A DNA stretch of 64,000 bases from Notolepis coatsorum (taxonomy: Eukaryota > Chordata > Actinopteri > Aulopiformes > Paralepididae): contig OZ020587.1 of assembly GCA_963971535.1 (NCBI GenBank), positions 159,539,856 through 159,603,855 of the forward strand, in the 5' to 3' direction. Both the position numbers and the translations under genes were made by a program. The notes beneath the pieces are model-generated. The model did no database searches. It had not been told where the DNA came from and worked only from the letters and a program-made list of their open reading frames with translations. This document shows, one piece after another, positions 1 through 64,000 of the stretch. How positions within the stretch are numbered: the first letter of the stretch is position 1; every line of letters starts with the position of its first letter.

Positions 1-351
1 AGGAGCTATCCAAGATGAGAACTCCTCCCACCCCCTCTATGAGGAGCTAGCCAAGATGAGAACCCCTCCCACCCCCTCTATGAGGAGCTAGCCAAAATGA
101 GAACCCTTCCCACCCCCTCTATGAGGAGCTAGCCAAGATGAGAACCCCTCCCACCCCCTCTATGATGAGCTAGCCACGATGAGAACCCCTCCCACCCCCT
201 CTATGATGAGCTAGCCATGATGAGAACCCCTCCCACCTCCTCTATGAGGAGCTATCCAAGATGAGAACCCCCCCCCCACCCCCTCTATGAGGAGCTAGCC
301 AAGATGAGAACCCCCCCCCACCCCCTCTATGAGGAGCAAGCCAAGATGAGG
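1..351. repeat. 41-bp minisatellite, first block
   Basis: About eight tandem copies of a 41-bp unit containing GAGGAGCTAGCCAAGATGAG followed by a C-rich stretch and CCCCCTCTAT. Successive starts near 40 and 81 give the 41-bp period. The same unit forms a second, longer block at 2085-2812, inside the LTR element that starts at 1018. The array runs off the left edge of the window. Confidence 0.95.
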
Positions 352-369
352 AGCATGTTCAGCCAGACT

Positions 370-1017
370 CAAACCCCTCCAACACTCCACTAACTTTCAT
401 ATTTTCTGGAATTTGTATTCCCAGAATGGTCACTGGACCATTACTCCACTGCACTGGTGTAGAAGAGTATATAGTTCAAAACCTCAGAATGCTCCTATTC
501 TCATAATGCTGCATTTCCGAAATTTGGATATAAAACGCATTATTTGGAGAAAATATTTAAACCAAGTAGGTATGAAGGCATCCAGTGATGATTGCTGAGG
601 TTGCAGAAAAAGTATTCTCATATTTTTGTTTCTATATGATTTGTTATCAAACCCTTTTATGTGTGAGTTATTTCTAACTCCTATAGCCAACACTTCAATA
701 GCTAATAAAAAGAAATAGGGAGACAATGGATATCCATGTCATACGCCTCTGAACAGGTTATTTAGAATGTTGCTGGTTGGTTGGTGATATAGAATTATAG
801 GTACCCAAAATATTATTTCACTGAAATAAAAGATTAATGAAATAATAATAAAAGACAAAAAACACAAGACATTTCTGAATAAAATCCCATCGAAACCTTT
901 TTCAAAATCAGCTATAAGACATAAGCTCTTTTTTCCTTTCATGATGTTCGATAGTTTCAAGAAGGTGCCAAATGTTCTCCCCTATGAATCTCCCTTTTAT
1001 AAAAACCTGTTTGATCC
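370..1017 (-). mobile_element. L1-like LINE reverse transcriptase fragment, downstream part
   Basis: Degenerate minus-strand coding sequence. One frame reads LIADFEKGFDG, resembling the RT motif around the first catalytic aspartate. The next frame reads HGYPLSPYFFLLAIEVLA, resembling the L1-type block RQGCPLSPYLFIL. Upstream of the first motif, FIKGRFIGEN fits the preceding L1 RT block. Several stops and frameshifts make it a dead copy. The LTR retrotransposon at 1018-7797 is inserted in it, and the upstream part of the LINE continues at 7798. Clade assignment (L1/Tx1-like) is by motif resemblance only. Confidence 0.6.
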
Positions 1018-1410
1018 TGTAATGGGAAATATTAAAGGACTAAACGATGAGCCGTTTACAAATCATTCTGAGTCATTATTAATAATAATAAGAACGTTTA
1101 TTTCACCGTGGCCACAAATGAAAGGACAGTCTATAGTCAGAGACAATATGTTAACACATTAGCGTCTGGCCATAGACTGACCCAGAGCGCTGTTCAGACA
1201 TATGTTAAATACACAGTTGTCAGACATAACATAATATCAGATATGATGATGAAGGTAAACAAAAATGGTTCTCAGTCACTGGAAGCAACAACAAAGAAGT
1301 TATGGCTGGGGAGATGTTGGAGTCTTCAAGCTGGTCACACTGAAAGTCACGCTGTATAACATGATATCTCAACACAGATCTATAAGGACATGATAATATA
1401 TTCCACGACA
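1018..1410 (-). repeat. 3' LTR of the 1018-7797 element
   Basis: A 393-bp LTR, matching 7376-7797 but lacking a 29-bp segment present there (after GGAGTCTTC). The element's polypurine tract lies just right of 1410 when read on the minus strand. Confidence 0.88.
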
Positions 1411-2084
1411 ACTCCCCCATCTGATAATTAATCACAATCATTATCACTTCATAAAGACAACAAAAAATATTATCATCCTTAAACCAAAAATAACACAAAT
1501 TATAATAACTCAGCAAAAACTATTTTTATTATCTAAAAACAAAAGGTCCTCTGGATTGACCCTGTGTCACGTGCAGAAGAGAAGTTGCCATTAACAGCCA
1601 ACCATCATTAGTGTCTCTTTGCAAATGTCCAGACGGTGGTCGAAGGACCAAAAGAGTACAGTGTCCAATCTCTGGTTTTGTCAAGGCCGGAGCAGCTGCA
1701 CCATATTTTCTCTAACCACCAAGCTGAAAAATAGAATCACAAAAAAACCCAGGAGAGTATCTCGCCAAAAAGAGCATTTCCCATACAAACTTATTCAAAA
1801 CAAACACATTCTTACAAAACTCTTTCAGTAGAGCGAAAACAGATTAACAGCAAGAACACGTGACTGCAAACTGCACAGTGCTTGGAATCTCCCAGCAGAG
1901 GAAAAGCTCAAGGCTATTCCCTCAGAGGCTGGGAGATAGCTTAAAACAAAACAAAACTACAATTTACAAAAACATCTCCATTCTGAACAAAGTTCAGTAC
2001 ATTATTACCTAATATTTTTGAGATAATGTAATGTGATGTGGGTCAGACTTGCCTCTTAATCAGTTGTTGAATCTCAGGTAGGTC
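1411..2084. other. LTR-element interior, no gene recognised
   Basis: AT-rich sequence beginning with the polypurine tract of the LTR element (minus strand, about 1411-1420). I see no protein domain or convincing repeat. It ends at CAGGTAGGTCCCCCC, which recurs at the far end of the minisatellite (about 2820-2836). Confidence 0.5.
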
Positions 2085-2812
2085 CCCCCCTATGAGGAGC
2101 TAACCAAGATGAGAACCCCCCCCACCCCCTCTATGAGGAGCTAGCCACGATGAGAACCCCTCCCACCCCCTCTATGAGGAGCTAACCAAGATGAGAACCC
2201 CCCCCCCACCCCCTCTATGAGGAGCTAGCCAAGATGAGAACCCCTCCCACCCCCTCTATGAGGAGCTAGCCAAGATGAGAACCCCTCCCACCCCCTCTAT
2301 GAGGAGCTAGTCAGGATGAGAACCCCTCCCTCCCCCTCTATGAGGAGCTAGCCAAGATGAGAACCCCTCCCACCCCCTCTATGAGGAGCTAGTCAGGATG
2401 AGAACCCCTCCCACCCCCTCTATGAGGAGCTAGTCAGGATGAGAACCCCTCCCACCCCCTCTATGAGGAGCGAGCCAAGATGAGAACCCCTCCCACCCCC
2501 TCTATGAGGAGCTAGCCAAGATGAGAACTCCTCCCACCCCCTCTATGAGGAGCTATCCATGATGAGAACTCCTCCCACCCCCTCTATGAGGAGCTAGCCA
2601 AGATGAGAACCCCTCCCACCCCCTCTATGAGGAGCTAGCCAAAATGAGAACCCTTCCCACCCCCTCTATGAGGAGCTAGCCAAGATGAGAACCCCTCCCA
2701 CCCCCTCTATGATGAGCTAGCCATGATGAGAACCCCTCCCACCCCCTCTATGATGAGCTAGCCATGATGAGAACCCCTCCCACCCCCTCTATGAGGAGCT
2801 ATCCAAGATGAG
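2085..2812. repeat. 41-bp minisatellite, second block inside the LTR element
   Basis: About 18 copies of the unit seen at 1-351. The block is bracketed by the short direct repeat CAGGTAGGTCCCCCC at about 2075-2090 and 2820-2836. This suggests the array expanded inside, or was copied into, a pre-existing site in the LTR element. Confidence 0.93.
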
Positions 2813-3555
2813 AGGCCGGGCCAGGTAGGTCCCCCCCTCTCCGCCACCAAACACCCCCGGGCCGATCCAGTCTGATGGTTCCCTCGGTCGTTGCAGATGG
2901 TCTGTGCTCTCGCACTGTCCCTGTTTGTTATCTTCCGTCGTGACACCAGCAGCTAACCGATACCCACTTCGCGCTCTCATCTTCATCCCAGTTTGACCCC
3001 CAGCGCGCGCCAGTTCTTCTGGTGACATGTCTTCTGAAGACCCTGCCTACCTGTCAGGTGTGAGAAGGCCCCACTGGAGATCAAACTCCCTCTTATTCCA
3101 TAATTAACCCATTCAAATAGCTGCACCTCCTCTCTGTGTAATTCTTATTTAATCCATTGATATAACACAAGCAAATTGTCCTGTAATTTATGTGGCTTCT
3201 TGTTTTCATTCCTGTGTCTGATAAGATAGGCTCCCTCACTTAAACAAATGAAAAATAGAATTTAACCCTTAAAACACTGCCTTTCTTCACCGGCCCACAA
3301 ACTGCCTTTCTTTGTCAGTGTTCCCTCTCGCCTTTTTAAAAGAGGTTTTTGATTTTAAGTCAGCTGGCTCTTTTATTTTTGTTTTGGTACATGCTTGTTT
3401 AAGTTTCAGGAATTTTCCCAACTTCTTTTAAACACGCTAATACAGCAGCTAATTCTGCTCATATCAATTCTGGTGATACTGGTACTGGTAATCATACTGC
3501 TTAGGATAAGTACATGGGGTTACTATTAAATATACGGCAACCTGTATTTTAGGAC
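2813..3555. other. LTR-element interior, unassigned
   Basis: A minus-strand open frame of 79 codons (3028 to 2789) contains ARAGGQTGMKMRARSGYRLA. It could be a remnant of the element's coding region, but no domain is identifiable. The remainder (3060-3555) is AT-rich and shows no gene. Confidence 0.35.
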
Positions 3556-3565
3556 CCTTTCTCGC

Positions 3566-3730
3566 TTCTTTTCAAGCCCCCTTCTCTGAACTGAACAACT
3601 ACATGATGCCTCTCATGTATGAGTTTTCCTGTGTTTCTTCAGATCTCTTTTATGACTGAACCCTTTCCCACAAACTGAACAACTAAATTGTTTCTCTCCT
3701 GTATGAGCTATCATGTGTGTCTTCAGATCT
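3566..3730 (-). pseudogene. C2H2 zinc-finger gene fragment
   Basis: Read on the minus strand this encodes the linker HTGEK followed by CSVCGKGF, then H-x3-H (HRKTH). That is one complete classical C2H2 finger with C-x2-C-x12-H-x3-H spacing. A preceding partial finger ends in [14 protein letters not shown] stop codon follows immediately after the second histidine, and the next would-be finger has lost its reading frame. It lies inside the LTR element at 1018-7797 and in the same orientation. It is either a captured host transcript piece or an older insertion. No complete zinc-finger gene is present in the window. Confidence 0.8.
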
Positions 3731-3735
3731 CCCTA

Positions 3736-4242
3736 TGTAGAATTTTATTGGCGCACACACAAAGCATGATAATAAAGGTGCAATCTTGTGGGATAAATTT
3801 GACAATCAACCCAAAACCAGCAGCATAATCACTGATTATTACACAAGGACATTTTTACTTTTACTCAGAAGTGTGTCTTACTAGTTATGCTATACTGGCC
3901 AGTATGACTTACTGCCATAGTGAAGCGTCTCTTTATATCAGTTTATAAACCAAATATACATTGAAAAACTCTCTGATTCCCCCCTTGATTCTAATCCCCC
4001 TTCAGAATCATAAATCATTATTTGGTTTTTCAATTAATTATACCCAAAAATAGACTCCTAACAATTAGGGCCCCTGGTCTGCTCCCATTATACCTGTCTC
4101 AATGTATAGCAAAAATGAACCATTGGCCCATGATGGAATGAGTTTGAGACCCCTGGTCTATCCCTTTAAAAAAAACAATGTACTTTTACTTTTCAGTACT
4201 TAAGTACACTCAAAAGTAGGACTTTTTTATTTGTACTCATAA
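3736..4242. other. Unassigned AT-rich interior sequence
   Basis: No coding signal was recognised. The string CTAGTTATGCTATACTGGCCAG occurs here near 3880 and again near 4410, a dispersed duplicate. Confidence 0.4.
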
Positions 4243-4975
4243 GTGTGTTTTTGGCCAGCTACCCTGTACCCACTTATACACCTGCACTGCATACCCCTGT
4301 ATGATAGCACGCACAATAACGTCTGTACACACCCGCACATAATTCTCCCTTACAAATCTGTAGATACTATATCTATACCTGTACATATCCTTTACCTACT
4401 CTTACTAGTAGTTATGCTATACTGGCCAGTATCACTGTACATGTTAATACTATACTCTGTACATACATCTGACCAGCACCATTACTCAGTAGTATCCTGT
4501 ACATATCCAGTGGGTCTTTTTAGACCTAGTGTTGTCTCATGGCTTGAGTGTCTGTATAAAAGAAATATGTGATATGTGCTCGTATCTCTCTGATCATATG
4601 CCTGTTTTATTTTCTGCTGTTGTCCCATGCTCTGTAGCTGCTATTTCGTCCTCCTGCACACTGTTTTCATGCTCTAAATACAGACACTGCGCTGAATCTC
4701 CACACAGCTTTTAATGACTTTGTGCTTTCTAGTGTGAATGGGTATAATGCCCTAAATGTAGAGGAGCTTGTTGCACTTTTTTTTTACATAATAATATCCC
4801 CATTTACTCACTTGTTACACTGTATATTGTCAATGTACTTTACTGTTACCTTTCACTCTGACACACTGCACTTTACTATTACATCTACACTCTGTTTGCC
4901 ACATTTATTCCCACTGTACTGTATTTGTGCTGTATAATGACAATACATTTGAATCTAATCTAATATCACCAACCT
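4243..4975 (+). mobile_element. Non-LTR retrotransposon 3' region
   Basis: AT-rich sequence ending in GTGCTGTATAATGACAATAC followed by a TTGAATCTAATCTAAT tail. That is the form of the 3' end of several fish LINE/SINE families. Short open frames here have no domain resemblance. A related tail, in the opposite orientation, lies at 61763. Confidence 0.5.
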
Positions 4976-5170
4976 ACACCCAGGTCTTCCCTTCTGTTTG
5001 CCTGTCTGTCTATATATTAGAGGGTGCATGTTTCAATGACATTATTTTAACTGTGGACTCTGGGTGTGATGCCATTATGGTAACATTGGATTTTGACCGC
5101 TTTCTCAGATTTTGAGACGGTACCCATACTTTCACGTAAGTATAATTTCTGGGTACTTTTTACACCCCAG

Positions 5171-5330
5171 GTAGGATAGTTCTATGAATTGATCACAGAC
5201 ATGTAGGATAGTTCTATGTATTGATCACAGACATGTAGGATAGTTCTATGTATTGATCACAGACATGTAGGATAGTTATATGTATTGATCACAGACATGT
5301 AGGATAGTTCTATGTATTGATCACAGACAT
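5171..5330. repeat. Five-copy 32-bp tandem repeat
   Basis: Units start at 5171, 5203, 5235, 5267 and 5299, each beginning GTAGGATAGTTCTATGTATT with one or two substitutions. The block lies between a LINE tail and the gag remnant of the LTR element. Confidence 0.95.
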
Positions 5331-5557
5331 AAGTGTTAATTTATGTAAAGAGAAATGTCCATCGTCACTAATTCCTGGGTACTTTCTTACACCCCCACTA
5401 AGAACTCCTACAGAAATATTGATGAGTATTTTGGTGGCCGGTACAATGTGATGATGAGCAAAGACAGACAAGATACTAGAATGATGTAAATTCACCCATG
5501 CCAATGTCATCATATACAAACGATGCAGATAAAATAACTAGAATTGTTTATCCCTTT
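5331..5557. other. Unassigned interior sequence
   Basis: No domain, repeat or promoter recognised. It separates the 32-bp repeat from the 3' end of the gag remnant. Confidence 0.4.
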
Positions 5558-6274
5558 TCATAGCGTGCATGCATGTAAACATGTGTGTGTGTCATATACT
5601 CTGCCTGCTACATCATGTCCTCTGGTCGATGCCTCCCCGCAGTGCCGTCCAGTCAATGCGCTGATGGCTTCGTCCCGCCTTGCAACTCTGCCCTCCATTG
5701 CCTTTTTCCCCTCAAACTCCTCTTTATAGGCACAGTCCTTATACCAATGACCGTCCTGGCCGCATACAAAACAAACACCAGCAGGTTTGCGCTGCCTCTT
5801 TCTCTTTCGCCTCTGGATGCTCTGCCCAACTGAGTAGTCCTTTGCAAGCTGTGAGACAGTTCTCACCAGGGCTAACTGTGATTGTCCGACCGTTTTTATC
5901 AGCGACAATTGTGACCGCTCCATCAGCTGTTGAGCATGCAGACTCAGCCCCCCCAATTGCCTGGCCATCTCATCTGCTGCTATTGAGCCAGCCCCGTGCG
6001 TGGACGTTGAAACAGGCCAGACCGTTGCGGATGGTGGTGGTGGTATGCAAGGCCAATCTCCTCGCTTCGGAGTCAGTGGTCGTCTGCGAGGCAGTTGACG
6101 TGGCGGGACTGCCGGTGACACACACGGAAAGGCACCGAGCCCAGAGTCCACTGCAAGCCCCGGACACACCGCCGTGGGGGAAGAGAAAGAAAACAAAGTG
6201 TCAGATTCTTCCCTCATTCCCCTCTTCCACATACAGGCTGCTCCCTGCTCCTCTAAATTGTCCACCTCCTCCAT
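5558..6274 (-). pseudogene. gag-like protein with one CCHC zinc knuckle, probable remnant
   Basis: A 238-codon minus-strand open frame. Residues about 168-181 read CFVCGQDGHWYKDC, an exact C-x2-C-x4-H-x4-C zinc knuckle as in retrotransposon nucleocapsid. It is preceded by the basic stretch RRKRKRQRK and followed by an acidic/basic tail. The upstream half (about residues 80-160) is Gln/Leu-rich, plausibly the capsid C-terminal region. No full capsid domain or protease follows, and the first 60 residues look like read-through of non-coding leader, so the start codon is uncertain. Its strand and position downstream of the inferred primer site fit the LTR element at 1018-7797. Confidence 0.65.
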
Positions 6275-7375
6275 TCTTTAACACGCTTCTTTTTTCTTAA
6301 CAGATAAAAACAAAACTAAATAAAATAAAATATGTGGTAAACAAAAAATTGTTTCCTCTAATCACTTGGGGGAAAAAAGCTCTATAGCAGCGTACACGCA
6401 CAGACGCCCTTATCTTAGTTTCATCTAGAAACAACTGCAGTTTGACCAGATAAGGTGTTTAGAAACTAAGTCACACAAGAAAAACAACTGTCCTCTGTCT
6501 ATGGCATTCTACACGCACGGTCACCTTCCTGCCTCCTTGTGAAAAAATCAATAAAAACAGATCAGTGTCTAAAAGATATTAAAACCTAGCCCATCCCATA
6601 ATTTCTGGACTATTGCATGACTATTGCAGTAATTTCCAACATACTCATAGTACCCTTTGCACACGCCTATTATTTCGGATACAAATGTAATTCTCGCAGT
6701 TACTTTCGGAATGTACCTTTAAATCCCAAGTGTTCAGAGGAAAACCGAGAGGGTAACACACAAAAAGAAAAACAACACCATGTTTTAGTGTTCATCCCCA
6801 CCTGGACCCAGAGACTCAACAACTCTAACAATACTATGTTCTAGTGTTAGACACCATCTAGACCCAGAAACTCAACAACTCTCCGCCCAAATCAAACTCC
6901 TGCACGCATCCACACAAGAAAATCTGCCAGAGTTGACAAGACAGTCGGTAGACAGGGGTCCTCTCTCTCCTGTCCTTTTCACTGAGGTTTTGAGGCGAGG
7001 GAAAAATAGTACTCCCCCCGGATTGCTCGTCGACAATGCACCACTCTGTGTCATTCGCTGTCTGGTCAATCTAGACACCCTAATCTAATTGTAACATAAC
7101 TACTTTATAGATTCAAAAACAAAAACGCTTTAAACAGAATGTCAACAGCTCACCGAATGTTCCCCACGCGTTCCCAAGGTTCAAGCCGGAGGTGACAGCC
7201 AAACGGACGGCGCAGACGGTCCTCTCCCCCCCCCCAGTGCGCGGAGGAGGTCGAGACAGGGCAGCGCTTCCCTGGAATCCCAAGATTCACCCTGTCTGCA
7301 GAATCCGTCCCGCGGCCACCTCGACACCCATCGCTTTAAAAAAAATATATCCCATAAACATCACTCGTCGCCATC
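6275..7375 (-). other. Leader region and primer-binding site of the LTR element
   Basis: No coding domain. On the minus strand it lies between the 5' LTR and gag. The first bases after the LTR (7373 downward) read TGGCGACGAGTGATG, starting with the TGG expected from a tRNA CCA end; the matching tRNA was not identified. Confidence 0.55.
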
Positions 7376-7797
7376 TGTAATGGGAAATATTAAAGGACTA
7401 AACGATGAGCCGTTTACAAATCATTCTGAGTCATTATTAATAATAATAAGAAAGTTTATTTCACCGTGGCCACAAATGAAAGGACAGTCTATAGTCAGAG
7501 ACAATATGTTAACACATTAGCGTCTGGCCATAGACTGACCCAGAGCGCTGTTCAGACATATGTTAAATACACAGTTGTCAGACATAACATAATATCAGAT
7601 ATGATGATGAAGGTAAACAAAAATGGTTCTCAGTCACTGGAAGCAACAACAAAGAAGTTATGGCTGGGGAGATGTTGGAGTCTTCTTAAAGAGACATACA
7701 CACATTAACCAGTCAAGCTGGTCACACTGAAAGTCACGCTGTATAACATGATATCTCAACACAGATCTATAAGGACATGATAATATATTCCATGACA
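7376..7797 (-). repeat. 5' LTR of the 1018-7797 element
   Basis: A 422-bp LTR differing from the other copy by a few substitutions and an extra 29 bp (CTTAAAGAGACATACACACA and following). The target duplication ATCC follows immediately. Confidence 0.88.
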
Positions 7798-8403
7798 ATC
7801 CTATTTGATCATTTCTCCTTTTTTTAATTCTTAGCGCAATAAATTTTTAAATAATATGTGCATCACAACACAACAGTGTCAATGTATTGTCCTTGGGGGT
7901 TCTTTTGTGTTTTGGGATAATTTCCTTTGAGTAAATGTGAAATTAATGGACACCAACAAAGGTTTCTTAATAATCTCTGAAAAGAAAGTCATATCGCATC
8001 AAATAATTTCTCCTCAGAGATCACAGCTTCACGGAATATCTACGGCTGTTTTAGAGAGTTTTTGTTTGTGATTAGCGAGAAAGAATACATCTGGCTCCTC
8101 TTCAAAGTAGAACATGCTTTTAAATTATTTTACTTCCTCTTTCATTTTCTGCTCTGGGGATATAAGTGTGAGGTCATTAGCCTTACACAATTTCCTAATG
8201 TTTTTCTTGACATCATTTCTCAGATCTAAAGGTGCTGTAAGTGGTATTTATTTGCTAAAATAAGTGTAAAATAGCACTACATTCTGACAGCCATCATAGT
8301 GTGTGGTCAGTAACATGGGTTTCCCAGTCTCTCTGCTCTGCAGTAAACTGACATTTATTTTCCTGGTATCCTGTTCTCACTTGATCCAATCAGGAGAGAG
8401 AAC
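7798..8403 (-). mobile_element. L1-like LINE fragment, upstream part, plus flank
   Basis: Minus-strand continuation of the LINE interrupted at 1018. Degenerate frames include HLLKGNYPK-like sequence before the insertion point, consistent with the region ahead of the RT block. The outer part (about 8290-8390) is a different sequence. Inverted, it matches the start of the 68-bp minisatellite at 28925-29030 (GAACAGGATACCAG and CCCATGTTACTGACCA are shared). Confidence 0.5.
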
Positions 8404-8584
8404 GATAGGTTATGTATATAACCTAGTTATATGAGTACTGGCTGAGCGTCCTGCTCTTAAGCCTATCGAGATACCTCATCTCATGTACCTATTGTACCTC
8501 CATCAATGAATAAAAAACAAATACACACACACCTGCCTACAAGACAGCGGAGCGGGCCTGGTCAACAAACACTCTTCCTCGCCA
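8404..8584 (+). repeat. DIRS inverted terminal repeat, right end in element orientation
   Basis: Begins GATAGGTTATGTATATAACC. From 8445 it matches the reverse complement of 13490-13662, including TTAAGCCTATCGAGATACCT and CTACAAGACAGCGG. Confidence 0.88.
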
Positions 8585-8633
8585 AAAAATCCCGTTCCCA
8601 GTAAAAGATCCATCAAAGGGAACTCAGGGCCGC

Positions 8634-8740
8634 TTAAGAGCGGGACGCTCAGCCAGTACTCATATAACTAGGTTATATACATAACCTATCATTATATATC
8701 GTACTTGGCTTATCGCGTCCCGCTCTTAAGCCTATCGAGA
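8634..8740. repeat. DIRS internal complementary region
   Basis: The first half (8634-8690) is the reverse complement of the outer end 8404-8460 with a single mismatch. The second half, starting TATATCGTACTTGGCTTATC, is the reverse complement of the outer end of the other terminal repeat (13610-13662 plus 28807-28812). In DIRS elements such a region templates joining of the two ends during formation of the circular intermediate. Confidence 0.87.
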
Positions 8741-8949
8741 TATGGGTTAGAGCGGACGCGAGGCCCAACAAATGTACCCCCTGAGGACCCGTAAGCCCAC
8801 ATCAAGGGGTTTGGGGAGTCCCGTCACCCCATCCTTCCTAATGAAGGGGGGGGGGGCGCAGTCAACTCCACCGGAGTGCGAGCAAGGAGGAACTAGAACC
8901 CCTTGAACACACAGCACAGGCGGAACCACGTCTGACCTAACACACTGTG

Positions 8950-9772
8950 GCCCATACCCACACACTCCTGCTACCCTACCAACGGACGGGAAGCAGGAAA
9001 GGCCAAAGACCCCAGAACCACCTGGGAGACAGAACCCCCGGTCATGTCCATGAGGTAAAACCTTACAAAGGGGCCCGGGGAGGATCATGAAGCTGCAGCA
9101 CAGACGTCCTCCACCGAGGCCCCACCCAGCAGAGCGGCAGAGGCAGCCACCCCACGAGTGGAGTGCGCCCTGACGCCCCCAGGGTGATTCAGCCCAGCCA
9201 ACGTGTAGCAGAGGGCAATGCCCTCGCACAACCAATGGGACAGGCGTTGTTCGATAGTGCCTTACCGGCCTGAGAACCACCGTGACAGACAAAAAGCTGA
9301 TCGTGACCCCGAGGTCCTGAGTACGGCTGAGGTCATTCCCAAGCACGGACCGGACATGACAGGTGAAGGCCCGCATCTAACTCACTAGCGTGAGGAGGCG
9401 GATGAAACGCCTGAACCACAATATCCCTGGAGCGGAAGAACTCCGGATATTTACAGGCACGAAGGCGATTAGGCCGCAGAGTGGCACCGCAATCGGAACG
9501 AAAGACAGGCACTCTGGTCGTACCGAGAGAGCACAAAGCACACCCACGCGTTCAGCGGAGGTGACGGCCAGCAAGAACGCAGTCTTGAACGACAGCTGTT
9601 CCAACGGCGCTTGCTCAAGAGGCTCAAACGGGGCCAAGGACAACCGACCGAGGACCAATTGAAGATCCCAACTCGGAGCCAAAGAGCGTTGCACCGGCTT
9701 AACGCGTCGAGCGCCAAGCAGGAAACGCTTCACAAGAGGGTGGCTGAACAAGACATCCCCTTCAACGCCCAT
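8950..9772 (-). pseudogene. DIRS tyrosine recombinase, frameshifted
   Basis: Three minus-strand frames in order carry typical DIRS recombinase sequence. The first (9772-9540) has HPLVKRFLLGARR, PSWDLQLVL and SAERVGVLCALSV, holding the first catalytic Arg. The second has HASELDAGLHLSCPVRA (about 9400). The third has GGVRAHSTRGVAAS, the H-x-x-R block (about 9130-9180). It ends in PFVRFYL with the catalytic Tyr codon at 9057-9055. A TGA at 9085-9087 replaces the Trp usual just before this motif. The enzyme would join circular DNA to the target without a DDE integrase. At least two frameshifts and one nonsense codon make this copy inactive. Confidence 0.85.
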
Positions 9773-10095
9773 AGCCAGCCGCCCGCCGCCTGGTGCAGAC
9801 GGGGGGAGCGTACTCCTCCCTGTCTGTCGATATACGACACTGACGTCGTATTGTCCGTCCTGATCAACACCGTTTGAGGACCAGAAGGACCGCTTTCAAT
9901 ACCAACACATTGAACGTAGCGCAGACCGGGCAGCATGGTTTGCCAGCTGCCCCCTACTGCGTTGGCCCGACGCGTCACCAGCGAGGGAGGCGTCGGTGAA
10001 AAACATGACGTGAGACAGCGCCGTAACCGTCCTAGGACGGAACCTCCCGAGCGTGTTGACAACACGCTCTGAGAGGGATGCCCATAGCCCTCCAA
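9730..10095 (-). pseudogene. DIRS RNase H fragment
   Basis: The minus-strand open frame contains VLIRTDNTTSVSYIDRQGG, the characteristic DIRS RNase H block with the catalytic Asp of TDN, followed by a leucine/tryptophan-rich stretch. Upstream the frame degenerates and DIRS coding ends near 10095, where BEL/Pao-derived sequence begins. No DIRS reverse transcriptase (YVDD block) is seen. It overlaps the start of the recombinase region, as is usual for DIRS pol. Confidence 0.75.
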
Positions 10096-10130
10096 CCGTT
10101 GACTGGGAAGAGGAGTACTCTACTTCCAGT

Positions 10131-11160
10131 CTACAGCAAACCCCACGCTGGATGCTTCCCCTGTGGCTGTAAGGCAGCGTGCGTTAGGCGGCCGCCAACT
10201 CTGAGGATGCCTTGGTCATCAAGGAATGGACCTAACCGGTGCAGATTAGTGGCTCTGCCTTTGACTGGTGTCTCCTGGTGACTCTGGAGTAACTGTATGT
10301 CTTGTGAAAAGGTTGCTTCTTGCACCATCTTGATTATGGTTAGCTCCGCTTCTCTCCTTTCCTCTAGACTGGTGGCTTCACAGGACTTTGGCTGGTGACC
10401 TTTCCTTTCTTTCACATGGCGCTGGAGTCTGGCGATAGCTTTCACCAGTCTGGACCAGTCTGAGAACTTGTGTACGCGCGCTAGCAGCGGCCAGACTTCT
10501 TTCACCCGTGTGGTGAGCACCTGGGCCTTCCTAAGTTCAGGGTCATCGCTTGCTATCTCTCCCACCTTGCCTTCTCCACTTGGTAACCCTTTCTGCCAAA
10601 GCAAGTCTGGGCCGGTGACCCAGTTAGAGGCTATCAGTGGCTCTGCTGTGAGACCTCTTGAGGCATGGTCGGCTGGATTCTCTTCTGCCGCCACATACCT
10701 CCATTGTGTAGACTCTGTGCTTTGCTTGATGTGTTCCATTTTCGACTGGAACCTTAGATTCTCTTGGGGGATGGGGATGGCCTCTGACGCTCTTTCAGCA
10801 ATGTCAGGCTCCAGCATCTTTATGTCATCTGCAGGTAACACAACTTCCTTGATCGGTGTTCTACCGACATCGTGCCCTTCACTTATTGTCGAGATCTTTA
10901 GCTGACCTGGTTCACCCTTTGTGTTGAGAGCCTTTGCTGTCATTTCGCGGATCGAGGTTGTGTCACTTTGTGTATCGAGGAGTGCGATACATCTGTCTTC
11001 TTGCCTTGTTTCTGCTACAGCTAGCAGTGGAGACCGCTGCTGGTTTTGCCTTGGTTGTGCTTCCGCTGGCAGTGGCGCCTGGTACCGGTCTTGCCTTGCT
11101 TGTGGTGCAGCTTGCAGTTGGGGTTGCCGTGGTGGTGCTGCAGCTGGCCGTGGCTTCCAG
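10131..11160 (-). pseudogene. BEL/Pao pol fragment, internally deleted
   Basis: A single minus-strand open frame strings together separated BEL/Pao pol blocks. ALLDTQSDTTSI is the aspartic protease active site in the DTQSD form typical of this family. IKEVVLPADDIKMLE is from the protease-RT linker. WRYVAAEENPADHASRG is RNase H C-terminal, and ILRVGGRLTHAAL is the integrase N-terminal region. The entire RT core is missing between linker and RNase H without loss of frame. A Pro/Gln/Ala-rich segment precedes the protease. The fragment lies inside the DIRS element where its RT should be. Confidence 0.85.
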
Positions 11161-11770
11161 AAACACAGTCGTGCCCTGTTGGAAACTAACTGGCCTACAA
11201 GTAAGAGGATTCCAGTCAACCAAGCTAATTCCGCTGCCAGTGACTTACTCAAGAGACTTTATCCCGGCAAACAGAGGCCATATTCCCACCCCAGGGACAG
11301 CGAAGGCATGGTCTCATCTGGCACATCTAGCAGAGAATATCGCGCCGGAACAACGCTGTGATGTTGGCCTGCTAATTGGCTACAACTGCCCTCAAGCCCT
11401 CCGGCCACTAGTCACGGTGGCGGGGGAGGACCACCAGCCGTTTGCAGTGCAAACAAACTTAGGCTGGAGCGTGGTGGGGTATGGAACCCCGGGGCTCCAC
11501 TATGGAGATACCATCGGAATCAGTCACCACATCCGGGTGAAGCAAGTGAGGCCAGGGTTACCGGCCTCGGCAGGGCTCACCAGGGAAGTGCACTATGTCA
11601 ATAGAACCCAGATCAAAGAAGTTGTGCTACCTACAGACGTACTAAAGAGGCTGGAGGCCGACTTCTCGGAAAGAGCGGCAGAGGCCAACCCTATATCTCA
11701 AGAGGACCTACGGTTCATGTCGGAAATGAAGAAGGGCATCAAGCTAAAGAACAACGGTCATTATGAAATG
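11161..11770 (+). pseudogene. BEL/Pao pol fragment in opposite orientation
   Basis: Plus-strand frame with RDFIPANRGHIPTP, CDVGLLIGYNCPQALRP, FAVQTNLGWSVVGYG and IKEVVLPTDVLKRLE. These are consecutive landmarks of the BEL/Pao protease-to-RT linker. It ends at NNGHYEM, just before the RT core, where homology stops. The linker block is also present in the minus-strand fragment at 10131-11160, so the two pieces form an inverted pair of related but non-identical copies. No LTRs of either were found. Confidence 0.83.
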
Positions 11771-13489
11771 CGGCAGGACGGTGACGGCTTGTTGTTCAAG
11801 CCGAGCCCATCCAACATGGCCGATCCCTCGGCCGCCAAGGCTGTCGGCCTTGTGGACACCTGTCGATTCAACGCCCAGGATACCTCTGGCGGGGGGAAAA
11901 CATGGCCGCCTGTCGAGGGCCTCGTCATCGCCGCTGACGAGGCCGTGCTCTCTCTTCTTCTGGCTGCGCGGTGTGAGGCGTTTGTGGGGCCTAGGACAAT
12001 ACCGCCCGCTCTCCAGCAGAAGACCAAAAACCCCTGCGGAGAGGGGAACCCTGAGCGGTTATAGCTTGCGGCTAGGTCAAAGCTAATAATGTCAACAACC
12101 TCGCGCGATGTGTCGACGTCGGCTGGCCCTCAAGGCCCCGCCACCAGACACCATTTTTTTGATCGAAAAAACAGCAATTCGAACACAGTTCTAATCGCTG
12201 CCAATTCCATACCGTGGCAGTACAGGCTTTAGCAGCCCACCAGCCACTCGCCAGGCCGACCCACCCATGGCGTCGGCCGGGCGGGGCACTGTTTCAATAT
12301 GTCAAAAGCAAAGGACTGATGTTAACACGGAGCACCATTGGTGGTTGCAAACAGCAACCTCCACTGTGGTGTGCACCATGAAGGGGTTAAATGAATAAAA
12401 TAACTAAACCACAAAATACTGTAGAATGAGCAAGCCCATATACACAACGTTAAGGGGAGGCGGACCAGAGCTAACCAGTCCCGCATTCATTCAAAATATT
12501 CACAACAGCACACCAGCCCTGGCTTAGCCCATTTACCAAAAAAAAAAAAAAGGTAAACAAAGCCCCCCCGCGCTACTCCCCCAGTAGACACCGATTGACC
12601 GTCAGCATGAAATGGTTGAGAGGAGAGAAAGCTGTAGCAAAGACAGACCTTCTCATAGCAGAGCGACAGAACAAAACAGTAGCCCACTACACTACTATAG
12701 CATATAGCGTTCAACGCTACTATGGACAGAAAACAGTCAGCTGAGCCACAACACGGGCCGCCGTTAAGTCCCATCCTGCAGTAGTATAGCTCTACTGCTA
12801 CCCGCCGAGCTTCAAGCATCGGCTCCCAGGTGGGGACACCATTCAACAACCCCGCCGGGACACAGGGGTAACGCTACCTAGCTAGGCTACCTAGCCACGG
12901 CCTACCCTGTTGTTCAACCCATTTACCCGTAAAAAAGGTAAATAGGACTCAGCAAAACCCCCACATCAGCTACCGACTGACCTTCATTGACGGGCAAGAG
13001 GAGGGAAAGCGACAACATCCCACGGCGGAGACATTAGAACAGCGTAGCAGTAGTGTTAGCATGTAGCATTAGCATCAGCATGCAGCATTAGCATTAGGTG
13101 TTTAACAGCACGCTTCCAGGATCGTTTGGAACCCGTTCACTGCAGTGAAACGTTCACCAAACCATCCCGCCCCTGGCGCCGACACACAACATGGTTGTGT
13201 AACAAAACAACCCAGCATTACTAACACTAATACCCATGCCTGATGACACAGGGCCTACCTGTGTACAAGCTGGCCCGATAGCCAACCTTGCACAGCTGAT
13301 CCTTGGTCTGCTGCCATCAGACGAGGAACATCAACACAGGCCCGACATGTCGCTGAAAACATGCCTCGAAGATGCCAGGGGTAAGCAAACCTCCGGTAAC
13401 TTTCAACATTACGCAATTCCTCATAATCTTTTCATAACAACTAGTTAACATAAGGTGCACTGCATCCGTTATGATGGGAACGAAAATAG
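11771..13489 (-). other. DIRS interior, leader-side region without recognised gene
   Basis: Between the BEL/Pao fragment and the left terminal repeat. I cannot identify a DIRS gag with confidence. Two diverged tandem copies of a roughly 390-bp segment are visible: CCCATTTACC then GGTAAA, GACTGACC/GATTGACCGTCA and AGGAGAGAAAGC/GAGGGAAAGC at about 12525-12640 and 12915-13010. The remainder shows no domain. Confidence 0.45.
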
Positions 13490-13662
13490 AGGAAGAGTGT
13501 TTGGTGACCAGGCCCGCTGTCTTGTAGGCTGCGCCTCCATAGGGGCGGGACCCGGCAGGTGTGGGTGTATTTGTTTTTTATTCGTGGATGGAGGTACAAT
13601 AGGTACATGAGATGAGGTATCTCGATAGGCTTAAGAACGGGACGCGATAAGCCAAGTACGAT
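13490..13662 (-). repeat. DIRS inverted terminal repeat, left end in element orientation, split by the Polinton
   Basis: Matches 8445-8584 in inverted orientation. It ends GCCAAGTACGAT at 13662, where the Polinton starts. The last 12 bp of the repeat reappear at 28801-28812. Confidence 0.85.
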
Positions 13663-13951
13663 AGAGAGAGATTAAAGATGCACATTCTGTCAAACCTTAT
13701 AAGGAAAGTTTGATTGATTGTAGCGACGCCCCTTTTAGTTTGATTGAAGCTGCATACGGCACTTTTGAGCCCTCTGATTGGTCGAGGATTCAAGGAGGCG
13801 GGACATCCGGTTTCGAAGGGAGGGACATCCGGTTTAGGAGGGGAGGGACATCTGGTTACGGAAGGGGAGGGGTTATAAGGGCGGGTACTTCTGTTTTCAG
13901 ATTTTTTTTCAAAATAAAAGTTTTTCAGAAATAAACGTTTTTTTTTTTATT

Positions 13952-14065
13952 TTCAGATTGTATTTGTGTATTCCAAGGTTTTCACAATATGTATTTGTGT
14001 ATTCCAAGGTTTTCACAATATGTATTTGTGTATTCCAAGGTTTTCAGATTAAACATTTAAGAATA
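13952..14065. repeat. Three-copy 31-bp tandem repeat in the left arm
   Basis: Units beginning TATTTGTGTATTCCAAGGTT at 13961, 13992 and 14023. The right arm has a single copy at the matching place (about 28505-28530), so this is a local expansion after the arms separated. Confidence 0.93.
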
Positions 14066-14083
14066 TGTATTTGTGTATCTTAA

Positions 14084-15021
14084 CACTTTAATCGCCGGAA
14101 ACGCCGAAACTCGTCATTGCCCGCCATGCTCATTCTGCCGAAGACGGCGTAACACGTCTTTGATATCAATATTTCAAAAATCTGTGATCGAAATCATATT
14201 TCTCCTCCGGGGACCTGAGATATACTGATGAGCTCCACTCAACTCTCTAACGGTTCAAGAGCGCCATCTGGTGGCCGATCGGCAGATCGCCCAACAGGAA
14301 GTCATGTGGATGAAGTGGTGCTCATCCATATTTCGTCCGGGCACTCGCTATCATTAGCAGGACTCCATCTTGACACAGTGAACACCGATCGGTGCAAATA
14401 ACTCGACAAACAACATGATTTGGACGTATATACTATTATACAACCTGGAGATGGATCGGGTATTTCGACATCCCATAATAGGAATATCTCTGCTCCACGC
14501 TCATCGCCCAACGGCGCGAGGAAGATACGGTAAGATCCAGCGTTATTTTCCAACGTGTTCTTTACTAACTGCTCTGATGATCATATCACCCACACTAGAT
14601 GAATGATATAACGTTTTATAAACGACCCCCCGCCCATCCGGTCAACATCAGATGATACGTAGTAACTTCTAGAACCACGTCCAGTTGAAATTTTTTATCT
14701 CGCGCCGATTGCTATCAAACTGTATTTCATCATCAATATAATGCATTTGGAGCTATAAATCACGTTCTGGAGAAAGCTGCAGAAAACGATAAAAACATAC
14801 TTATATTTTAGACCATATTTTAGTATGAATATGTGAATGAAAAAGTATAACGTTGCTACACCCTGAACAATAGATATAGGACATTGAATGGGCCATAATA
14901 ATGTCAATTTAGCAATACAATTTAAAAAGTTATAGCCCTGCAAAGAAGGGGAACTTCTCCATAGACAAATAGAGATGGCGAGGGGTGGTAAATTATGAAT
15001 TTAACCATGGCGATCAAAGTG
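14084..15021. mobile_element. piggyBac-like non-autonomous element
   Basis: Flanked by TTAA (14080-14083 and 15022-15025). It has terminal inverted repeats CACTTTAATCGCC at the left and the complement of CACTTTGATCGCC at the right. The insertion is absent from the corresponding place in the right arm, giving a natural empty-site control (...TATCTTAAGAATATAG... near 28455). No transposase is visible in 938 bp. Confidence 0.87.
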
Positions 15022-15742
15022 TTAAGAATATAGTTTCACAATAAGTATTCCAAAAGTCTTAAGAATAAGTGTGTGTGTGTTTTCTTGGATAAATGCAAGA
15101 GAGTGTTTAGACACTTGTGTGGAGGAATTAAGAAAATACAATGTATCTGTTTAAGTAGAGAATGTTTTCTTACAAGTGATATGGTTTGAGCAGAAAGCAT
15201 TCTCCCCTCTGTTTCTGTCTACCTCTCAGTAGACTGAATATCTCCCCCTCTCTGTCAATCTGGTGTGTGTGTGTGTGTGTGTGTAGAAAATGTGTGTGTG
15301 TGTGTGTTCGCTCAAGCGACTGAAATGTCAAACTGTTGGTTCTATGCGATTCTGCAAAACACACGATTCTGCAAGGGGTGTCTAAAGATGGAGTTGGGTA
15401 CCAAGTAGGGGGGCATGAAGATAGCGAATGGGATGGCTTGAAAGTACTGGATTCAGCTTCTGTCACGGGGAACCCGATTTATGACAGGGTATGAGTTCTC
15501 CATTCAGCAGGAAAAAAAACGCAAGGTCCCCCCAAAAAGAAAAGGTGTGACTGTGTGTGTCTGTGTCTGTTTGGCTCAATGGTGATTAGAGCTGTGAAAA
15601 AGGTCTAATTCAAATGTTTTTTTTCAGAAACGGCACATTACTATCAGTGTTGGTACGTGCAGTTTGGGGATAAGCAGAGGTGTCAAAAGGAGGGTGCCTT
15701 CACAACTTAATACCACTGTGAAAAAAAAATAAAAGAGGAACT
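15022..15742 (+). other. Left-arm non-coding region before the first gene
   Basis: Contains (GT)n runs near 15263-15310 and a region rich in pyrimidines. It matches 27741-28450 inverted. No ORF is shared by both arms here, so it is probably promoter or terminal regulatory sequence. Confidence 0.55.
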
Positions 15743-15960
15743 ATGTCCTCACAGGCAGAGGTTACAATGGCTTTAGAAACCCCTACTATTATAGATTTCT
15801 CAGAGGATGATCAAAACAGTATTATTTCGATGTAGAGCTTTAATAGGCTACTAATAAGGGCTAGCATTGGTGGTATGTGTATAGGAGGCGTTATGGGGTA
15901 TGTTTTTGTCTTTGGAAGGTGTGCGATATTATCCATGATATAAATGGGGGCGTTGTATAG
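15743..15960 (+). pseudogene. Polinton ORF A, small membrane protein, left copy (broken)
   Basis: Counterpart of the intact 72-codon gene at 27522-27740. A TAG codon (about 15833) replaces the right-arm glutamate codon, and a G-run near 15893-15897 is one base shorter, shifting the frame before the end. The encoded protein is not one I recognise; see the right copy. Confidence 0.65.
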
Positions 15961-16017
15961 AAGAAGAAAAAAGCTATATATATGTTTCTGATTGTGACTG
16001 ATAGATCCAAGAGCATA

Positions 16018-16668
16018 ATGGCTGACAATATTTGTACACCGGTTATACACACAGCTGACAGACTTGCGCGTATTAGGGCACTCTTGAGGGCACCGTGCAG
16101 ATATGGACGGGGCATTTATAATGAAGTATGGCCTACATCCGATGGAATATTGAGTCTGGAATATGATGGCCGATTAGACAGAGTGGTGATATACAAACTG
16201 GGTCTAACTGACTTCGAAGGCATTGGAGAGAGGCCAGAGCTCTATTTAAGCGAAAGAGAGTTCTGGCAGATAAAAAAGAATTATTTTGACGTGCTAGACG
16301 GTTTGGCCGTCAGAAAGCTCAAGGAGGGACAGATAGTCAAGCTGTTAACAGGCTCCAGTGACTTAGAAAGTTATTTTGTATATTACACAGCACGCGTCTC
16401 TATACATAACAAGCCCGGCGTTAGTGGGGTGGGGGATATGACCATTTTCAAGAGGTATGCATTTGGGGCCGAGAGTGTTCTATTTACTGTTCCGGTGAAC
16501 ACGTGGTTAGAATGTCTTCACACATGTGGAGCTGTCACGAGCGAGATGTTAAAGGTGCAAGCAGATATGGATCATTTGAAAAGACGTCTCTTTCCATACA
16601 ACGAATCAGAGGGAGACGATACCAAAGGTCCTGGCGAGGGTGTGAAGGAAGGGGCGTGTCAACCATAA
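16018..16668 (+). CDS. Polinton ORF B, 216 aa, unknown function (left copy, intact)
   Basis: Starts at the ATG giving MADNICTPVIHTADR, chosen because the right-arm copy also opens there. Open to a stop at 16668. It is a soluble-looking protein with alternating beta-like segments (GILSLEYDGRLDRVVIYKLG, ESYFVYYTARVSI) and a charged, Gly-rich C-terminus. I see no signal peptide or membrane segment. It lies between ORF A and ORF C/D, all reading toward the element centre. I do not recognise the family, though its conservation in both arms with few amino-acid changes indicates a real gene. The right copy has a one-base deletion. Confidence 0.75.
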   Translation: MADNICTPVIHTADRLARIRALLRAPCRYGRGIYNEVWPTSDGILSLEYDGRLDRVVIYKLGLTDFEGIGERPELYLSEREFWQIKKNYFDVLDGLAVRKLKEGQIVKLLTGSSDLESYFVYYTARVSIHNKPGVSGVGDMTIFKRYAFGAESVLFTVPVNTWLECLHTCGAVTSEMLKVQADMDHLKRRLFPYNESEGDDTKGPGEGVKEGACQP

Positions 16669-16715
16669 AAGACCCTTTAAAAAAAAAAAATTACAACTGA
16701 CTTTAAAGACTGATC

Positions 16716-17444
16716 ATGGCATACTTCTACAATGGATACGAGCTCTACACTGGATACGAACTGGAGTCTGCTGAATCCGACTCACCGCTACTCTGCATTC
16801 CTCTAACGATGAATACCTGCGAAACACCTGATCTGTCATCACAAGACACCGTAGCCGATGGAGCGGCTGGGGACACACAGCCTAATGGCCAATGGCGGTC
16901 CCACACCCCCGAATCTGGTTTTCCGCAAGACATGCCTGTCACAGAGAGGAGATGACTTACAATACTCCCCGTTGTGGTTGACGAGAGAGTGGGATTCCTA
17001 GATCATTTAATGATTGCCAGCATTAAACTACTTCTGGCCGAAGTGTTGAAGTGCTGTGTCGATCAACATCTCATCGAACAGTGTTAGGGTTGTACCATTC
17101 AGCACCCGAGTCAGCGTCATCATGAATGCTTGTTTGAACCCGCCTTGTATTACATGGTCAACGAAGCGGCACTACTGACTATGTTATGGAGTGGTGAACT
17201 GATTCCTACCATTAGCGCCCTCCTGGGCCGGCTCTGTTTAGCCATTCCATCCCCACTAAGAATGCAAGGAATCTGCGAGGGGCTTCTCTACGAGTTTCAG
17301 TCATTTAAGAATAGCGAATGTCTGAAGGATTTGATTAAGGAAATACACATTGATTACCCTGAGATTGATACTGAGGCAGTCTATGATTCAATACTTCTCT
17401 TCATGTCCACTGTGCCAAAACTGGCAAAAGTCTATAGAGTGTGA
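16716..17444 (+). pseudogene. Polinton ORF C/D, left copy, two in-frame stops
   Basis: One reading frame runs from ATG at 16716 (MAYFYNGYELYTGYELE) to a stop at 17444, interrupted by TGA at 16953 and TAG at 17085. The TGA is private to this arm: the right arm has CGA. The TAG occurs in both arms. After the TAG the frame stays open with no good ATG until about 17151, so C and D may once have been a single protein of about 242 residues. The second half is Leu-rich and helical (LLTMLWSGELIPTISALLGR, KDLIKEIHIDYPEIDTEAVY). No family was recognised. Confidence 0.6.
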
Positions 17445-17553
17445 TTTGTTTATTTCTGAAAAAATAAAATGGTGTGTTTTAAAAAAAAGAAATGTCTCTT
17501 GCCTAGTTATTCACTAATGTATTATAATCCCAGGGGTGAGGTGGTTTGAAAAT

Positions 17554-18633
17554 ATGGATGGCATACTAGCTAAAATATATTATGACCCTGCAAATCCAGG
17601 TTCGTTTGGGGGTGTCGAACGCTTGCGTAAGGCAGTGGAACTCTCTACAGGAGATAAAGTAGGAATAAATGTTATTAAAACCTGGTTATCAAAACAGGAT
17701 AGCTACACTCTACATAAGCCTGCTAGAATACATTTTAAGAGAAATAGAGTATTCGTACCATGGCCTCTTTATCAATTTCAAATTGATTTATGCGATATGC
17801 AAAGCTTAGCACAATACAACGATGGTTTTAAATATCTGATGACTGTAATTGATGTATTCTCTAAGATGGTTTATGTAAGGCCTTTAAAAAATAAGACAGG
17901 TTTAGCTGTTACAAAAGCCTTCAAAAGAGTTCTAGAGGAGAGTCAAACGCCAGTAAAAATACAAACGGACGAAGGTAAAGAATTCTATAATAAACATTTC
18001 AAAGAATTGATGCATCGACATAACATACACCACTTCGCAACTGGAAGTGAATTGAAAGCGAGCGTTATCGAACAATTGAACCGTACATTGAAGGACAGGA
18101 TGTGGAGATTTTTCACAGCTAAAAATACTTTTCGTTATATTGATATGCTGCCGGATATGGTACAGAGTTATAATAACACGTTTCACTCCAGTATTAAAAT
18201 GAAGCCTACAGAGGTCTCTAAAGATAACATACTACAGGTATTTCAGAACCTGTACGGAACAGTACCTCTAACGCATAAAAAAAATAGATTTAAATTTGAT
18301 ATAGGCACTACTGTGCGTATATCTCAATATAAGTCTGCCTTCGACAAGCGCTATGAGCAGACGTATACGTACGAGACATTTATTATAGAGAAGCGTTTAG
18401 CCCGTCTCCCTGTTGTGTATGTCTTAAAAGATCAGGATGGTGAAAGGGTAAAAGGAGTTTTTTACGAATTGGAGCTGCAAAAGATTGTGGAAGGTACGAA
18501 TAAAACATACAAGATAGAGAAATGTATTGAGAATAAAAGGATAAACGGCAAGATGTATACGCTAGTAAAATGGATAGGATGGCCTGCGAAATTTAATTCT
18601 TACATCTTAAAGAGTACTCTCAGAGCTGTATGA
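17554..18633 (+). CDS. Polinton integrase (retroviral-type), left copy, open
   Basis: DDE integrase that would insert the element and make the 6-bp target duplication. The ATG at 17554 gives MDGILAKIYYDPANPGSFGG, the usual Polinton integrase opening. The frame is open 18 bases upstream to a TTATAATCCCAG that could be a splice acceptor. The core shows the first Asp in FQIDLCDM, the second in IQTDEGKEF and the Glu in VIEQLNRTLKDRM. The C-terminus has a chromodomain-like KMYTLVKWIGWPAKFNSYI. About 359 residues, near the usual Polinton length, with all catalytic residues present. It follows ORF D and precedes the penton stub. The right copy is broken. Confidence 0.93.
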   Translation: MDGILAKIYYDPANPGSFGGVERLRKAVELSTGDKVGINVIKTWLSKQDSYTLHKPARIHFKRNRVFVPWPLYQFQIDLCDMQSLAQYNDGFKYLMTVIDVFSKMVYVRPLKNKTGLAVTKAFKRVLEESQTPVKIQTDEGKEFYNKHFKELMHRHNIHHFATGSELKASVIEQLNRTLKDRMWRFFTAKNTFRYIDMLPDMVQSYNNTFHSSIKMKPTEVSKDNILQVFQNLYGTVPLTHKKNRFKFDIGTTVRISQYKSAFDKRYEQTYTYETFIIEKRLARLPVVYVLKDQDGERVKGVFYELELQKIVEGTNKTYKIEKCIENKRINGKMYTLVKWIGWPAKFNSYILKSTLRAV

Positions 18634-18698
18634 ATAAGGTCCTTATATAATCCTATACTTTTTTAAGGAAGGTAATCATAATTCAGCATATTAACACG

Positions 18699-18785
18699 AT
18701 GGAGGGGTTCTACGTTACGCTCCCTTCCAACGCGTGCATGTCTGTGTTCCCCAATAATAAGGCTTCTAGTTTCAATATTAATCTG
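18699..18785 (+). pseudogene. Penton-like gene stub at the left-arm deletion junction
   Basis: The first 29 codons match the start of the right-arm gene at 23502 (MEGFYVTLPSNACMSVFPNN), then sequence jumps at about 18785 to the 3' end of the capsid gene. This marks the breakpoint of the structural-gene deletion in the left arm. Confidence 0.85.
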
Positions 18786-18805
18786 AACAGACGTTATGTT
18801 CATCC

Positions 18806-19312
18806 TTGTTGGGGTCTCGTTTTCAAGGTGTATGGGCCTGTGATGAGTTAAAAAGCAATTTACAGAATACACTGATTAGACCCATCTATTTTATTGTTAA
18901 TACAGATCCTAGCAATAAACCCGGGGTGCACTGGCTCGCTGTGAGTCTTGATAACGAACGAGAGGGTGTCTTTTTTTATTCCTTCGGGCTTAGTCCAAAT
19001 TCTAAAGCATATCCTTCACACATCAGAGAATTTCTAGAACAAAATGTTACAGAATCCTATTATTATTCAACTCGTAGAGTGCAGAATGAACTCTCAGCCT
19101 ATTGTGGACATCATTGTGTATATTTTCTATGTCAACGAGCAAGAGGATACAGTCTGAACGATATCATATTTAAACATTATACAGGAGATACTTTGAGAAA
19201 TGACCTCCTAGTCAGTAAATTTGTCTTAAAATATAAGAAATGTATATTAAAATGCAGAGGTATCCATAGACAAGCGTGCTGTAGTTTAAGAATGTTAAAT
19301 GAACGTATGTAA
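18806..19312 (+). CDS. Adenain-like cysteine protease, left copy
   Basis: Maturation protease of the adenovirus/Polinton type. The catalytic His lies in GVHWLAVSLDN and the Cys in AYCGHHCVYFLCQRARG, with an intervening Gln in RRVQNE. The frame has no ATG near its expected start: it opens in the tail of the capsid-gene remnant, and the first codons here are TTG. After the motif HYTGDTLRN the two arms diverge; this copy continues for about 42 residues (DLLVSKFVLKYKKC...) while the right copy ends within a few codons. It is the innermost gene of the left arm and faces the other protease copy across the centre. Confidence 0.82.
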   Translation: MLGSRFQGVWACDELKSNLQNTLIRPIYFIVNTDPSNKPGVHWLAVSLDNEREGVFFYSFGLSPNSKAYPSHIREFLEQNVTESYYYSTRRVQNELSAYCGHHCVYFLCQRARGYSLNDIIFKHYTGDTLRNDLLVSKFVLKYKKCILKCRGIHRQACCSLRMLNERM

Positions 19313-19478
19313 CAAATATAATAAAACACACATTCTGAAAGTATTTCATTATTGTTGTAGTTTAAGAATGTTAAATGAATGTATGTAACAAATATAATAA
19401 AACACACATGTTGAAAGTATTTCTTTGTTGTTGTTTTTTATTTAATTTTTTAAATACAAAACATTAATGCATTTCTCA
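19203..19478. repeat. Centre of the Polinton palindrome with 76-bp tandem repeat
   Basis: Non-palindromic spacer between the arms. It contains two adjacent copies (about 19278-19353 and 19354-19429) sharing GTTTAAGAATGTTAAATGAA and ATAATAAAACACACAT. The AATAAA motifs could terminate the plus-strand transcripts. It is AT-rich, with T-runs at 19434-19456. Confidence 0.82.
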
Positions 19479-19866
19479 AAGTGTCCCCTGTATAATGTTT
19501 AAATATGATATCGTTCAGACTGTATCCTCTTGCTCGTTGACATAGAAAATATACACAATGATGTCCACAATAGGCTGAGAGTTCATTCTGCACTCTACGA
19601 GTTGAATAATAATAGGATTCTGTAACATTTTGTTCTAGAAATTCTCTGATGTGTGAAGGATATGCTTTAGAATTTGGACTAAGCCCGAAGGAATAAAAAA
19701 AGACACCCTCTCGTTCGTTATCAAGACTCACAGTGAGCCAATGCACCCCGGGTTTATTGCTAGGATCTGTATTAACAATAAAATAGATGGGTCTAATCAG
19801 TGTATTCTGTAAATAGCTTTTTAACTCATCACAGGCCCATACACCTTGAAAACGAGACCCCAACAA
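19450..19866 (-). CDS. Adenain-like cysteine protease, right copy
   Basis: Nearly identical to the left copy over residues 1-132, with the same active-site His (GVHWLTVSLDN) and Cys (CGHHCVYFLCQ). It ends LRNALMFCI, much shorter at the C-terminus than the left copy. As in the left arm, no in-frame ATG is obvious and its 5' end overlaps the last codons of the capsid gene in a different frame, so its start is uncertain. Few substitutions separate the two copies. Confidence 0.82.
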   Translation of the reverse strand: MLGSRFQGVWACDELKSYLQNTLIRPIYFIVNTDPSNKPGVHWLTVSLDNEREGVFFYSFGLSPNSKAYPSHIREFLEQNVTESYYYSTRRVQNELSAYCGHHCVYFLCQRARGYSLNDIIFKHYTGDTLRNALMFCI

Positions 19867-21801
19867 GGATGAACATAACGTTTGTATTCGAGAATTGAGT
19901 CAAAACAAGCATATACAATCAGAGTCGCAGTGGTGTGTAGAGGCTCTTGAAATCTCATCTCCAGAAGTAGATTCCCTGTAGCAGCGGGGGATGAGGCCAA
20001 CCCGTCCTCATCAGGGTCGAGATTAAAATAATATAAGCCATATCCTTCTAGAAAATCCTTTCGATCAAAAATCAGAGCAGAATCCTTCAGATGACGGCCT
20101 GTGGCTGTAAATAAACTGTAGTATTCCCTCACCGCGTTTCCTTGTGCAAACTGTGGCTGATAAGCTTTTGATGAGATCTGACGACCGTCCTGACTTAAGG
20201 CTGCATATTCTAAATCAAAATGTTGAAAATTAAATGGATTTCTATTGGGGGTACCATTATAAGCCTCGTGTTCAACTAAACCGAGTATAACGTATTTCGG
20301 TAGCAAGCCCAGAAAGATGTTTTCGTGGGTCGAAACCCTCGAGTTAATAGGGATAGAGAATGTTTTTACATTAATACGTGCTAATGGATATAGTGCATTT
20401 CCCCTTTGTAACGCCGTTGCGTGGCCTAACTGTACAGCAGGGGATACGACAACCTTTTTTTACGAATAAGGTCGCATTAATAATATGTAGTCTGAACCCG
20501 CCATCGATCGCAGACATTATACAGAAATCGTCTTTAGCTCTAGTTAGTTTTATTTTTAAATCAACTTTATTTAATAATAGACGATCGCTAGAAAATATAT
20601 CTGAATGGATTCCACCCAGTAGATGAAACTCTCGCGATAGAGTGCATTCCAGCCCCCTGGTTTTTAAGCCTTTATTTCTCCCGTCGACTCCTAGACGGAC
20701 ATCTTCCATGGCCCCGCCTGTATCTTTAGCGAATAAACCAGCGGTAAATTGACTATTCAAACTATCGGGAGAATAATTCAGTAATGTTTCAATCATAGCT
20801 CTATAAGGATGTGTAGAACTAGACTGACTGATTAAACGATCCTGGACTGTAACATCTACTTGGCTAAAGATTGTGTTTAATGGATAATTAATTATAGAGA
20901 CATCCGCATTGGCTGCCAAATTAGATCGCCATTGGTGATCTTCGCCTTTAAATATAGTAATGTATTATTGAGATCCAAGTACCGCTCTCCTTGACCTGGT
21001 ATATTAAATTCTATAGGGCAGTGGTTCTCAAACTGTGGTACGCGTACCACTAGTGGTACTTGGTGGTACTGCTGGTGGTACTTGAAAACATTTCCAAAAA
21101 AGCTAAAAAAAAGATTTATTTTCTTTTTTTTTACAGTCAGGCCACTGAACTTAGAAGCAGGCCAGGCCAGTGTTTCTGGTTGCGGCAGCACGATAGTTAG
21201 ATAATCTAAGTGGGGAACAACCAGAAGATCACTGTGACAGAGAGTAATGCAGTCTAAACAGTCATAAATCTTTAATTCAACTTCAGCCCTGATCATAACC
21301 ATTTATTTTTAGATTTCTTGTAATGTCAGATAAAAAATGAAATACTCCCACTTTTCTGAAAATAGTTGGTGTTAAATCTGACATTACAAAAAATCCATCA
21401 AAATATGTGTTGCTGCTAATCATTGACACATGCCTAGCCTGTAATAATCCCCCCCAGAAAAATTTACTTTGCATTTGATATATTGTAAATATTTTACTTT
21501 TTGTCTTTTTTTTAACAATAATTTGTGATGCCATCACACAAACTGGCATTTAAAGGGTAAACATTCAAAAATGTATTGAATATGTGTTTTCTTTTATTTT
21601 TTACAATAATTTGTGATGCCCATCACAAACACTGGCATTTAAAGGGTAAAAATTCAAAAATTCCTGCACCAGGATGCAGGAAATTAAGTTTTTGTAACAA
21701 AATAATTGTGTGTCTGTGTGTGTGTGTGTGTGTGTGTGAGTGTGAGAGAGAATGACGGACAATTGCTTGCTGTGTGAGAGAGGGAGAGAGAGAGGGAGAG
21801 A

Positions 21802-21853
<52 letters not shown>

Positions 21854-22326
21854 TAGATAGAGAGAGAATTAAGTACATTTGCTGAAATACAGTTGTTCTT
21901 CATTTTCTCACTTGCTATGTGAGAATGTTAGTTATTATGTTCTCAATGCCCCTTGCATTGTATGAGTTGTGTGGAAGCGTTTGCTAGTTCTAGTACTATC
22001 CCTTTGTACATTGTGGCTGTGTCTGACAAAAGTTAACAATAAATAATGGTATTAGGAATACATTTGCCTCCTGCGTGAACTGTGCATAGCTGAATAGACG
22101 GTATTTTAACGCCGGTCATATGGTGGTACTTGGAGAGCCAGCTACGTTCTCAGGTGGTACTTGGTGTAAAAAGTTTGAGAACCACTGCTATAGGGGAATC
22201 TCTAGTTAGAGCTGTTATGGGGGATATTTCAATATAATCACTTTGCTCGATCGATAATTGTGTATAAGGGGCCGTGAATATATCCAACTCCGATCTAGAG
22301 CACTCTTGGGAGCGTTGATGGATCAT
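19821..22326 (-). pseudogene. Polinton major capsid protein, broken
   Basis: Resembles the double jelly-roll major capsid proteins of Polintons, often annotated in animal genomes as F54H12.2-like. Landmarks in order are the ATG at 22326, EFNIPGQGERYLDLNNTLLY (about 21000-20945), INYPLNTIFSQVDVTVQ (about 20890-20840), and near the end EYYSLFTATGRHLKDSALIF (about 20130-20070). The coding sequence is interrupted by a hAT element (21019-22187). Reading frame also changes near 20925 and near 20390-20400, so at least three lesions inactivate it. The left arm keeps only its last codons, so the element has a single, dead capsid gene. Confidence 0.85.
21019..22187. mobile_element. hAT-type non-autonomous element in the capsid gene
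   Basis: Terminal inverted repeats CAGTGGTTCTCAAACT and its complement, with a perfect 8-bp duplication CTATAGGG (21011-21018 and 22188-22195). Inside are (GT)n and (GA)n runs around 21710-21865 and repeated GGTGGTACTTG motifs near both ends. It has no transposase coding. It is absent from the left arm, where the region is deleted. Confidence 0.95.
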
Positions 22327-22333
22327 GTTTCAC

Positions 22334-22762
22334 TTAAAATATATCCTTTACACGTTTCTTCGTCGGTCGTCTTCTCTGACTAAGACCTCTTCTTTTAACC
22401 TGCTTCTTCTTATAAGATCTCTTATTCTTTATAGCTGTCACTCTACACCCAGGAGGTATCCTTCTTTTCGATGACCTCTGAGCATAGCCGGCACCTCTCT
22501 GCTCACCCATCCTAGTGGTGACCTTCTGGATGACGTCGTCTAAAACCTCTTTGCCTATATTTTTTGCCGCGGTCTTGATGTGTGGTTTAGCTATGTTAAT
22601 ACCTGTTTTAAGAAAAGGCATAACAAATTTGAATAATCTTGAGAAGATAGAACCTATCCCACGACCGTATTGCACCGGTGCCCCTGCAAATCCAGCTAAG
22701 CCGTGTCCCACCTGATTTACATAATAATTAACGAAACGGTTAGGATGGATGTGTGGGTCCAT
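22334..22762 (-). CDS. Basic minor virion protein (adenovirus pVI/pX-like position and composition)
   Basis: 142 residues. Residues about 30-80 form a Gly/hydrophobic amphipathic stretch (GLAGFAGAPVQYGRGIGSIF, RLFKFVMPFLKTGINIAK). The C-terminal half is very basic (SSKRRIPPGCR, KNKRSYKKKQVKRRGLSQRR), ending KKRVKDIF. Polintons and adintoviruses carry small basic or amphipathic virion proteins compared with adenovirus core and membrane-lytic proteins. Position between penton and capsid genes, with only 7 bp to the capsid ATG, supports that role. I infer function from composition and neighbours, not from a specific motif. The frame is intact and exists only in the right arm. Confidence 0.7.
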   Translation of the reverse strand: MDPHIHPNRFVNYYVNQVGHGLAGFAGAPVQYGRGIGSIFSRLFKFVMPFLKTGINIAKPHIKTAAKNIGKEVLDDVIQKVTTRMGEQRGAGYAQRSSKRRIPPGCRVTAIKNKRSYKKKQVKRRGLSQRRRPTKKRVKDIF

Positions 22763-22779
22763 AATATCTTTTTTTTTTA

Positions 22780-23502
22780 TTACACGTTTATGTCCAAGGG
22801 CTTAAAATGTAATTTTACTATCACTTTCCCGTAGGTATAATTGACTAACTGGTCTGTGTCTGTCTTGATTTCTATTTGAATAGTATTTATATCGGTTTTT
22901 GATACCCTAGAATAATGCACACGATCATAACGTATGTTTATCAAATCTCCATATGTTCCCTTGATTTGTACCGTAGATAATAGAGGAACGTATGAATCCC
23001 CTACGAGTTGATAGTCTGACAGATTAGAATATATGAATAGATTATATACACCAGAACCCAGATCCCATTTATCGGATTTCAATCCTATATCATAAGATAG
23101 CCTTGGAGAGAATCTCACCTCGTACACTCCATTCCCCGTAAACTCACATCTATTAGTAATCTCGTTATAAAGGAGCCCCGCCTTTTTATCACCTGTCGTG
23201 CGTAAACTATCTGTGATTAGTTTTATTAATTGTTTAGTATTTTTATAGTAACCCCCTGAGCCTATCCTTATTGTTTCAACCAACATGTCGGGATGATGTT
23301 TTAGATGTCTGCATTCAAAATATGCGGACTCGGGGGGCAAATTATACCATGTATGAGGGTATGTTATCTCTGCCAGACCAACTAACCAATCACCTTTTAA
23401 TTGGAGGGGCTTAGCCAGATTAATATTGAAACTAGAAGCCTTATTATTGGGGAACACAGACATGCACGCGTTGGAAGGGAGCGTAACGTAGAACCCCTCC
23501 AT
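22780..23502 (-). CDS. Penton-like minor capsid protein
   Basis: 240 residues beginning MEGFYVTLPSNACMSVFPNN, intact in this arm only. The N-terminal block, with FNINLAKPLQLKGDWLVGLA and ITYPHTWYNLP, matches the pattern of the Polinton minor capsid (penton, single jelly-roll) protein that occupies capsid vertices. The rest is beta-rich with no membrane segment. It is followed at 17 bp by the basic minor virion gene and then the capsid gene, a typical structural cluster. The first 29 codons recur as a stub in the left arm at 18699. Confidence 0.83.
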   Translation of the reverse strand: MEGFYVTLPSNACMSVFPNNKASSFNINLAKPLQLKGDWLVGLAEITYPHTWYNLPPESAYFECRHLKHHPDMLVETIRIGSGGYYKNTKQLIKLITDSLRTTGDKKAGLLYNEITNRCEFTGNGVYEVRFSPRLSYDIGLKSDKWDLGSGVYNLFIYSNLSDYQLVGDSYVPLLSTVQIKGTYGDLINIRYDRVHYSRVSKTDINTIQIEIKTDTDQLVNYTYGKVIVKLHFKPLDINV

Positions 23503-23567
23503 CGTGTTAATATGCTGAATTATGATTACCGTCCTTAAAAAAGTATAGGATTATATAAGGACCTTAT

Positions 23568-25933
23568 TCATACAGCTCTGAGAGTACTCTTTAAGATGTA
23601 AGAATAAAATTTCGCAGGCCATCCTATCCATTTTACCAGCGTATACATCTTGCCGTTTATCCTTTTATTCTCAATACATTTCTCTATCTTGTATGTTTTA
23701 TTCGTACCTTCCACAATCTTTTGCAGCTCCAATTCGTAAAAAACTCCTTTTACCCTTTCACCATCCTGATCTTTTAAGACATACACAACAGGGAGACAGG
23801 CTAAACGCTTCTCTATAATAAACGTCTCGTACGTATACATCTGCTCATAGCGCTTGTCGAAGGCAGACTTATATTGAGATATACGCACAGTAGTGCCTAT
23901 ATCAAATTTAAATCTATTTTTTTTTATGCGTTAGAGGTACTGTTCCGTACAGGTTCTGAAATACCTGTAGTATGTTATCTTTAGAGACCTCTGTAGGCTT
24001 CATTTTAATACTGGAGTGAAACGTGTTATTATAACTCTGTACCATATCCGGCAGCATATCAATATAACGAAAAGTATTTTTAGCTGTGAAAAATCTCCAC
24101 ATCCTGTCCTTCAATGTACGGTTCAATCGTTCGATAACGCTTGCTTTCAATTCACTTCCAGTTGCGAAGTGGTGTATGTTATGTCGATGCATCAATTCTT
24201 TGAAATGTTTATTATAGACTTCTTTACCTTCGTCCGTTTGTATTTTTACTGCCATTTGACTCTCCTCTAGAACTCTTTCGAAGGCTTTTGTAACAGCTAA
24301 ACCTGTCTTATTTTTTAAAGGCCTTACATAAACCATCTTAAAGAATACATCAATTACAGTCATCAGATATTTAAAACCATCGTTGTATTGTGCTAAGCTT
24401 TGCATATCACATAAATCAATTTGAAATTGATAAAGAGGCCGTGGTACGAATACTCTATTTCTCTTCAAATGTATTCTAGCAGGCTTATGTAGAGTGTAGC
24501 TATCCTGTTTTGATAACCAGGTTTTAATATCATTTATTCCTACTTTATCTCCTGTAGACAGTGATGCCAGTAACGCGTTACTAAGTAACGCGTTATTGTA
24601 ATCTGATTACTTTTCCCCGAAAATAGTAATCTAACGCGTTAATCTTTAAAAGCCAGTAATCTGATTGCAGTTACTTGTCCAAGTGGCTGTGCGTTACTAT
24701 TTCGTTACTATCTCATCATAAATTCATAATGCAGGCGGAATGCAGTATTTTATTTCGTTTTCGACAGTCAAAAATACATTTTGAGCTGTTTTTCTTATTT
24801 GGGAGTGACGTCGTGTGGCAGTGAAAGGGTTACACAAGAATGTGTCCCGCGGCGTGACTGGACCCTCTGTCTGTGAGTGACTCTGCTTTGGTCCAATCAC
24901 ATTCCCCATCCACAGTCTGCGAATCAGAGGCAGAGTAGGGCGGGTCTTCACAGCACGTCATGTGACATATGCGCCAATCGTGTGACAACAGGGCTCCGTC
25001 GTTACAGCCTCGTTTGCACGGAGAATTCCACCCCAAAACGCTTGTCTAAACGCAAAATTACGGGGTTTCTGTTCAGACTTCCATCCCAAAACGCTCGTCT
25101 AAACGTAGCCTCAGTCACTACTTCACGTTTGTGTCAGCTAAGCCGAGTGAAAAAAACATTCATATGCGGAGGAAACAAAATACTGTCTACCGCTAAAAAC
25201 AGCACATCCAATTGCATTGAAAGCATCTGGAATCACAACACTAGCCGACGCTTCGACTAGGTACAGGAGGACTCAGAGGTCCACCAGCCAAGCAGAAAAA
25301 GAGAGAGATTGTTTCTTTCCCTTTTGATTAATGTATATTTGATGGTGGCAGAGCAAAAGCTCTTATTTGCCAGATTTACAGTTAATTTACATGTTAAAGA
25401 GAGACTGATTGTATGTTTATAAAGAGACATTTATAAAAACAATTTAATAGTTACAGTTGATATAATTGAATAGTTCAGCCTGCATTTGTTAGATGTGATA
25501 CACTGGTTTTGTAAAACCACTGGCTGGCTGCTCTAATGCTGTGAGCATCATAGACTGTTGCTTTACCATACTTGATGGTACAGAAGCTGAAGCACTAGTT
25601 TAACAATTTACGTTATGTGCAGAGAAACAAGTTAAAAACAATTTATGCACTTTCAATAAAGCGTTTAAAAAAAACTGTTGGGGGAACGACGATGACTTCG
25701 TAACCTAGTTACTTTCAAAGTAACTAAGTTACTCTGATAATCAAGTAATCAGTAAAGTAACTTAGATTACTTTTTAAAGGAGTAATCAGTAATCAGTAAT
25801 CAGATTACTTTTACAAGTAATCTGTGGCATCACTGCCTGTAGAGAGTTCCACTGCCTTACGCAAGCGTTCGACACCCCCAAACGAACCTGGATTTGCAGG
25901 GTCATAATATATTTTAGCTAGTATGCCATCCAT
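23568..25933 (-). pseudogene. Polinton integrase, right copy, disrupted
   Basis: Counterpart of 17554-18633. A hAT element (24559-25835) interrupts it near codon 35-40. Further on, an A-run in the coding strand is one base longer than in the left arm (nine versus eight, near 23926-23934), shifting the frame between the catalytic core and the chromodomain-like tail. DDE residues remain readable in the fragment 24468-23914 (IDLCDM, IQTDEGKEV, VIERLNRTLKDRM). Several replacement substitutions separate it from the left copy. Confidence 0.92.
24559..25835. mobile_element. hAT-type non-autonomous element in the integrase gene
   Basis: Ends CAGTGATGCCAGTAACGCG and GTGGCATCACTG are inverted, with a perfect 8-bp duplication CCTGTAGA (24551-24558 and 25836-25843). 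Subterminal regions hold many GTAAC/GTAATC motifs in both orientations, typical of transposase-binding arrays in hAT elements. No transposase is encoded in 1277 bp. The left arm retains the empty site at about 17650. Confidence 0.95.
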
Positions 25934-26041
25934 ATTTTCAAACCACCTCACCCCTGGGATTATAATACATGAGTGAATAACTAGGCAAGAGACATTTCTT
26001 TTTTTAAAACACACCATTTAATTTTTTCAGAAATAAACAAA

Positions 26042-26770
26042 TCACACTCTATAGACTTTTGCCAGTTTTGGCACAGTGGACATGAAGAGAAGTATTGAAT
26101 CATAGACTGCCTCAGTATCAATCTCAGGGTAATCAATGTGTATTTCCTTAATCAAATCCTTCAGACATTCGCTATTCTTAAATGACTGAAACTCGTAGAG
26201 AAGCCCCTCGCAGATTCCTTGCATTCTTAGTGGGGATGGAATGGCTAAACAGAGCCGGCCCAGGAGGGCGCTAATGGTAGGAATCAGTTCACCACTCCAT
26301 AACATAGTCAGTAGTGCCGCTTCGTTGACCATGTAATACAAGGCGGGTTCAAACAAGCATTCATGATGACGCTGACTCGGGTGCTGAATGGTACAACCCT
26401 AACACTGTTCGATGAGATGTTGATCGACACAGCACTTCAACACTTCGGCCAGAAGTAGTTTAATGCTGGCAATCATTAAATGATCTAGGAATCCCGCTCT
26501 CTCGTCAACCACAACGGGGAGTATTGTAAGTCGTCTCCTCTCTGTGACAGGCATGTCTTGCGGAAAACCAGATTCGGGGGTGTGGGACCGCCATTGGCCA
26601 TTAGGCTGTGTGTCCCCAGCCGCTCCATCGGCTACGGTGTCTTGTGATGACAGATCAGGTGTTTCGCAGGTATTCATCGTTAGAGGAATGCAGAGTAGCG
26701 GTGAGTCGGATTCAGCAGACTCCAGTTCGTATCCAGTGTAGAACTCGTATCCATTGTAGAAGGATGCCAT
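26042..26770 (-). pseudogene. Polinton ORF C/D, right copy, one shared in-frame stop
   Basis: Starts MASFYNGYEFYTGYELE at 26770. The first part stays open to TAG at 26399-26401 (after HLIEQC). The same frame continues open to a stop at 26042 with FEPALYYMVNEAALLTMLW and the helical second half. It lacks the private TGA of the left arm. The amber codon is common to both arms, so it predates the duplication or is a real gene boundary. If it is a boundary, the downstream gene lacks a good ATG before about 26335. No family was recognised. Confidence 0.6.
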
Positions 26771-26818
26771 GATCAGTCTTTAAAGTCAGTTGTAATTTTT
26801 TTTTTTTTAAAGGGTCTT

Positions 26819-27468
26819 TTATGGTTGACACGCCCCTTCCTTCACACCCTCGCCAGGACCTTTGGTATCGTCTCCCTCTGATTCGTTGTATGGAAAGAGA
26901 CGTCTTTTCAAATGATCCATATCTGCTTGCACCTTTAACATCTCGCTTGTGACAGCTCCACATGTGTGAAGACATTCTAAACACGTGTTCACCGGAACAG
27001 TAAATAGAACACTCTCGGCCCCAAATGCATACCTCTTGAAAATGGTCATATCCCCCACCCCACTAACGCCGGGCTTGTTATGTATAGAGATACGTGCTGT
27101 GTAATATACAAAATAACTTTCTAAGTCACTGGAGCCTGTTAACAGCTTGACTATCTGTCCCTCCTTGAGCTTTCTGACGGCCAAACCGTCTAGCGCGTCA
27201 AAAGAATTCTTTTTTATCTGCCAGAACTCTCTTTCGCTTAAATAGAGCTCTGGCCTCTCTCCAATGCCTTCGAAGTCAGTTAGACCCAGTTTGTATATCA
27301 CCACTCTGTCTAATCGGCCATCATATTCCAGACTCAATATTCCATCGGATGTAGGCCATACTTCATTATAAATGCCCCGTCCATATCTGCACGTGCCCTC
27401 AAGAGTGCCCTAATACGCGCAAGTCTGTCAGCTGTGTGTATAACCGGTGTACAAATATTGTCAGCCAT
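26819..27468 (-). pseudogene. Polinton ORF B, right copy, frameshifted
   Basis: The same gene as 16018-16668, with the ATG at 27468. It lacks one C in the GCACCGTGCAG segment of the left arm (about 27391), which breaks the frame about 25 codons in. The rest is open and differs by a handful of substitutions (for example SFDALDG versus YFDVLDG). Confidence 0.75.
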
Positions 27469-27521
27469 TATGCTCTTGGATCTATCAGTCACAATCAGAA
27501 ACATATATATAGCTTTTTTTT

Positions 27522-27740
27522 CTATACAACGCCCCCATTTATATCATGGATAATATCGCACACCTTCCAAAGACAAAAACATACCCCCATAACGCCTCCT
27601 ATACACATACCACCAATGCTAGCCCTTATTAGTAGCCTATTAAAGCTCTCCATCGAAATAATACTGTTTTGATCATCCTCTGAGAAATCTATAATAGTAG
27701 GGGTTTCTAAAGCCATTGTAACCTCTGCCTGTGAGGACAT
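27522..27740 (-). CDS. Polinton ORF A, 72-aa predicted single-pass membrane protein (right copy, intact)
   Basis: The ATG at 27740 (MSSQAEVTMALETPTIIDFS) is preferred over an upstream in-frame start because the left arm also aligns from there. An acidic N-terminal half (SEDDQNS) is followed by the hydrophobic stretch GGMCIGGVMGVCFCLWKV, long enough to span a membrane, then a short tail. It is the outermost gene in the arm, reading inward toward ORF B. The family is not recognised. The left copy carries a stop and a frameshift. Confidence 0.6.
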   Translation of the reverse strand: MSSQAEVTMALETPTIIDFSEDDQNSIISMESFNRLLIRASIGGMCIGGVMGVCFCLWKVCDIIHDINGGVV

Positions 27741-28190
27741 AGTTCCTCTTTTATTTTTTTTCCACCGTGATATTAAATTGTGAAGGCACCCTCCTTTTGA
27801 CACCTCTGCTTATCCCCAAACTGCACGTACCAACACTGATAGTAATGTGCCGTTTCTGAAAAAAAACATTTGAATTAGACCTTTTTCACAGCTCTAATCA
27901 CCATTGAGCCAAACAGACACACACACACGTTCACACCTTTTTTTTGGGGGGGACCTTGCGTTTTTTTCTCTGCTGAATGGAGAACTCATACCCTGTCATA
28001 AATCGGGTTCCCCGTGACAGAAGCTGAATCCAGTACTTTCAAGCTCACCCATTCGCTATCGTCATGCCCCCCTACTTGGTACCCACCTCCATCTTTAGAC
28101 ACCCCTTGCAGAATCGTGTGTTTTGCAGATTCGCATAGAACCAACAGTTTGACATTTCAGTCGCTTGAGCGAACACACACACACACATTT

Positions 28191-28221
<31 letters not shown>

Positions 28222-28800
28222 CAGATTGACAGAGAGGGGGAGATATTCAGTCTACTGAGAGGTAGACAGAAACAGAGGGGAGAATGCTTTCTGCTCAAAC
28301 CATATCACTTGGAAGAAAACATTCTCTACTTAAACAGATACATTGTATTTTCTTAATTCCTCCACACAAGTGTCTAAACACTCTCTTGCATTTATCTAAG
28401 AAAACACACACACACACACTTATTCTTAAGACTTTTGGAATACTTATTGTGAAACTATATTCTTAAGATACACAAATACATATTCTTAAATGTTTAATCT
28501 GAAAACCTTGGAATACACAAATACAATCTGAAAATTCAAAAAAAATCTTTTATTTCTGAAAAACTTTTATTTTGAAAAAAATTCTGAAAACGGAAGTACC
28601 CGCCCTTATAACCCCTCCCCCTTCCGTAACCAGATGTCCCTCCCCTCCTAAACCGGATGTCCCGCCTCCTTGAATCCTCGGCCAATCAGAGGGCTCAAAA
28701 GTGCCTTATGCAGCTTCAATCAAACTAAAAGGGGCGTGGTTACAATCCATCAAACTTTCCTTATAAGGTTTGACATAATGTGTATCTTTAATCTCTCTCT
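27741..28800 (-). other. Right-arm terminal non-coding region
   Basis: Inverted counterpart of 13663-15742 minus the piggyBac insertion and the 31-bp expansion. Contains (AC)n runs near 28173-28220 and 28405-28420. I see no open frame conserved in both arms. The last about 200 bp (CTTATAACCCCTCCC, CCAATCAGAGGG) are closely matched at 13690-13880 and include a CCAAT-like motif. Confidence 0.6.
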
Positions 28801-28812
28801 TACGATATATAA

Positions 28813-28974
28813 CCCTAGATAATCTTACTTATTTCAAGAAATCTTGCCAAGCCAAATTAGCTTACAAGCATATATTTGCTTAAAACTATAGGTTTTATTT
28901 CTTATTTTTGTCAGACCATTGGATAAGCATGGGAACAGGATACCAGAAACGTCGTTTTCTGTTTTCCTGCAGAG
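28813..28974. other. Flank right of the DIRS/Polinton complex
   Basis: AT-rich. From about 28925 (GGGAACAGGATACCAG) it matches, inverted, the sequence left of the DIRS element at about 8290-8390. No gene. Confidence 0.5.
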
Positions 28975-29900
28975 TGGAGGGGCTGGGAGACCCATGTTAC
29001 TGACCAGCACTCTATATCAGTGATGGTTGTTTACTGCAGAGAGGAGGGACTGGGAGACCCATGTTTCTGACCAGACACTCTATATCAGTGATGGCTGTTT
29101 ACTGCAGAGCGGAGGGACCAGGAGACCCATGTTACTGACCAGACACTCTATATCAGTGATGGCTGTTTACTGCAGAGAGGAGGGACTGAGAGACACATGT
29201 TACTGACCAGCACTCTATATCAGTGATGGCTGTTTACTGCAGAGAGGAGGGACTGGGAGACCCATGTTACTGACCAGACACTATATCAGTGATGGCTGTT
29301 TACTGCAGAGCGGAGGGACCAGGAGACCCATGTTACTGACCAGACACTCTATATCAGTGATGGCTGTTTACTGCAGAGAGGAGGGACTGAGAGACACATG
29401 TTACTGACCAGCACTCTATATCAGTGATGGCTGTTTACTGCAGAGAGGAGGGACTGGGAGACCCATGTTACTGACCAGACACTATATCAGTGATGGCTGT
29501 TTACTGCAGAGTGGAGGGACTGGGAGACCCATGTTACTGACCAGACACTCTATATCAGTGATGGCTGTTTACTGCAGAGTGGAGGGACTGGGAGACCCAT
29601 GTTACTGACCAGACACTCTATATCAGTGATGGCAGAGAGGAGGGACTGGGAAACCCATGTTACTGACCAGACACTCTATATCAGTGATGGCAGAGAGGAG
29701 GGACTGGGAGACCCATGTTACTGACCAGACACTCTATATCAGTGATGGCTGTTTACTGCAGAGTGGAGGGACTGGGAGACCCATGTTACTGACCAGACAC
29801 TCTATATCAGTGATGGCTGTTTACTGCAGAGTGGAGGGACTGGGAGACCCATGTTACTGACCAGACACTCTATATCAGTGATGGCTGTTTACTGCAGAGC
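28975..29900 (+). repeat. 68-bp minisatellite
   Basis: About 14 copies of a unit containing GACTGGGAGACCCATGTTAC and ATATCAGTGATGGCTGTTTA. Some copies lack TCTAT or the TGTTTACTGCA segment. The array resumes at 30611 after an L2-like LINE insertion. Confidence 0.95.
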
Positions 29901-29902
29901 AG

Positions 29903-30610
29903 GAATGAATGAATGAATGACCTTTATTTATATAGCACCCTTCACAGCACGAATGCACAGGGTGCTTTACACTACAGCTTAATATAAAAACACAATAAAA
30001 ACAAAATCAGAAATAAATGACAACAACAACAAACAGCAGTTAAAAACAGTGAAACCAGATAGAAAAAGTAGAATAAAAGAATTTAGATAAAATCATGAGT
30101 CACTAATTAAAACAAAACTATAGAACAGTGAGGACAAGAAAAAGTGCCTATGCATGACCAAAAGCCTGTCTGAACAAATGTGTTTTTAATTGTTTTTTAA
30201 AAGAGTTCTCAGAGGGGGCAATTCGTAGGTCCAGGGGGAGAGCGTTCCAGAGCCTTGGTGCTGTCACCTGGAAGGCTCGATCACCCCTTGTTTTAAGCCT
30301 GGACCTGGGGACCACCAGGAGGTGCTGATCGGCAGATCTGAGTGAGCGGGTGTTGGTGTAGGGATGGATGAGTTCAGTGATGTAGATGGGGGCCTGACCG
30401 TGAAGTGCTCTGAAAGTGAAAGTGAGGACTTTGAAGTGAATTCTATAGTGTACCAGGAGCCAGTGCAGGGATACCAGACTGGGAGTGATGTGGCATGATT
30501 TTTTTGACCTTGTGAGTAGCCTGGCTGCAGCATTTTGGACCATTTGTAGTTTATCTGTGGATGATTTGGTGAGACAGGTGAAAAGTGAGTTGCAGTAGTC
30601 AAGCCTAGAG
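29903..30610 (-). mobile_element. L2-like LINE 3' end inserted in the minisatellite
   Basis: The minus-strand frame 30543-30148 encodes the C-terminus of an L2/CR1-type pol (QNAAARLLTRSKKSCHITPS, LHGQAPIYITELIHPY, APRLWNALPLDLR). It is followed by a 3' untranslated region ending GGTGCTATATAAATAAAGG and a (TCAT)n tail at 29903-29920. 5'-truncated, so no RT core is present. Flanking minisatellite continues on both sides. Confidence 0.88.
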
Positions 30611-30785
30611 GAAAGGGACTGGGAGACCCATGTTACTGACCAGACACTCTATATCAGTGATGGCTGTTTACTGCAGAGTGGAGGGACTGAGAGACCCATG
30701 TTACTGACCAGACACTCTATGAGTGATGGCTGTTTACTGCAGAGTGGAGGGACTGAGAGACCCATGTTACTGACCAAACACTGAA
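30611..30785 (+). repeat. 68-bp minisatellite, continuation
   Basis: Two and a half further copies of the 28975-29900 unit after the L2-like insertion. Confidence 0.93.
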
Positions 30786-32242
30786 TGTAGGGATTATTTA
30801 AATGTAGCAGGGTGGATTATCCCTGCTTCGTGGGAACGGGTGGGCACAATCACTGGGTAGCGAGACACAGTAGAGCTCTGTCTAACTGCACCTCCGTCTT
30901 TGAGTCTGGAGCTTCAACTGGAGGCTGGCAGTGCGAGTGGATGGGGCCCGGGATTTACCAACCTGGTCTGGTACTCTGGTCTTCCTCCCCTGCAGCAGGG
31001 CGGTCAGCAGTACTCCCCAACACGCTCCCACTTCCCCCAATTACTCCTACAACCCTCCCACACCTAGTGACTGAATTGTAAATAAATAACTTGGTTCCCC
31101 CCGCAAGCAGTACCCTCCCTCAGTGACACTAGAAACCTTACAATAAAAAGGGAAAGGTGGAATAGGAAGGGGTTAATGGTATTAACGTTACCCACACCAA
31201 AAGAGTTGTTAAACGGCTCATGAATGGACACGCACACAGAACTCCCATCTAATTCTTTAATGCTATGTTGTACTGTTCAGTTACACGAATGAATGGGAGT
31301 GCTCTAATGGACTGTAGTCCTACCATAACTCCATGTGTAACTCAATACCTTATGTCTACGTATATTCTACACACACCTCCGTGTTAGTGCCTGGAGTAAT
31401 ATACTTTAATGTGTTTTACTCATCACCCACGTCTGGGTCAAAACCCTGTATAATACCTCTGACAGGCTTTAATTATACGGCCAGAATAATACCTCTCTAG
31501 GCTTTACTTATAAGGCAACAGGCCTGTAACCTCCCCACAGGGAAAGGGTTAATTAGATGGGAAAATATTATTAAACACACACACGTTATCACACTCAAAA
31601 GAAATCAAAATGTGGGCCCACAAATACCTAACAAAGTCCTATGCTAATGCCGGCATGTATTGTTAATGGGGTACCCCTAGAACTGTGGTTAGCAACGTTA
31701 GCTTCGCCCGCAGGCTGCACCACACTGTGCACTGTGTAACAGATCCGGAGCATTGATGCTCAATTGTACTCAACCCAAAATGGCGGCCGCGCCGCACCAC
31801 CACCGTCCGGGTGGCAAGATGGCGTTGAACGCTCTCGGCGAGGGTGCTAGCAGGCGGAGCTGGAGCAGAGAGGCAGTGCTGGGCTGAGAGTGTGTGCTGG
31901 GGGATGGCGACCTCTGTTGGTCGGGACGAACTCCCTTGCGCTGAAGGCAGCCTGGTGCAGATCTGGTTGTGGACAGCCGGAGCAGACTGGTTGTAGGCAG
32001 CTGGTGCTGGGTCCATGCGCGTATCTAAACTCGCCCTCACTAACACTGCAGCTACACTCTGGGTCCCCAAACAGCCCTCCTGCTAGCCGGGATATATGAT
32101 AACGCAGGGTGTTTCTAAACACCGGTCCTCTTCACGCCACGCTGGCAGGGCACCTCACTAGAGGGAATAACTTTAACTTAAACCCCTCAGGGCGATACCG
32201 CATTCCTTCTAGGATAACTCGTTGTATCGCTAGGGTATTCAG
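30786..32242. other. Unassigned sequence left of the gypsy element
   Basis: No protein domain recognised. Begins TGTAGCAGGGTGGATTATCC. A moderately GC-rich portion at 31760-32100 has short open frames without domain resemblance. It may belong with 37502-37790 to an older repeat split by the gypsy insertion. Confidence 0.4.
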
Positions 32243-32663
32243 TGTTACGTTCTGGACACCGACTGAGGTCGGTGACCACCCACATTCCTGGCATATGTCA
32301 TTGGGCTTGTCACCTGTCCTTTCCCTGTCAATTAGTACTGTCACTTAGGGGTGGTTCCTGATTGGCTGTCACAGGGGTGTGTGTGGAATGTTGGTATTTG
32401 GTGTCTATGTAACCTACCTGTCTTCTGCTTGTTCATTGTCAGGTCTTCACTAATTGCGTTCGGGGAAAACGCGGACGGTTCAACTCTGGACCTCCAATAA
32501 ACTCCTATTTACCTTATTTCCTGCCTGTGCTATTTAGCATTTATCTCTCTTAGAAATTACTCTTGTGTTCTTACTATTAAAGTCGAACCTGTTCAAGAGT
32601 AAACACTCTCCGTCTTTGTGATTGCCTTCACCCATTGGAACTCACCTACCTCCATTCCTGACA
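32243..32663 (+). repeat. 5' LTR of the gypsy element
   Basis: 421 bp. Contains the polyadenylation signal AATAAA at about 32487 and GTCAGGTCTTC at 32438-32448, complementary to the primer site just after the LTR. Confidence 0.96.
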
Positions 32664-32674
32664 GAAGACCTGAC
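32664..32674 (+). promoter_or_regulatory. Primer-binding site, probable self-priming type
   Basis: GAAGACCTGAC directly follows the LTR and is a perfect 11-nt reverse complement of GTCAGGTCTTC inside the LTR (32438-32448). It does not start with the TGG expected for tRNA priming. Tf1 and Sushi-type chromoviruses prime from the 5' end of their own RNA with such an 11-nt match. Confidence 0.8.
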
Positions 32675-32686
32675 CATCAGAGTTCC

Positions 32687-33060
32687 ATGGAGGCAATCAT
32701 GGAGATGCTCCAGGCGCAGAGGGCGGCCCAGGAGCGGATGGAAGAACATCAACAGCTGGTCAGCGCCGAGTTAGTCCGACTCAACGGGATCGTCGGCTCA
32801 TCCCAAGCGGTGGCGCAGTCGGCGTTGGCCACAGCCCGACAAGCCCAAGAAGGAGTGGCTGGAGTTCAGTCGGCGACGGGAGAAGCAGTGGTCCACGCAG
32901 AGGAGAGTCGGGGGGTGTTCGGGGTCCAGGAACGGTCCCGCGAGCCACGACTGCAGGCGCCCGCTCGCTATGATGGATCACCGGATGGATGTCGGGAATT
33001 CATCACCCAGTGTCTACTCGTTTTCCGGCTGCAACCACGATCATTTCCATCGGAGATAGC
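32687..33060 (+). pseudogene. gag N-terminal part of the gypsy element
   Basis: The ATG at 32687 gives MEAIMEMLQAQRAAQERME, followed by a coiled-coil-like segment and PARYDGSPDGCREFITQC, the start of the chromovirus capsid region. The frame is lost at about 33058-33062; the remaining gag continues in the frame of the long ORF that starts at 33138. A short out-of-frame deletion at this point would explain it. Without it, gag and pol would form one protein. Confidence 0.8.
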
Positions 33061-33137
33061 AAGCTCTCTCCTGGGCTACGGCGGAATTAGAGGCGGGATC
33101 GATAATCTGCGACAGTCTGGACGCCTTTACCCGGGAG

Positions 33138-36100
33138 TTGAGAAGAGTATTCGATACTTCCCGGGTACTCTCGATCTTCGAGGCTGGCGGTCGTCTTCTC
33201 GACTGCCGGCAGGGCCTCCGCACGGTCGCAGCTTACGCTATCAATTTTCGGATCTTGGCTCGGGAGACAGCTTGGTCGGAGAACGTCTGCGTGGTTCTGT
33301 TCGTCAGGGGACTCTCAGCGCGGATGCGAGATGCGCTCTCCGCGCGTGAGATCCCCGAGCAGCTGGAAGTGCTGATCAACACCGCCATCAAGATGGACAA
33401 TCGGCACCAGGAGAGGGAGAAGGAGCGTGTCAACAACACCCAGGTATGTTTTCCTTCTTCTCCTGGTGTTGATACATCCATGCATTATACGAGTGGGCCA
33501 CTGGGTGATGAATCCATGCAGCTTGGAGCGCTGTCGCTCTCGGATGACGAGAGGCAGCGCTTCATCAAAGAGCGACGCTGTTTCCGGTGCGGTCGCACCG
33601 GTCACCGCTTCGGCAGCTGTCGGGTCCAGGCTGTATCAGCTCGGCGCCAGTCGGGAATAGAAGGTGCGCCGTCAGGCTTCGAGAAAGCGCGAGCAGGTGG
33701 GCTCATTCCTGCCAAGCCCACTGATTCACGTACATTTTTTGAGGTGGCGATTAACTGTGGGGGTGACATTAGGGGAACTAAGGCTCTCATTGACTCAGGG
33801 GCGGCGGGCAATTTTATTCACGTGGGATTGGTGAAGGAGTGGGGAACCCCAGTGGAGGATTTAGGGGTTCCCTTACCGGTTTACGCCCTGGACGGTCGGC
33901 CCCTGGGCAGTGGGAGCGTCACCCAGCGCACGGTTCCATTACACATCCGGGTGGCGGGTGGGGAGTGGGAATGGATTAAATTTTTTGTCATCTTTTCCCC
34001 CTATTCTGTCATGGTGTTGGGTCATCCCTGGTTGTCTTCACGTGTTCATATTATTAATTGGAGCACGGGCGAACTCTCAACGGCGGCCGACGTCAAGTCG
34101 ATCGTCAGCGGGAGTTTGCCCAAACCCTTGTCTTCCCCCCCCTCTTCCCTTTTGTCTCCTCCCTCTTTCTCCAGGATAGTGGGGAGCGTGGCAGATTCTG
34201 ATCTACCCTCTAATCCCGATTTGATAGGGGTGCCTGAGATCTATTGGGACCTGGCGGACGTTTTTAGCAAAACGCGTGCTAAAGCACTTCCGCCTCATAG
34301 ATCATACGACTGTCCCATTAATCTTCTACCCGGTACCTCCCCGCCTTGCGGGCGAATGTTCTCTCTCTCACGCCCCGAAACCTTGGCCATGAACACCTAC
34401 ATAGAGGAGGCATTGCTTGCGGGGCACATACGCCCGTCCACTTCCCCTGCCGGCGCTGGCTTCTTCTTTGTTGATAAGAAAGATGGGGATCAGCGCCCGT
34501 GCATTGATTATAGGGGATTGAATGACGTTTCCATCAAGAACCGATATCCTTTACCTCTCATGGACACGGCCTTTGAGTGCTTACAGGGGGCACAGGTCTT
34601 TTCTAAACTTGACTTACGTAATGCATACAATCTGGTCAGGATTAGAGAAGGAGACGAGTGGAAGACTGCATTTAACACACCCAATGGGCACTATGAGTAT
34701 TTGGTCATGCCCTTTGGTTTGGCTAATGCTCCGGCAGTCTTCCAAGCCCTAGTTAACGACGTGCTGCGAGACTTGATTGGGGTGTCGGTGTTTGTTTACT
34801 TAGATGATATTCAGATTTTTTCTCGCGATATGGTGCAACACCAACTGCACGTTCGGGAGGTGCTAGACCGTCTCCTCAAGCATCAACTATTCGTTAAGGC
34901 TGAGAAGTGTGTGTTTCACACTGACACCGTGTCCTTCCTGGGCTTTGTGTTGACAAAGGGCGATCTGCGCATGGATCCAGCCATGGTGAGTGCAGTTTTG
35001 GACTGGCCACGGCCTTCGTCGCTCAAGGGGTTACAACGGTTTTTGGGCTTTGCAAATTTTTACAGGCGCTTTATTCGCAACTTTAGCGCCTTAGCCAATC
35101 CATTAACAGCTCTCACTAAGTCCTCTCTCCCTGGCTTTGAATGGTCGCCTAGGGCAGAGTCGGCCTTCTGCGATCTTAAACGTCGATTTACATCCGCTCC
35201 TGTATTGATCCGCCATGACGCAGAGGTTCCGTTCATTGTGGAGGTGGATGCCTCTGACATCGCGGTGGGGGGGGTGCTCTCTCAGAGATGCTTAAAGGAT
35301 GGGAAAGTGCACCCGTGTGCTTTTTTCTCTCGCCGTCTGTCACCAGCCGAGCGTAATTACGACGTGGGTAATCGGGAGTTATTGGCGATCAAATTGGCAC
35401 TGGAGGAGTGGAGACATTGGTTAGAGGGGGCGACACATCCTTTCATTGTTTGGACTGATCATAAGAACTTGGCTTACATCCAAGGGGCTAAACGCCTTAA
35501 CGCTCGCCAGGCCAGGTGGACGTTGTTCTTCACACAATTTCGATTTACCATCTCCTATAGACCCGGCTCCAAGAATATCAAACCTGACGCTTTGTCGCGC
35601 CAGTTTGATCTTCCTGGTCGGGAGGAGCAGCCCCATCCCATTATTCCACCGGCCTTGATTTTGGCACCCGTGTCTTGGGGCATAGAGAGGGTGGTAAGGT
35701 CGGCGCTAACGCAGGAGCCCGATCCGGGTGGGGGTCCTCCGGGACGGTCGTATGTTCCCAAGGCGGCGCGCTCACGCTTGCTACAGTGGGCACATGCGTC
35801 ATCCCTCACCAGCCACCCAGGGGCAACCAGGACCCTGGAATTTATCCGTAGGAGGTTCTGGTGGCCGACAGTGGAGGGGGATACGCGTTCCTTTGTGGCG
35901 GCTTGTCCGGTGTGCGCACGTAGTAAGACCTCTCGACGGGCACCGGCGGGTCTCCTCCGACCACTTCCTATTCCTAAACGACCCTGGTCACACATATCTC
36001 TGGACTTTATTTCTGGTCTTCCCCTTTCGGACGGGTTCACCACCATTTTGGTGGTGGTGGATCGGTTCTCTAAGGCGGCTCACTTTGTCCCTCTCCCCAA

Positions 36101-37043
36101 GCTTCCATCGGCCCGGGAGACTGCTGATTTAGTTATACAGCATGTCTTTCGGGTCCACGTGCTGCCAGTGGATATCGTGTCGGACCGGGGTCCTCAGTTC
36201 GCCTCCAGGTTCTGGAAGGCGTTTGCCGCCAGCCTCGGCGCCTCTGTCAGTCTGTCGTCTGGGTTCCATCCGCAGTCGAACGGGCAGACGGAGCGGGTCA
36301 ACCAGGATTTGGAGGGGGTCTTGAGATGTTACGTTGCCGGTAGTCCGGCAACGTGGAGTAGGAGGTTGGCTTGGGCTGAGTACGCGCATAATACCCTTCT
36401 CTCCTCTTCTACCGGTATGTCTCCCTTTCAGTGCCAGTATGGTTTGCAACCTCCTCTGTTTCCCGAGCAGGAGCAGGAGGCGGAGGTGCCCTCGGCCCAG
36501 GCACATGTGGCTCGCTGTCGCAGGACGTGGAAACAGGTTCGGAAGGCGCTACAGAAGGTTTCGGTTAGTACCCAACGGCAAGCTAACCGTAAGCGTCGTC
36601 CGGCTCCAGTTTACCATCCAGGGCAGCGGGTTTGGCTTTCCACCCGGGATCTCCCTCTCCGGGTGGAATCCAAGAAGCTGGCTCCTCGCTTTATAGGACC
36701 ATTTAAAGTGATTCATCTGGTTAATCCAGTGGCTTACAAGCTACGACTTCCGAGCTCTATGAGGGTTCATCCGACATTTCATGTGTCCCTGTTGAAGCCA
36801 TTCCTCTCATCGCCCTTGGTCCCGCCACTGCCTGTGGTTCCTCCGCCCCGGTTTATTGGCGGTCAACCCATTTACACGGTGCGGATGATACTGGGTTGTA
36901 GGCGGAGGGGTAGGGGGTTTCAGTTCTTGGTGGATTGGGAGGGGTACGGGATAGAAGAGCGTTCTTGGGTGCCTCAAAGGGATATTTTAGATCCCAGCCT
37001 GATCGTTGATTTCCGGCGGCTGAATCCCGAGGCCCCTAGGTGA
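33138..37043 (+). CDS. gag(C-terminal)-pol polyprotein of the gypsy chromovirus
   Basis: 1301 codons in one uninterrupted frame; the nominal ATG is internal to gag. Residues about 146-160 hold the CCHC knuckle [14 protein letters not shown], and [12 protein letters not shown] (about 215) is the aspartic protease site. Reverse transcriptase includes [19 protein letters not shown] and the YLDD box in [11 protein letters not shown] (about 553). RNase H has [16 protein letters not shown] (about 702). Integrase has an HHCC zinc region ending CPVCARSK, then the catalytic Asp in SLDFISGLP, Asp in [11 protein letters not shown] and Glu in [11 protein letters not shown]. The C-terminal chromodomain is [19 protein letters not shown] (about 1260). 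All pol motifs are intact. There is no stop or shift between gag and pol, unlike elements using -1 frameshifting. Confidence 0.95.
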
Positions 37044-37074
37044 ACGTCTGGTGCCGTTCGTCGGGGGAGGGTAC

Positions 37075-37495
37075 TGTTACGTTCTGGACACCGACTGAGG
37101 TCGGTGACCACCCACATTCCTGGCATATGTCACTGGGCTTGTCACCTGTCCTTTCCCTGTCAATTAGTACTGTCACTTAGGGGTGGTTCCTGATTGGCTG
37201 TCACGGGGGTGTGTGTGGAATGTTGGTATTTGGTGTCTATGTAACCTACCTGTCTTCTGCTTGTTCATTGTCAGGTCTTCACTAATTGCGTTCGGGGAAA
37301 ACGCGGACGGTTCAACTCTGGACCTCCAATAAACTCCTATTTACCTTATTTCCTGCCTGTGCTATTTAGCATTTATCTCTCTTAGAAATTACTCTTGTGT
37401 TCTTACTATTAAAGTCGAACCTGTTCAAGAGTAAACACTCTCCGTCTCTGTGATTGCCTTCACCCATTGGAACTCACCTACCTCCATTCCTGACA
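37075..37495 (+). repeat. 3' LTR of the gypsy element
   Basis: 421 bp, the same length as the 5' LTR with three substitutions (C for T in ATGTCACTGGGC, G for A in GTCACGGGGG, C for T in CCGTCTCTG). The target duplication ATTCAG follows. Confidence 0.96.
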
Positions 37496-37501
37496 ATTCA
37501 G

Positions 37502-38846
37502 TAGGGAAACATGCAACACGCTTCTACGTTTACTGTTATAGGATAACCCGTTGCTCGCTCCGGCGGGGCTCTCCGGTGGTTCTTTAACGGGGCTATTCCA
37601 AAGCACCTCCCGTTGTAGCTGCGACCGTTCACGGCGACATCCCAAGCCGAAGAGGCTCGCCTTCCCTCTTCCGTCCCCATTTACTTGCTCCCCCGGCTCT
37701 CTGGTACGCTCGCTGCCTGCCACTGCCCCCTGCTGGTCGCCAACTAGCCACACAGTTGGGCTGGGTGAGTGAATATGGTCCAGCGATACTGTTCATAATC
37801 CATATTCCAGCGAGTAGGACAAGGAGGAGCCTGCGTCATTGTTCGAGGGAATATTAATGGAAACTAATTAGAATGTCTTGGTGCACAAAGGGGAGATAAA
37901 AGGCAAGTCAGCACATCTGAATAATAGGCATATTTTCAGGTTGCTACATAAACATGGAGACCACTTATTTTAACAAAAATAAATACCACTTACAGCACCT
38001 CAAAGAGTAAGACTTTTCTCCTGTGTGTCCAAGCAGCTATAACCTATAATTTATAATACCATTAACTTATTCACTATCTATATTCAAATACAAAACAAAT
38101 TCCAATCGTTTATTTTGTATCAGATTACTCTTTTATACTGATGATTATTGTATTTCATCTGGCTTTTTATTCAATTCAATTCAATACTCAATTAAATCCT
38201 ATCTCGCCAAAGATATTACTTCTTTTTTTCAAGATATATATATATATTGTTTTTTTAAGCAATCGGTTGAATTTCCAGTAGCTACCCCCAGCCTTACTCA
38301 TCTGTAATAAATGTAATTGCTATTATGACATGATCTGATTTTAGACGATGCTTCATTTTGATACCTTGGTTACAAGTGAAAGGGAAACAAGAAAGTAATC
38401 TATTTGACTGGCTTGTTGTCCACTACTCCATGTATAGGATGAGATAAGATATTGCTTTATTGATCTCCTTGGGGAAATTCAGGCTCATAGCAGCATGGGG
38501 GAGGGGAGGCACATAGGTATGGGCAGGGTGCAATACAATTGGATCTGAATATAAGAATATGAGAAAAATAAACAGTGTAAACAATATAATTAACTCTGAA
38601 TATAAAAATATGAGAAAACAGTATACACAATATAACAGTAAGGTGCAGGTGAGGGTCTGTACCCTAACTATGATATATATCATATGTTGTAGTCCGGGCA
38701 CGTTTTGGTGGTTAGGAGTCAGACACACTTAGTGGTCAGACATTCCTTATCTTATCTTTTACTAATTTTTACATTGTATTGTATATATGTATATTGTATA
38801 TTCCTCTTTACTTACTTTTTTACTTACTTTTTTTTTTTACTGTATG
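37502..38846. other. Unassigned sequence with a LINE-type tail
   Basis: 37502-37790 is GC-rich. On the minus strand it contains TGGCGACCAGCAGGGGGC, which resembles an LTR-element primer site but has no LTR I can define beside it. 37800-38420 is AT-rich and unassigned. 38430-38660 begins GATAAGATATTGCTTTATTG, a non-LTR 3'-tail type (minus strand) common in fish; the same tail type occurs at 60283. Confidence 0.45.
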
Positions 38847-38854
38847 AAGAACAC

Positions 38855-41027
38855 TCTCAGGGGCTCATACAGAACCAAGCATTTCACCGTAAAGTATGTG
38901 TACTTTCAGAGGATGACGCTAAACAGTTAGAAACACCTATCACACTAGAGGAACTCAGGAAGGCCATATCCAAAATGCAAAGTGGTAGGGCTCCAGGAAG
39001 AGACGGTATCCCACCAGAAATGTACCTCTCATGCTGGGACATAATTGGACCCCTATTACTTAATATGATTTTATACTCAGTCAAGGAGGGGAACTTCCTT
39101 AAGAACGACAATATTGCACTCATAACAGTCCTCCTTAAAAAAGACAAAGACCCCACCGAGTGCGGTAGTTATAGACCCTTAAGCCTCCTCGGAACCGATA
39201 TCAAACTGTACTCTAAGGTATTAGCCATCAGACTTCAAAAGCATATGACGTCTTTAGTTCATCCGGATCAAACTGGCTTCATAAGAAACCGCTTGATCAC
39301 TGATAACATAAGACGATTACTACACGTACTAGATGCCAGCAAGGACGACACCACACCTAAGGCGATGCTGTCCCTGGATGCAACGAAAGCTTTTGATAGG
39401 TTGGAATGGACGTATCTATGGGCAGTATTAGAAAGGATGGGGTTAGGAAAAGGATTCATTGATATGATTAAAGTATTATACAAAGACCCATCGGCCATGA
39501 TTACAACAGGTATAATCACCTCCGAAATCTTTCCGGTATCACGCTCTTCTAGACAGGGTTGCCCTCTTAGTCCCGGACTATTCGATTTATCATTAGAACC
39601 TTTAGCACAATATATAAGACAATCCCAATTCATAGAACTAATCGTAATCAAGGGCACACAACACAAAATTAGTTTATATGCGGACGACGTAATACTGTTC
39701 ATGCAAAACCCTAACACCGCAATGCCTCATCTTCTCAAGTTGATTGATGACTTTGGCGACCTATCGGGATTTAAGATAAATTGGCCAAAGTCTGCTTTCC
39801 TTCCACTTAACGCCCCTGCAAAAAATATACGCCTTCCAGAAGAAATACCAATGGTTAAACACTTTAGATGTTTAGGAGTTGAAGTATTCCCTACCATAAG
39901 CCAAACGGTGAAGCACAATTACATAGAAATCCAAAATAAAATCAAATACAACTTTGACAGGTGGTCAAAACTTAAAAACTCAGTACAGGCACGGGTTTCA
40001 ATAGTTAAGATGGATGTCTTACCTAGAATCAACTTCATCAGCTCAATGCTACCATTACCCCTTCCAGATGGTTACTGGAAAAGATTACACTCCTCCGCAT
40101 ACAAATTTATTTGGAATAACATACCACCACGTATAAAAAGATCCACCGCACAGAGAAACAAAGCAGACGGAGGTATGGCATTTCCAGATTTTTTCCACTA
40201 TTTTAAGGCGTACACTTTAAGACCACTGACAACCTGGTTTGATCCCCAAGCATCAGTATCCTGGAGAAATTTAGAAGTAAATATAGTAGCACCACATAGA
40301 CTGCAGGACATAGTATACACCAAATTATCAATTAAGTAATGCGAACTGAAATTTGGCCCCATTATTACTCATGCGATCCGGATATGGCGTGAAACACAAA
40401 AAAAATATTCTAACCCACATAAATGGCATAATCATACTCCCTTATTCAATAACAATGCACTCCTGATTGGAAAACGACCTATACGATTCCCTAGATGGGA
40501 AAAGCAGGGCATACACACATTAGGAGATGTTTTCAACAAACAGGGTTTTTGTAGTTATGAGGAAATACGCAAACAATTTTATCTCACCAGTTCCACATAT
40601 TATTTTTACGCACAGTTATTGTTATGTTTGAAGGCTCACAGTGTTCCATTAAGGATACCAATTGTACACCACAGATACCACAAATTCTTCTATGAAAGAG
40701 AGACATCGAGAGGTTTTGTTTCAGATTTTTATCATCAATTACTAACGTCCTCGTATGAAATCCTCCACCTAGACTCAATCTGGAGGAGGGATATACCAGA
40801 CCTGGAAATAGATTTTGATTGGCAAGAAGCCTGGGCAAATGTTCGACTTGCATCAAGGAACCCGGACCATCAACAAATCAATCTTAACTATATTCATAGG
40901 ACATACTTGACTCCTATAAGACTGAACAGAATGGGTCTTAAACAAGACTCCAAATGCTCCTTATGTACAAATGGGGACGAGGGGACATTTATGCACATGT
41001 ACTGGGACTGCCCACCAGTTAAGATAT
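38855..41027 (+). pseudogene. LINE reverse transcriptase and C-terminal domain, first part
   Basis: From about 38920 the frame reads TPITLEELRKAISKMQSGRA, then KAFDRLEWTYLWAVL, QGCPLSPGLFDLSLEPLA and LYADDVILF, the RT catalytic YADD box (about 39675). A stop is reached at 40337-40339. One base later the protein resumes in another frame (FGPIITHAIRIWRE) and runs to the insertion of the solo LTR. There the zinc-binding-like segment CSLCTNGDEGTFMHMYWDC is complete. The protein would copy LINE RNA at a nicked target. At least one frameshift makes it inactive. Confidence 0.87.
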
Positions 41028-42508
41028 TGTGGTAGATTTTGGACATAGATCATAACCATCATTGTTTATAAGAAAGGTCATAAGATTAAGTTTTGATTAG
41101 GAAAACAGCTGCACTACTAGGCAGCCAACCGAATACATTCTTCTGGTGATCAAAGTACTCCAACCTTTTGCCCTGTGTACCCATCACAAGGCGATTGTGT
41201 GTCTATGGCCACTCAAAATAGCCTGTTGTAAAAGACACTGTTTGAACAAGATAACCTTCTGCCCCTTAGGGAGTGATTGAACAATAGAAGCCATCTGGTT
41301 CCTAGGGTGGGACAGGAAGGAGAAGTCCTAGCGAACACAATGAGGTGATAAGGTTAACAGGGTCAAAGTGCCCATGAAGTGTTATACGGCCTGGGGGACA
41401 CAAGGACATGCAACTGTTAACTTATGTGTGCTTACTGAGGTAGAATGTTTATCATCAATGTGAGACTATTAGGCTGGAGCTTAGTAAATGAAAGCTAAAA
41501 GTATTAAACTGTGTAAAATCAGATGATGTAAGTTAAAATATAAATAGAATAGGCTTGTTTACATTGGGGTAAGAATTCTGAAGTCATACTAAAACTATGT
41601 AATTAGTTTTCACTTAAAGTGAAAATAGGTTATAATGATAAGAAATGTGTTTAAATAGGATAGCTCTGGGTTCATGGAACAAATGGTAATTCAAAGATAG
41701 ATATTAGGAAATGAATAAATGCAATGTATTAAGGCAGATTGTTAGAATTAAACAAATGACAGTATATATGGTTGACTGTATAAGGACCGCCTCAGTTTGC
41801 ATTTAAACATAGAGAAACAGAATGTGTTCAAGTATAATATCTATGTGTTTATGTGATCAATTGCAATTCAAATATATATGTTATGAAATCAATAATCCAA
41901 GTATTAGGTTGTTAGACGGTGTTGGTTCTCTGACTGGAGAACAAAGGAAAGTTCAGTTGGCTGCAAAGTCAACCCCCTGTTGCATTCAAACATAGAGAGG
42001 CTGTGATTGGACAAACCACAGCTGATGATGTCATCACACCGAGACGCTGGGCCTTGGGATATAATGGGATGTTGTGATGGGGAGAGGGACTCTGGAAACC
42101 CAACTCACCAGGACAACACCTATCACCCATCCACAGTCAAGGCGGACAAAGGACAAAGGAACTTTTGGAGGGAAAACAGACTGCTTTGTTTGTCAGCCAG
42201 ACAACAAAGACCATCAACAACTTATCAACTATCATTCTTTATCTACTGTAATATTAGTCTGGTTGTTATCAAGACGGCATAGTGTCTTTGATCACAATTA
42301 TAGCATTCTTTATTGTAATTTGTATACAACTCTTAACTTTGATTAAACAGCTGTTATATAACCTTTTCCTCCTGATTTCCTCCTGCCTGCACCGCTGAGA
42401 AGTTAATAAGTAATTCCCAGAGCTTTAGAGTTATTGAAACAACGCAGAGTACTAACCACCCGGTTCTGGTACAGAGCAGAACCGTTATTAGCCTTGGAAT
42501 CTACTTCA
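41028..42508 (+). mobile_element. Solo LTR of an endogenous retrovirus-like element
   Basis: 1481 bp starting TGTGGTAGATTTTGG and ending ATCTACTTCA, flanked by the 4-bp duplication ATAT (41024-41027 and 42509-42512). Removing it restores the LINE reading frame. It contains GGGATATAATGGG (TATA-like, about 42056) and GATTAAA (polyadenylation-like, about 42341). No coding domain and no second LTR, hence solo. Orientation is inferred from the order of these signals. Confidence 0.83.
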
Positions 42509-42835
42509 ATATTCTGGAAAGTAGTGACCCAGCAATTATCAAATCTCTTAACTCTGAATATACCTGTACACCCCTCTGTATTACTGCTGAATGATGTTTT
42601 TGAGTGTGCAGTACCTATACAGCTCAAGAGATTGGTTTTATCTGGTATCACAGCGGCTAAAAAGCTGATAGCATCACGATGGTTTCAACCGGAAAAAATG
42701 TGTCGGAAGGTCTGGATTCTTACATATCTCGAAGTGATTTATCTAGAAATATCTACAGCAAGAATTTTGGGTCTCAATGAATCCAAAATGACAATGTGGT
42801 TAAAAGTGGTGGAGAGAATAAAAGCTAGCATATAA
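42509..42835 (+). pseudogene. LINE C-terminal end, second part
   Basis: Continues the Tx1/L1-like protein with FWKVVTQQLSNLL, then GITAAKKLIASRW and WLKVVERIKASI before a TAA. This is the typical terminal segment of L1/Tx1 proteins in fish. It is in frame with the part ending at 41027 once the LTR and one copy of ATAT are ignored. Confidence 0.87.
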
Positions 42836-42879
42836 TGGTATTGCCTGGTTAGGAGCGAATGATAATGGATGGATTATCC

Positions 42880-43985
42880 AATGGGGGGTCCGGGGGCGTG
42901 TATCACTTCCGCAACGGAATTCGGTTTCCTGGTTCCTCTGATTGGCCGCGACCCCCACGTGACCCGCCCCCCTATCCACCGATCTGCCGATGCCGCGCGC
43001 GGCAGAGAGCGGCCGCGGACTCGCTCGCTTCCTCAATTTATACGCATGGAAGTATTGACTGAATGAATGAATGAATGAAAACGTTATTTAACAGATTGCA
43101 AAATGGGTACAATACAGTACGGCTCAATACACACAATTGTTAAGGGAATGCAGACCTGAGAAAGACGTTTGTCTTGTTTACATCAGGGTCCCCCATTTTC
43201 AATTCATATAGAACGACTATGCCGTAACAAATCATTAAAAAAATATACCGTTAACTGGAATATGTTGTGCCTTTACACATATGTTGGATTATGTAATTGG
43301 TTTGTCATGACAAACAAATAAAAAAATCGCGATTTACCCACTGTGTGTTGATGTTGTAGCCACCTCCTAAGGAATACTAAGCTCCCCCTTAAGCTCCAGG
43401 AGAGAGGGGAGAGGCTGAAAACCTGCAGTTCTTGCCCGCCTGATGGGAGCCGAATCCCTGCATCCGGTTTGTCTGATGTATACCCCCAAACATGGAGGTC
43501 CCGAATGCATGGAAGTATTGATTGCGCCGTAACAAATCATTAAAAAAAGATACCGTTAACTGGAATATGTTGTGCCTTTACACATATGTTGGATTATGTA
43601 ATTGGTTTGTCATGACAAACAAATAAAATATCGCGTCGTTCTATATGAATTGAAAATGGGGGACCCTGATGTAAACAAGACAAATGTCTTTCTCAGGTCT
43701 GCATCCCCTTAACAATTGTGTGTATTGAGCCGTACTGTATTGTACCCATTCTGCAATCTGTTAAATAAAGTTTTCATTCATTCAGTCAATACTTCCATGC
43801 GTATAAATTGAGGAAGCGAGCGAGTCCGCGGCCGCTCTCTGCCGCACGCGGCAGCGGCAGAGCGGTGGATAGGGGGGCGAGTCACATGGGGGTCGCGGCC
43901 AATCAGAGGAACCAGGAAACCGAATTCCGTTGCGGAAGCGATACACGCGGTCCGGGGGGGGGGGAGCGAGCGAGAGCATATGTGT
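42880..43985. mobile_element. Foldback element with about 340-bp inverted arms
   Basis: 42890-43222 and 43640-43960 are inverted copies: GCGGCCGCGGACTCGCTCGC, AATTTATACGCATGGAAGTA and CATCAGGGTCCCCCATTTTC on one side, complements on the other. Between them a roughly 110-bp segment (GCCGTAACAAATCATTAAAA to AAATCGCG) occurs twice in direct orientation (43219 and 43526). Part of each arm (TGAATGAATGAATG then TTTAACAGATTGCA) is a repeat also seen at 50874 and 62060. It lies just 3' of the LINE coding end. Confidence 0.83.
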
Positions 43986-44390
43986 GTAGGGTATTAGATA
44001 GTAGGTATTAGGGGTATATCTTGTATAAGACATTTATCTAAATGGTGATTTCATTGGATGTGCACTGTTAATTAATGCTTGTATATCTAATTTTATGTTG
44101 TCATGTTTGTTTATGTGTTTGTTTAAAAAATAATAAAAAAATAAAATACAAAAAAAGTATGTGTATTTTATTGTGACAATTACTGTAATAAACAAACTTC
44201 AAAACGTATCACAACAGTTTACTTCTGAATTATGTTGATCAACAGTATACAGCACTCTAGAGTAGTGATTCTCAACCTTTTCACAGTATAGTTTGTGGAC
44301 TCTGAAAACAGAGGGACCACTATTTGAGACCCGTCATTTTATTTACTGTAACCATGGCAGGTCAAACAAATTCTTATTTACAACGATGGC
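43986..44390. other. Flank with A/T-rich tail
   Basis: Contains an A-rich tail near 44125-44155 that may be the 3' end of the interrupted LINE. A GTGATTCTCAACCTTTT motif near 44266 resembles one hAT-type terminus, but no partner end was found. No gene. Confidence 0.45.
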
Positions 44391-46690
44391 CTGGTGAGAG
44401 GACAAAAGGACCTGGTGAGAGGACTAAAGGACCTGGTGAGAGGACTAAAGGTCCTGGTGAGAGGACAAAGGGACCTGGTGAGAGGACTAAAGGACCTGGT
44501 GAGAGGACAAAAGGACCTGGTGAGAGGACTAAAGGACCTGGTGAGAGGACTAAAGGACCTGGTGAGAGGAAAAAAGGACCTGGTGAGAGGACTAAATGAC
44601 CTGGTGAGAGGACTAAAGGACCTGGTGAGAGGACTAAAGGACCTGGTGAGAGGACTAAAGGACCTGGTGAGAGGACTAAAGGACCTGGTGAGAGGATTAA
44701 GGACCTGGTGAGAGGACAAAAGGACCTGGTGAGAGGACTAAAGGACCTGGTGAGAGGACAAAGGGACCTGGTGAGAGGACTAAAGGACCTGGTGAGAGGA
44801 CAAAGGGACCTGGTGAGAGGACAAAAGGACCTGGTGAGAGGACTAAAGGACCTGGTGAGAGGACAAAGGGACCTGGTGAGAGGACAAAAGGGACCTGGTG
44901 AGAGGACTAAAGGACCTGGTGAGAGGACTAAAGGACCTGGTGAGAGGACTAAAGGACCTGGTGAGAGGACTAAAGGACCTGGTGAGAGGACTAAAGGACC
45001 TGGTGAGAGGACAAAAGGACCTGGTGAGAAGACTAAAGGACCTGGTGAGAGGACTAAAGGACCTGGTGAGAGGACTAAAGGACCTGGTGAGAGGACTAAA
45101 GGACCTGGTGAGAGGACTAAAGGACCTGGTGAGAGGACTAAAGGACCTGGTGAGAGGACAAAGGGACCTGGTGAGAGGACAAAAGGACCTGGTGAGAGGA
45201 CAAAAGGACCTGGTGAGAGGACAACGGGACCTGGTGAGAAGACTAAATGACCTGATGAGGACAAAAGGACCTGGTGAGAGGACAAAAGGACCTGGTGAGA
45301 GGACAACAGGACCTGGTGAGAAGACTAAAGGACCTGATGAGGACAAAAGGACCTGGTGAGAGGACTAAAGGACCTGGTGAGAGGACAAAAGGACCTGGTG
45401 AGAGGACTAAAGGACCTGGTGAGAGGACAACAGGACCTGGTGAGAGGACTAAAGGACCTGGTGAGAGGACTAAAGGACCTGGTGAGAGGACTAAAGGACC
45501 TGGTGAGAGGACAAAAGGACCTGGTGAGAGGACTAAAGGACCCGGTGAGAGGACAAAGGGACCCGGTGAGAGGACAAAGGGACCTGGTGAGAGGACTAAA
45601 GGACCTGGTGAGAGGACTAAAGGACCTGGTGAGAAGACTAAAGGACCTGGTGAGAGGACTAGGACCTGGTGAGAGGACTAAAGGACCTGGTGAGAGGACT
45701 AAAGGACCTGGTGAGAGGACTAAAGGACCTGGTGAGAGGACTAAAGGACCTGGTGAGAGGACAAAGGGACCTGGTGAGAGGACAAAAGGACCTGGTGAGA
45801 GGACAACGGGACCTGGTGAGAGGACTAAAGGACCTGGTGAGAGGACTAAAGGACCTGGTGAGAAGACTAAAGGACCTGGTGAGAGGACTAAAGGACCTGG
45901 TGAGAGGACTAAAGGACCTGGTGAGAGGACTAAAGGACCTGGTGAGAGGACTAAAGGACCTGGTGAGAGGACAAAGGGACCTGGTGAGAGGACAAAAGGA
46001 CCTGGTGAGAGGACTAAAGGACCTGGTGAGATGACTAAAGGACCTGGTGAGAGGACTAAAGGACCTGGTGAGAGGACTAGGACCTGGTGAGAGGACTAAA
46101 GGACCTGGTGAGAGGACAAAAGGACCTGGTGAGAGGACTAAATGACCTGGTGAGAGGACTAAAGGACCTGGTGAGAGGACTAAAGGACCTGGTGAGAGGA
46201 CAAAGGGACCTGGTGAGAGGACAAAAGGACCTGGTGAGAGGACAACGGGACCTGGTGAGAGGACTAAAGGACCTGGTGAGAGGACTAAAGGACCTGGTGA
46301 GAAGACTAAAGGACCTGGTGAGAGGACTAGGACCTGGTGAGAGGACTAAAGGACCTGGTGAGAGGACTAAAGGACCTGGTGAGAGGACTAAAGGACCTGG
46401 TGAGAGGACTAAAGGACCTGGTGAGAGGACTAAAGGACCTGGTGAGAGGACAAAGGGACCTGGTGAGAAGACAAAAGGACCTGGTGAGAGGACAAAAGGA
46501 CCTGGTGAGAGGACTAAAGGACCTGGTGAGAGGACTAAAGGACCTGGTGAGAGGACAACAGGACCTGGTGAGAGGACAAAGGGACCCGGTGAGAGGACAA
46601 ATGGACCTGGTGAGAGGACAAAGGGACCTGGTGAGATGACTAAAGGACCTGGTGAGAGGACTAAAGGACCTGGTGAGAGGACTAAAGGGG
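44391..46690. repeat. 21-bp minisatellite, about 109 copies
   Basis: Tandem GGACCTGGTGAGAGGACTAAA with the common variant GGACAAAAG/GGACAAAGG. The period is a multiple of three, so stop-free frames of up to 310 codons arise on both strands (for example repeating GERTKGP). Occasional 18-20-bp units (AGGACTAGGACC, GATGAGGACAAAAGG) shift frames. The open frames are a consequence of the repeat, not evidence of a gene. Confidence 0.98.
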
Positions 46691-46726
46691 CCTCTAGAAG
46701 AGTAACAGGGAAAGGGCACAATTTTA

Positions 46727-46890
46727 TTTTTATTAAATTAAATTAAATTAAATTAAATTAAATTAAATTTAATTAAATTAAATTAAATTAAATTAAATTA
46801 AATTAAATTAAATTAAATTAAATTAAATTAAATTAAATTAAATTAAATTAAATTAAATTAAATTAAATTAAATTAAATTAAATTAAATTG
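46727..46890. repeat. (AAATT)n microsatellite
   Basis: About 32 copies of a 5-bp unit with one interruption near 46768. Confidence 0.98.
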
Positions 46891-47171
46891 AAAAGAGATA
46901 GACAATACATCACAGAGATAAGGGAAATAATTAAATATCCCTTATCAAACAAACAACCAAATAAAATTACAAGGCATGTAATGCATGAAGCAGAGCAGAA
47001 AAATTACTAACATGGTCAAGTATAGACAGGATGGTGAACTTTTGACACCATAGATTTTTGTTTTCTCTTTTAGCTGTTTCACTTGATTATTAATTGGAGG
47101 AGGGCTGTGGATTTAAAATATTCCTTATTTCACAAGAACAAGAACTAGCTTCCTAGCAAAAGAAATTAAAA
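46891..47171. other. Spacer before the Rex1 copy
   Basis: AT-rich, no gene or repeat recognised. Confidence 0.4.
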
Positions 47172-49637
47172 GTGCATTGCTGGGTAGACAAATCCGTCCG
47201 TGAAGCTCTGAGAGCGCGCACCAAAGCATACAACGACGGCCTAGTGGCAGGCAACATGAATGACCACAAGGTGGCGCGATACAACGTAAGGAGGACAGTG
47301 ACAGAGGTCAAACGGCGCTACAAGGATAAAATTGAACTCCAGTTTGAACAGGCTGACTCTAGAGCTATGTGGCAGGGGCTCAAAACGATGACAAAGGCGC
47401 CTCCCTCAAACTGAACAGTGACATCTCCTTAGCAAATGACCTCAATACCTTCTATGCGAGGTTTGATGCTGGTAATAACAACACCAGCCCACAAGCCACG
47501 GCAATGGGGGGGGGGGGGGGGTCTGCTGCTGATGGAGACTCAGTGTTCAGGGTAACAGAGCATGAGGTGAGGCGGACCTTTAAAAAAGTGAATATCAGGA
47601 AGGCAGCAGGTCCGGACGGCATCCCCGGCCGCGTCCTAAAAGTCTGTGCCGACCAACTGGCCCCGGTATTCACTGACATATTTAACCTGTCCTTAGAACA
47701 GGCTGTCATCCCCTCCTGCCTGAAGAAGTCCACTATTATCCCTGTACCCAAAAAATCCAAGCCTGCTTGCCTCAACGACTACCGCCCTGTAGCTCTCACC
47801 TCCATAGCCATGAAGTGCTTTGAGAAGCTAGTAAAGGGCTACATCTGCTCCTCCCTCCCCATCAACATGGACCCCCTGCAATTTGCATACCGCCCCAACA
47901 GGCGCCATAGCCCATGTGCTGCACACAGCAGCATCACACCTGGACAAGAGGCAGGGGAACTATGTGAGAATGTTATTCATCGACTACAGCTCGGCATTCA
48001 ATACCATAGTCCCCTCCATACTCATAGCCAAGCTCAGGGACCTGGGCTTGAACTATGACCTCTGCCAGTGGGTCTTGGACTTCCTGATGGGCAGACCCCA
48101 GGTGGTGAGAGCAGGCAACTGCACCTCCTCATCCATCACCCTCAACATAGGGGCCCCCCAGGGCTGTGTTCTGAGTCCCCTCCTCTACTCCCTGTACACA
48201 CACGACTGTGTGGCTCAGCGGAGTAGCAATACAATCATCAAATTTGCTGACGACACAGTGGTGGTGGGCCTGATCTCTGCCAACGACGAGAGGGCCTACC
48301 TGGAAGAGGTCAAGGTCCTGGTGGGATGGTGCCAGGAAAACAGCCTCTCCCTGAACGTCAGCAAAACAAAGGAGATGATTGTGGACTTCAGGACACTACT
48401 CCCTGTACACACACGACTGTGTGGCTCAGCGGAGTAGCAATACAATCGTCAAATTTGCTGACGACACAGTGGTGGTGGGCCTGATCTCTGCCAACGACGA
48501 GAGGGCCTACCTGGAAGAGGTCAAGGTCCTGGCGGGATGGTGCCAGGAAAACAGCCTCTCCCTGAACGTCAGCAAAACAAAGGAGATGATTGTGGACTTC
48601 AGGAGGTCGGGGGTCAAGGACTACAGCCCCCTCAGCATCGACGGGGCACCGGTTGAGAGAGTCAACAGCTTCAAGTACCTCGGAGCCTACATATCCGAGG
48701 ACTTGACATGGACCACACACATTAACAGTGTGGTGAAGAAGGCACGACAACGCCTCTACTTCCTCAGGCGCCTAAGGAAGTTCCAAGTCAGCCAGAAGAT
48801 CCTTAAGAACTTCTACTCATGTACAATAGAGAGCATCTTGACCGGCAACATCACCTCCTGGTTTGGGAATAGCACTGCAAAAGACCGAAGCAGACTACAA
48901 AGAGTGACACGTTCAGCCGAACGCACAATTGGAGGGGGGCTCCCCACCCTCCAGAACATTTACTACAAGCGTTGCAAGGGCAAGGCTAAGAGAATCATTA
49001 AAGACTCCAGTCACCCGAACAACTGCCTCTTCGAACTGCTGCGGTCAGGCAAGCGATACAGGAGTCTCAAGGCGAGCACAGAAAGACTCAGAAGTAGCTT
49101 CTATCCCCAGGCCATCAGGCTGCTAAACGAACAATGAATGAACACTACACAACAACAACCACCAAACGCACATAGCACACACATCCACACGCACACACTC
49201 ACTTTAAACAAACACACTGTAGCACCCACTCCACACACTTTATAGCACACACCCACTTTAAACAAACACACTGTAGCACCCACTCCCCACACTTTATATT
49301 TATGGATGAAGGATTGCACTACAACTCGTACACCTTACTGTAAATTGTACCTAAAATTGTACCTCATCCCATTTCTGCTTTGCACTAGATAGTACTGTAC
49401 ATTAGTACACTGCATAGTATTGTGTATTGTATAGTATATGGTAACTCAGAACATTGTACATATGTCTATACCGAACACTGTGACCTCATTTTCTTCTTCT
49501 AAATTCATGCTATATTATGTTATTATGTTATTTGATACTATCTTGTCTAGCACAGTCTCTGGAGCGAAACAGTAAGAAGCATTTTGTATGAAAGTATTCT
49601 GTACTTCTGTATGACAACTATTAAAGAACTTGAACTT
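47172..49637 (+). mobile_element. Rex1-type LINE, 5'-truncated, copy 1
   Basis: Pol frames carry [87 protein letters not shown] and [12 protein letters not shown], the Rex1 linker and RT blocks (FADD box). They are spread over three frames, with a poly-G run at 47508-47521. The 3' untranslated region ends in a run built on GAACTTGA, the Rex1-type tail. No endonuclease. An internal 211-bp duplication further disables it. Confidence 0.88.
48184..48605 (+). repeat. 211-bp tandem duplication in the Rex1 RT
   Basis: CTACTCCCTGTACACACACG recurs 211 bp later and both copies run to GACTTCAGGA. The duplicated block contains the FADD catalytic box, so it appears twice, out of frame with each other (211 is not a multiple of three). 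Confidence 0.93.
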
Positions 49638-50695
49638 GAGGAGGTCGGGGGTCAAGGACTACAGCCCCCTCAGCATCGACGGGGCACCGGTTGAGAGAGT
49701 CAACAGCTTTAAGTACCTCGGAGCCTACATATCCGAGGACTTGACATGGACCACACACATTGACAGTGTTGTGAAGAAGGCACGACAACGCCTCTACTTC
49801 CTCAGGCGCCTAAGGAAGTTCCAAGTCAGTCAGAAGATCCTTAAGAACTTCTACTCATGTACAATAGAGAGCATCTTGACTGGCAACATCACCTCCTGGT
49901 TTGGGAATAGCACTGCACAAGACCGAAGCAGACTACAAAGAGTGACACGTTCAGCCGAACGCACAATTGGAGGGGGGCTCCCCACCCTCCAGAACATTTA
50001 CAACAAGCGTTGCAAGGGCAAGGCTAAGAGAATCATTAAAGACTCCAGTCACCCGAACAACTGCCTCTTTGAACTGCTGCGGTCAGGCAAGCGATACCGG
50101 AGTCTCAAGGCGAGCACAGAAAGACTCAGAAGAAGCTTCTATCCCCAGGCCATCAGGCTGCTAAACGAACAATGAACACTACACAACAACAACAACCATC
50201 AAACGCACATAGCACACACATCCACACGCACACACTCACTTTAAACAAACACACTGTAGCACCCACTCCACACACTTTATAGCACACACCCACTTTAAAC
50301 AAACACACTGTAGCACCCACTCCCCACACTTTATATTTATTGATGAAGGATTGCACTACAACTCGTACACCTTACTGTAAATTGTACCTAAATTGTACCT
50401 CATCCCATTTCTGCTTTGCACTATTATAGTACTGTACATTAGTACACTGCATAGTATTGTATATTATATGGTAACTCAGTTACGTCTATTCTGCATCGAA
50501 CATTGTACATATGTCTATACTGAACACTGTGACCTCATTTTCTACTTCTAAATTACATGCTATACTATGTTATTTGATACTATCTTGTCTAGCACAGTCT
50601 CTGGAGCGTAACAGTAAGAAGCATTTTGTATGAAAGTATTCTGTACTTCTGTATGACAACTATTAAAGAAACTTGAAACTTGAAACTTGCCAACA
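49638..50695 (+). mobile_element. Rex1-type LINE, 5'-truncated, copy 2
   Basis: Starts abruptly at AGGAGGTCGGGGGTCAAGG, exactly at the tail of copy 1. It repeats the last about 180 codons (YSPLSIDGAPVERVNSFKYL to AIRLLNEQ) and the 3' untranslated region, ending in (AAACTTG)n. Closely similar to copy 1 with a few substitutions, for example YNKRCKG versus YYKRCKG. Confidence 0.9.
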
Positions 50696-50873
50696 CCCAG
50701 ATTCTTGTTAAACTCCACAAAATCACAACGGAAGAGGTTTTTTAACGAGACAAATTCCTCTAACAAAAGCACATGTAGCCTTTCTCTTTGTGCGAATCTG
50801 TCACGCGTGTGCCCGGAATAACCCACTAGACAAGAAGGGACGTGGTGTAGTTATTTGTCCAAGGTGTTAACAG
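50696..50873. other. Spacer
   Basis: No gene or repeat recognised. Confidence 0.4.
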
Positions 50874-51015
50874 AATGAATGAATGAAAACTTTATTTAAC
50901 AGATTGCAGAATGGGTACAGTACAGTATGCTCAATACACACAATTGTTAAGGGGATGCAGACCAGAGAAAGACTTTCGTCTTGTTTACATCAGGGTCCCC
51001 CATTTTCAATTCATC
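50874..51015 (+). repeat. Dispersed repeat with (GAAT)n start
   Basis: GAATGAATGAATG then CTTTATTTAACAGATTGCAG and CATCAGGGTCCCCCATTTTC. The same sequence is in both arms of the foldback at 42880-43985 and near 62060, where it is split by a piggyBac-like insertion. Confidence 0.87.
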
Positions 51016-51119
51016 ATCATAACATACATGACATACAGATAGACAGTACTGCTACATCTACATTTATGACATTGCCTTGTTGTCCTCATATGACCCATAT
51101 ATGCGTGTGATGTGAGGAA

Positions 51120-51318
51120 AGTCGCGCTTGGGACTCTATCCCCTCCCGCTTCCGAGGGGGACACGTCCCGTGACTCCCGTGACTCCCGTGACGTCCCCGG
51201 TGTGTGGTGACCCAAAACACCGGTCTCCAAAAAAGACGTCATCTTCGAATAACATTTGATGCCGAGCGCCTGCGCTCTATAGTGAGTCAAGTCAACTGTA
51301 CGTGACGTCACAGCCAGC
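51120..51318 (+). promoter_or_regulatory. Probable promoter/5' leader of the carrier gene
   Basis: A moderately GC-rich stretch with GTGACTCCC repeats directly precedes the exon 1 ATG. A full palindromic cAMP-response element, TGACGTCA, lies at 51303-51310, eight bases before the ATG. A second GTGACGTCC sits near 51189. The assignment depends on exon 1. Confidence 0.5.
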
Positions 51319-51330
51319 ATGGCGGTCAAG
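51319..51330 (+). CDS. slc25a12/13: Aspartate/glutamate carrier (SLC25A12/13 family), exon 1 coding part
   Basis: ATGGCGGTCAAG encodes MAVK and is followed by GTGACT, a usable though weak donor. Aralar (SLC25A12) proteins of vertebrates begin MAVK. On its own this is too short to identify, but with exon 2 it makes the expected N-terminus. The protein is a calcium-regulated mitochondrial inner-membrane carrier exchanging aspartate for glutamate plus a proton, part of the malate-aspartate shuttle. The splice phase (0) agrees with exon 2. Confidence 0.65.
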
Positions 51331-51853
51331 GTGACTCCCGTCAATATTTCTTATCAGATATTGATTTTTTTTGCCTCGATTAGCCTCGCTGATTATACTG
51401 TCGGATTACGGGAGACAACGTGTGCGTGTGTGACTTCTGGCGACATGTCGCGCATCTCAGTGTTGGCCTTGGAGACAGAAAACTGTAATGTTTACTTATT
51501 GTGGTACAATGTGATGATGATCAGTGGACTTCGCGATGTATGTGATCGATTGAAAGATAGAAGTAGTATACGATCATCTTTTGATATTGGTGTTATAGGC
51601 AGGCTGCTGCTGTGCTGTTGGCTGAATGATCGATCCCGTTGACATGGTGATTTGTTACAAATCAAAGCGTTATTACAGCCTGTCGTGACTGATCATCATG
51701 ATGTGCAAAGATTGTGTATTATTACTAGAATGGAATATTGTGTATTTTCTTGCATAGACTCGATTCTTCTAGCCATGTCGTGACGTGTTGACCGTCTCTC
51801 GGCAGCAGGTTTAGTTAGTATCAGTATGTAAACTTGTTGTGTGTTACTAACAG

Positions 51854-51907
51854 GCGCAGGAAACCAAGAGAGCGGACCCGCAGGACTTGAAGAATATCTT
51901 CCTGAAG
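51854..51907 (+). CDS. slc25a12/13: Aspartate/glutamate carrier, exon 2
   Basis: 54 bp flanked by TACTAACAG and GTAAGAC. Encodes AQETKRADPQDLKNIFLK in phase 0, directly joinable to exon 1. The pattern TKR-(A/G)DP-x-(E/D)L-(K/R)-x-IFL(K/Q) is the N-terminus of SLC25A12/SLC25A13, just before the first EF-hand region. KRADP and IFLK favour the citrin-like form, MAVK the aralar form, so the paralogue is undecided. Following exons (EF-hands) are not seen downstream on this strand. Confidence 0.8.
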
Positions 51908-52307
<400 letters not shown>

Positions 52308-52346
52308 GCAATTATGTGCATGTAGGCTACACTGTATGGCACACGT

Positions 52347-52349
<3 letters not shown>

Positions 52350-52430
<81 letters not shown>
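52350..52430. repeat. (AC)n microsatellite
   Basis: About 40 AC units. Confidence 0.99.
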
Positions 52431-52431
<1 letters not shown>

Positions 52432-52615
52432 TTGTGAGTATATTATAGTATGTTCATGGTCTGTAGCGTGTGTCTAATGAGGCACATAGTGCAGAAAGGT
52501 CAGACAACATGCTGGGACTAATTCTGGATCGGCCCCAACAAAGAATCTCTCCTTGCCTTGACTTCTTGTGTGTGTGGCATTTATTAATTTGGTTTGTCAG
52601 ACAATATCACTTCAT

Positions 52616-53937
52616 CTTAACCCTTTCACTACCACACTACAGAAGGTTAACCCTTTCACTACCACACTACTGAAGGGTTAACCCTTTCACTGCGACAATA
52701 CAGACGGTTAACCCTTTCACAACCACACTACAGATAGTTAACCCTTTCACTACCACACTACATAAGGTTAACCCTTTCACTACCACACTACAGACGGTTA
52801 ACCCCTTCACTACCACACTACATAAGGTTAACCCTTTCACTACCACACTACCGAAGGGTTAACCCTTTCACTGCGACAATACAGCAGGTTAACCCTTTCA
52901 CAACCACACTACAGAGGGTTAACCTTTTCACTACCACACTAACGAAGGGTTAACCCTTTCACTGCGACAATACAGAAGGTTAACCCTTTCACAACCACAC
53001 TACAGACGGTTAACCCTTTCACTACCACACTACATAAGGTTAACCTTTTCACTACCACACTACAGAAGGTTAACCCTTTCACTACCACACTCCATAAGGA
53101 CCACACTCCATAAGGTTAACCTTTTCACTACCACACTACAGAAGGTTAACATTTTCAATACCACACTACATAAGGTTAACCCTTTCACTACCACACTCCA
53201 TAAGGACCACACTCCATAAGGTTAACCTTTTCACTACCACACTACAGAAGGTTAACATTTTCACTACCACACTACATAAGGTTAACCCTTTCACTACCAC
53301 ACTACAGATGGTTAACCATTTCACTAGCACACTACAGACGGTAACCCTTTCACTACCACACTACAGAAGGTTAACCCTATCACTACCACACTACATAAGG
53401 TTAACCCTTTCACTACCACACTACAGACGGTAACCCTTTCACTACCACACTACAGACGGTTAACCCTATCACTACCACACTACAGACGGTAACCCTTTCA
53501 CTACCACACTACAGACGGTTAACCCTATCACTACCACACTACAGACGGTTAACCCTATCACTACCACACTACAGAAGGTTAACATTTTCACTACCACACT
53601 GACACTACATAAGGTTAACCCTTTCACTACCACACTACAGACGGTTAACCCTTTCACTACCACACTACAGATGATTAACTTTTCACTACCACACTACAGA
53701 AGGTTAACATTTTCACTACCACACTACAGACGATTAACCCTTTCACTACCACACTACAGACGATTAACTTTTCACTACCACATGACAGAAGGTTAACCTT
53801 TCACTACCACACTACATAAGGTTAACCCTTTCACTACCACACTACAGACGGTTAACCCTTTCACTACCACACTACAGACGGTTAACCCTTTCACTACCAC
53901 ACTACAGATGGTTAACCCTTTCACTACCACACTACAG
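52616..53937 (+). repeat. 30-bp minisatellite, forward polarity
   Basis: About 43 copies of a unit containing GGTTAACCCTTTCACTACCA and CACTACAGA. Small higher-order duplications are visible, for example the CCATAAGGACCACACTCCAT block at about 53090 and 53208. Includes the telomere-like string TTAACCC but with a much longer period. Confidence 0.97.
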
Positions 53938-54296
53938 GTTAACCTTCTGTAGTGTGGCAGTGATAGGGTTAAGCCTGCATCGTCAGCCCGTCACGGTCAG
54001 CGGGTCTCTGTCGCCCTCGCTGTGTCCCTCACACCGTAGGGGTCAGCGGGTCTCTGTCGCCCTCGCTGTGTCCCTCACACTGTAGGGAGGTTGTTTGGAG
54101 TGTAAACTGGTTCCTGGGAAACAGAGGCTGCTCACCCGAGCTGGAAGAAGGGGCTCTGTGTCTCACGTTTCAACCCTGTGCTGATCTAAGGAGCGGGGCA
54201 CGTGCCTCGTGAGCACCTGCCCCTTTCTCCCCCCTTTTCTGGTCGGTATTAACCCTTTCACTACCACACACACTACAGAAGGTTAACCATTCACTA
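53938..54296. other. Junction between forward and reverse minisatellite
   Basis: A roughly 250-bp unique insert (53970-54250) with an internal 61-bp tandem pair (GGTCAGCGGGTCTCTGTCGC at about 53995 and 54051). It is flanked by broken units in both orientations. No gene recognised. Confidence 0.7.
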
Positions 54297-54859
54297 CCAG
54301 GTTAACCTTCTGTAGTGTGGTAGTGAAAGGGTTAACCGTCTGTAAGTGTGGTAGTGAAAGGGTTAACCTTCTGTAGTGTGGTAGTGAAAGGGTTAACCGT
54401 CTGTAAGTGTGGTAGTGAAAGGGTTAACCTTCTGTAGTGTGGTAGTGAAAGGGTTAACCATCTGTAGTGTGGTAGTGAAAGGGTTAACCTTCTGTAGTGT
54501 GGTAGTGAAAGGGTTAACCGTCTGTAGTGTGGTAGTGAAAGGGTTCCGTCTGTAGTGTGGTAGTGAAAGGGTTCACCTTCTGTAGTGTGGTAGTGAAAGG
54601 GTTAACCGTCTGTAAGTGTGGTAGTGAAAGGGTTAACCTTCTGTAGTGTGGTAGTGAAAGGGTTAACCATCTGTAGTGTGGTAGTGAAAGGGTTAACCGT
54701 CTGTAGTGTGGTAGTGAAAGGGTTCCGTCTGTAGTGTGGTAGTGAAAGGGTTCACCTTCTGTAGTGTGGCAGTGAAAAGGTTAACCTTATGTATTGTGGC
54801 AGTGAAAGGGTTAACCTTCTGTAGTGCGGTAGTGAAAGGGTAACCTTCTGTAGTGTCAT

Positions 54860-55090
54860 AGTCATCTCTGCCTGGATGACGACCAACCACCTCAAACTGA
54901 ACCTAAGCAAAACAGAATTGCTCCACCTGCCGGCCAAATCCTCCCCCCTGACCGACCTTTCCATCACAGTCGAGAATGTAGCTGTGACCGCGTCCCCGAC
55001 TGCCAAGAACCTTGGTGTTGTCCTCGACAACCAGTTGAACTTCTCCGCTCACATCGCAGCGACAACCAGAACCTGCAGATTCCTCCTGAG
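54860..55090 (+). mobile_element. L2-type LINE internal fragment inside the minisatellite
   Basis: Encodes AWMTTNHLKLNLSKTELLHL and TAKNLGVVLDNQLNFSAHI, the segment after the RT catalytic box in L2/CR1-type pol. It has neither a 5' start nor a 3' tail and passes directly into minisatellite on both sides. It therefore looks like a captured piece rather than a normal LINE insertion. Confidence 0.83.
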
Positions 55091-55140
55091 GTAGTGAAAG
55101 GGTTAACCTTCTATAGTGTGGTAGTGAAAGGGTTAACCTT

Positions 55141-55527
55141 TTTTTTTTTTATCCACTTTTTCTCCTATTTTCTATTTTTCTCCCATCCAAATTTCGTATC
55201 ATCCAATTCAACCCTCCCCTGTCTCGAACGCTGTTTCTTGCCCCCCACAAGCCGGCTGCAATGTGGACTAAGTCATACATAGCACGAGTCCATCGCTTCC
55301 TGATTCTACTGCGCAGGCGCACCAACCGACCTGTAGGAGTCGCTGTCCACAACGCCCGATCCCCACCCATCAGTTTCCCACCCCTAATACTGTCAATGTG
55401 TATTAGTACGGACGACCAGCTAAACTGAAAGCAATGTGGAGCGCTGGGCTCGAACAGGCGAACCCAGCGTCTCCAGTATTTGTGGTGAGCGCCTTGTCCA
55501 CTGCACCACGTAGCCGCCCCAAGGGGT
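55141..55527 (-). mobile_element. tRNA-derived SINE
   Basis: On the minus strand the head reads TGGTGCAGTGGACAAGGCG (A-box-like), then GGGTTCGCCTGTTCGAGCCC, containing a B-box-like GTTCGAGCC. A long body follows and it ends in a poly(A) that appears as the T-run at 55139-55150. The 3' part recurs at 61285-61395. It is inserted in the reverse minisatellite. Confidence 0.78.
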
Positions 55528-55765
55528 TAACCTTCTGTAGTGTGGTAGTGAAAGGGTTAACCTTCTGTAGTGTGGTAGTGAAAGGGTTAACCTGTAGTGT
55601 GGCAGTGAAAGGGTTAACCTTCTGTAGTGTGGTAGTGAAAGGGTTAACCTTCTGTAGTATGGTAGTGAAAGGGTTGACCTTCTGTGGTGTGGTAGTGAAA
55701 GGGTTAACCTTTTGTAGTATGGTGGTGAACGCATTAACCCTTTGTAGTGTGGTAGTGAAAGGGTT

Positions 55766-56551
55766 AAGAAGAGGTAACGTGCCAGACAGCACAGCAAAAA
55801 AAAACACGACCCCAAAAGACTTCTGCACACACCTTAGGGGTACCCCTTCTTCTTGTTTAGCACGTCAGCCCCCAAAATGTCCCCGCACGGCCCTGGTAAG
55901 AAGGCAGTGTCACACTTTCAGGCGGAGGTCGTTTTATTCTCCGAATTCTACATTTCCGTAGCGTTCAGTGGCCCCTAGTGGCCCCATTACAACATTACAT
56001 CATCTCCTCAAAGAGTCAACGCGCCACGATAATCACAAACGGAACATTTATTACATAATTGCTTCATCAAACACAATGTACAATAAACCGTGAGATCGAG
56101 TATAGGCTACTCTCTGGGGCAGTCACACCCGATTCATGTGTTTTCTTTAATGCATGTCACAGCGCATTGTAATGCACGTGGTATCCTGGCGTGAGTATAA
56201 TGCAAGGGTCGTCGTGGCCACATAGGCTTAGAATCGCCTCAGGATGCCTCATCATTTACCTTGTGTCATAAATAATGTGCGACCGAAAGGTGCGATATTA
56301 ATGTGTAATACACGTCGGGCGGTGGAGTTAATGAACGTGTGCAGTCGTCCAGACTGATGTGATCAACCAGTGCGTGAGGCCTGCTGTGAGAGAGGGGGGG
56401 GGGGGAGAGGAACAGGTCCATTAATTGGTTGGAATTAATACTTCCACTTAAACCATTAACTCAGGAGTGTGCAGTGGTTGTAGTCTCAAAATATTTTTCT
56501 TGGTGTGAAGGTCTCTTTCTCTCTCCCCCTCTCTCTCTCTCTCTCTCTCTC
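55766..56551. other. Unassigned sequence ending in a (CT)n run
   Basis: No gene recognised. Includes a G-run at 56393-56405 and a (CT)n run at 56520-56551 that abuts the assembly gap. Confidence 0.5.
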
Positions 56552-56751
56552 NNNNNNNNNNNNNNNNNNNNNNNNNNNNNNNNNNNNNNNNNNNNNNNNN
56601 NNNNNNNNNNNNNNNNNNNNNNNNNNNNNNNNNNNNNNNNNNNNNNNNNNNNNNNNNNNNNNNNNNNNNNNNNNNNNNNNNNNNNNNNNNNNNNNNNNNN
56701 NNNNNNNNNNNNNNNNNNNNNNNNNNNNNNNNNNNNNNNNNNNNNNNNNNN
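56552..56751. other. Assembly gap (200 N)
   Basis: Exactly 200 undetermined bases, probably a placeholder length. The left edge is a (CT)n repeat. Confidence 0.99.
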
Positions 56752-56953
56752 GCCATTGGATTAATGTTAGCAGCTATTAGCTCTATAACTAGCCTTCCAG
56801 AAAATATACTAGACCAAATCCGCTATAATGCTTATATTCACGGCGCTATAAAATGAGAACCTATTGATGCATCTTTTTTTCTTTAAGCCATTTTGAGGGA
56901 CGGTTTATGGACTCAATTGACAATGAGAATGGACAGATAGCAATACTATAAAG
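56752..56953. other. Unassigned sequence
   Basis: AT-rich, no gene or repeat recognised; ends with the target copy CTATAAAG of the next element. Confidence 0.5.
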
Positions 56954-57375
56954 TAGGGATGTCCCGATCCGATCACGTGATCGGGATCGGGGCCGATCAC
57001 GTGATTTTCCGAAGATCGGGATCGGCAAATTTTTTTTTTTTAATATTATTTGGGTCTGAGAGTGTGGCTGGTCTGCCGTTCTGCAGCTGGATACTATTGG
57101 TTTTTTTGGCAAAATTCTTCTACTCTGTGTGACAATAAATAAATGAATGATGATATGCAATTTAAAACCAAAACTAAGGCTCAGTATGAGTTTAAGACGT
57201 GAACATGGTCATGTTTGTTGAATAAAAAAAATAAATAAAAATAAAAGTAAAGAAAATATATATATATATAATTAAAAAAAAAATTATCGGATCGGGAATT
57301 ATCGGTATCGGTAGATACTCAAAATCACATGATCGGGATCGGATCGGGAGCAAAAAACGTGATCGGACATCCCTA
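56954..57375. mobile_element. hAT-type MITE
   Basis: Ends TAGGGATGTCC and GGACATCCCTA are inverted, with a perfect 8-bp duplication CTATAAAG (56946-56953 and 57376-57383). The interior is rich in palindromic CCGATC/GATCGG and ATCACGTGAT motifs. 422 bp, non-coding. Confidence 0.94.
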
Positions 57376-57383
57376 CTATAAAG

Positions 57384-57514
57384 TATAGATTTAGCTGTAC
57401 AAAAAGCCCCACATTTGTTTACAAAAGCTGGCCCTCAACCATTATATTAGACGGGTCCCAGTGGCCGCGAAAGTGTTAATTGGGTCTCCTGAAAGGCGCT
57501 ATATAAATTTAAGA

Positions 57515-57602
<88 letters not shown>

Positions 57603-57949
57603 ATTATTATTATTATTATTATTATTAAAGAAAGTTGATTTAATAAAAAATAAATACTAATTTAATCAGATAATCACTTTATTCAAATTGAGGATTTAGT
57701 TTGAGGATATAAAAAAATAAATAAAAAGTGTATGATTATGTCATACAATATGACGACAGACATTCGAATACTTCAATCGAAGATTCAAATGTAAAAAAAA
57801 AAAAAAAAGGCATTCGGTACAGCCCTAGAGGCAACGCTGTGAATGTCCACATGTCACTGTATAACGTCCAACTCAACAGACATGGATTGTGTGTCACGGA
57901 CGGTCTGCGTCGTTCGGATACAGTAAATTATTGCGCAAAGGCCGTCGCG
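57384..57949. other. L2-type tail, (ATT)n repeat and spacer
   Basis: GGCGCTATATAAATTTAAGA (about 57494) is an L2-like 3' end leading into about 36 ATT units (57515-57625). The rest to 57949 has an A-run at 57793-57808 and no gene. Confidence 0.7.
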
Positions 57950-58755
57950 GAGCAAGGAGAGCATTCTCCAGGGAGCGAGGAGAGATCTCCAGGGAGCGAG
58001 GAGAGAGATCTCCAGAGAGCGAGGAGAGCATTCTCCAGGGAGCGAGGAGAGATCTCCAGGGAGCGAGGAGAGAGATCTCCAGAGAGCGAGGAGAGATCTC
58101 CAGGGAGCGAGGAGAGATCTCCAGGGAGCGAGGAGAGATCTCCAGGGAGCGAGGAGAGATCTTCAGGGAGCGAGGAGAGATCTCTCCAGGGAGCGAGGAG
58201 AGAGATCTCCAGGGAGCGAGGACAGATCTCCAGGGAGCGAGAAGAGATCTCCAGGGAGTGAGAGGAGAGATCTCCAGGGAGCGAGGAGGAGAGATCTCCA
58301 GGGAGCGAGGAGGAGAGATCTCCAGGGAGCGAGGAGGAGAGATCTCCAGGGAGCGAGGACAGATCTCCAGGGAGCGAGGAGGAGAGATCTCCAGGGAGCG
58401 AGGAGAGATCTCCAGGGAGCGAGGAGAGATCTTCAGGGAGCGAGGAGAGATCTCTCCAGGGAGCGAGGAGAGAGATCTCCAGGGAGCGAGGACAGATCTC
58501 CAGGGAGCGAGAAGAGATCTCCAGGGAGCGAGGAGGAGAGATCTCCAGGGAGCGAGGAGGAGAGATCTCCAGGGAGCGAGGAGAGAGATCTCCAGGGAGC
58601 GAGGAGGAGAGATCTCCAGGGAGCGAGGACAGATCTCCAGGGAGCGAGGAGGAGAGATCTCCAGGGAGCGAGGACAGATCTCCAGGGAGCAAGGAGAGAT
58701 CTCCAGGGAGCGAGGAGGAGAGATCTCCAGGGAGCGAGGAGAGATCACCAGGGAT
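57950..58755. repeat. 21-24-bp minisatellite
   Basis: About 36 copies of GAGATCTCCAGGGAGCGAGGA with 3-bp length variants (extra GAG or GGA). A roughly 285-bp higher-order repeat is visible (GATCTTCAGGGAGCGAGGAG at 58147 and 58430). Both strands are stop-free because unit lengths are multiples of three. Confidence 0.97.
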
Positions 58756-59070
58756 CCTGATTAGCCCGACGGCCAACAGGGAGGGGGGGGGGGGGGGGCT
58801 GAATCAAAATCAAATCAAATCAAATGTATTTGTAAGGCCCCGACAACACACGTTAATGTCCCCATGGGCCGGACACGTCTTCTTTAAACAAGTCAAGAAG
58901 AAACATCACAATAAATCAACAACAACACACAAAAAAACATGAAATCCAAGAAAATGTAAAATAATCAAATAAAGGAAAATAAAGGAAAAACTCAATAAAA
59001 CCTAGCAATAGGAAAAAAATGCACCACAGGCAATGTGGAGGAGAGAAACCTTAGAAGGGCCGTTCAAGGG
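58756..59070 (-). mobile_element. Non-LTR 3' end with (AATCA)n tail
   Basis: After a G-run (58780-58798), AATCAAATCAAATCAAATG then TATTTGTAAGGCCC matches the tail pattern of fish LINE/SINE families in minus orientation. No coding sequence. Confidence 0.55.
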
Positions 59071-60280
59071 GGGATCACCCTTCTTAGATGTCGGTGATAG
59101 TAGTGTTGCAGTAAAACAGGTGAAACAGTTGGTAAAGCATGCACTCATATGTGTAGTGAAACACAGATAAGTGCATGCGATAGCAACTGAACATTTTGAA
59201 AAATTTCAAATAGAGCTGATGGCGGATCTATTTGAGGCAAGGTTGAAGGTCCTCTTTTATTTTTGCACCAGAAAAAACAGACATACTGTATGCTCCCGTT
59301 ATCTCCTGCGATCTCTGCTCCATGATGATGAAAGCGGAGGACGCCACGTTGTTTTCTCACGCGCTGCCTGACGGGCTGACAAGCTTTTTCCATGTTGTAG
59401 CGGATAAGGATCGACATGAATATAACATCTGAGTCAAAGAGTCAGTCGCAGTGAGAGAGAGTGCCCACATGCTAGTGAGGCCAGCGAGTGACTCCCCCCC
59501 CCCCCCCGGGCCAGATAAGAGAGGACTTCTCTCCCTCCTCCCCCCTCCTCCTCGACCAGCTGCTTTCAGTGAAGGCTGCATGCTAACAAGATGGAGGCCT
59601 TGATCAAAGGGTTTAAACAATTAGCCCACTTCCACTAAAGGGGCCGGGGACCTAAAGACATGCCAACATGTTCGTGTCTTTCCTACGCTTCCCCCCCCCT
59701 CGAGAATCAAATTCCAGACCTCCGAGCAGAGTTCCCGGAGTGGCCCCCACCCCTCGGTCAACCCCCCCCCACCCCCCGACCACAGCCTGATGTTAGAGAG
59801 ATGTGTCATCCGGTGAAGAGGCAGGAACCATTTCATTCTCCCACATCCCCGAACCAAACCCCCCCCCCTCCCTCCCCCTCTCCCTCGGCCAACCCCCCCC
59901 CCCCCCTCCCCCACCTCCGCACTCCAAACAAGACTTTCGTCCGAAGGCCCCTCACGAGGCTCCTGAAGAAAGACCCACGCTGATAAAAGCCCCTATTAGC
60001 CTCTCAGATGTGTGTGATTGCCCGTCTGATGCACATGTTGTCCAGCGCTGCTGTCGGGCTCTAAAGTGGAGGTAGCCTTTCAGAGGGGAAGCGTAGCGGA
60101 GCCTCACAACAAGCTCTCCCTGCTGCTATTATACCCATAATTGGCGGGACTTTTATCCGGGGAGTTTTTTTTTTGTTTTTTTTGTGTAATGCACTTCACA
60201 GGGGGGGCGAGAGGCGCGCGCAGGCACTCTGCTAATCCAGCCGTCGAACCACCAAACCCACCCTTTTCGCTCCTTTTTAA
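59071..60280. other. Single-copy-looking sequence, unassigned
   Basis: Not visibly repeated elsewhere in the window. Has long C-runs (59498-59508, 59767-59775, 59890-59905). The stretch 59960-60130 (CCCCTATTAGCCTCTCAGAT, GATTGCCCGTCTGATGCACA) is less low-complexity. It may be intronic sequence of the carrier gene. No exon recognised. Confidence 0.45.
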
Positions 60281-60282
60281 GA

Positions 60283-60773
60283 TAAGATAAGATATTCCTT
60301 TATTGATCCCCTCTGGGATCTAACATTTTTTTAAGGCTAGACAGGACCCCTTAATAGGCAAAAAAAAAAAATTGAATAGATATCACTATGAAACGTTCCC
60401 AGTTTGTTATGTACATATAAAATAAGAAAAAATATATTGCAAGTTTTCTGAGTTTTATGTTTATATATTATGCAAATGAGGCACTTCACCATTAAATATG
60501 CGCACATGTATGGATGCAATCAGGCAAAGTGAAGTCAAATAAACAACTAAATGTGTGTTATTGACGTTTTATTGTCACTAGTTTCATAGAAGACATGTTT
60601 AGGAAAAAGCAAAAAGGCGATTTTGGGGGTACTGTGTACTTTGGGGAAACAGGAAAAAGGGGACAGATAAAAGGAGGAGAGGAGGAGGAGGAGGAGGAGG
60701 AGGAGGAGGAGGAGGAGAGAGGAGGAGGAGGAGGAGGAGCAGGAGGTGTGTCAGAGCTGCCGGTGGTGGGTAC
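60283..60773. other. LINE tail, AT-rich sequence and (GGA)n run
   Basis: GATAAGATATTCCTTTATTG (60283) is a LINE-type tail related to that at 38430. (GGA)n occupies about 60676-60740, just downstream of the minus-strand exon. Confidence 0.6.
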
Positions 60774-60858
60774 CTGTCTCTGGGCCTCGGCCAGGTGGTA
60801 CGGCAGGGCTCCCTCCTCCAGCGGCGCGATCCTCTCGATGTCCGAATAGTTCAGCCGC
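60774..60858 (-). CDS. slc25a12/13: Aspartate/glutamate carrier (SLC25A12/13 family), internal exon
   Basis: Read on the minus strand: pyrimidine-rich CTTCTCCCCTGCTG, then an AG acceptor, an 85-bp exon and the donor CAG/GTACCC. The 28 full codons contain [20 protein letters not shown] and end AQRQ. They match the linker between the calcium-binding domain and the first carrier repeat of citrin/aralar (pattern [25 protein letters not shown]). The leading split codon ending in G fits the glycine expected before RL. Codon third positions are mostly G/C. Neighbouring exons are not seen, and exons 1-2 of this family lie on the opposite strand at 51319-51907. Confidence 0.85.
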
Positions 60859-60894
60859 CTGGACGGCACAAACAGCAGGGGAGAAGCACCGTTT

Positions 60895-61510
60895 GTTTTT
60901 TTAATTTTTAATTTATTTATCCTTTATTTATCCAGGAATGTCCCATTGAGATACAAGATCTCTTCTTCCAGGGAGTCCTCCTGACCGACACGGCACACAA
61001 CAAGTTTCAACATAAAAACAGGGCATATAGAATATACAGTACATTAAACAAAAAAACATACAGATCAAATACAAACACAGAAGGCCATTTGTGCAGTGGG
61101 CAAGAAGCATAATCAGATCAGCAATAGCATCAGGTAAAACAGTTACATGTTTCATGAAGGGCTAGTCGTAGCATATACCTTTAAAAGCATTCACAGTAGG
61201 AAGTGCCTCTAGACAAAGTTTCACTTGCAGCGTATTCCATAAAAAGGGAGCATAGTGGGAGAATGCAGCTTTACCAAGCTCTGACTGCATCAAAAAAAAT
61301 TATTATAATTTGGATCCACTTTTTCTCCCCATTTTTTCAATTTTTCTCCCATCCCAATCTCGTAGTATCCAATTCTCCCCTCCCCTGTCTTGAACGTTGC
61401 TAGACTATGCCTCAGACTGCACAAATGGCCTTCTGTGTTTGTATTTGATTTGTATGTTTTTTGTTTAATGTACATTCTATATGCCCTGTTTTTATGTTGA
61501 AACCCGTTAC
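60895..61510. mobile_element. Inverted LINE-tail repeat around a SINE fragment
   Basis: 61003-61100 (AACATAAAAACAGGGCATAT, AAGGCCATTTGTGCAG) reappears inverted at 61415-61505. Between them 61285-61395 is the 3' part of the SINE family seen at 55141-55527 (minus strand). 60915-60970 (TTATTTATCCAGGAATGTCC) is a common fish non-LTR tail. Confidence 0.7.
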
Positions 61511-62059
61511 AAAACGTATAGCAGCATGGTACGCAGAATCCAGCATTTTTTTTGGTGTTGTTGTTGTTGTTGTTGTTGTGGTTGTTGTTGTTGTTGTTGC
61601 AAACCCTGCGTCTATCATCGCCGGCGTCAGGTGATTCGGTTCAAATGTATTGTCATCATGCGGCACAAGTACAGTACAACCAAAAGAAGTTTGGCGTCAG
61701 TGATTCTTTGTATTGCGCTTCTATCGTAGTTATATCTTGTATGTTGTCTTATTTTGGGCATGTCAAATAGATTAGATTAGATTAAAAACATTTATAGTCA
61801 TCATACAGCGCAAGTACAGTACAACAAAAATAAGTTTGGCATCCAACCAGAGTGCAAATGTAACAGTAAAGTGCAACAGTAATATACAATGTGCAGTTAT
61901 ACAAAATGTGCAATATACAAAAATGAATGTATATATTCTCTTTTAGAAACTCTGTCTGTAAATAAACAGTACTGTATATTTGTATATCTTGTATATGTTA
62001 TAAATGTCTGGATGTAACAGTACTGTATATTTGTATGGCATGTATGTCATATATGTTAT
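61511..62059. other. (GTT)n run and LINE-type tails
   Basis: (GTT)n at 61555-61600. Two related segments with CAAGTACAGTACAACMAAAA-like sequence follow (about 61668 and 61811). A TAGATTAGATTAGATT tail lies at 61767, and CAGTACTGTATATTTGTAT occurs twice (61967 and 62019). No gene. Confidence 0.55.
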
Positions 62060-62995
62060 GATGAATTGAAAATGGGGGACCCTGCTGTAAACAAGACGAA
62101 AGTCTTTCTCTGGTCTGCATTAACTCTTTAATTGCCAACGACGAGTAAATTCGTTATTATGATCGTTATTTCTTTTATTCGATATTTCCATTCATAAACA
62201 TGCAGGCAGCTGTGTGTTATCACTGGGGATGGGTCTGAGATTGCAAAAGTCCAATACCGCCACCTGCCGCCTTGTGGCTGCTATTGCACTCCATTTGAAA
62301 TGATGTGGCTTGGTGTCTGGGCCGATCTGCGGCCAGCGGGCGGGGTCTAACTACTCAGGCAGGGCAATCGCTTAGAACACATGCATCAACGAGGGTCGGG
62401 CCCCCGGGTTCATGTTCATTGCTGGATTACGTTGGAAACACGATCGCGATCAGTACTCGGAATGGCGATCAGATAATTGGAATATTCTTTTCGGGACAGA
62501 TCCTGGTGAAGGTAAGGGCTAAATGGTATCAATATTGCATTGATCCAAAAATTCCTTCATGCGATCGGGAGCGTGTGTGTGTGGCGTGTTCCGTTGGTAG
62601 CGATCAAAGCACGGAGGGGCGCCCCCCCCCCCCCCTTCATGCATCCATGATGAAACATAATACCGATAATCTAAATTTGATTTGAGAACAGTAGGGTAGC
62701 TAGTCCAGGGAAGAAACGATAACACTTTTACTAGAATACACGTTGCCAGCCATTACGAAGCATTTTGGAAATTACACCAGACCGCCCTGAAACTACACTC
62801 ATATTCACGACGGTATAAAACGGAAATGTATGGATGGAAAAATTATCTGTTTTTTGCATCTTGACCGGAAGAAACTCAATGGCAATTTAGGCCTGCAAAC
62901 ACAGCCACGTATTAAAAGGCGATGGCATTTCAACAGTAAGGTAAACAGCGACCCCTGGCGCTGAATGAGTTAACAATTGTGTGTATTGAGCCTTA
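62060..62995 (-). repeat. Dispersed (GAAT)n-type repeat split by a piggyBac-like insertion
   Basis: 62060-62123 (AATGGGGGACCCTG, AGTCTTTCTCTGGTCTGCAT) and 62970-62995 (TTAACAATTGTGTGTATTGA) together correspond to the repeat at 50874-51015, inverted. Confidence 0.82.
62124..62969. mobile_element. piggyBac-like non-autonomous element
   Basis: Flanked by TTAA (62120-62123 and 62970-62973), with imperfect inverted ends CTCTTTAATTGCCA and the complement of CTCATTCAGCGCCA. The split host repeat gives the empty-site sequence (CTTAACAATTGTGTG at 50941). 846 bp, no transposase. Similar terminal pattern to the element at 14084-15021. Confidence 0.8.
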
Positions 62996-63220
62996 TACAA
63001 CGGCATGCAAATTTCTCGATTCTGATTGGCTGAAACAGTCCATTTACACGTATGTATCTGTCACAATCCACGCTCCTGGTCCCAGGACCTGCCCACAACC
63101 GAATCACATCACTCCGCCGTGCGGATTTTTCGGAAAAAACAAGATGGCGGACAATAATCTTTAACAAATGGATATGTTGATAGCGTCATAACGACTAAAT
63201 ATAAAGCGATTCTGTATGTT
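62996..63220. other. Unassigned sequence
   Basis: No gene or repeat recognised. Confidence 0.4.

Positions 63221-64000
<780 letters not shown>

Follow-up and report, generated by a model that had tools for sequence, protein, structure and literature searches.

RESULTS

A Maverick/Polinton derivative with long inverted arms

The window, meaning the whole 64-kb stretch of DNA that was analyzed (contig C8 of a 3.42-Gb assembly), contains at positions 13663-28800 a derivative of a Maverick/Polinton element. Its bounds and genes, together with one neighboring element, are as follows.

13657..13662, no strand: left copy of the target site duplication TACGAT, directly outside the left end
13663..15557, + strand: left terminal inverted repeat, with a TTAA-type insertion in it; inner end placed by comparison with one C21 copy, in which the repeat stops at the matching base
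15982..16668, + strand: accessory ORF B, left arm, open; right-arm counterpart split over two frames
16716..17444, + strand: accessory ORF C, left arm, with stops at 17085 and 16953
17554..18633, + strand: integrase, left arm, open frame (Pfam rve, 2.5e-12)
18782..19312, + strand: protease (adenain family), left arm (Peptidase_C5, 2.2e-6); the frame runs beyond the palindromic part into the center
19450..19899, - strand: protease, right arm; C terminus altered at the palindrome joint, start lost in a 60-bp deletion
19821..21302, - strand: major capsid protein gene, broken into frames, right arm only
22334..22762, - strand: small basic protein (PW by position), right arm only; open in copy C1
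22780..23502, - strand: minor capsid protein (penton), open, right arm only; 37% to the penton of a Pimephales minnow adintovirus
23568..26017, - strand: right-arm integrase, interrupted by a hAT-type insertion and by a frameshift
27926..28800, - strand: right terminal inverted repeat, inner end approximate
28801..28806, no strand: right copy of TACGAT, directly outside the right end
32243-37495: Gypsy-type LTR retrotransposon that has a chromodomain; its LTRs are 99.3% alike, and a long frame is open at 33138-37043

As the initial annotation had claimed, a single 6-bp duplication bounds the whole element, and both ends, which adjoin the TACGAT copies, read AGAGAGAG and carry the motif (AG)3 // (CT)3. 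According to the available text of PMC8097293, vertebrate Mavericks have a 6-bp target site duplication and this conserved end motif; the element resembles these adintovirus-like elements in its duplication, AG-repeat ends, integrase, and adenain protease. Among 10 further end pairs that were compared, including that of the C44 copy described below, 5 likewise had a perfect 6-bp duplication.

Self-comparison of the locus gave 14 inverted blocks between 13663-19202 and 19470-28800, spanning the whole length of the element and colinear except for overlaps in a tandem repeat close to the ends. By BLAST piece, identity between the arms was 88.9% in the outermost ~320 bp, 95.9% in a 74-bp piece, and 98.0 to 98.6% inside, which bears out the claim that the left arm is an inverted, about 98% similar copy of the integrase-side half. 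Counting substitutions alone, the arms differed at 13/337 sites within the outer 421 bp, at 10/532 within the inner terminal repeat, and at 40/3636 elsewhere. The arms now measure 5.5 kb (left) and 9.3 kb (right); when later insertions are subtracted and the left capsid block is counted back in, each comes by arithmetic to ~6.9-7.0 kb, and the palindrome once to ~14 kb. Terminal repeats of other copies in the assembly measured ~0.37-1.5 kb, and those of intact vertebrate Mavericks are given as 46-1,447 bp in the part of PMC8097293 available. Arms of ~7 kb set the element apart from that published range, and even the present 5.5 kb far exceeds it, as had been proposed.

Integrase, protease, and accessory ORFs occur in both arms, the integrase being open on the left and broken on the right. 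Named teleost and adintovirus integrases were among the first matches of the left-arm integrase, at 54-59%, and the closest named integrases and capsid proteins were from teleosts, which points to a fish as the probable host; the viral contigs searched held no close relative and one remote match. The major capsid protein was assigned through the matching ORF of copy C30, which matches teleost F54H12.2-like proteins, a name that we take to mark Maverick major capsid proteins. The gene set by which a Maverick is recognized (rve integrase, adenain protease, and major and minor capsid proteins) was thus found, the major capsid protein by way of that other copy's ORF. The capsid genes also lie in the order published for vertebrate Mavericks, as far as the available part of PMC8097293 describes it. 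The stop at 17085 in ORF C is common to both arms and absent from 8/8 other sequences read there (two of them the C44 arms), and the second stop, at 16953, occurs in the left arm only.

The palindrome joint and the missing polymerase half

The two features at the middle of the palindrome are the following.

19203..19469, + strand: palindrome center (loop), with a 76-bp tandem duplication; in other copies, too, it lies downstream of the protease
19470..19480, no strand: palindrome joint CATTTC(T/A)CAAA, with 6 bp exact and 10/11 common to the parent and the folded strand

The loop of 267 bp separates the two CATTTC microhomology strands. The left protease and the center match seven other copies up to 19480, and the element departs from them at CATTTC: past 19480 all seven read CATTTCACAAAC, followed by a sequence common to them, whereas the element has CATTTCTCAAAGTG there, which complements its own protease on the other side of the 267-bp loop. 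Because the seven copies follow the left protease and center as far as 19480, these represent the parental state, with the right arm as the inverted copy. The whole palindrome joint was fully matched at this locus only, among 40 of 144 candidates scored, and with a protease-center probe the window was the sole paired place (1/40 places scored). The search proposed by the initial annotation, for further copies with the same palindromic center, recovered the center in seven copies and the full joint in none of the other places scored. As to the non-palindromic, polymerase-bearing form that it also sought, the seven copies continue past the center, and the three of them that were scanned by frame (C24, C1, and C23) all have polymerase B beyond the joint point.

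One of these three copies also has an ATPase-like frame beyond the joint, a weak match below curated cut-offs. The polymerase and ATPase-like frames of other copies had no match in the 64-kb window. When twenty 1.5-kb DNA pieces of the polymerase half, from four copies, were compared, three matched the window and none of these in a polymerase or ATPase frame; the matches comprised ~1 kb and 45 bases outside the element and 36 bases inside the insertion at 21019-22187. The element differs from vertebrate Mavericks in being without a polymerase B or ATPase match, and judged from these sequences it is a defective Maverick/Polinton derivative, not an autonomous member.

Deletions and insertions that break the symmetry

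The center shows additional repair, and three insertions further distinguish the arms.

14084..15021, no strand: piggyBac-like insertion flanked by TTAA copies, left arm only
18783..18787, + strand: joint of a 3.6-kb deletion, minor-capsid start fused to the protease, left arm
19886..19886, - strand: joint of a 60-bp deletion, between the major capsid end and the protease start, right arm
21019..22187, no strand: hAT-type insertion with the 8-bp duplication CTATAGGG, right arm only
24559..25835, no strand: hAT-type insertion with the 8-bp duplication CCTGTAGA, right arm only

The insertion at 21019-22187 was missing in the 6 compared other copies that span that place. These three later insertions account for the differences in arm length other than the capsid loss. 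The left arm lacks 19886-23415, and the joint of this deletion was fully matched at this locus only, among 40 of 223 candidates scored. The 60 bp absent from the right arm are kept in 8/8 other copies covering that stretch, and the corresponding joint also was fully matched here only, among 40 of 120 candidates. The capsid cluster does occur once at present, as the initial annotation stated, but we infer that this is secondary: the fusion of the minor-capsid start to the protease points to a capsid block that originally lay in the left arm too and was lost by deletion. The inner edges of the two deletions agree within 1-2 bp, which could have arisen if a fold-back copy ran off the end of a fragment, or if an extruded hairpin was cut symmetrically.

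Divergence of the arms and of the ends

The arms were mutually closest, differing by 1.1% versus 1.5-1.7% to the closest copy found (C9, over 3204 sites). The nearest of the first seven copies, at comparable length, was 2.9% from the arms, versus 40/3636 between the arms, and two further copies that cover just ~600 sites of that region were 1.4-2.2% away. At 126 sites that are polymorphic among copies, the arms differed at 2. When derived changes were polarized against C9, 6 were common to both arms, 6 ambiguous, 20 private to the left arm, 14 private to the right arm, and 21 private to C9. Only 6 to 12 of the 40 to 46 changes on the arms' branch were common to both, and these few common changes beside many private ones place the duplication early on that branch. 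One of the six common changes is a stop. The private coding changes (left, 11 nonsynonymous, 3 synonymous, and 1 stop; right, 8 nonsynonymous and 3 synonymous) look neutral, given a neutral expectation of ~24% synonymous. A synonymous bias of the changes common to both arms (11 synonymous, 5 nonsynonymous, and 1 stop under a lenient amino acid rule) was weakened by the addition of C9: before the C9 split there were 7 synonymous and 9 nonsynonymous changes, and after it 2 synonymous, 1 nonsynonymous, 1 stop, and 2 noncoding. We therefore place no weight on this bias.

The inner terminal repeat did not differ significantly in divergence from the arms (10/532 versus 40/3636, p=0.13), and the whole terminal repeat was more diverged than the arms (23/869 versus 40/3636, p=0.001). 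The outermost 421 bp of the element's ends differed by 3.9%, which is at least the end-to-end difference of other copies (2.5% pooled). Outer divergence was likewise above inner divergence in each of the six other copies with an aligned inner repeat, and the seven copies pooled, taken regardless of polymerase content, gave 70/2808 for the outer and 30/3060 for the inner repeat. The 3.9% was dropped as proof of later gene conversion, since the seven other copies show the same excess; the pattern is no proof of a later origin, yet it fits two freshly identical ends less well. At the element's differing end sites, alleles known from other copies were present in 8/12 columns (5/7 within the first 158 bp), which is not unusual given 24/44 in seven control pairs. 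Assigning the right end to the integrase-side or polymerase-side type gave no result, as another copy's two ends mostly carry the identical base at the differing sites.

Across the seven other copies, the outer ~420 bp is ~2.5 times more different between ends than the inner repeat, for which end exchange before insertion and local mutation are candidate causes. Repeat length also differs between copies, the polymerase-side repeat of C24 copies reaching ~190 bp further inward than that of C21.

A second palindrome

Two probes, one for the integrase (40 of 169 candidates scored) and one derived from C44 (40 of 173 scored), together gave 45 distinct places; integrases on both strands within 20 kb were found at two of them, the window and a locus on C44.

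C44:61106230-61119950, both strands: second palindromic integrase-end Maverick, from the integrase pair and arm comparison

Outside the repeat, the two C44 arms share 98.1-98.3% identity across ~3 kb. The next place matched by a 901-base C44 probe reached 92%, among places scored, and one C21 copy is 94-95% like C44 over a 0.65-kb piece. Arm pieces from C44 differed from the element's left arm at 281/3169 sites, and the element's arms are closer to the C9 and C30 copies than to C44; for these reasons the two palindromes are taken as apparently independent. At its center, C44 now has a hAT-type insertion and, after it, a joint at ATCTAG; this center differs from the one in the window and is best read as later loss of the original center. 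The right arm of C44 is without ~660 bp near its end, where a sequence known from other loci sits, and the left end is short by 9 bp. With its center gone and 9 bp lost, C44 provides no second preserved joint, and no target site duplication backs unit insertion there.

DISCUSSION

Origin of the palindrome

We favor, with modest confidence, the view that the palindrome is a fold-back product of replication that was integrated as a unit. A linear Maverick genome would be under copying by its protein-primed polymerase, and a growing or displaced strand, extending from the integrase end across the protease gene, would halt just past CATTTC, fold back at the matching hexamer 267 nt upstream, and copy itself until it reached the integrase end again. 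Once the hairpin was completed, the product would be a ~14-kb linear palindrome that carries the integrase-side repeat at each end and lacks polymerase and ATPase genes; an integrase, its own or a helper's, would insert it and duplicate 6 bp of the target. Then or afterwards, break repair close to the center would take 60 bp out of one arm and 3.6 kb out of the other, and the transposons would land last. The arms, the joint with its microhomology and its full match here only among the places scored, the missing half, the target site duplication, the early duplication, and the second palindrome are observed; we infer the polymerase, the hairpin intermediate, the dependence on a helper, and the order of folding and insertion.

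Direct support for the snap-back or strand-switch origin that had been suggested initially comes from the 6-bp microhomology joint and the 267-bp loop, both set by other copies. The estimated size of ~14 kb also is compatible with the 12.7-24.6 kb given for published intact vertebrate Mavericks in the available part of PMC8097293. Four observations count against this view: the outermost 421 bp differ by 3.9%, while a fresh copy of one end should begin identical, so that the right end may have been exchanged or may be the former polymerase-side end; divergence is higher in the terminal repeat as a whole than in the arms (p=0.001); a stop is among the six changes common to both arms; and a simple fold-back does not predict that the two deletions have an edge in common. 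At C44, where the original center is lost and 9 bp are missing at the left end, unit insertion has no support from a target site duplication.

Formation in the chromosome soon after an ordinary insertion is the main rival, unlikely but deserving real weight. A break past CATTTC would let the left fragment fold back and copy outward through the integrase half until it was resolved within the right end's terminal repeat of ~1 kb, so that the polymerase half was replaced and the old target site duplication kept. The element's outer ends, as different as both ends of other copies, would suit this route, but the outer excess is found in those copies as well (70/2808 versus 30/3060). The higher divergence of the whole repeat compared with the arms (23/869 versus 40/3636, p=0.001) also suits it, whereas the inner repeat alone is no different (p=0.13), and the alleles of other copies at some differing end sites (8/12) are no more frequent than in controls (24/44). 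The ORF C stop common to both arms fits decay that preceded the duplication, yet with just 6 to 12 of 40 to 46 branch changes common there was little time in place, and the route would be needed twice, halting at the terminal repeat each time. The claim that the palindrome integrated as a unit thus stands as the best reading, given the early duplication, but the duplication TACGAT does not by itself establish it, as formation in place soon after insertion would give the same one.

It is improbable that several fragments were joined, namely a 1.1-kb protease-center-protease palindrome from a broken fragment, with ACAAACG at both ends, end-joined to two integrase-end fragments of two genomes. 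The coincidence of the deletions' inner edges within 1-2 bp would follow from a fold-back copy running off a fragment end, and each deletion joint was fully matched here only, among 40 places scored per search; however, the same edge would result if a complete palindrome extruded a hairpin that was cut symmetrically at its base, and arms from two genomes are hard to reconcile with arms that are mutually closest (1.1% versus 1.5-1.7%) and differ at 2 of 126 polymorphic sites. A nested or adjacent double insertion, in which each element would have two ends and a target site duplication of its own, does not fit, as the locus has a single pair of ends and a single duplication, and the palindrome joint is located within the element at a microhomology. 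Folded reads can produce palindromes, but we give an assembly or sequencing artifact practically no weight, since the 40/3636 arm differences (~1%) and the unlike later transposon insertions argue strongly against it, as do the unlike deletions, the distinct outer flanks, the matching target site duplication, and the second palindrome on C44.

Relation to known palindromic genomes

To our knowledge, replication of vertebrate Mavericks has been inferred and never observed. Adenoviruses, which are protein-primed linear DNA viruses related to Mavericks, are not known to integrate, and their palindromic defective genomes are inverted duplications of one end, a structure that they share with the element. 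In snap-back genomes of AAV, one end is duplicated head to head around a loop, in symmetric and asymmetric forms, and the 3' snap-backs carry the capsid region, as far as the available text of PMC8235507 describes them. The element is like these in that one genome end is inverted-duplicated around a short loop and the other end is missing; it differs in that it sits integrated in a host chromosome, whereas AAV snap-backs are packaged subgenomes of a parvovirus. As with the AAV forms and the palindromic defective adenoviruses, the simplest reading is a microhomology-primed fold-back of a replicating strand, followed by integration.

No palindromic Polinton/Maverick was described in the literature searched (titles and abstract beginnings). 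Whether palindromic, polymerase-less integrase-end genomes form a recurrent class of defective Mavericks, made by fold-back in the course of protein-primed replication and integrating with help, we judge to be evenly balanced. If they do, ordinary assemblies preserve snap-back genomes of a virus-like lineage, and the number of palindromes records its replication errors. Particles of this lineage had not been observed according to the part of PMC8097293 available. The integrated microhomology fold-back joint and the second palindrome would document, as a fossil trace, that linear genomes were copied by strand displacement. They would offer a signature countable in any assembly and would suggest that a polymerase-less element may still be mobilized.

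A minor observation concerns the minor capsid gene, in which 36 bp found in other copies are missing at 23065; the left arm of C44 stops within the same short stretch.
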